From a virus: a stretch of 32,738 bases of DNA. The stretch lies in the IMG/VR virus record IMGVR_UViG_3300025626_000074, positions 1-32,738 of that record; one strand, given 5' to 3'. Shown one piece after another: positions 1 through 32,738 of this stretch. Position 1 is the first letter of the stretch. Every line of letters begins with the position of its first letter. The notes under the pieces were generated by a model. That model made no database searches and was not told the DNA's origin. It worked only from the letters and a program-made list of their open reading frames with translations. The translations under genes and the position numbers were made by a program.

Positions 1-217
1 CAACAAACTGTGTTTCTACATAGCTGTCTAATATAGGCCATAATTTCCAAGTGTTATCTTCCATAACTAATTTACGCAAGTCTTCTTTATTATTATCATT
101 TACTAGTCGAAAAATACTACTTAAATCTTTATCAGTATATGCTCTACGCAAATCTGCTAAATTACTTTTAGTAGGATAAAGTAATTCAAATCTATCCAAC
201 AATTCAAATGTTTGCAT
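1..217 (-). CDS. Hypothetical protein, N-terminal fragment (C-terminus outside window)
   Basis: An open frame starts with ATG at 217 and runs off the left edge after 72 codons without a stop. A good Shine-Dalgarno (GGGAG, 7 nt spacer) precedes the ATG, and the start overlaps the 3' end of the repeat-containing gene upstream by 14 bases, as at the other junctions of this operon. The visible peptide is charged and looks helical (begins MQTFELLDRFELLYP). I do not recognise the family. Its place as the thirteenth gene in the overlapping cluster suggests the operon continues beyond the window. Confidence 0.75.
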   Translation of the reverse strand, partial: MQTFELLDRFELLYPTKSNLADLRRAYTDKDLSSIFRLVNDNNKEDLRKLVMEDNTWKLWPILDSYVETQFV

Positions 218-2741
218 CAAACTGCTCCCTTAACCAATCAAAGTCATTTATTAATCGAAGGTCAACATCTTTAGACTGCCCAAACTGCATGCCTGCCTTT
301 GCTCCTCGAATCGCATGTTCACTAAAAGGCCTATCATGTCCTACAGTTGTCCAGATTTTAAGTCTTTCATTAGTTTCATCTTCTTTTTGTCTGTCAATTA
401 CTTTTGAACTTAATTTAGCACATTCTCTAAATGCACTTTTCCATGTTTCGAACGGCCCGGTGTTAAATGCAGTTATGTTTGCGATGCCAGGCATTGCATT
501 AAACTTTTTACTAATACTTGTAGTCATATCAGGTTTAGTTGTATCCATATCTAGTGTAAGTTGCCTTGGAAATAGTTTTAATCCACCGTATCCGTATACC
601 ATATCATTGATAGGATTTTGGCTACGCCACACAAACACATGATCATATTGCCAGGCGGCCACTTGATGGTCGAACTCAAAGTCATCCATCACGATTGCAT
701 CTCCGTCTACAATATAAAACATCGGTGTTGTACACTGCTTTGCAGCAGCTATGTGTGCTTGGTGTATACCTTTTACACCGTGTACACGCTTTGCATTAGG
801 AACCTTTTGTTTTAGAAGTTCATAGTTTTCGTCTGCATTAGGTTCCTGATAACTTATGAATACAACATCATGCTGTGCAGGAACGGATGCTACAATGTCA
901 TGTTCTTTTTTCTTGGCAAGGAATCTAAACATAAACTCTCGTTCTGAAATCTTTTGATTCTTGCTTGCAAGTATAACTCCGTCATGGTATTTTCTGTTCT
1001 TGAACACATGGTTTATATTTCTATTATATGTATCGTGATGAGAGAAATGCATATCGAATTTAAAATCGTCTTGTATAACAATATCGTCAAATGTAAGCCA
1101 AAACATTTCAAACTGCGATTTTTCTCTAGCTGCTAAGTAATCTTTGTATGTCGAAGTATGGAAGACTTCGAATGGTTTAGGCATACTTGCTACTGTATCT
1201 ATTTCTCGTTTATTAACAAGAAATCTATGTTCAAATTCTCGTTTAGATATAATTGCATGTTTGCTGCACAATATTATACCGTCGTAATAGTTGTCATTTT
1301 TAAATACATGATTTGTATTTCTTTCGTATTCTTGGTCATGACTGAAATACATCTCAAATTTAAAATCATCGCATACATCAACATCTGGCGGAATCATCCA
1401 AAACATTTCAGTTTTGCAATTTTCTATAGTATATAAATATGTCTCATAACTGTCGATTACAAATATATCATATTGTCTAGGCTCACTAACAACATCGTCC
1501 CACTGTTTTGCGTTTACTAAAAATCTATAATCAATTTGTTTTTTATTAAGTATTTTGTTTTTTGAACACAAGAATACACCATTATGTAATTTTTTATCGT
1601 CGACACTGTGTACAAAAGAATGATTTTCGTTTCTATCGTAACTGTTATGGTGACTAAAATAAAAGTTGTTTATGTATGTTTGATCATATTTTAAATTATG
1701 CGATACTGCCCAAAACATTTCTGTTGAGCTATTTTCAAATGCATGTTCATACTCTTCCCAAGTTTCTACATAGAATAAATCGTACGGCTTAGGATTACTT
1801 GCTACTATATCCCATTTTTTTGCATTTACAATAAATCTATGTTCGATTTCTCTTTTATTAATTGGTGATTGTTTACTACATAAAACTATTCCATCATATT
1901 CATTGTTATTCAAAAATACATGATTTGTTTTTCTATCATAACTGTTGTCAAAATTAAAGTATAAATTAAATGTAAAATCACTGCATACTGTTACATCGGA
2001 AGGCACCATCCAAAACATTTCAGTTTTAGAATTTTCTAGTGCATGTGTGTAATCATCGTACGAGTCAATATTAAATATATCATATTCAACAGGACCACTA
2101 GCAACTATATCCCATTCTTTTCTATTAACAGGAAATCTATACTCTATTTCTCGTTTTGTTAATGAAGCATGTTTGCTACATAAGAATACACCATTGTAGT
2201 AATTAGTATCGTCTATACGATGTATAAATGCGTGATTCTGTTTCCTGTCAATTATATCATGATGAGAAATATAAAAACTGTTGACTAAATTATTATCTAT
2301 TTTTAGGTTATTACTAGTCATCCAAAACATTTCAGTAGAGCTATTTTCTAGTGCATGTGTGTAATCATCGTATGAATTTATTTCAAATACATCAAAAGAT
2401 ATCGGTGTACTTGCTACAATGTCTACTTCTTTTTTCTTAGAAAAAATTCTATGCTTAATTTCTTCTTCAGTAATAGTAACATTTTTAGGCACTAGGATTA
2501 TACCGTCAAAAATATTATGATTTTTAAAAATATGTACTACATCTTGACTCCATTGATCTGCTTCATAATCAAAGTTGAAATTATCGCACACTTGAACATC
2601 GTCCCAGATAATCCAAAGCATTTTTGTCATAGAAATAGCACAAGCCATATCTACATTATTGGCATGTTTGAGCGTTGTGTACTTTTGTTTTAATAATCTA
2701 TAACGCTCCGACTCTGGTCCTATATAAACCATGTCATACAT
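204..2741 (-). CDS. Multi-repeat GT-A-like protein: six degenerate repeats plus one intact DGD domain
   Basis: This 845-aa protein has six tandem repeats (residues 1-115, 116-219, 220-319, 320-423, 424-523, 524-623) followed by a 222-residue C-terminal domain (624-845). Each repeat has an aromatic YD/FD start, a TEMFW-like strand, a D/N pair, NHVF or a variant, a DG(I/V)xLxSK strand and a final VAS. The C-terminal domain resembles the 309-aa protein at 9791-10720: it has the SYxEPNAxENY opening, a RVHGV segment, a DGD motif (679-681) and a GYGGLK loop. DxD motifs bind metal and nucleotide sugar in GT-A glycosyltransferases, so I infer a glycosyltransferase-like catalytic end; no repeat keeps the DGD. 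I start at ATG 2741, overlapping the upstream stop as TAATG with AAAGG six bases before it. The open frame extends to a TTG at 2756. Substrate unknown. Confidence 0.8.
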   Translation of the reverse strand: MYDMVYIGPESERYRLLKQKYTTLKHANNVDMACAISMTKMLWIIWDDVQVCDNFNFDYEADQWSQDVVHIFKNHNIFDGIILVPKNVTITEEEIKHRIFSKKKEVDIVASTPISFDVFEINSYDDYTHALENSSTEMFWMTSNNLKIDNNLVNSFYISHHDIIDRKQNHAFIHRIDDTNYYNGVFLCSKHASLTKREIEYRFPVNRKEWDIVASGPVEYDIFNIDSYDDYTHALENSKTEMFWMVPSDVTVCSDFTFNLYFNFDNSYDRKTNHVFLNNNEYDGIVLCSKQSPINKREIEHRFIVNAKKWDIVASNPKPYDLFYVETWEEYEHAFENSSTEMFWAVSHNLKYDQTYINNFYFSHHNSYDRNENHSFVHSVDDKKLHNGVFLCSKNKILNKKQIDYRFLVNAKQWDDVVSEPRQYDIFVIDSYETYLYTIENCKTEMFWMIPPDVDVCDDFKFEMYFSHDQEYERNTNHVFKNDNYYDGIILCSKHAIISKREFEHRFLVNKREIDTVASMPKPFEVFHTSTYKDYLAAREKSQFEMFWLTFDDIVIQDDFKFDMHFSHHDTYNRNINHVFKNRKYHDGVILASKNQKISEREFMFRFLAKKKEHDIVASVPAQHDVVFISYQEPNADENYELLKQKVPNAKRVHGVKGIHQAHIAAAKQCTTPMFYIVDGDAIVMDDFEFDHQVAAWQYDHVFVWRSQNPINDMVYGYGGLKLFPRQLTLDMDTTKPDMTTSISKKFNAMPGIANITAFNTGPFETWKSAFRECAKLSSKVIDRQKEDETNERLKIWTTVGHDRPFSEHAIRGAKAGMQFGQSKDVDLRLINDFDWLREQFDANI
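873..2741 (-). repeat. Six tandem ~100-codon protein repeats
   Basis: Unit boundaries by nucleotide are about 2741-2397, 2396-2085, 2084-1785, 1784-1473, 1472-1173 and 1172-873. Units 2 and 4 are 104 aa and share NGVFLCSK, a YRF segment and a four-residue insertion. Units 3 and 5 are 100 aa and share a VC-x-DF strand and EHRF. Unit 6 is closest to unit 5, and unit 1 is closest to the C-terminal domain. The alternation points to duplication of a two-unit block after an initial duplication. Confidence 0.85.
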
Positions 2742-4240
2742 TATAAGCCTTTCCAATCATTTATCATAGCTGTATATTCAGGAAAGGTTTGTTCAAAATT
2801 TGTATTTCTACGCTGATCATGTTGTGCCATGTGTAACACAAAGTTTTTTCGCTGTACACTGAGATTGTCTCTAGAAGCGGCTAAAAACATAGCCAAGTTG
2901 CGTTGAACCTTTTCAATTTCAAAATCATAGAAACCTGCAAAGTTATCTACATTTGAATTTTCTTTCATAAAGTCAAGTGCGTCTTCAATCATATAACTAT
3001 ATTCTACAGGAACAATATTCATACTTTGCCAATTTGGATCTCTTAGTATTGGCACATCAAACCATATACGCTGACGAGGATGTATTTCATAATCGTCATG
3101 TGTATTATACGGGTCGACAATAGGAATATATTTTATACCCTGTAACTCCTTACTATACATTGTACGCAATTCTAGCACATATGTCAAGAACTTTTTAAAG
3201 TTAGGAAGACTCAATGCATTAAAAGTATTAATAAATGTTAATGTTGTATTATTAGTTTCTGTTAGAAATCTATCAACATTATCCTGCATCAATTTGAAGT
3301 CTAATCCTGTTCTGATATATTCAGCTTGCTCGTCTACTGAGTCTACACTAACAAACAATGCTAGATTTTTAAGTGCAGGATTGACATACCAATTGTTTCC
3401 GCTACCAGGATTAAACTTTTCTTTGTCTTCCCATATCTGTATTTCTTCTAATTTTTTTGTTTTAGAAATAAACTTGTCAAATAATTCAGTCTTTGGCGGA
3501 CTCATATTTGTTGTAATACTCATCTCTAACGATGTATTAGGGTTTTCATAGATATAGTCCAATACTTTGAAAGTGTTTACGTCCATTAAAGGTTCGCCAC
3601 CTGTAATACGAAATACTTCTAATTTTTTATACAGCTCTGGCCACCATTGCCAAAATGCTCGCAAGTATGGATTCTCAGCTTGTGGCACTGTAAGTGGCAT
3701 GAGTCCTTGTTCTGCTAATGCAGTAGTATCGTTATGCTTTGTGTCTACAAGTTGGTAAGGTCCATGTTGTTTTATTTCATCATGCCACGCTGTACTTAGG
3801 TGCGGGCTACAATACATACACTTTAGATTACATGCTTGATTAAAATTAACTTCTACATATCTAGGAGTAATGTTACCTGTGTCAAGTACATCAATAATAT
3901 CACTTCTTGCATTTTGTGCCCAGTACTCTCCTGATCTATATATACGATCACTACGGCCGCCTTGATCTTCAATCTTCCAGCAATAAGTGCATCCGCTAGG
4001 ACGCTTGCCTTTTAACATTTGAGACCGCTCTGATTTCTTTTGTTTTGTATTGTGCAAGGCACTTGGTGTGTTTACAATTTCTTCCGCATCTATTTTGTGC
4101 AAAGGAGGGTGATAACAACTGTGTGTAGTACCATTTGTTAAGTGCATACTTACTTGTGCCCATTTTGCATAACACATGCTAGAACTAATTCTTTTTAATT
4201 GTTTTTCAGCAGTGTCTGCTGCATTATTATAGTCGCTCAT
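2741..4240 (-). CDS. Radical SAM protein with N-terminal cysteine-rich (twitch-like) domain, copy 2
   Basis: The 499-aa protein has a radical SAM core with the CxxxCxxC cluster motif at C137, C141 and C144 (CNLKCMYC), which holds the 4Fe-4S cluster that cleaves S-adenosylmethionine, and a GGEP motif at 214-217. N-terminal to the core are C23, H40, C42, C84 and C87 (HSCYHP, then CTYCW), enough to ligate an auxiliary Fe-S cluster. This fits the radical SAM family described with an N-terminal twitch domain. Such enzymes catalyse radical modifications of peptides or small molecules; the substrate cannot be told. It is a paralogue of the 454-aa protein at 8430-9794. It lies between an SGNH-type gene (14-base overlap) and the DGD repeat protein (1-base overlap). 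Cytoplasmic; no signal peptide or membrane segment seen. Confidence 0.88.
   Translation of the reverse strand: MSDYNNAADTAEKQLKRISSSMCYAKWAQVSMHLTNGTTHSCYHPPLHKIDAEEIVNTPSALHNTKQKKSERSQMLKGKRPSGCTYCWKIEDQGGRSDRIYRSGEYWAQNARSDIIDVLDTGNITPRYVEVNFNQACNLKCMYCSPHLSTAWHDEIKQHGPYQLVDTKHNDTTALAEQGLMPLTVPQAENPYLRAFWQWWPELYKKLEVFRITGGEPLMDVNTFKVLDYIYENPNTSLEMSITTNMSPPKTELFDKFISKTKKLEEIQIWEDKEKFNPGSGNNWYVNPALKNLALFVSVDSVDEQAEYIRTGLDFKLMQDNVDRFLTETNNTTLTFINTFNALSLPNFKKFLTYVLELRTMYSKELQGIKYIPIVDPYNTHDDYEIHPRQRIWFDVPILRDPNWQSMNIVPVEYSYMIEDALDFMKENSNVDNFAGFYDFEIEKVQRNLAMFLAASRDNLSVQRKNFVLHMAQHDQRRNTNFEQTFPEYTAMINDWKGL
2748..2754 (-). promoter_or_regulatory. Shine-Dalgarno that selects the start at 2741
   Basis: The minus strand reads GGAAAGG, then six bases, then ATG at 2741. 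This spacing favours the ATG over the in-frame TTG at 2756. It makes a TAATG stop-start junction with the radical SAM gene. Confidence 0.6.
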
Positions 4241-5129
4241 TTATCCACTCTGCTATTTCTTTATATCGATCTCTACCTGGATGGTTACGGTCTCTTGCCT
4301 CATTATCTATGGTTAAAAATTTATCTGCTCTTACTGCATGAGCAGCATCTTCAAAAAATGTAATATTCAACAGCTTTGATCTATCTTTACATAATGCTCT
4401 AATAGTATCTGAGTATGCTCGTGTTTGCATCATAGCATTTGTTGGATTATAAAAATTATTAAAGTATAAGTCTTTCTGTCTTACAGGATACAAACTATCG
4501 GAAGGAATTTTATCCTTATGGTTAACAGCCCAAGGACCTAAATGGAACAAATCTGATTCGTGAAAATATAAGTTCCTATCAACTGTTGTATAATTTGCAA
4601 CTACAGCATATGGTGAGTCAAAGCGATTGTATAATTTTGTTAATACAAATGCCATAAACTGATTGGAGGTGCCTCCTAAGCCTAAATTAACAACTTGTCT
4701 ACCACATAATGCTTCTAATTGTTCTGCTATTGTTTCAGAATCATCAACACCTACTCCGTAAGTGCAACTACAACCTAACAATACAATACATTCTTTCCAG
4801 TTTATTTCATGCCATTCATATGTTCTAAATCCACTAGCATTTCTTTTGTAATGTATCTTCTTGCTAAAATAGTGCCAGTCCTTGCCAAGATGGCGTCTTC
4901 TCTTTTTCCATTGGATTTCACTGTCGCCTTGTGAAAAATTATTAGTCGCGTTTCCGTTTTCATCCAAAGAAACAGGTAAAAATCTAGTAAAAGGATGATT
5001 TAATTCATCTCTTACATACTCGGGCCAATCAGGTTGCTGTCGAGATAATTCCCAATTAGGTTGTCCATCCTCTAAATATCTATTACGAAATTCATAGGTA
5101 ATCTTAGATACTTGAGTTGTACTATCCAT
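4227..5129 (-). CDS. SGNH/GDSL-type hydrolase or acyl-transferase, copy 2
   Basis: With start 5129 this is a 300-aa protein with the SGNH blocks in order: LLGCSCTYG (block I, likely nucleophile S121), GLGGTSNQF (block III-like, N146), and a C-terminal DRNHPG giving D280 and H283 as the usual DxxH pair. The family includes esterases, lipases and carbohydrate O-acetyl esterases or transferases, so removal or transfer of acyl groups on a glycan is a reasonable inference given the glycosyltransferase neighbours. The block I consensus GDS is here GCS. I reject the first ATG at 5177 because it would overlap the previous gene by 56 bases. The ATG at 5129 gives the operon's usual 8-base overlap and has AAGGAA seven bases upstream. 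Confidence 0.72.
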   Translation of the reverse strand: MDSTTQVSKITYEFRNRYLEDGQPNWELSRQQPDWPEYVRDELNHPFTRFLPVSLDENGNATNNFSQGDSEIQWKKRRRHLGKDWHYFSKKIHYKRNASGFRTYEWHEINWKECIVLLGCSCTYGVGVDDSETIAEQLEALCGRQVVNLGLGGTSNQFMAFVLTKLYNRFDSPYAVVANYTTVDRNLYFHESDLFHLGPWAVNHKDKIPSDSLYPVRQKDLYFNNFYNPTNAMMQTRAYSDTIRALCKDRSKLLNITFFEDAAHAVRADKFLTIDNEARDRNHPGRDRYKEIAEWINERL

Positions 5130-6150
5130 TTTTAAGTTCCTTAATGTGTTTGGCAAGTGCTGATGCAAATAATGCATGTGCCTTTTGTCCAGGATGAGAA
5201 CATGCTGTGATATAGCCTAATGGTGATCTATTTCCTTGGAATTGCCAATAAGTTTCTCTTTTATCTTCTACATCAGGTTCTTGATTAATTGCTAGATCAG
5301 CAAACGTTTCATACCCATAAGGATAAAACATTTTATCCCAGGGCCACATTTCTAAGTAATAATCTACAAACAAGTTTTTTGGTTCAAACATTCTTTTGTT
5401 TCTGTACTCTCCTAATTCGTTGCCACCGTGTCTGTCAACGTGCATTGCAAGTTCATTTTGAAAATACTCTTTATCGTATCGTCTATCAAATGCAGGAGTT
5501 ATAATTAACTTTGCATTATGTGCTTTACACCATGTGAGTAATTCTTGAACATGTGCAATTTGTTCTATAATAGCATGTTTATCAGAATACACTGATTCTT
5601 TGTATCCGTCCCAAAGTTTTTTTCTCGGACCGTCCGAGTCTGGAAGATTATTCGGCCACATGCATACCCATCTAAAATGTTCAGTACTTTGATCTTGAGC
5701 AAAGTCAAATCTTTCCATTCCGCTAGGACAATATATTACAATAATTTCTTTACAAAAATTCCAGTTAATATTGTTAAAATATAGTTCTTTTATACTTGCT
5801 CTATTACCGCAGCCTCTTTGACCAAGGTTAATCGGAACATATTTCTCTTTATACTGATGATTAGCTAACTGATATACAAAAGAATTTTCATATTCCATCA
5901 TAGTAAAATCTATTTTATTACTATGATTTACAGATAACGAAGGATACGAATCAAGTAATTGTTTTACATCTTTGTCATTTGCCTGTAGCGAAAGGACTTC
6001 GCCTAAATCACTAGCATTAAAGTTGTAATTATCAAAAATCTCATCATTAATAGCACCTTGGCCTTGTACAAACGAGCAGCCTATAGAAACAATTGCTCTT
6101 CCTTTTTTTGCCAAATCTTTATTAATTTGTTTTACTTGCGAACTAAACAT
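5122..6150 (-). CDS. SGNH/GDSL-type hydrolase or acyl-transferase, copy 1
   Basis: The 342-aa protein carries SGNH-like blocks: VSIGCSFVQGQG near the N-terminus (likely nucleophile S26), INLGQRGCGNR (block III-like, N116), and CSHPGQ near the C-terminus (H319). Like its neighbour it has GCS in place of GDS. A Trp- and Tyr-rich middle region (about 240-300) may shape the substrate site. The exact substrate is unknown; carbohydrate O-deacylation or acyl transfer is plausible from context. The start overlaps the preceding gene by 8 bases, with AGGA nine bases before the ATG. Two adjacent SGNH proteins suggest duplication and specialisation, though they are quite diverged outside the blocks. Confidence 0.65.
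   Translation of the reverse strand: MFSSQVKQINKDLAKKGRAIVSIGCSFVQGQGAINDEIFDNYNFNASDLGEVLSLQANDKDVKQLLDSYPSLSVNHSNKIDFTMMEYENSFVYQLANHQYKEKYVPINLGQRGCGNRASIKELYFNNINWNFCKEIIVIYCPSGMERFDFAQDQSTEHFRWVCMWPNNLPDSDGPRKKLWDGYKESVYSDKHAIIEQIAHVQELLTWCKAHNAKLIITPAFDRRYDKEYFQNELAMHVDRHGGNELGEYRNKRMFEPKNLFVDYYLEMWPWDKMFYPYGYETFADLAINQEPDVEDKRETYWQFQGNRSPLGYITACSHPGQKAHALFASALAKHIKELKNG
5137..5142 (-). promoter_or_regulatory. Shine-Dalgarno that selects the start at 5129
   Basis: AAGGAA on the minus strand lies seven bases before ATG 5129 and supports this start over the in-frame ATG at 5177. Confidence 0.6.
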
Positions 6151-7432
6151 AAAACATTTTCCTAAACTGTGTTAACATATTTATAGAAGGGGTTGTTGCT
6201 AACTTTTCTAAGTGATTTCGATTGTATCGTAATATATAAACCATACTTTTAAGCCAATCAAGTTTTTCTGTTGTAGTAAAATTATCAATGCGTTTAAGCT
6301 CTTTTACTATTGCGTCTAACCTATCAAATGTTTCTAAATTATCATAAGTTTCGTCTATGAAAGGATGAAACGTCATGTATCCTAATTCACGAAGTCTACG
6401 TAGAGATCCTTTATTACTATACAGTATAAACGGTTGTGAACATGCAATAGGCTTAAATGTTTTTTCACTTAAGAAAACAGTATGATTAGTATCAGGATCA
6501 CTGTAGTGTGCTTCACTTACAATAGATAACCATGTCTGTAACATGATATCGTCATTATACTTTATTAAAAATTGACCGCAATCTTGCGACTCGTATGTAT
6601 GAGCGTCATTTTCATTAGGCGGATACATAGGCAACATACCTTTGATTGAATTATAATCTTCTTCAGGTAAATGTTGTCCTTCCATAAATGCACGTTGCAA
6701 AGTAAATTCATTCATAGAATTAATACCTTTATCTAGCAACTGTTCTTTATGTAGTTTTGCAAATAGCCAAGCACGATGATTTCGAGCTCTTTTTTGTAGG
6801 CAATCGTATAATTTTATAGATTCTGCATTTTTTCTTTTGTATTTGAATTGTTGTTTTGCTGTAGGTAAATTACTTTCTGGTATCATACTAGCCATTGCTA
6901 TTTCAAAATGACTATAAGGAAAAACATACATCCGGACTTCTTTTAGTAATCCGTGATTAGTTGCCCATTCATTATATTGATCTGCACTATTCATATTGCC
7001 AGTTACATATATTATACGTTGTATAGGAATATCATATTTGTTACACTTATCATGAAACCATCCCCATAACCAATGTTCGTGATAACCTTCGTGTGATTGA
7101 TCTAATAGTAAGTATGCCTTGCCCCATTTTAAATCATACCGCTGTTGTTTAGTTAAGTGATCAAAAGGTGTTGTCTTGCTTCCGTTAGGTGATTCTGCCC
7201 AACCATCAGGACTATGTGCAACTCCAGATGCTATAATATACGGCTCGTCACTAATAAGAGGTGTAGTTCCAAATGTAATTTTTAAATTATGATGGCGTCT
7301 AATATATTTGTATAGCACAGTTACTAAAGGGCTAGGAGTAAATCTTTTGATACCAGACGGATTTACATCTGTGCAACTTATAAGATTATTAAATTCATTT
7401 TCGTCTATTATTTGCTCAAAAGTAAAATGCAT
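6143..7432 (-). CDS. Possible glycosyltransferase-like protein of unknown family
   Basis: The 429-aa protein has a C-terminal segment (about 322-340) reading LSEKTFKPIACSQPFILYS. It resembles the donor-site region of some phage and bacterial glycosyltransferases of the exostosin or fucosyltransferase-like type, where an S-E-K-x-x-x-x-I motif is followed by a hydrophobic strand. The N-terminal half has a Rossmann-like strand (IIYVTGNMNSADQY, about 140-153) and a His/Trp-rich stretch near residues 113-127. I am not sure of the family. It lies between the epimerase, with which it shares one base (TAATG), and the first SGNH gene. That placement agrees with use of the sugar nucleotide made next door. 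Confidence 0.5.
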   Translation of the reverse strand: MHFTFEQIIDENEFNNLISCTDVNPSGIKRFTPSPLVTVLYKYIRRHHNLKITFGTTPLISDEPYIIASGVAHSPDGWAESPNGSKTTPFDHLTKQQRYDLKWGKAYLLLDQSHEGYHEHWLWGWFHDKCNKYDIPIQRIIYVTGNMNSADQYNEWATNHGLLKEVRMYVFPYSHFEIAMASMIPESNLPTAKQQFKYKRKNAESIKLYDCLQKRARNHRAWLFAKLHKEQLLDKGINSMNEFTLQRAFMEGQHLPEEDYNSIKGMLPMYPPNENDAHTYESQDCGQFLIKYNDDIMLQTWLSIVSEAHYSDPDTNHTVFLSEKTFKPIACSQPFILYSNKGSLRRLRELGYMTFHPFIDETYDNLETFDRLDAIVKELKRIDNFTTTEKLDWLKSMVYILRYNRNHLEKLATTPSINMLTQFRKMFYV

Positions 7433-8433
7433 TAGATTAACTTATCTTTCCAAGTCTTTGGTGTCTTGTCATTAACAATTTCTAAAGGAAATGTATAATC
7501 AAACGGTTTTACTCCTCTGCGTCTAATATATTCTGTTGTGCGCACAACTGCTGTTTTAATATCTGTAGTAGTTTCATAGTCTAAAAGTTGTCTAGCTTTA
7601 TCAGCACTACACATTGCATGTTTTACTTCTCTAGGCCTATCATCCATGTGTATAGGCGCAGTGTTTATACCAGTTTGATTTGCTACTAGTTTTGCTAAAT
7701 CATTTATAGTAATAGTTCCTTCATCTGGTCCAATGTTAATAATTTCATTTACAATAGATCGATCTAAACTCATACGCTCCAAACAATTTACACAATCTGC
7801 TATATAGGAAAAACAACGTGTTTGCATTCCGTCGCCATATATAATAGCAGGTTTACCTTGTAAATTTCTGTTTATCATAATACTCATTACATTTCTAAAC
7901 GGATCATCATAACGCTGCCTCGGACCTACAATGTTGTGCGGTACTGCTATGTTCCACTCCATGCCATGTGTTTCACTAAGAGCTTTTAAAACATCTTCTC
8001 CTGCAACTTTTGCAATACCGTACGGGTCAACTGGCTTAGGTTGCATGTCCTCTGTAAAAGGTGCTTGCTGGTCACCGTACCGTGCCATAGATGTACAGTA
8101 CACAAACCGCTTTACATTATTTGCAAGAGCAGCACTAATAACACTTACACTTGCTTGAAATATATTTTTTGTTATAAAATCAGGACTTACGACACTAAGT
8201 CCTTCATGTGCAGTAGCAGCAGTGTGAACTACTATATCTACATCTTTCATTATTTCTGTCATGCGTGATCTATCACAACAATCTACTTTATATAGGTCGG
8301 CCTTCTCATGTACATTATCTTCATAGCCGCCTATAAGAGTATCGTTACCAGATACTGTATGTCCTAGTTCGATAAATCTATCTGCTAGATGGCTTCCGAG
8401 AAATCCAGCAATTCCAGTTATAAAAATGTTCAT
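7432..8433 (-). CDS. NAD-dependent epimerase/dehydratase (extended SDR, sugar-nucleotide epimerase-like)
   Basis: The 333-aa protein is a full-length extended short-chain dehydrogenase. It has the dinucleotide-binding GxxGxxG (GIAGFLG, 7-13), a catalytic Ser/Thr in CTSMARYG (114-115) and the YxxxK pair (Y138, K142 in YGIAK). Later NIVGPRQRYDDP and QTRCFSYIADC are typical of UDP-sugar 4-epimerases and related enzymes. It likely interconverts a nucleotide-linked sugar in the cytoplasm, supplying donors for the glycosyltransferases of the cluster. The precise sugar cannot be read, so I give no symbol. It overlaps the upstream radical SAM gene by 4 bases (ATGA) and the downstream gene by 1. Confidence 0.9.
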   Translation of the reverse strand: MNIFITGIAGFLGSHLADRFIELGHTVSGNDTLIGGYEDNVHEKADLYKVDCCDRSRMTEIMKDVDIVVHTAATAHEGLSVVSPDFITKNIFQASVSVISAALANNVKRFVYCTSMARYGDQQAPFTEDMQPKPVDPYGIAKVAGEDVLKALSETHGMEWNIAVPHNIVGPRQRYDDPFRNVMSIMINRNLQGKPAIIYGDGMQTRCFSYIADCVNCLERMSLDRSIVNEIINIGPDEGTITINDLAKLVANQTGINTAPIHMDDRPREVKHAMCSADKARQLLDYETTTDIKTAVVRTTEYIRRRGVKPFDYTFPLEIVNDKTPKTWKDKLI

Positions 8434-9794
8434 ACAGTATCTCTACACAAATTAAAAAAGTTTTCCATTTCAGGAAATGTTTCTAAAAAGTTTACATTGC
8501 GTCTACGATCATATTCAGTAAACCAATTATAAAAATCTTTACGTCCTTCTAAAATGCGCTCGTTGCTATAACTGGTTGTTGCAAAGTAATCACGTACTCT
8601 ACGAAAACGTTCATATTCTAAATCGCTAAATTTTCTTGTATCAGCATCGTCTTGGTTTGCTTTTATAAAATCTAAAATTTGATCCATATAAGGCAAAAAT
8701 TCTTCTTTAGGTAAAATATGCATATCGTATTGTAAAGGCTCCTTTAAGTAAGGAGTATCAAATCTAATACGTCTACGCTTACCATCATAAAATTCTTTGC
8801 GCCAATCTAACACCTTTTGCAAAAATAATGTAAAGTTTGTTACACTTAAAATGTTAAAAGTACACATAACTGTTAAGTCTGACTTTGTGCTATTAAGAAA
8901 GTTTTTCATGTTACTTTCCCATAGTTCTGTGTTTAACCCAGTACGCATATATTCTGCTCGTTTGCCGAAAGAGTCCATACTAGTATATACTTTAAACTTT
9001 TTAATCTTATTTCCTTCTATTAGTTCGTTTACATTATCTGCAAACTTACTAATGATACGAGGACTAAGACCCATGTTACTATTTAGATTAAGTTCTATAT
9101 GCGGACGTGGATTTGCTTTTAGTTCATCAAATATACGCCAAGTGCTTTTATGCATTAACGGTTCTCCGCCAGTAACACGTAATATGTTTAATGTTTTACT
9201 AAGTTCAGGCCACCAATCCCACCATGCCTGAATATAAGGATTATCGTCTTCTGCCATAGGTTTAAACCAGTCAATATCTAATGCATGATTGTTTACACCT
9301 TCAACTTTACCAAACTTCTTAATTTCAGCATGGTACGAACTACTTGCCATAGGATGACAATATCCACATTTAAAATTGCATTCATTACTAAATGCAACTT
9401 CAACATACTCTGGGTTTACATTAAAGTCCCAAGGATTGTCTAATATCTCTTTTACACGCTCAGGTTTATATATAGACTGGTTACGTATCATTCTGTCACT
9501 AATATGATCGTCTTTCATATCTTCAACGTTCCAGCAATACTGACATCCTACACAGCGTTCACCTATTAACATCTTAGCACGTTCTTTTTTCTTTTCTAAC
9601 GTGTTATGTAGTGCGCTTGGATTATTACGTATTTCTTCAATAGGTATATGATGCGGAGATGGATGATAACAACTATGTGTATCACCTGTATGCAAATAGA
9701 TTGTAACATGGTGCCATTTTGCTAAACAAAACGTTGGACTTATGTCATCCATTAATTCCATATTTTCTTTTATAAGTTGAGTTTCTGATTTCAT
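8430..9794 (-). CDS. Radical SAM protein with N-terminal cysteine-rich (twitch-like) domain, copy 1
   Basis: The 454-aa protein has the radical SAM cluster motif at C139, C143 and C146 (CNFKCGYC) and GGEP at 209-212. An N-terminal set of C23, C42, C81, C84 and C87 (HSCYHPSPHHI, then CVGCQYCW) probably holds a second Fe-S cluster. It matches the 499-aa copy through most of its length, including xSALHN, WWDWWPEL, the RxTGGEPLM strand, AEYMRTGL and the final RRxNF. It follows directly after the DGD protein (ATGA overlap) and precedes the epimerase (ATGA overlap). The function is probably radical-based modification of a peptide or sugar intermediate; the substrate is unknown. The start has no clear Shine-Dalgarno and probably relies on translational coupling. 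Confidence 0.88.
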   Translation of the reverse strand: MKSETQLIKENMELMDDISPTFCLAKWHHVTIYLHTGDTHSCYHPSPHHIPIEEIRNNPSALHNTLEKKKERAKMLIGERCVGCQYCWNVEDMKDDHISDRMIRNQSIYKPERVKEILDNPWDFNVNPEYVEVAFSNECNFKCGYCHPMASSSYHAEIKKFGKVEGVNNHALDIDWFKPMAEDDNPYIQAWWDWWPELSKTLNILRVTGGEPLMHKSTWRIFDELKANPRPHIELNLNSNMGLSPRIISKFADNVNELIEGNKIKKFKVYTSMDSFGKRAEYMRTGLNTELWESNMKNFLNSTKSDLTVMCTFNILSVTNFTLFLQKVLDWRKEFYDGKRRRIRFDTPYLKEPLQYDMHILPKEEFLPYMDQILDFIKANQDDADTRKFSDLEYERFRRVRDYFATTSYSNERILEGRKDFYNWFTEYDRRRNVNFLETFPEMENFFNLCRDTV

Positions 9795-10720
9795 TCTGGA
9801 TCAATTACAAATTGTTGATTAGGGTTTCTACTTGGATTTTGATATACTGTTTTAAAAAATTTACTTTGTTCAGCATCTAAAGGTTCAAGTGCTATAGGGA
9901 TGTCTAACTCTTGTTTTAGTTTATTACCAAGTTCTTCAATAGAGTCTTGCAGTCCTTCTATCGATACTTTTGGTTCGATTTCGTTCCAAAGACTATTTAA
10001 GTATTTAAAGTCCCTAACTTGTACATAATCCCAATCTGTACACATTGTTTTATACAGTCCTTCACGAGCTCCGTAAATTGCCCAACGTCCGTTTTCAACG
10101 TCAGCTCCCACCATTAGCCATATCCAAAGTCTATGCAAGTTTTTCCAATGTCCTTTAAGAAAGTCTTCTTGTGTAGGTTTGACGCCTTGGTCTAGTGTCA
10201 TTTTTACACCTTCACGAAATCCTGCTCTCCAAGCCTGCTGTGGAGTTGCATTATTATACACATTACTATAACAGCTATTTTGTTGAATGTATTTTAAATC
10301 CCAGCAAAAGTCTACTTGTGCATGTGGGTTGTCTGGATCTGCGTTTTCATGTGTACGCATGTTTAGTACATAATCTTTTGGCCAACATTTAAGTCCGCCA
10401 TTACCGTACAGTAATCCGTTAATAACATTCTTACCGCACCAACTAATAACACTATGTTCTAAGTCAGTATGTTCTCCGAAGTCTATTTCTTGTGACAGAA
10501 ATTCAGATATAATTTTATTATCGCCATCTACTGTAATAAATCTATCTGTTTCACTTAGTTCTGCACAGGCTTTGTGTGCAGCATCTGAACCTTCTACACC
10601 ATGTACACGTTTAGCCCAAGGAATTTTACTGCATAAGTCTGCGTAATTTTCTTCAGCATTTGGCTCATCGTAACTTAGATAAATGATATCGTAGTCTAAT
10701 ACTCTAAATTTTTTATTCAT
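9791..10720 (-). CDS. GT-A-like protein with DGD motif
   Basis: The 309-aa protein begins with a beta-alpha pattern (DYDIIYLSYDEPNAEENY) followed by KRVHGVEGSDAAHKAC and FITVDGDNKI, placing D65-G66-D67 after a hydrophobic strand as in GT-A glycosyltransferases. A YGNGGLKCWPK loop and a WRAGFREG helix follow. The same features occur in the C-terminal domain of the 845-aa repeat protein, so the two are paralogues. I infer a nucleotide-sugar transferase, but the family has no characterised member that I can name. The start at 10720 is supported by GAGG six bases upstream and an 8-base overlap with the preceding gene. Its partner downstream is radical SAM copy 1, with ATGA coupling. Confidence 0.65.
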   Translation of the reverse strand: MNKKFRVLDYDIIYLSYDEPNAEENYADLCSKIPWAKRVHGVEGSDAAHKACAELSETDRFITVDGDNKIISEFLSQEIDFGEHTDLEHSVISWCGKNVINGLLYGNGGLKCWPKDYVLNMRTHENADPDNPHAQVDFCWDLKYIQQNSCYSNVYNNATPQQAWRAGFREGVKMTLDQGVKPTQEDFLKGHWKNLHRLWIWLMVGADVENGRWAIYGAREGLYKTMCTDWDYVQVRDFKYLNSLWNEIEPKVSIEGLQDSIEELGNKLKQELDIPIALEPLDAEQSKFFKTVYQNPSRNPNQQFVIDPE

Positions 10721-11315
10721 TTGTTACCTCGTAAGAATATGTATCGAATCTTCTTATAGTATATACACTTAACGGCATTCCGTCAAACTCGTAATCTTCC
10801 GAAAACGGTAGTACAATATAAAACTCATTTCGTAATTGGTTAAGTGAGAAAGAAAGAGTTTTATGCAAAACATTAGGATTGTTTTTTTCTGTAATATGAA
10901 AATAACAATCTACATTTAATGTTACCTTTTGTTCGTTTAATTTTGCTTGTAATTCTTTGCCTATATAAAATTTCCAACATGTATTTTTTAAATCTTGTAT
11001 AATTTTTATGTCTGCATTTACATCGTCATTACATTCATATAACCAATTATTAATATTATACACGGCACTATCTAACACGTTTCGATCTAATTCATATAGT
11101 TTAGATTGAGTGTTATAAGTAACTTTTATATCAGTAATTGATTCTTCACCTGTAAGTATATCTTCAACATCTTCATATGTTGTTTCAATAGAAGGATTAT
11201 CATCTGGTATATCAGGATCATTTGTAACACTTATAATGCTACCTGTAACAGAATCAAAAACTACTCTATAACCAGTTGCTACTTTAGGTTTAGGTGCTTC
11301 CCATATTACAGACAT
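10713..11315 (-). CDS. Hypothetical protein, acidic, probably beta-rich
   Basis: This 200-aa protein has no recognised motif. The N-terminal part alternates hydrophobic and polar residues (GYRVVFDSVTGSIISVTNDPD, with a TG turn), like a short beta module of phage structural proteins, and is followed by an acidic stretch (about 33-62). The C-terminal half has strands such as FYIVLPF and a Cys-containing middle. It has GAGG seven bases before its ATG and overlaps both neighbours (10 and 8 bases), so it is expressed with the glycosyltransferases. It could be a small virion or accessory protein carrying the modification, but nothing shows this directly. Confidence 0.6.
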   Translation of the reverse strand: MSVIWEAPKPKVATGYRVVFDSVTGSIISVTNDPDIPDDNPSIETTYEDVEDILTGEESITDIKVTYNTQSKLYELDRNVLDSAVYNINNWLYECNDDVNADIKIIQDLKNTCWKFYIGKELQAKLNEQKVTLNVDCYFHITEKNNPNVLHKTLSFSLNQLRNEFYIVLPFSEDYEFDGMPLSVYTIRRFDTYSYEVTNE

Positions 11316-12139
11316 AATACATCCTCATACAATTTTAATATTTTTGTTGTAACAAAATTATTTTCTGTATAATGAAATATACCGTCTTGTTTATGATTAC
11401 CTATAATTAATTCTAGGTTAGGTTTAAGATAAACTCCTACTCGTTCTTGCCAAGTCTCTGTTATTGTGTTCCAACCTTGATTATGAGGTTTCATATGCGT
11501 AAAAGTCGGATATGTAGATTTTTTGTTTGTAATTTGTGTTTCACAATCTAATAATTTAGTTACAATAGCAGCACTAACATCCATGCTCATACGTTTAGGA
11601 TAATGTTCTTTTACATATTGTCCATAAAATAAATTCCAATTATTTGATACAAGTTCTAACCATTTATAAAAATTATGTGCAAAATCACATTTTTTAAAAT
11701 AATGTACACCTACATATATATCAGGAAGATTATTGCTACGAAATGCTTTTCTATAATATGTATCGTTAATTAAGTTACGCCGGTAGTCATAAACATTACT
11801 AACAAAATACATTTCATAGTTAGACAAAAAAGTCCACCAACTATCTATATTTTGTAATACTAGCATATCTGTATCCATTACAATAGTTTCATCGTAAGGT
11901 GTTACATGATATGCCTTCCATCTATTTTGTACTTTCCAGTCCTCTATTTTAGCAGTATCTTCCCAAGGTATAGGAATAATATGATCAAATAAATTTTGAT
12001 ATTTTTTAGGAACAGGATCATTAGTTACTATTGACACACCTGTATTGTTAGTTGCCTTTATACTCATTGCACAAAGACATGCTTGTGTAACATAATTGTC
12101 TTGGCTATTTTGTGCAACCATTAAAAATCCTTTAGACAT
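11306..12139 (-). CDS. GT8-like glycosyltransferase, copy 2
   Basis: With the start at 12139 this is a 277-aa protein. The pattern is that of a GT-A retaining family-8-like transferase: an N-terminal strand MSKGFLMVAQNSQDN, a helix, the strand VSIVTND, then ETIVMDTDMLVL with the metal-binding DTD at D89 and D91. Donor and acceptor are unknown. It is a close relative of the next gene upstream, and both begin MSKG. The ATG at 12154 is in frame but gives a longer overlap. The ATG at 12139 has AAAGGG six bases upstream and overlaps the previous stop by 8 bases, so I use it. Likely cytoplasmic, acting on a glycan intermediate. Confidence 0.75.
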   Translation of the reverse strand: MSKGFLMVAQNSQDNYVTQACLCAMSIKATNNTGVSIVTNDPVPKKYQNLFDHIIPIPWEDTAKIEDWKVQNRWKAYHVTPYDETIVMDTDMLVLQNIDSWWTFLSNYEMYFVSNVYDYRRNLINDTYYRKAFRSNNLPDIYVGVHYFKKCDFAHNFYKWLELVSNNWNLFYGQYVKEHYPKRMSMDVSAAIVTKLLDCETQITNKKSTYPTFTHMKPHNQGWNTITETWQERVGVYLKPNLELIIGNHKQDGIFHYTENNFVTTKILKLYEDVLCL

Positions 12140-12974
12140 TAATGACCCTTTCAAGACTAAATTTATTCATTACATGTACACTAGAATTTTGAAATCTAAT
12201 CGGAACATATTCTCCTAAGTGATCTTTCTTTTCAACTAAAAATAAAAAACGTTCATCTTGCAATTCTATAATTATATCTTTATCAGTAGTGTAAAATAGT
12301 TTTCCTGGCATTGATCCAGCAAAGTTACCAGATTGATATCCGTTCATTATATGGATAGCAACACTAAATGCATGATCATTTCTATATGTTACAGAATTAA
12401 TTTGATACACTGCATTATAATAACTCCAGTTTTCTTGTATATGTTTTATTAAATTAAAGAAAATATTGTTAGTTTCTGTCTTTCTAAAAAATACACAAGT
12501 TGCCCAATAAAAATCTACACTAGTGTCTGATACATAATCAAATTCTGTATAGTCTCTAAAATTTGCTAAATCATATGCATCTTTGTATATAAGAAAATCT
12601 AAATGCTGATCAAAACAATTATTTAATACGTTATCAGCAATTACAAAATCTGTATCTAATAATATAGTTTCAGTGTAAGGACTAATATCAAATGCTAGAC
12701 ATCTTGAATCATTTTTAAATTCTAAACGTTTTTGTGTAATACTGCCGTCATAAAATCTTTTAAGACTGTGAGTTTCTGACCAGTCAAGTTCAATTACTGT
12801 ATCAAATATATCTTTATAGTCTGGATATGCTTCCGCAAGGTAATCAAGACTGTCAGTTGCTACAGTAGTTGGTAGATTTAAATATTTACGTACTCGTTTA
12901 GCAAGAAAAATTGCTTGTTTAAGATAATCAACTTGTGAATTGTTTCTAGCAAACGTAAGGACACCCTTACTCAA
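12132..12974 (-). CDS. GT8-like glycosyltransferase, copy 1 (TTG start)
   Basis: The 280-aa protein has the GT-A features of its neighbour: the start SKGVLTFARNNSQVDYL, the strand TVATDS, ETILLDTDFVIADN with DTD at D107 and D109, a WATCVFF strand and a C-terminal SSVHVMNK resembling the HxxG-K end of GT8 enzymes. No ATG occurs at the right place; the frame begins with TTG at 12974. That start is supported three ways: a strong GGAGGG five bases upstream, an 8-base overlap with the previous gene, and alignment of the resulting MSKG with the MSKG of copy 2. The sugar donor is not readable. The two copies are tandem paralogues. Confidence 0.75.
   Translation of the reverse strand: MSKGVLTFARNNSQVDYLKQAIFLAKRVRKYLNLPTTVATDSLDYLAEAYPDYKDIFDTVIELDWSETHSLKRFYDGSITQKRLEFKNDSRCLAFDISPYTETILLDTDFVIADNVLNNCFDQHLDFLIYKDAYDLANFRDYTEFDYVSDTSVDFYWATCVFFRKTETNNIFFNLIKHIQENWSYYNAVYQINSVTYRNDHAFSVAIHIMNGYQSGNFAGSMPGKLFYTTDKDIIIELQDERFLFLVEKKDHLGEYVPIRFQNSSVHVMNKFSLERVINV
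12146..12151 (-). promoter_or_regulatory. Shine-Dalgarno that selects the start at 12139
   Basis: AAAGGG on the minus strand is six bases before ATG 12139 and lies inside the 3' end of the upstream gene. Confidence 0.6.
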
Positions 12975-13311
12975 TAATACCCTCCACAGATCTATTGTTC
13001 TTTAACTTTGTATATTCATTGAAATATTTGTTAGATGATTCAAAATACTTTGATAGTATTTCTTCTAAAAATGCTTTAAGATCTAAAATTTCAATCGGCA
13101 TGTTATTGTCATCAATTAATACAGTTGTAGTTTGCATCGACGATACAAGTGTATGACAAAAACTTATTAATTCTTGTGTGACTGTAAATTGCCCACCGCA
13201 ATAATAGTGAATAATATCTTGTTTAAATTGTTCTGTTAATACCCTTTTTTGATTGTTAAGGGTAACCATATAATTAGAAAAGTCTAATGCTTTTTCAAGT
13301 CTTTGGTCCAT
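12967..13311 (-). CDS. Small hypothetical protein, first gene of the operon
   Basis: A 114-aa protein, mostly helical in appearance (LEKALDFSNYM, LKAFLEEILSKYFESSNKYF), with a short YCGGQFTV break near residues 37-44. No family recognised. It is the promoter-proximal gene: the ATG at 13311 is preceded by AGGAG at seven bases and, about 25 bases further up, by the -10 of a sigma70-type promoter. It overlaps the GT8-like gene by 8 bases. A small assembly or adaptor role for the transferases is possible but unproven. Confidence 0.65.
   Translation of the reverse strand: MDQRLEKALDFSNYMVTLNNQKRVLTEQFKQDIIHYYCGGQFTVTQELISFCHTLVSSMQTTTVLIDDNNMPIEILDLKAFLEEILSKYFESSNKYFNEYTKLKNNRSVEGIIE
12980..12985 (-). 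promoter_or_regulatory. Strong Shine-Dalgarno for a TTG start
   Basis: GGAGGG on the minus strand lies five bases before TTG 12974. The strong site probably compensates for the weak initiation codon. Confidence 0.6.
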
Positions 13312-13335
13312 ACGAGCGCTCCTATAGTTAACACT

Positions 13336-13364
13336 AGTATATAACCATTATTTTGTTTTGTCAA
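13336..13364 (-). promoter_or_regulatory. Sigma70-type promoter for the accessory operon
   Basis: On the minus strand there is TTGACA (13359-13364), a 17-base spacer, and TATACT (13336-13341). This is a consensus -35 and a five-of-six -10 at the ideal distance. Transcription would start near 13329, giving a leader of about 18 bases with AGGAG before the ATG at 13311. It is the only strong host-type promoter I found between genes. An imperfect palindrome centred on GTTAAC (13322-13337) touches the -10 and could be an operator. No terminator hairpin is visible between the 324-aa gene and this promoter. Confidence 0.75.
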
Positions 13365-13377
13365 TAGATATCTGAGT

Positions 13378-14352
13378 TTATTGTAATGTAGTATCGTTAG
13401 TATATGTTGGTGTTGCAACTGCAACATACGATCCAGTTGCTCTATACTGACTTACTGTACTAGTTAATGTACTTCCAACATTTTCATCAACTGGGCCACC
13501 TAATCCTGTTTGGTCACCGCTATCATCGTCTCTAAAATAAATTCTAAACTGTAATGTATCAGTTCCTACTATTCTAGCTTCTACAATGTAATCGTTTTCA
13601 GCATATACACCACTACCTGTTTTTCTAAAAATTTGTTGATAAGTTGAAGTTATATTTGCATAACCGATAACCGAAGTAGTTCCTGTTCCAGTTGCAGTTG
13701 TGCCGCTACGACCAAACTTAATAGTACCCATGTTAGTTACCATATTATTCCAGTCATTAAATTTTGCTCCGCTGCCACTTGCAAACGAAGCATTAAAACG
13801 AATTTCACCGCCGGAGTTAAAGAAGTAACGCATATGATCTGCACCGCTTGCTGTATGATTAGCACCGCTTGTTGTCTTTGTAGATTGTCCACCTGGAAAA
13901 TTTACAGATACAACATGTTGAATAACATCTGGACTGTTGCCCCAATTAGTAGTTCTTGTGCTTGTAATTTTATTTTCAGCACTCATTTGGCCTGCTGCTG
14001 CTACAAGCCTATTTGTTTCTGTTAGTCCAATTACAGCGTTATAGTCATTGTGTCCTTTGACTGTTTCATTCGGACTGTTACTTGCATCTGCACCAATAAT
14101 TTCTGTAGCACTTAACTGTGCAATAGTTGTTGGCACAGTACCACTTTGATGAGTACGTGCATCAACTGTATCTGAATATAAATCATTCATATGTGATGCT
14201 AAAACAGTTTGTGTAATTGCTACTGATGATGATTGTATAGCTTGGCCATATCCGTAATCGCCGGTACCATTACCTAATACTTTTTGTATTCTTGTTTGCA
14301 GGTCATTATACTGAGCTGCTGTAATTATATCTCCGACGCTTACGGTTGACAT
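13378..14352 (-). CDS. Virion structural protein (marine T4-like type)
   Basis: The 324-aa protein is rich in Thr, Ser, Gly and Asn with few Cys, as in fibre or sheath-like virion proteins. It begins VSVGDIITAAQYNDLQTRI, has SHMNDLYSDTVDARTH (about 53-68) and YFFNSGGEIRFNASF (about 176-190), features I associate with structural proteins of T4-like marine phages. The C-terminal part alternates beta strands. Location on the particle is unknown; the neighbouring tail-fibre genes suggest the tail. The late-like octamer at 14375-14382 and GGAG nine bases before the ATG support expression with the structural genes. It is the last gene before the accessory operon promoter. Confidence 0.7.
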   Translation of the reverse strand: MSTVSVGDIITAAQYNDLQTRIQKVLGNGTGDYGYGQAIQSSSVAITQTVLASHMNDLYSDTVDARTHQSGTVPTTIAQLSATEIIGADASNSPNETVKGHNDYNAVIGLTETNRLVAAAGQMSAENKITSTRTTNWGNSPDVIQHVVSVNFPGGQSTKTTSGANHTASGADHMRYFFNSGGEIRFNASFASGSGAKFNDWNNMVTNMGTIKFGRSGTTATGTGTTSVIGYANITSTYQQIFRKTGSGVYAENDYIVEARIVGTDTLQFRIYFRDDDSGDQTGLGGPVDENVGSTLTSTVSQYRATGSYVAVATPTYTNDTTLQ

Positions 14353-14374
14353 GTTTTATCTCTCCATCTTTAAA

Positions 14375-14382
14375 TACTTATA
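14375..14382 (-). promoter_or_regulatory. T4-late-like promoter octamer for the 324-aa gene
   Basis: TATAAGTA on the minus strand differs by one base from the T4 late consensus TATAAATA. It overlaps the stop of the 487-aa gene and lies 22 bases before the ATG at 14352. Confidence 0.5.
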
Positions 14383-15841
14383 CTTTAAGTACACATTCTA
14401 TTAAGCACTCTGAGTCATCATTACATGATTCTAACGCTATTCCTACTAATCCAGTAGTTGCAATAGTTGAAGCAATACCATCTTGCCAAGCATAAACTGC
14501 CATGCCTTTTGAAACAGGGCCTTTTACTCTTACCGGAACACGACCTTTAAGTGCAACTGCTTGGCCTTCTGCTGCACTGTTCATTAAGTACGCCGGTTCT
14601 GCAGATATAACACCTACTACTATATCACTTGCTTTTGCTGGACGTACTTCTGCTGTGCCACCTACAGCAACAATAGTGCCTGTTGGTAACTCGTCTTCTG
14701 TTGAATAAACCTCTGCTAAGTCAGCATACTGTGTTGAAGTAGCAATACCTCTAAAGTATCTTGCTTCCATATCGCCATTTGCATCACGCAATGCTACAGT
14801 GTTTGCTGTATCTTGTGTTGTAGGATAATATACATTACCTGTAAGTTTTAATCCTGATGCGCTTGTTGCATTTCCATCAAAATCGTCTGCATATACAGTT
14901 GACCATTTGTTAGTTGTTGTTCCTAATGTTATACCAAGATCTCCAGGAGCAACACTTGATTGTTTTATATTCATTGGATTGTAAGTTATGCCCGCTGCTT
15001 CAACATATATTCCTATAGTATTGCCAACTTTTTGTGTAATTTTTGCAGTATTACCGTCTATGTTAACTAGTAAATCATCATCGTCACCTACTGTAAATCC
15101 AGCATCTACAAAATCAACAACGGATGTAAAATTTAAATTTGTTGTAGTTAAATAATCACTAGCAGGTGAGCCGCCTAATCTATCAGAATTTGTTGCTGTT
15201 CCCCAAAATCTTGCTGATGAACTAGTAACTCCGCCTACTGCATTTTGTGTATCAACTAATGTAATACCTTGATTAATTCTATCAAATCCGGTTATTGCAT
15301 CTGCTGATGCAATTGTAAATGTATCACTACTAATAATTGCAGTTGTTGTATCATTAACAGTTGCAGCAATAACACTGTGTTGAGTACTAGGAGTAGCAGT
15401 ATCATTAAGTACTAAACTACGCATCTGTGTTATATTACCTGCACCTGTACTTTGTGGGCCTACAAGGACAAACCCGCCTGAACCTTTTGCATATAATTGT
15501 TCGTTTGTTGTATCCCACCAAAAGTCGCCTTGGACTAAGCCTACTGGTCCTGGTTGTGGTCCTACTTCTGCGCCGCCTGCTGTTCTCCAAGCTGTTCCGT
15601 CATAAAATTTTAATTTTTCTGCACCTACAGATGCATCAAACCATAGCTGCCCTTGTATAGGTTTGCCAGGTGATTGGCTGCTTGCAAAATTTTCTAATAA
15701 ATGTACAAAATTTTCATTTTGTACTTCGCCGTATCCAGCATAGTTTTTACCTACAAGTTTAAGATCTGTGGCATTATTAATAGTGCCATCATCTACTGTA
15801 GTTATGAATTGTCCTCTAAAGTTATCTATTTGATATGCCAT
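14378..15841 (-). CDS. Tail fibre-like protein with autoproteolytic-type C-terminal domain
   Basis: The 487-aa protein shares its first ~130 residues with the 601- and 685-aa proteins: a conserved ENFVHLLENFAS segment, GQLWFD, YDGTAW, GDFWWDTT and QLY..LVGP. The centre is a repetitive beta-rich stalk. The C-terminal ~115 residues (from about STQYADLAEVY) resemble the intramolecular-chaperone autoproteolytic (Peptidase_G2-like) domains that trim trimeric phage fibres, with IVVGVISAEPAY and GRVPVRVKG strands. I infer a trimeric fibre whose tip folds with a self-cleaving domain; the catalytic residue cannot be pinned from sequence alone. A late-like octamer lies at 15866-15873, upstream of the start at 15841. 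Confidence 0.75.
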   Translation of the reverse strand: MAYQIDNFRGQFITTVDDGTINNATDLKLVGKNYAGYGEVQNENFVHLLENFASSQSPGKPIQGQLWFDASVGAEKLKFYDGTAWRTAGGAEVGPQPGPVGLVQGDFWWDTTNEQLYAKGSGGFVLVGPQSTGAGNITQMRSLVLNDTATPSTQHSVIAATVNDTTTAIISSDTFTIASADAITGFDRINQGITLVDTQNAVGGVTSSSARFWGTATNSDRLGGSPASDYLTTTNLNFTSVVDFVDAGFTVGDDDDLLVNIDGNTAKITQKVGNTIGIYVEAAGITYNPMNIKQSSVAPGDLGITLGTTTNKWSTVYADDFDGNATSASGLKLTGNVYYPTTQDTANTVALRDANGDMEARYFRGIATSTQYADLAEVYSTEDELPTGTIVAVGGTAEVRPAKASDIVVGVISAEPAYLMNSAAEGQAVALKGRVPVRVKGPVSKGMAVYAWQDGIASTIATTGLVGIALESCNDDSECLIECVLKV

Positions 15842-15865
15842 TTTTTAATGTACCCCTGTATAGTG

Positions 15866-15873
15866 TATTTATC
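15866..15873 (-). promoter_or_regulatory. T4-late-like promoter octamer for the 487-aa gene
   Basis: GATAAATA on the minus strand is one base from TATAAATA. It lies just after the stop of the 601-aa gene and 24 bases before the ATG at 15841. Confidence 0.5.
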
Positions 15874-17679
15874 TTATGATTGAAATAGCCAAGTCGTGCC
15901 ATCCCATAAAAACGTTTTTAAAATCGTATTTGTTGTTGCAGATACAGTAGTTACTGCATCTGAAAATGTAACTGTTTGCACAACAGTCTGTGATTCTGGA
16001 GAGCCAGCTTTATCAACACTAACATTAATAACTGATTTTGCGTTTTCTACCGCAGTTGTTCCTGCATAAGTGTATTGGTATGCTAATACTCTAGCTTTTC
16101 GACCTAATGTATTATCAGGATATAATAAATCTAAATAACCTCTAATATCAGTGTTTGACATTCCACTAGCGTCCATTGTAATTGCCACGTCAGAATCTTT
16201 TATTTGTGCATCAACATAACTTTTTGTTGGTACACTACTTGGAACGTTGCTATCTATAACTCCTCTAATTATACTGTTGTTAACTACTAAGTCACCTGCT
16301 GGACTTAGATTTAAATGTTGTCCATTTGTAGTTGTAATAGTACTACCTGATATTGTAATATAATTAGTTTGTAAACTATTCATTACACCTAATGATGTTA
16401 TGCCTGGAGCAGATGTTACCGAAGATCCTAATGAAGTTTCAGTTAATACTGTATTACCGTTAATTTTATATTCTTTACCATTACCTAAATCTATATTTTG
16501 ATTACTGTGAAAAGATTGGTTTGAATTTTGGTATAGAAAATCTTTACTACCTTGACTAGATTGTACAATTATACCAGCACCGTCTACTCCTGCATCGTCA
16601 GTAACAGTACTATCTTCTAAAATACCTAATTCTAAATTTTTATCTTGGATACGTAGTGTTTGTGTTTCTATAAAACTGTTTGACCCTTTAACTGTAAGAT
16701 CGCCCTCAATAATAACGCTACCTGGTAATACAGATGTACCTACGTGTAACATTGCATCAGGAGCTGAATTATATATACCTACTCTAGCTGTTGCTGCTTT
16801 TATTTTAATTGCATCAACTAAGCCTACACCTGTTGCACTTCCTGAAACTCTAAATGACATATCATCATTAAGAACTAAATTTTGGTATTGAAAATTACTA
16901 CCTGCTCCGTCTATTTTTTGTTGATGTATACTTGTAAATTTAATACCATCGTTGCCTCTAACTATTAAACTTGCATCAATTGTACTTGTAATATCTGTTC
17001 TAACAAATTTTGTTACATTAACTCCGCCGATGCCATCAGCATTAGTTGCAGTGCCATGTATTTTATATTCACTGTTAAGAATATTAAATCCACGCTTTAC
17101 TAAACGATTGCCATTTATGTCTGTTGCTAATCCTTCAATTGCAGCGTCAGCATTTGTAGATGCAATATAAAATTCTAAATTACTCCATACTCCAACTAAA
17201 TTTCCACCAACATAATGTTTAATTACTGATCTTTCAAAACCTTGTGTATCAACAATAGTGTCAGGAATTTCTCCAGTAATTCCTTGAGTACTTTTATAAA
17301 GAGGACCTAATAGTTGTAACTCATCTCCGTCCCAACTATACAGTTGTTTATTTGATGTATTATACCAAAGATCTCCTTGAGACATTATAGGCTGAGATGG
17401 TTGTACATATGCGCCGCCAGCTGCTTTAAAGTCTGTACCGTCGTATACTCTTAATGTGTCAGTAGTAGTATCAAACCAAAGTTGTCCTTCTAATGGTGAA
17501 GACGGTGCAGCAGTAGATGCAAAATTTTCAAGCATTTGAATAAAGTTTTCGTTCACTGCTTCACCAAAGCCGGTGCTGTTTCGGCCAATTAAAGTTATAT
17601 CAGTTGCACTTGTGTTTTTAACACCATCTATAAGATCTATTAAAAGTGATCCATCTGTTTTGTTTAACTTATAACTCAT
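15874..17679 (-). CDS. Tail fibre-like structural protein (shared N-terminal domain)
   Basis: The 601-aa protein starts with the shared fibre domain (ENFIQMLENFAS, GQLWFDTT, YDGTDF, GDLWYNTS, QLYSW). A long Ser/Thr/Asn-rich region follows, with stalk segments such as AMLHVGTSVLPGSVIIEGDLTV shortened here to the motif VIIEGDLTVKG. The distal end has a ring of strands (ITMDASGMSNTDIRGYLD, then TFLWDGTTWLF at the very C-terminus). It overlaps the collar-fibre gene by 4 bases (ATGA) and has AAGGA six bases before the ATG, so the two are co-translated. I see no enzymatic motif. It is likely a fibre or adhesin subunit on the tail or baseplate. Confidence 0.72.
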   Translation of the reverse strand: MSYKLNKTDGSLLIDLIDGVKNTSATDITLIGRNSTGFGEAVNENFIQMLENFASTAAPSSPLEGQLWFDTTTDTLRVYDGTDFKAAGGAYVQPSQPIMSQGDLWYNTSNKQLYSWDGDELQLLGPLYKSTQGITGEIPDTIVDTQGFERSVIKHYVGGNLVGVWSNLEFYIASTNADAAIEGLATDINGNRLVKRGFNILNSEYKIHGTATNADGIGGVNVTKFVRTDITSTIDASLIVRGNDGIKFTSIHQQKIDGAGSNFQYQNLVLNDDMSFRVSGSATGVGLVDAIKIKAATARVGIYNSAPDAMLHVGTSVLPGSVIIEGDLTVKGSNSFIETQTLRIQDKNLELGILEDSTVTDDAGVDGAGIIVQSSQGSKDFLYQNSNQSFHSNQNIDLGNGKEYKINGNTVLTETSLGSSVTSAPGITSLGVMNSLQTNYITISGSTITTTNGQHLNLSPAGDLVVNNSIIRGVIDSNVPSSVPTKSYVDAQIKDSDVAITMDASGMSNTDIRGYLDLLYPDNTLGRKARVLAYQYTYAGTTAVENAKSVINVSVDKAGSPESQTVVQTVTFSDAVTTVSATTNTILKTFLWDGTTWLFQS

Positions 17680-19733
17680 GTTGCGTCCTTACCGGTATAG
17701 ATAATATAATTTGTAGTTAAAAATGGATTCATTATATCCATTGGTGTTTGGGTTGTATAATCTTTAATACCGCCAACATCTAACATTGCACTTGAATTTT
17801 GTACATCAGCTAATCCTGATGCTGTTGGTATCTGAACTGTTCCAGTTGTTGCACTTTCAGGTGTTGTCCTTGTTGCATAGTATTGTCTATTATTACTATC
17901 GTTATATAAATCGTGTGTATGATCAGGCAATTCAGCTTGTGTGATAGCATGTGTTTCGTTACCACCTGTAAATCCTACAGAATCTGCCGCAGGGTCTACT
18001 ACTACGTTTGCACTAGTGCCACCCATATTATCCGAACCCATGGGCATACGTCCACGCATATCAGGTAATCCAAAATGTGCTGCTGCTGGCGATGCTTTAA
18101 ATTTATTACCAATTACCTGATATAATAATGGATATGAACTAATTAAAACTTCACGCCCGTCACATAATAACCATACGCCGCCACCAACGGTTGTTGGATC
18201 AGGATCATTATCGCCACCGTAAGGCATAAACACACCTGGTGGAGTTTTAGGAATACTAGATAGTAACTGAGCATGTGTTACCTTTTTCAAAGGTTCGTTA
18301 ACATCACCTGGTTGGTTAAGTAATACTTCATCTTCAGCATTTATGACTGTAGCTGAATTTTTATTATTAATAAATCCAGTATCTATTTGTGTTGTAAATG
18401 TTGCTACGCCGCTAGGTTGTTGTCCATTAAAACTAATGCTGTTACTAGAGACATCTCCAGTTAAACTAAACACTGTAGGACTTGCTAGTTGAGTAGCTGG
18501 GCCATTCATTACACCTGTTACTGTTCCTGAAATATTACCTACAAAATTTCCATAAAAATTACTTGCGTAAACACTACTAAATGATTTTATTGCACTTCCT
18601 AAGTTTACTGTGTTATTTGCACTTGGCAGGATATTACCGGCAGCTGTTATTTGTCCATTTACGATGCTATTACCGTGAACATATAGGTCTTGAGATATTC
18701 CAATTCCGCCTAATGTTTGTATGCTACCTGTTGTAGCACTAACACTATTAGTGTTATCAGTAACTAATAATCCTTCATTTGTTTGAATTTTACCATTTAC
18801 ATCTAATGCCTGTGTCGGATTTGTTTTATTAATACCAACTGTGTTATCGGCATTTACACGCATTATAGTCGATACTGATGTTCCTGTATTTAATCTAAGA
18901 TCAATACTAGATGTAGGCGTTGTATTTGTAATTGAAGCAGTCCCTGCATCAACTGTTAAATTAAAATTTTGTGCTTCACCAATTTTTAAACCAGAATTAT
19001 TTCTAATTTTAAATTGTTCAGATACTGTATTCTGAATGTCATTTCTTAAAAAACTAGCTGCCGGAATAACATCATTACCAATAGTTAAATTATTTGCAGT
19101 TTTGGCAGGTCCTATATATTCTGCTGCACCTTGTAAACTTATATTTTGTGTGCTTAAATTAATACCTGGTTCAATTTTTGCAAACCCTGTAATTGATGCT
19201 TTTGGTTCAAAACTATTTGTACTAATTATTACTGTAGGTTGACCTTTTATTTCAATTGTCATAACAGTGTAACTTATATTGTCTTTACCAAGAATATTTT
19301 GTATTTTAAATCCTGTACTAAGTCCTTCACTAAACTCCGGACCTACTAATATCCAGTTACTACCTGTATAAAGATAAAGCTGTTGGCTTGTTGTATTAAC
19401 CCATAAGTCGCCAACTAAACTATTTGCTGCAAGAGGTTCATCTGACGAACGTTTTACACCTCCACTTGCTATCCAAGTAGTACCGTCATATATTTTTAAT
19501 GTATTAGCTGACGGGGTAGTGTCGTACCATAATTGACCTGTTACAGGCGAAATTGGAGCAGATGTTGCTGCAAAGTTTTCCAACAAGTGCAACATGTTTT
19601 CACCGATTAATGTTCCGTATGCTGTTACATTTTTTCCCGGAAACTGTAAACTTGTACTCGTATCTACTGTTCTATCTTCAATTATAATAGAACCGTTGTT
19701 TGCCTCGTCTGTATGTCGTAGTGTATATGGCAT
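17676..19733 (-). CDS. Tail fibre protein with phage tail collar domain
   Basis: The 685-aa protein has the shared N-terminal fibre domain (ENMLHLLENFAA, GQLWYDTT, YDGTTW, GDLWVNTT, QLYLY). Next comes a stalk with repeated NLGS/NFYGNFVGN-type strands and, near 18015-18235 on the nucleotide map, a tail collar domain (WLLCDGREV, SSYPLLYQVIG, FGLPDMRGRMPMGSDN). Collar domains occur in T4 gp12-type short fibres and many other phage adhesins that touch the host surface. The C-terminal region has TQAELPDHTHD, also typical. GAGGGG lies six bases before the ATG; only three bases separate it from the upstream gene. Confidence 0.88.
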   Translation of the reverse strand: MPYTLRHTDEANNGSIIIEDRTVDTSTSLQFPGKNVTAYGTLIGENMLHLLENFAATSAPISPVTGQLWYDTTPSANTLKIYDGTTWIASGGVKRSSDEPLAANSLVGDLWVNTTSQQLYLYTGSNWILVGPEFSEGLSTGFKIQNILGKDNISYTVMTIEIKGQPTVIISTNSFEPKASITGFAKIEPGINLSTQNISLQGAAEYIGPAKTANNLTIGNDVIPAASFLRNDIQNTVSEQFKIRNNSGLKIGEAQNFNLTVDAGTASITNTTPTSSIDLRLNTGTSVSTIMRVNADNTVGINKTNPTQALDVNGKIQTNEGLLVTDNTNSVSATTGSIQTLGGIGISQDLYVHGNSIVNGQITAAGNILPSANNTVNLGSAIKSFSSVYASNFYGNFVGNISGTVTGVMNGPATQLASPTVFSLTGDVSSNSISFNGQQPSGVATFTTQIDTGFINNKNSATVINAEDEVLLNQPGDVNEPLKKVTHAQLLSSIPKTPPGVFMPYGGDNDPDPTTVGGGVWLLCDGREVLISSYPLLYQVIGNKFKASPAAAHFGLPDMRGRMPMGSDNMGGTSANVVVDPAADSVGFTGGNETHAITQAELPDHTHDLYNDSNNRQYYATRTTPESATTGTVQIPTASGLADVQNSSAMLDVGGIKDYTTQTPMDIMNPFLTTNYIIYTGKDAT

Positions 19734-19736
19734 CTA

Positions 19737-20339
19737 TTACCCCTCATTAAATCCTGTTAAACTTTGTATTCTTACAGTATAATCTACTTGCACTAATCTG
19801 TTTAATGATTTTTGTACAGGATGGAAAATAACATGAGTAATTAATTTACCTTCTCCGGATGCACTATAACTTTTTAATCCTAGTTCATCAAAAACATATA
19901 AACTTTCATTACTGTCAGTTGTATCAAATGCAGCCTGTGCAGATGGTTCACCATAATCTAGTAAACATGTAATGAACACATCAGTATAGTTAGTGCCATT
20001 TACATGTCTTGTTTCTATTTTGTTTCTAACCTTATCAGTATTTGATGGACTATCTGCAACTACTTTACTAAAGGTTTTATTATATAAACTTGCATTAGTT
20101 CCTGTACTATTAGGTGTTAAATATGTAATAACACCACTTGGATCTAAGTTAGTTCCGCCGTTGCCAAAGTCCATACTCCAAACAAATCCATTGCCTTGGT
20201 TAGCAATACTTTCTGCTAATGCAATACTCATATTTTCATAATGAATAGCATTACGTTTGTTAATCAAAATTTCACCAGATTCAGGATCGTGGATTTTGAT
20301 GTGTCCTTGGACCATTACTCCGTGTTCATCTTGCAGCAT
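19737..20339 (-). CDS. Virion structural protein, unknown position
   Basis: This 200-aa protein begins MLQDEHGVMVQGHIKIHDPE and includes INKRNAIHYENMSIALAESI, a combination I associate with structural proteins of marine T4-like phages. The rest alternates short strands (VFITCLLDYGEP, LYVFDELGL, KLITHVIFHPV), consistent with a beta-sandwich. No catalytic motif is seen. It lies between the giant structural gene and the collar fibre and has a late-like octamer about 30 bases upstream. A role as baseplate or fibre connector is possible from position only. Confidence 0.65.
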   Translation of the reverse strand: MLQDEHGVMVQGHIKIHDPESGEILINKRNAIHYENMSIALAESIANQGNGFVWSMDFGNGGTNLDPSGVITYLTPNSTGTNASLYNKTFSKVVADSPSNTDKVRNKIETRHVNGTNYTDVFITCLLDYGEPSAQAAFDTTDSNESLYVFDELGLKSYSASGEGKLITHVIFHPVQKSLNRLVQVDYTVRIQSLTGFNEG

Positions 20340-20368
20340 ATTAATTCTCTCTTTCGGTTTATCAATTG

Positions 20369-20376
20369 TATTTATT
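20369..20376 (-). promoter_or_regulatory. T4-late-like promoter octamer for the 200-aa gene
   Basis: AATAAATA on the minus strand is one base from TATAAATA. It overlaps the stop codon of the giant gene (20372-20374) and lies 29 bases before the ATG at 20339, which has a purine-rich ribosome-binding stretch (GAAAGAGAG). Confidence 0.5.
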
Positions 20377-23300
20377 CGGGTAGCTTGGTTGTGCTTTCTC
20401 TCAAGAAACTACTAATTGCAGTTTTACTTTCTTTTAGAGCAACACCCTCTTCGCGCCACTGTGTTCCTATTTTTCTTACTACTTTTATTTTTTGACCATC
20501 AATTGGAGTGTTTAATAATCTCAAAATATTATCTTCTGTACCATGTACGCTAAATTCTGCAAGTAATGTTTCATCAGCAGCTGGACTTGTTTGATCTAAC
20601 AAATGGTTAAATTTTTGTAATGTTGTTTTACGTAAACGCTTGCCTCCAACAAACACTTCAAATTGATCTACTCCGTATTGTGCGGAGAAATTTAATGTAA
20701 AATCAGTAGTTGATCCATCACCTTCAAACTCTTGAATAAGTGTTTTATCTTGGTAAGGTATAGTTTCTATAGCACCTTGATTACTTACTGTAGAGCCTGC
20801 TTTTACAAATGTGTTAACACCTGTACCTAATGTGCCTCTACGTAGTTGACGCAGTACGTTATCTTCTTTAATAAAATATTCTATTCTTTCTCCGTTTATA
20901 AAAATTATACCAGGTAAGTTTAGTGTTTTATTTGGTTCATCTAATATAGTTCCATCAATTACTTCAATACGAAGATCTGTATAATTTAAATCTTTACTTA
21001 ATATTGTTTCAGTATAACTGTTAATGCGCTTGTAGTGTGTTCTATTAAGAACATCCTTAAATTGTCTATAACCAAAACGCTTTGTAGATACTGGTGATGT
21101 ATAATGAATAATGTCAAACTTATCATTGTTAGCAATACTTCTAGTAATTTGCACACTTTCACGATCATCACGTACTATATAATCTATAGTCGGACTTAAT
21201 AATTCTCCGTTTAATGCAATCCAAATATAGTTTTCGCTTAAAATATTAGTTTTTAAATTTATTATACCTAATGATGTTTCAGCATATTCTTTCCAATCAT
21301 CGCTACCAACAACTAAAGAAGAACGTTTAATTGAACTTACTGTTTTACGTTCTGTTTCTAAAACGTTGTGTTCACTGAATTGATACACTAAAATTTTACC
21401 ATTATCTGGAACATTAACTAATCTTATTTCATTACCAACTAATTCATAAGATTCATTTTTTGTATACAATTCAACTGTATCACCTACATTATAAAAATTA
21501 TTAAATAATTCTAATGTACTAGATTCAGATAACCATCTATAATCAATTGTGTTTGTTTTAAGCTCGCCATTAATATATACACTAATATCGTTAGATGTTT
21601 GACTTAGGTATGGTACGTGCCAATTACTAATAGGATAGAAATTTGCAATTGTTGCTGTAAATTTTGTTTTATATCCTGTATGTAATACATTGTTATTATC
21701 AATTACTAGTATGTTTACATCTAATGGAATACCAGTAAATGGTATTTGTGATAGTTCAAAATTTGTTGTACTGCCATCAGCTGTAAATTCGTCAATTGTA
21801 ATTTCACTAAATGTTTGTGTATCACTGTCATATAAAGTATAATTTATTAAGGCACCATCTGCAGGAGCTTCACCAAATTCAAATATTACAGTACCTTCGT
21901 ATGCATACTCTGCTGAACTTTTTACAATTTTAACATCTGCAACAGTACCTTGTGCAGTAACCGTACTTCTTTTTTCTCCATCTACTGATACAAACGCACT
22001 CATTTTATCTTGATGTTGAATCTTTGTAAGGAATTGTGCTGTGCTACCGTCTCCGATAAATGTACCTGTATCTAAAATCTTAGAACCGTTTGTACCTACT
22101 ACCATTGTTGTAATAGTTGTACCGCTTTCTAATACATTATTAAACAATATAGTTTTATTAATGTAATCAATACTATATTCTTCTTTACCTACAATTCTAT
22201 TTTTTGTAACTAAATTACCGCCTGTTATTCTAACAATTAAGTTATCATCTTTAATCGGAGTTGCACCTATATCTAATGGTACATTTAATGCATCAATTAC
22301 TGCTTGTGCAGCATTAATTTCAAGTTGTTTGTTATCTTTTGCTATTTGTAGGTTAGCAATTACTGTATTTTGATTATCTACTTGAGATTGTTTTGTACTA
22401 ACTAAACCGTTTTGAGCTGTTACTTCGCTTTGTTTATTAGTTACAAGTACCACATAACTATTATATTGTATTTCATAAGCATCACGCAAGTCTTCAGTGC
22501 TGGATTTTTGACCTTGATAGTTAATTATATCTGAATTTAGTGCAATTATTTGCGATCCTAATGATGACGATTGACTTTGTAAACTGCTAAGTTGGCTTTG
22601 TAAACTGCTAAGTTGACTTTGTAAACTGATAAGTTGACTGTGTAAACTGCTAAGTTGACTTTGTAAACTAACACGTTGACTTTGTAAACTATTAATCTGA
22701 TTTTGTATAGATATATACTCACTTGACCCTGGTAGATAGTTGCCAAGATCGCTAGTTAGACTAGAAATTTGACTATCTATACTAGAAATTTGTCCTTCTA
22801 GACTAGAAATTTGTGATTGTAAACTAGAAATTTGTGATTGTAAACTAGAGATCTGCCCTTCTAAAGTAGAAATTTGTCCATCTATACTAGACTTTTGTGA
22901 CTGTAAACTACTAAGTTGACTTTGTAAACTAGTAATAGTTGATGTTAAATTATTTATAGTTGTTATGTAACTTTGGTATTGTGATGTTGTTAAATCATTA
23001 GCATCACGCTGAGCTTCTAAAGATACTAGTTCAGATTGTAAACTTGTCAATTCTTGTTGTAAACTAATAAGTTGAGTTTGTAAACTATTTAAGGTAGAAT
23101 CTTGTGCTATTGCATCTAATTCTAGACTTGATAATTCGCTGTTTCTTGCTGCAAGAGCTGCGTACTCTGCATCAGCATTAAATGTATGTGTTCGAGTTAC
23201 AATTATTCCTTGTCCGTCACCTGTTCTATCAAACACCTTAATATCTACTGTGTCCAATACTTGTCCAGGCACATGTTCATCTGTACTACGAGAACTAGAT

Positions 23301-26300
23301 ACAGTAACAAACCCGTCACCATCTATAATTATTTCACCTGCATCATGTCCTGATGCGTTACCGTATGAAAAATTACCGCCTGATAACTGAGTATCAAAAC
23401 TTAATAAGTCAGGAACAAATGCACCGTCGCTTGTAGATTTTCTAACAACAAATACATCGTTTTCTACAATATTATAATCGCTAACATCAAGTTCAGTTGT
23501 TGTTCCGTCACCTGTAATACTGTTTGTAATAGCATAAACATTAGTAGCTGATGATCCTGCTACAAAATCAGTTGCATCAATTCTTACACCGTTCTTGTAC
23601 AGGTTATAAACAACGCCATCTTCTAATGCTTTTGAAAGCTGTACAGTAGATGTAGATCCATCTGCCCTAAATACTTCATCTTCGAATGTGCTATCATATT
23701 CGTCCCAAGAATCATTATACCATCCGCTTGCGTCCCAGCCTGCTTCAGTGTCAAAATCAAAACTTGTAATTTCAACGCCGCCATAATCTATACCATCAAG
23801 TACTTGACTTAAATCTTGTATAGTTGTATCGTATCCCGGCATTTCGCTTGTTGGTTTATAAAGGTTGTGTATTCTGTCACCTGCTGTAAGCATTGCCGGA
23901 TCTATTTTATAATTAACAACAACTATTGCACCGCCAGCAACTCCAGTTGCAAATTCTATTGTTCCTTTATATATTGTGTAGCCTAACGAAGTGTCAATAA
24001 CATTACTATATGTATATTCACTTACTAATGATTCTTCACCATTGACAGAAATAGATACAGTAAGTGAATCTAAATCCATTGGCCATTTTAAAGTAAATGT
24101 AGTCTGCTGTGAAAGACTTGTAAATGTTTGTGATTTATTTAAATCCAAATATTGTAGTTTTCCACTAACTCTATCAAATTTAATTGTAGTATTAATTTTT
24201 CTAATAGTATCATTTTTAATAATAGCAGTAGCGTTTGCTGCTTTGCCGCCTTCTGATTGGCTGCCATTAAACACTACCTTAGGAGCACTAGTATATCCTG
24301 ATCCTGGATTAGTAACATCGATTGCACTTATTTTACCTCTGCTTATATAAGCAATAGCAGTAGCGCCTGTGCCGCCGCCACCTTCAAATGTAATTATTGG
24401 TGTTGATGTATATAAAGTACCTGTTTCTGCAAGTTCAATTTTATCAATATAATAAGTTGCATTATCAAACCATGATTTCCAAGGATACTTATCTCCGTCT
24501 TGTAACACAATACTACCATTTTCTATAGTAGCAGTTTTAGGTGTAATTTTTCCTGTATTAGGATTATACCACGGCATAAGGTCAAAGTCTGTAATCTGAC
24601 TTTGTGATTTTTCTAATTTAGAATACGAACTTACAAATTCTCTAATTTTAGTTTTAAATGGTTTTACTTCATTAATATATTCTTGGTAATTTTTTAAATT
24701 ATCATTTTGATAATTTATACGCTGTTCTAGTTCTCCAAAATTATGTTTTGCTTTTACAAAACTTGTTTTAAATAGCCAGTCTGGTTTTTGTCCTTCGCTT
24801 AAAATATAACGTATACTTGCAAAGAATATCTTGTTATATTCTACAGCTAGATTATCTACAAAAATATTATCAAACAATACTGATAAAATATTTCTAGTTT
24901 CACTAATAGGAACTCCATCATAAATTGTAGTGTCAAAAGCATAACCGTCAAATCCACTTATAGTGCCAGAAAAATTATACAATCCTTTATCAATTTCAAT
25001 AGTTCCGTTTTCTCTACCAACTGTTTCATAGTTAATGCTATAGTCAACACTATTTTGATCATCTATCTTTTTAAGTAATAACCAAGTGTTATCACTTGTA
25101 TTATTAATTTTTACAATATCACCAATTGCATCATTAAGTGATTCAAGTTCATAGGAATATTCTAGTGTATGATTTGCGCTAGTAAATTGATTATAATTAG
25201 TAGCATACCAATCAACATATTTCCAATACAATGTTGTATCAAAATTCTGTGTTTTAACACGCTGCCAAGACATAAGTACTGGATTGTATTCTAATATTGA
25301 CCATTTATTTGCAATAGTACTATCACTATCTACTAATGCTCTAAGTCCTCTTACATTAATTATTGTATTGTTATCGTACCCAGATCCGTTACTTGTAACT
25401 GTAGCAGTTATAATTTGACCTTGTGAATTAATTGTTGTTTCAACTTGTGCATTTGTGCCTGTTCCTACAACAATTACGTTAGGACCTTGTCGTGTACCAG
25501 AGGTATACGATAGATCAATATAACCAAACCCAGGATCTGTAATAACAACATTTATTAATCTTCCATTATCAAGCACTGGTGTAAGAACTGCCTGTTTAAA
25601 TTTATTAGTTCCAATAAACTGTACATCTATTTCAGCATCAACGTTATAATCATATTCTCTAGAATAGATACTAGGTGCATCATCTCGTGTGTTTAGACCA
25701 CTAAGATCAAAATCATCAATAATTATTTGTTTTCTTAGTGCCATGTTAGCACGTTCAATTACAACTTTAAGTGCTTCTAATCTATTTACAAACCATGTTT
25801 GTCTTGGGCGTGTTAGATTACCGTACCTTAGTTTAGGACTAATATTTGGATCTGGAACTTCTTTTAGATTTTTATCAAATCCGACTAAACTATCAAACCA
25901 TTTTGTTTTTAATTCTGTGCTAGGCACACTTGTATACAATCCATCACTAATAATTTGATACTGGTTATGTATATTTAATTGTTGGTTGGGAATAGTCCAC
26001 CAAGTAAAGTTAAGTATAGTATCTTTGCCTTTAATATCTAATAAAGAATTATTAATAACATACCTATTTGGTGATTGTAATTCTACATATTTGTATCCAA
26101 ACAATCTAGGATCAGAAATATACTGTGTGACATCATATAATGTTACTTGTCTTTCTTTTACAGTAGGTAACGTTTTTTTATTTTTAACCCAGAAATAATA
26201 TAAATTACTAAAACTCTGTAGTATACTATCGTACTTTTTCTTTAATACATAAGTATCATTATTATATTTAGGTATTCCACTTATTCCATTAGATAGCCCG

Positions 26301-29300
26301 TCTTCACTATCTGCAATTTCTCTCCATTCACTAGGACTTAAATTGCTTTCAACCCATTCATAAACATCAATTGAACTTCCTGCAAATTGTGTATTCCAAG
26401 TATTTGTTTGATACTGAGGATTACCTTGATAAGGATTTTTAAATTTAGCTGTGCTAATATCCCACCATAATTCGCCTACTTGAGATATTCCCCAAGATTT
26501 AAATGCATCTACAGTTACACTATCATTTTCGTCAACATTTGTGTATATTGCTGGATCCCATTTTGTTTTATATCTTAATTCTTGTTCTGCTGGTCCTGCA
26601 ATACGTCCCTGAATTGGATCGATTATATCAATATAATCAATAAACTCTTGCTTTGATTTATCATATAAAAACGGTCCTTTAAACTTGTTTATATCAACAA
26701 CTGGTAATGCTTCTCTATGTTTAATCCAATTAGCAACACCATTCCACTTATAGTTTACAAGTGTATTATTAATTTTAGAATACAAATGATGACCATTTAC
26801 TTTAAAATCTTTACTAATGTCTAGTGCGTCTTCTAATATACCTGCATATAAAAATTGATCTTCAATGTTTTCAAACAAATATAAATTACCTACATTATAT
26901 TGCGTTTCAGTAAACGAAGTAAAGTTGTTATCGAAATAAGTACCGTCACTAAACTTTCTTGTAACAGTTTTATCACCGTAAAGACTAGATATTAAAAGAT
27001 TACTTCCAATAAATTCTACGTTACGCCCAAATGCTTCGTTACTTTCATGCAAAGGACTTGTAATAGTATTAGTAAGTGTCCACACACCATTTGTATATTT
27101 GTAAACTTTTACTAATCCACCGTTTACAATAGATGCCCCGTCTGCATTTTCTTTATGAAACCCAATAGCAACTTGTGTGCCATCGTTACTTAGAGCAAAA
27201 CTATGTTTATATTCTTCGTCATTAATACTATTATCTACAATTGTAATAGTTTCACTCAATCTGTAAGAATTATTAGAATATCTATATACAGATACTTCAT
27301 CATCAATAGTAACACTAGTACTGCTATCATCTCTACTAACATAAGCAGCTAATACATTTCCATTTTCAGAAAGTTGATAATCATTTCCAAATCCGTTGTA
27401 TCCTATTGCTATTGCAGTGTCTGTTCCGGCAGTAACAGTACTTCCGTCTGGTGTAATACGTGGAATATATCCTGTGTAATCAATATCGTTATCTACTATT
27501 GTCCATTGTGCAGCATTAAATGCACTTTGGCTAATATTTGTTGTTGCAACATATAGTTGATTATTTACTAACACAATGTCACCTGTATAATAATCTTGTG
27601 AGTTTGAATAAAATCCTCTAAAGTTTTTATCTAAACTAACTTCCCAATCATAAGTAACATTATTTTCAGTACCCTTTTTAACAAATATTATTTTATCAGA
27701 TGCACTTACATATAAAACATACATGTCATTAAAGTATGCAAATTTTAATTGGGCACCTACTGCATCGAATCCTAACGGAATGACAAATTGTTTATCTAAC
27801 TCATATGCACCTGCTTCGATTCTTTCATAAACAGAAACATAACCAACACCATCATATAAAGTACCACCAGACGATGTTACTGGAATACTATTTGTAAAGA
27901 CCCAGTTACTATTAGTTGATAAAGGTTCGTCAGCAGGGCGACCTGCACCTACTTCTACTCTTGTTTCTGGAACAATCCAAAATTCGTATCCTTCAACTAC
28001 ATATGTTTGTGATGGGGGGAATGCATATGATGGCGGAGCACCTAATTCATCTCTTGAATCAAATACTATTAATTTACTAATATCGTTTGTAGCAGTGTAA
28101 ATACTTGACTCTACTAAAAATCCTGCATCTCTATCTACTAAGCCAGCTCTTTTACGAATAACACGAGTACTGTCTGCATAATCTGATCCTAAACTTGCAG
28201 TACCTGATATATAATTTACATATAATGTTTGTGTTTGAAATCCTGCATCCCAATCAGCGTAAATAACATCAAGCAATGCACCTGTGTTTGCATCTTCTAA
28301 TGTATCACCTTCTTGGAATGAATGTGTACCAGCAGCATCTGTTTGTATTTGTACCTTTACATAACCGTCAATATATTCTCTTACGAGGTGTACACCTTCA
28401 AATATAGGAAGATTTACATTGTTAACTAATTGTAAATTTTCCCATGGAGCTGTTTGTAAAAATGTATTTTCAGCTAATCTAATAGTTTGGCCGACTAGTG
28501 TATAATTAGGTGCAGTAGGTCCTAATCGAATAAACCATTTTGATCCATAATCAGTAATATTAGTAACAGATGCATCATCAGGTGCTTTAAATCTACCAAT
28601 TAATGATAATTTGTCGTTTCCATTTTGAATAGTACCTTTAGAACCAATGTCATTACCTATACTATAAAATCCATTTAGGCCTCCAACATAATTGCTTGGT
28701 CTGATATCACTTATAATTAACCCCGGAGCGTTATCTACAATTACATCTCTAAATAATACAGATGATCCAATATCTATTTTCCAATATCCACCTAAATCAC
28801 TATGTGTGCTATCCGGAGTTTCGTATACATACTCGCCAATTTCTACACCGGTAGTAAGTGTTAATGTTCCTGTTGGAGTAAACACACCAGATGTTGTATT
28901 AAGATATATTATAAATCCATTTCCGTCTGGATACAGATATGAAATAGTTCCTTTACCTGTTCCAGTATCTATTATATCTCCTACAGTAGGTAAGTTAAGT
29001 GCAAGATTAACACTTAAAATCATATCAACTTTATCTGCTATTATATGCTCACCTGTTAAAAATGCTCCATCTAATCCAATAACTGTATTTTCAAAAGGTT
29101 CTCTAGCCAATAAAGGATTAATATGCGAAACACTATACTGGAGCCAATTTAAGTTTATTTTGCTTCCTACAAATACAGCAGCATATTCTGCTTGTGTTGC
29201 TCTTAATAAAAAGTGATCACCTAAAGTATTTGTTTTAGGATAATTAGCAGCAAGTAAAAACCCTGGCTCTGTACTATCATCTAGATTATCTTTAATATCT

Positions 29301-32300
29301 GGATATGCTGCAAAGCTACTGTAATTTTGTGATGCAATTTCTGGTAGTGTATTTCGTATTGCACTCCAATAAGAATCATTATGTTTTACAATTTGACCTG
29401 CAGAGTAAGCAGTTGCATTATTCCAAGGACCTACTAGATTTGTTTTTATTTCTGTATCGTCGGGACTGCCAACAGCAATATATTTGCTGTCTGGAGATAT
29501 GGCAACAGCTTTACCAAAACTATTACCATTAGATAAATTAGATTGTTTTTCTATTACACCTTCTAGCTGCATAGCAATAGAATCTGTGCCTCGAGCATAA
29601 ACTTCAACAGTTCCATCTAAAGGAGAACCTGCAATTGTTATTGTATTTCTTTTATCTGTATCATAATCTATTGCCCAGGCGGTTGATCCTTCATCATTAT
29701 CAAAATTCCAAACTTTTCTATAATTTTCATATTGACGTTTGTATACAGCCCAATTATTGTTAACAGAATCTATCCAGACAGTTGCATCTTGCAAATCTGA
29801 ACCCATAACAGTTGCTAATGCTGATATTGTTTCAAATCTATGAGAAATAAATTTTCTTATAGGTAAAAATTCTATAGTTATATCGTCAAGTACATTAACG
29901 TATACACTATTATTCTCGACCTTTTTAACAGTTCTAAGAACTTCTGTACTATCTGTTGTGGGGATTATAAAAATATCATTAACTGATAATCCATGTGCAT
30001 TATCAAAGTTTAATCTTGTTTGAACACCATCTTCTACTGCTGTAAATGTTAAACTAGTATTTTCTACTTTTACTACATCCCAAGTATTATTTAAATTGTT
30101 TCCAATCCAAATATAATCATCTAATTGTAAATCAGAAGCAGTAAGTGTTAACAAATCACTGTAGTTAGCAATTTCATACTTTACATCATCACTATGTACA
30201 TAACCTGCTGTTGCTATTACTTCTTTAGGCGAAGTAGCATGTACTGGAAATACTGATGCAGGGTTATAATCGTTGTCTGACAAATAGACATCATCTTTAG
30301 ATTGTCTGTAAATTAAATCTAAATTAGTGCCGCTATCACGGTTTACCAATTCAATAGGTTGAGGCGACAATTGAAATTTCTTTTCGTCTAATACAAATTC
30401 AGTTTCTTTTATGCCATCAATAGCGCCGTATGTACCTGCGTTAAATGCCCATTCTTCGTAAAATTCTAAACTATTTGTACTTGTTCCTATACTATCAAAC
30501 AATTTAGTTAAAGCGTTTAGTGATCCTTTTTCTTTAATGTATCCTTGATAAAACTTATATTGTGTTACATCATCTTTTAGAATATTTTCTAAATAACGTC
30601 TTTTTTGGTATCCTATTAAATGCTGTGCAAGTCGTTGTTGTTCAACATCAAAATTATCAGTATCTAAATCGTAAAAATCAGCAAATTGGTTTGCTTTGTA
30701 TTCAAAGTTTGGAAACATTCCAGGTTCTGGTTTTTTATCAAGTATAGTCCATGTATCTAAACTAAAATTAGTAACACCCGGTGCATGTTGTTTAGCAACA
30801 TAATAATATTCTTTATATTTTACAATAGTACCGATTGTATAATCAGTATTAGGTTCCCAATCATAACAAATTGGGTCATCTATTATAAATCCTGGAACGT
30901 TTGTGCTGCCGTCCCAATCGCTTGATCTATATCCTAAAACTTTAATACGTTCTTGTCTATACCCTGGTGCAGGATTATAAATTACATCTTGAAATATAGT
31001 TGTATTATCAAGAGTAACAATATGCTCTTTTTGTGTTAAAGGAAGTTTAGCAAGATAAATTCCTTCTGCTGTATCTTTTGGTTGTAGTATAAATTCTTTT
31101 TCTATTCTGCTATAAGAAAGGTTAGCTGGATTAATCGGCTTGCCGTTACTGTTAAGAGGAACTGTAGAATACAATTCGTTAAAAATATTATCAACAATAA
31201 AGTCTTCTTTATAAAACTTTAAAGTTTCAGCAGCCGGGCTTAATGTAATAACACTATTTTCTTGCCAGTTCTGAGTAGTCCAGAATAAAAAGTCCTTTAT
31301 ACTCATACGCCAGTTTTGTACTGTTTCTGTTTCAGGATTAAACGATTCAAATATAAATCCGGATTTTTTAAGATAATATTCGTAACCAGCTAAAAAGTCT
31401 ATTACTTCTTGAATCGATGCATACGTTGTGCCATAATCAACATATGAAGGCTGAGTGTTAAACTCTCTAGCAATTGTTGCTGATACTCCACCAACAATCG
31501 GAACTTCAGAAATTACTACATACAACGTAGTATCAAATGTTTCACCTGATGTGTGATCTGCTTTTGCTCTATAAAATCTTCCTTCATATCTTATTAAATT
31601 ACCTTGTAAATATGTTTTACCACTATTCCACTCAACAAAACTTTCGCTTGTGCCGCCTTCACTAATAACAAGATCTTTATTACTTGATATAGGAGTATGT
31701 ATTGTAAACACAGGGTTAAATCTGTCATATCCTCTTACAACAAACCCTGCTTGTTGTTTTTCGATAATCACACCACTGTATGTTGCAATATCAAATGCTG
31801 TACTTTTGTTTAAATGAATACTGTAATTTTCTGTTGGAACAAAAACATTTCCTTCATTTAACGGAGTTCTTGAATCTAAAATTAAATTAAATTTATCTTT
31901 ATTTGTAAATCCTGCAACTCTAAGTCCTAGTTTGTTTTCTAACCCTTTAAAAGTTTCTTGATATTGTGCATAAGATGTATTAACATTACTATGAATTAAG
32001 TTTGCAACAAAGTTAACTAGTCCGGCGGTCTGTACTCTTGATAGATCCGAAGTTGAATTTGGAAATAGTAAACTCTTTAATGTAATACGTTTATTAGTAT
32101 CACCGTATACTAGCTGTCCTGCAAAGTTTCTACTTATTCTACTTCTGTCAAACCCTATTCCAAAAACATGCGCAGGTCTGTTTATTATTAAACTTTTTAT
32201 TAATGCATACGGATAATCTGAACTTCTTCTCCAAGCACTTTCAATTGGAGCTAAATCACCAAATTTAAACTTAGTCTTAATTAATGTATTACTAAAGTTT

Positions 32301-32738
32301 TTAATATATCCACTGTTTAACGGAGTTTGTATTTTACCTTGCGATGTTGCAGGTGGAAAAGATGCTAATCCTGGTCTTGCAAATTTTTCACGCACAACTA
32401 AAGGCTTGCCTGGCTCTCTAACAAATCCTTTTTCAAGATCTGACCACATTGGAATGTTATCACTTGTATAAGGTGCAGGACCGTACACTTTATTCCACCA
32501 GTTAGGCTTAATACTAAATCCTAAAATTTCCCAAGGATGTGTATGAGGACGATCTGTATCATATGCATCTTTATAAATACCTCTCCAAAATCCTAACAAT
32601 GGAGTGTCGCTTGGACTTGTACTTGCAAAATAATTAAATGTAAATGCATTAGCACTTGAATAAAAATCATTATTAGTATAATCTGGATTGCCTACAAGTC
32701 CTAACCAATCAATAAAATCATCTACATATGCATTATCA
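20372..32738 (-). CDS. Giant modular virion structural protein, N-terminus outside window
   Basis: The frame is open from the right edge to the stop at 20372 and gives 4121 codons without a start. A TTG at 32599 begins the longest internal frame, but 46 sense codons precede it up to the edge, so the gene starts elsewhere. In order from the edge come: a HPWEILGFSIKPNWW/YGPAPYT segment; four modules with a W-x-Y-x-G-x-V-x-Y-x-A pattern like carbohydrate-binding family 5/12 (near 31550-31630, 30775-30865, 29348-29430, 27537-27615); FG-GAP-like propeller strands (29458-29525, 26975-27410); GSGY repeats (25390-25560, 24270-24410); a coiled coil (22285-23150); and GDGST modules around it and to the end. 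I infer a baseplate or fibre-base component of the tail. A tape measure is less likely, because beta modules dominate. Confidence 0.8.
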   Translation of the reverse strand, partial: DNAYVDDFIDWLGLVGNPDYTNNDFYSSANAFTFNYFASTSPSDTPLLGFWRGIYKDAYDTDRPHTHPWEILGFSIKPNWWNKVYGPAPYTSDNIPMWSDLEKGFVREPGKPLVVREKFARPGLASFPPATSQGKIQTPLNSGYIKNFSNTLIKTKFKFGDLAPIESAWRRSSDYPYALIKSLIINRPAHVFGIGFDRSRISRNFAGQLVYGDTNKRITLKSLLFPNSTSDLSRVQTAGLVNFVANLIHSNVNTSYAQYQETFKGLENKLGLRVAGFTNKDKFNLILDSRTPLNEGNVFVPTENYSIHLNKSTAFDIATYSGVIIEKQQAGFVVRGYDRFNPVFTIHTPISSNKDLVISEGGTSESFVEWNSGKTYLQGNLIRYEGRFYRAKADHTSGETFDTTLYVVISEVPIVGGVSATIAREFNTQPSYVDYGTTYASIQEVIDFLAGYEYYLKKSGFIFESFNPETETVQNWRMSIKDFLFWTTQNWQENSVITLSPAAETLKFYKEDFIVDNIFNELYSTVPLNSNGKPINPANLSYSRIEKEFILQPKDTAEGIYLAKLPLTQKEHIVTLDNTTIFQDVIYNPAPGYRQERIKVLGYRSSDWDGSTNVPGFIIDDPICYDWEPNTDYTIGTIVKYKEYYYVAKQHAPGVTNFSLDTWTILDKKPEPGMFPNFEYKANQFADFYDLDTDNFDVEQQRLAQHLIGYQKRRYLENILKDDVTQYKFYQGYIKEKGSLNALTKLFDSIGTSTNSLEFYEEWAFNAGTYGAIDGIKETEFVLDEKKFQLSPQPIELVNRDSGTNLDLIYRQSKDDVYLSDNDYNPASVFPVHATSPKEVIATAGYVHSDDVKYEIANYSDLLTLTASDLQLDDYIWIGNNLNNTWDVVKVENTSLTFTAVEDGVQTRLNFDNAHGLSVNDIFIIPTTDSTEVLRTVKKVENNSVYVNVLDDITIEFLPIRKFISHRFETISALATVMGSDLQDATVWIDSVNNNWAVYKRQYENYRKVWNFDNDEGSTAWAIDYDTDKRNTITIAGSPLDGTVEVYARGTDSIAMQLEGVIEKQSNLSNGNSFGKAVAISPDSKYIAVGSPDDTEIKTNLVGPWNNATAYSAGQIVKHNDSYWSAIRNTLPEIASQNYSSFAAYPDIKDNLDDSTEPGFLLAANYPKTNTLGDHFLLRATQAEYAAVFVGSKINLNWLQYSVSHINPLLAREPFENTVIGLDGAFLTGEHIIADKVDMILSVNLALNLPTVGDIIDTGTGKGTISYLYPDGNGFIIYLNTTSGVFTPTGTLTLTTGVEIGEYVYETPDSTHSDLGGYWKIDIGSSVLFRDVIVDNAPGLIISDIRPSNYVGGLNGFYSIGNDIGSKGTIQNGNDKLSLIGRFKAPDDASVTNITDYGSKWFIRLGPTAPNYTLVGQTIRLAENTFLQTAPWENLQLVNNVNLPIFEGVHLVREYIDGYVKVQIQTDAAGTHSFQEGDTLEDANTGALLDVIYADWDAGFQTQTLYVNYISGTASLGSDYADSTRVIRKRAGLVDRDAGFLVESSIYTATNDISKLIVFDSRDELGAPPSYAFPPSQTYVVEGYEFWIVPETRVEVGAGRPADEPLSTNSNWVFTNSIPVTSSGGTLYDGVGYVSVYERIEAGAYELDKQFVIPLGFDAVGAQLKFAYFNDMYVLYVSASDKIIFVKKGTENNVTYDWEVSLDKNFRGFYSNSQDYYTGDIVLVNNQLYVATTNISQSAFNAAQWTIVDNDIDYTGYIPRITPDGSTVTAGTDTAIAIGYNGFGNDYQLSENGNVLAAYVSRDDSSTSVTIDDEVSVYRYSNNSYRLSETITIVDNSINDEEYKHSFALSNDGTQVAIGFHKENADGASIVNGGLVKVYKYTNGVWTLTNTITSPLHESNEAFGRNVEFIGSNLLISSLYGDKTVTRKFSDGTYFDNNFTSFTETQYNVGNLYLFENIEDQFLYAGILEDALDISKDFKVNGHHLYSKINNTLVNYKWNGVANWIKHREALPVVDINKFKGPFLYDKSKQEFIDYIDIIDPIQGRIAGPAEQELRYKTKWDPAIYTNVDENDSVTVDAFKSWGISQVGELWWDISTAKFKNPYQGNPQYQTNTWNTQFAGSSIDVYEWVESNLSPSEWREIADSEDGLSNGISGIPKYNNDTYVLKKKYDSILQSFSNLYYFWVKNKKTLPTVKERQVTLYDVTQYISDPRLFGYKYVELQSPNRYVINNSLLDIKGKDTILNFTWWTIPNQQLNIHNQYQIISDGLYTSVPSTELKTKWFDSLVGFDKNLKEVPDPNISPKLRYGNLTRPRQTWFVNRLEALKVVIERANMALRKQIIIDDFDLSGLNTRDDAPSIYSREYDYNVDAEIDVQFIGTNKFKQAVLTPVLDNGRLINVVITDPGFGYIDLSYTSGTRQGPNVIVVGTGTNAQVETTINSQGQIITATVTSNGSGYDNNTIINVRGLRALVDSDSTIANKWSILEYNPVLMSWQRVKTQNFDTTLYWKYVDWYATNYNQFTSANHTLEYSYELESLNDAIGDIVKINNTSDNTWLLLKKIDDQNSVDYSINYETVGRENGTIEIDKGLYNFSGTISGFDGYAFDTTIYDGVPISETRNILSVLFDNIFVDNLAVEYNKIFFASIRYILSEGQKPDWLFKTSFVKAKHNFGELEQRINYQNDNLKNYQEYINEVKPFKTKIREFVSSYSKLEKSQSQITDFDLMPWYNPNTGKITPKTATIENGSIVLQDGDKYPWKSWFDNATYYIDKIELAETGTLYTSTPIITFEGGGGTGATAIAYISRGKISAIDVTNPGSGYTSAPKVVFNGSQSEGGKAANATAIIKNDTIRKINTTIKFDRVSGKLQYLDLNKSQTFTSLSQQTTFTLKWPMDLDSLTVSISVNGEESLVSEYTYSNVIDTSLGYTIYKGTIEFATGVAGGAIVVVNYKIDPAMLTAGDRIHNLYKPTSEMPGYDTTIQDLSQVLDGIDYGGVEITSFDFDTEAGWDASGWYNDSWDEYDSTFEDEVFRADGSTSTVQLSKALEDGVVYNLYKNGVRIDATDFVAGSSATNVYAITNSITGDGTTTELDVSDYNIVENDVFVVRKSTSDGAFVPDLLSFDTQLSGGNFSYGNASGHDAGEIIIDGDGFVTVSSSRSTDEHVPGQVLDTVDIKVFDRTGDGQGIIVTRTHTFNADAEYAALAARNSELSSLELDAIAQDSTLNSLQTQLISLQQELTSLQSELVSLEAQRDANDLTTSQYQSYITTINNLTSTITSLQSQLSSLQSQKSSIDGQISTLEGQISSLQSQISSLQSQISSLEGQISSIDSQISSLTSDLGNYLPGSSEYISIQNQINSLQSQRVSLQSQLSSLHSQLISLQSQLSSLQSQLSSLQSQSSSLGSQIIALNSDIINYQGQKSSTEDLRDAYEIQYNSYVVLVTNKQSEVTAQNGLVSTKQSQVDNQNTVIANLQIAKDNKQLEINAAQAVIDALNVPLDIGATPIKDDNLIVRITGGNLVTKNRIVGKEEYSIDYINKTILFNNVLESGTTITTMVVGTNGSKILDTGTFIGDGSTAQFLTKIQHQDKMSAFVSVDGEKRSTVTAQGTVADVKIVKSSAEYAYEGTVIFEFGEAPADGALINYTLYDSDTQTFSEITIDEFTADGSTTNFELSQIPFTGIPLDVNILVIDNNNVLHTGYKTKFTATIANFYPISNWHVPYLSQTSNDISVYINGELKTNTIDYRWLSESSTLELFNNFYNVGDTVELYTKNESYELVGNEIRLVNVPDNGKILVYQFSEHNVLETERKTVSSIKRSSLVVGSDDWKEYAETSLGIINLKTNILSENYIWIALNGELLSPTIDYIVRDDRESVQITRSIANNDKFDIIHYTSPVSTKRFGYRQFKDVLNRTHYKRINSYTETILSKDLNYTDLRIEVIDGTILDEPNKTLNLPGIIFINGERIEYFIKEDNVLRQLRRGTLGTGVNTFVKAGSTVSNQGAIETIPYQDKTLIQEFEGDGSTTDFTLNFSAQYGVDQFEVFVGGKRLRKTTLQKFNHLLDQTSPAADETLLAEFSVHGTEDNILRLLNTPIDGQKIKVVRKIGTQWREEGVALKESKTAISSFLRESTTKLPE
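22571..22696 (-). repeat. Six tandem 21-bp units (heptad-coding)
   Basis: Plus-strand units begin at 22571, 22592, 22613, 22634, 22655 and 22676, all near TTGACTTTGTAAACTGCTAA plus one base. Each codes one SLQSQLS heptad on the minus strand. The first four differ by only one or two bases; the last two diverge at the 3' end of the unit. Confidence 0.85.
22760..22927 (-). repeat. Eight tandem 21-bp units (second heptad block)
   Basis: Plus-strand units start every 21 bases at 22760, 22781, 22802, 22823, 22844, 22865, 22886 and 22907, with the core ACTAGAAATTTG. Units at 22802 and 22823 are identical. They code SSLQSQI, SSLEGQI and SSIDSQI type heptads. A more degenerate unit continues to 22948. 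Confidence 0.82.

Follow-up and report, generated by a model that had tools for sequence, protein, structure and literature searches.

Layout of the cluster and its fibre neighbours

The window analysed here is a complete IMG/VR record of 32,738 bases, and the island that it carries is therefore cut at the record's left edge, where the leftmost ORF runs off. Thirteen minus-strand ORFs (g1 to g13, Table 1) meet at 12 junctions, every one of which overlaps by 1 to 14 nt (8, 8, 10, 8, 4, 4, 1, 8, 8, 14, 1 and 14 nt in order from g1, counted with internal ATG starts at 12139, 5129, 2741 and 217). ORF listing and translation placed all of these genes and overlaps where the original prediction had put them, and its claim that no gap is left for a promoter holds within the block, a 66-nt gap (13312-13377) standing just upstream of g1. 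A simple gene caller gave 11 consecutive overlaps in the window. In two relatives of 200-236 kb, where 48-50% of same-strand junctions overlap, the longest such runs are 8 and 9. The run is long, yet with about half of such junctions overlapping this packing style is normal for these phages, and overlap as the sign of a special operon was rejected as packing is near the genome norm. In 69 of 70 relatives, a homologue of the Ser/Thr-rich protein that adjoins the cassette also lies upstream of g1.

Table 1. Positions of cassette genes, promoter-type sites and fibre-block genes in the window
Feature	Position	Strand	Remarks
g13	2..217	-	protein start only, record edge cuts rest
g12	204..2741	-	six degenerate ~100-aa repeats and C-terminal g5-like domain keeping DGD; longest ORF start 2756
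g11	2741..4240	-	second predicted twitch radical-SAM enzyme; NF033640 315.7 bits
g10	4227..5129	-	candidate SGNH-like hydrolase or O-acyl enzyme; GCSCT block I and DxxHPG; longest ORF start 5177
g9	5122..6150	-	candidate SGNH-like hydrolase or O-acyl enzyme; GCSFV block I and HPG
g8	6143..7432	-	candidate further glycosyltransferase; R, E, K, G positions conserved (24 sequences)
g7	7432..8433	-	NAD-dependent nucleotide-sugar epimerase/4,6-dehydratase; PF01370 166 bits, above cut-off
g6	8430..9794	-	predicted twitch radical-SAM enzyme (N_Twi_rSAM); NF033640 312.2 bits
g5	9791..10720	-	highly conserved DxD protein of a new, distantly GT-A-like family
g4	10713..11315	-	200 aa, mostly beta, fast evolving; fixed place between g3 and g5
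g3	11306..12139	-	DxD protein, glycogenin-like (GT8-type, GT-A); longest ORF start 12154
g2	12132..12974	-	DxD protein, weakly glycogenin-like (GT8-type, GT-A)
g1	12967..13311	-	114 aa; first cassette gene, phage-only head gene; 77/77 relatives; dN/dS about 0.13
Sigma-70-type promoter TTGACA-17-TATACT	13336..13364	-	in 66-nt gap upstream of g1; 11/12 consensus matches
Ser/Thr-rich, Cys-free putative fibre/virion protein	13378..14352	-	S+T 24%, Cys 0; candidate acceptor
Fibre paralogue	14378..15841	-	C-terminal Peptidase_G2 (self-cleaving chaperone) match
T4-late-type motif GATAAATA	15866..15873	-	upstream of 14378-15841
Fibre paralogue	15874..17679	-	N-terminus matches same virion-protein PHROGs as neighbours
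Fibre paralogue with Phage Tail Collar domain	17676..19733	-	PF07484 46 bits
Conserved protein phrog_11259	19737..20339	-	start of fibre block; profile match
Giant virion structural protein	20372..32599	-	phrog_10938 E 8e-200; record edge cuts it

Predicted products of the cassette

The gene content originally proposed was recovered, with DxD proteins (g2, g3 and g5), a repeat protein (g12), an epimerase (g7) and radical-SAM proteins (g6 and g11), the SGNH proteins g9 and g10 being recognised by motif only; the identities given to g2, g8, g9 and g10 draw only on motifs or weak similarity. Like glycogenin (GT8), g3 and more weakly g2 have a DxD motif and profile similarity in PDB searches (E 2e-4 to glycogenin-1 for g3, E 0.3 for g2), but there was no Pfam GT8 match for either and both are described as glycogenin-like only. 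The catalytic residues are conserved: D107 and D109 of g2 are invariant in an alignment of 21 sequences, in g3 D96 is invariant and D94 nearly so (at least 90%), and in g5 D65, D67 and about 55 further positions are invariant in 26 sequences. The AF2 model of g5 (pLDDT 86.9, pTM 0.87) gave best Foldseek hits to ThuS, RmlT and the PBCV-1 capsid glycosyltransferase, with E 3e-4 to 1e-3 and probability 0.9-1.0 at TM values of only 0.2-0.3. Relatives of g5 occupy at least 595 confirmed places in viral contigs, and no match was found among 50,697 deposited phage genomes. For g4, which was found in 73 of 77 relatives, a structure search with the AF2 model (pLDDT 81, pTM 0.63) returned uncharacterised phage proteins only and no PDB match, and identification as a known fibre or chaperone was rejected.

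Both g6 and g11 are predicted N_Twi_rSAM members by score (the curated NF033640 cut-off is 170 bits) and by cysteine motifs, C139-C143-C146 (CxxxCxxC) and auxiliary C23, C42, C84 and C87 being invariant across 17 sequences. Apparent fusions were seen in two relatives: an 862-aa double radical-SAM ORF in L080, and in L043 an 808-aa repeat-transferase/radical-SAM ORF which was not used as proof, since a single additional base may account for its junction. The g7 protein carries GIAGFLG (GxxGxxG) and YGIAK (YxxxK) motifs, while g8 had no match in Pfam and PDB profile searches. GCS and HPG motifs (looked for as catalytic blocks I and V) occur in most members of g9 and g10, for which there were no Pfam matches, g10 reaching NCBIfam GDSL models at E 0.04-0.06 only. 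The g12 counterpart in L016 has more repeats (1388 aa), and g13 homologues in relatives are 302-323 aa, with matches at G001:94104 and G013:42154.

Conservation and promoter type among relatives

The check put forward with the original prediction was whether the 13 proteins travel together as a set; g1-g5 do, but not the downstream genes, which are swapped and recombined. In all 77 non-redundant relatives with enough upstream sequence to check, g1-g2-g3 precede g5 in the same order directly downstream of fibre genes, so that g1-g5, far from being scattered, adjoin fibre genes in every checkable relative, and the structural bait at 19737 independently recovered g1 in 49 of 54 loci. A twitch radical-SAM gene follows g5 in 53 of 57 relatives, beyond which the epimerase, SGNH genes, g8, second radical SAM and repeat protein vary. 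Between the window and L007, dS is 0.01-0.16 in g7-g10 against about 1.0-1.2 in g2-g5, and the tail has therefore been exchanged. The label "marine T4-like" was supported by a gp23 capsid gene in 4 of 5 large relatives. Islands in the large relatives reach about 40 kb, and each record has between 6 and 21 radical-SAM genes; the window contains just the start of such an island. Phage islands appear, on our reading of the N-termini, to hold amidinotransferase-like and ATP-pyrophosphatase-like genes. Phage-supplied Fe-S assembly was rejected as a general trait, IscU being found in 1 and A-type carriers in 3 of 9 incomplete large records.

Linkage by itself could reflect a shared variable region, and one that gathers unrelated cargo beside the fibres, with no joint pathway, would fit the variation and recombination of the downstream genes. 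This is highly improbable given the fixed order of g1-g5 in every testable relative, the purifying selection on the cassette genes (dN/dS mostly 0.02-0.4) and the association of g5, g12-type and radical-SAM genes, which is repeated in phages and bacteria. As scores of uncultured relatives have the same unit in the same position, and bacteria related to the predator Bdellovibrio have part of it in their chromosomes, the cassette is probably a real pathway that serves to decorate virus fibres or some other surface.

The first cassette gene has a promoter-like site of its own. A near-consensus sigma-70 site (11 or more matches) precedes g1 in 53 of 85 relatives and a T4-late-type site, the type common to virion genes, in 23 of 85, the promoter class at g1 having switched at least four times among them. 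Sites of the g1 sigma-70 type also precede early-type genes in the relatives (late sigma factor, topoisomerase, ribonucleotide reductase and SbcD), and an early-type promoter, as in the majority of relatives, would be less expected if the cassette acted on virions alone.

Counterparts and possible function

Cassettes of transferase and radical-SAM genes linked to fibres are already published for marine T4-like phages; the present one brings new families. In pelagimyophages, the host recognition cluster forms an extensive and variable island among structural genes, where tail fibres occur with GT8-type transferases and radical-SAM cassettes (PMC7029224), and the window likewise has fibres, GT8-type transferases and radical-SAM genes inside a structural region, as in host recognition clusters of marine T4-like phages. 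Compared with that cluster as described, the present island has a fixed g1-g5 head, a class-switching promoter-like site of its own, the new g5/g12 GT-A-like family, chromosomal counterparts and as many as 21 radical-SAM genes in one record. In the T4-like environmental genome TARA_ERS488813_N000010 an Fe-S carrier accompanies 12 radical-SAM genes (Nishimura 2017, PMC5332604). It resembles the large relatives here in its many radical-SAM genes and in the carriers that a third of them hold, although in the portion of that paper drawn on here the location, partners and product of the radical-SAM genes are not analysed. Cyanophage capsular/O-antigen clusters (Iyer 2021, PMC7824862) share with the cassette glycosyltransferases and NAD epimerases that differ between relatives, but they carry sugar kinases and nucleotidyltransferases, and radical SAM is not mentioned in the main text of that paper.

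The pelagimyophage cluster was interpreted as modifying the O-chain (Zaragoza-Solas 2020, PMC7029224), and the main rival to a fibre role is that the cassette remodels the infected cell's O-chain, or some other glycan of its envelope, and blocks co-infecting phages, as others have suggested for marine T4-like phages. Such a role agrees with the published reading of both the pelagimyophage and the cyanophage regions, with the early-gene class of the g1 sigma-70 site and with a GT4-like gene near a g5 homologue in Ruegeria (see below). We nevertheless consider it unlikely, as family searches and membrane prediction found no flippase, polymerase, transporter/exporter or initiating lipid-carrier transferase in the window's cassette, unlike a lipid-linked O-antigen or capsule locus, and no membrane segment was predicted in the cassette proteins. 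The invariant linkage is moreover to fibre genes rather than early genes, and the late-type promoter in about a quarter of relatives would act too late for long protection of the cell.

The set of g5, repeat transferase, g13 and radical-SAM genes recurs in Bdellovibrionota chromosomes without fibres, where g5, g12-type, g13 and several radical-SAM types have counterparts of up to 67% identity in clusters with many radical-SAM genes and few membrane proteins; g5 was present in 11 of 144 genomes of the class. The MAG matches L112-L116, L118, L121, L129 and L133 were rejected as bacterial, their fibre-block neighbours indicating phage contigs, and are left out of the bacterial counts. In Ruegeria, on our own reading of the neighbourhood, there is a GT4-like gene close to the g5 homologue. 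This sharing of genes, together with the amidinotransferase-like and ATP-pyrophosphatase-like genes in phage islands, would suit a small or diffusible glycoconjugate or peptide-like natural product made by phages and Bdellovibrionota and unrelated to fibres. That is a rather remote prospect, since the phage head g1-g4 is tied to fibre genes and was seen in none of the examined bacterial loci, and we recognised neither a precursor peptide nor a ligase or exporter.

An unrelated cassette in two cultured phages, Sinorhizobium phage Phosso and Atu_ph07, resembles the present one in its position after a fibre gene, its several radical-SAM enzymes and its tight gene packing, and differs in having other radical-SAM families (SPASM-like among them), a 296-306-aa protein ending CHxSCHxSCHxSRSRR and no g1-g5. 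By analogy with this slot, radical-SAM enzymes could directly modify fibre or virion polypeptides in a RiPP-like maturation, sugars being secondary. For the window this is very improbable and was rejected, as none of its inspected fibre-block proteins has a Cys/His-rich tail, the adjoining Ser/Thr-rich protein is Cys-free and its enzymes belong to the twitch N_Twi family and not to SPASM.

Our best explanation, which we favour tentatively, is a pathway of glycan tailoring in the cytosol whose product ends up on the adjacent fibre proteins; the block would be the near end of a tailoring island that T4-like jumbo phages keep beside their fibre genes. The fixed head, with glycogenin-like g2 and g3 and GT-A-like g5, would start and extend a glycan, and the swappable tail (twitch radical-SAM, epimerase, SGNH, g8 and the repeat transferase g12) would supply or modify unusual sugars. 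Every step would be cytosolic, the product being placed on fibre proteins before assembly, most likely on the Ser/Thr-rich protein, and exchange of the tail may alter fibre surface chemistry. Gene content, linkage, conservation of catalytic residues, purifying selection, the promoter-like site and tail recombination are observations, whereas the glycan nature of the product, a fibre protein as acceptor, the step order and the benefit are what we infer. The pathway on neighbouring fibres originally proposed stands in part. The enzyme content fits a glycan or glycopeptide pathway, and the fibre target agrees with the constant linkage, the lack of membrane, flippase and polymerase genes, the late-type promoters in part of the family and the radical-SAM cassette that Phosso and Atu_ph07 have in the same slot. 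That target sits less well with an enzyme set that is largely fibre-free in Bdellovibrionota and with the early-type promoter of most relatives. It is possible, though more doubtful, that this is an undescribed glycoconjugate-tailoring system of the g5/g12 GT-A-like family and twitch radical-SAM batteries, common to T4-like jumbo phages and Bdellovibrionota, which in phages the fixed head has coupled to the tail-fibre operon and whose transcription there has changed repeatedly between the early and late classes.

In large aquatic phages, radical-SAM and transferase genes take up as much as tens of kb alongside the genes for host recognition. Their counterparts in Bdellovibrionota and Phosso offer a possible way into laboratory work, and the identity of the product would tell fibre diversification from host-surface remodelling and from the making of a metabolite.

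The cassette as a conserved unit

The window corresponds to one entire IMG/VR virus record of 32.7 kb. All genes called in it lie on the minus strand, and the 13 open reading frames and 12 overlapping junctions of the original prediction were both recovered as described by ORF listing and translation. The run of overlaps is long, but the packing style is ordinary: in two relatives (236 and 200 kb), overlaps make up 50% and 48% of same-strand junctions, and the longest runs there are 8 and 9, whereas the window has one of 11 (one gene caller being used for all). Relatives were retrieved from viral contigs using g6 (80 loci) and a g5 alignment (at least 595 confirmed places, the best 80 being kept); every gene's profile was run across all of these loci, and counts were taken on 92 non-redundant g5 loci. 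The expectation that all 13 genes travel together held for the head of the cassette, with g1, g2 and g3 present in order in 77 of 77 g5 loci with at least 3.6 kb upstream and g4 in 73 of them, but not for the downstream genes. A twitch radical-SAM gene was found in 53 of 57 loci with 8 kb downstream, and further genes varied (g5-like in 36, g8 in 34, SGNH in 22 and epimerase in 13 of the 57). Homologues of 13378, the putative fibre or virion protein upstream of g1, and a fibre paralogue were present in 69/70 and 68/70 g5 loci respectively. With structural protein 19737 as an independent bait, g1 was seen at 49 of the 54 loci whose sequence reached far enough (in three of the other five a longer fibre array places g1 beyond the retrieved stretch), although this sample and the g5 loci are both biased to the window's near relatives as only the best 80 matches were kept.

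The cassette is a real, conserved unit under selection, purifying selection acting on every gene tested (dN/dS mostly 0.02-0.4, maximum 0.48 for g10). Its tail has been swapped between relatives: between the window and the related locus L007, dS was 0.01 for g7, 0.04 for g10, 0.14 for g9 and 0.16 for g8, compared to 1.0-1.2 in g2-g5. The island extends beyond the window; in the 275-kb relative G013 it occupies a single strand and includes about 15 CxxxCxxC ORFs. Nine relatives of 122-275 kb had 21, 18, 17, 15, 13, 12, 9, 6 and 6 PF04055 matches per record, and among named phages Phosso and Atu_ph07 had 4 each, Vibrio phage K566 6, 121Q 1 and Vibrio phage 2.275.O none.

Positions of cassette and neighbouring features
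Location	Feature	Remarks
Window 1-13311	Cassette, g1-g13	
Window 12967..13311	g1	
Window 204-2741	g12	
L016:15301-19467	g12 protein of a retrieved locus	
Window 13378..14352	13378	Ser/Thr-rich
Window 19737..20339	19737	Start of fibre block
Window 20372-32599	Giant virion protein	4075 aa; CBM_5_12 carbohydrate-binding match, long SLQSQ-type coiled coil
L043:8942-11368	Repeat transferase joined to radical-SAM domain	May be a one-base assembly artefact
L080:9989-12577	Two joined radical-SAM domains	
L085:22644-30793	Phosso cassette	Also holds cupin
L086:23424-31073	Atu_ph07 cassette	Also holds cupin
G013, 15.8 to about 57.7 kb	Cassette of relative	
G003:131731-132413	IscU gene adjoining A-type Fe-S carrier gene	Phage rich in radical-SAM

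Predicted activities of the cassette proteins

Among the cassette proteins, g7 alone exceeded a Pfam cut-off (PF01370, 166 bits), and an NCBIfam cut-off was passed by g6 and g11 alone (NF033640, 312 and 316 bits); both of these radical-SAM proteins keep the three cluster cysteines and four N-terminal cysteines. Profiles against PDB sequences matched g3 to glycogenin (E 2e-4) and g2 weakly to the same protein (E 0.3), while no credible relative of g5 was found by sequence among known structures. Confidence in the predicted g5 structure is high (pTM 0.87), and GT-A transferases are the known structures that match it best, yet with TM near 0.3, so we label g5 only as putatively GT-A-like. In the g12 protein, a g5-like domain comes after six degenerate repeats, which are possibly a binding ruler. 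Repeat number is highly variable (proteins of about 230 to 1388 aa), and DxD has been lost from the repeats. By motif only, g9 and g10 are SGNH-like. No membrane segments were predicted in any cassette protein.

Putative promoters ahead of g1

The gap before g1 contains TTGACA-17-TATACT. Reading such sites as consensus matches rather than mapped starts, a sigma-70-type site (at least 11/12 matches) precedes g1 in 53 of 85 non-redundant relatives (0.35% in shuffles), nearly always ending 18-29 nt ahead of the start codon, and TAAATA occupies the matching place in 23 (6.8% in shuffles); one relative has both. In G013 and a second relative, G014, sampled sigma-70-type sites lie ahead of genes including those for the late sigma factor, SbcD, topoisomerase II and ribonucleotide reductase, as well as certain radical-SAM genes. 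Virion genes, among them those for baseplate, sheath and tube, are preceded by (D)ATAAATA. The putative g1 promoter appears to switch class among relatives at least four times, as counted on starred branches of a g2+g3+g5 tree (26.8 changes in shuffles; a quick tree of 99 rows with some long branches). A function suited to both early and late expression agrees better with virion-protein modification than with early superinfection exclusion alone. Glycan clusters of jumbo cyanophages were interpreted as superinfection exclusion (PMC7824862). The late-type TAAATA sits between inverted arms, e.g. TAGCAG ... CTGCTA (L065, L067, L079, L027 and other loci), which suggests a dyad at the late promoter.

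Cassettes in cultured phages and bacteria

The best deposited matches to 19737 were from Sinorhizobium phage Phosso and Agrobacterium phage Atu_ph07, in both of which a giant virion protein, a 19737 homologue and one fibre are followed by a cassette of closely packed genes, several of them radical-SAM. Their radical-SAM enzymes are SPASM-like, akin to peptide maturases (scoring below curated cut-offs), and their cassettes are not homologous to g1-g5, so the slot after the fibre gene hosts different modification cassettes. A neighbouring protein of 296-306 aa has a conserved CHxSCHxSCHxSRSRR C-terminus, found also on one further contig (L240), and is possibly a radical-SAM-modified virion protein.

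The kind of region is partly known already: host recognition clusters of pelagimyophages hold fibres, GT8 transferases and radical-SAM cassettes, interpreted as O-chain modification (PMC7029224), and another report describes an environmental T4-like genome that carries 12 radical-SAM genes together with an Fe-S carrier (PMC5332604). A literature search, with most subscription journals outside its scope, found no report of the g5 family, fixed head, promoter switch or Bdellovibrionota counterpart; the families, architecture, regulation and distribution are new. Any target named for the cassette is an unproven candidate.

A single g5 scan of a genome collection gave 26 loci, several being phage contigs binned into MAGs. 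The remainder include bacterial loci such as L135, whose neighbours we take to be succinyl-CoA synthetase and nucleoside-diphosphate kinase genes. In Bdellovibrionota, 11 of the 144 genomes in the class contain a g5-family match, and three loci (L122, L134 and L135) carry, near each other, g5, g12-type transferase and g13 homologues along with those of several radical-SAM types (not every member in each locus) with roughly 27-67% identity to the phage proteins. The chromosomes represented by these three and by L321-L325 hold dense radical-SAM clusters with few membrane proteins, and have enzymes in common with the phage islands (identity up to 67%). A core of the pathway is thus present where there are no fibres, and this fibre-free core in bacteria is the strongest argument against the cassette serving only to decorate the neighbouring fibre proteins.
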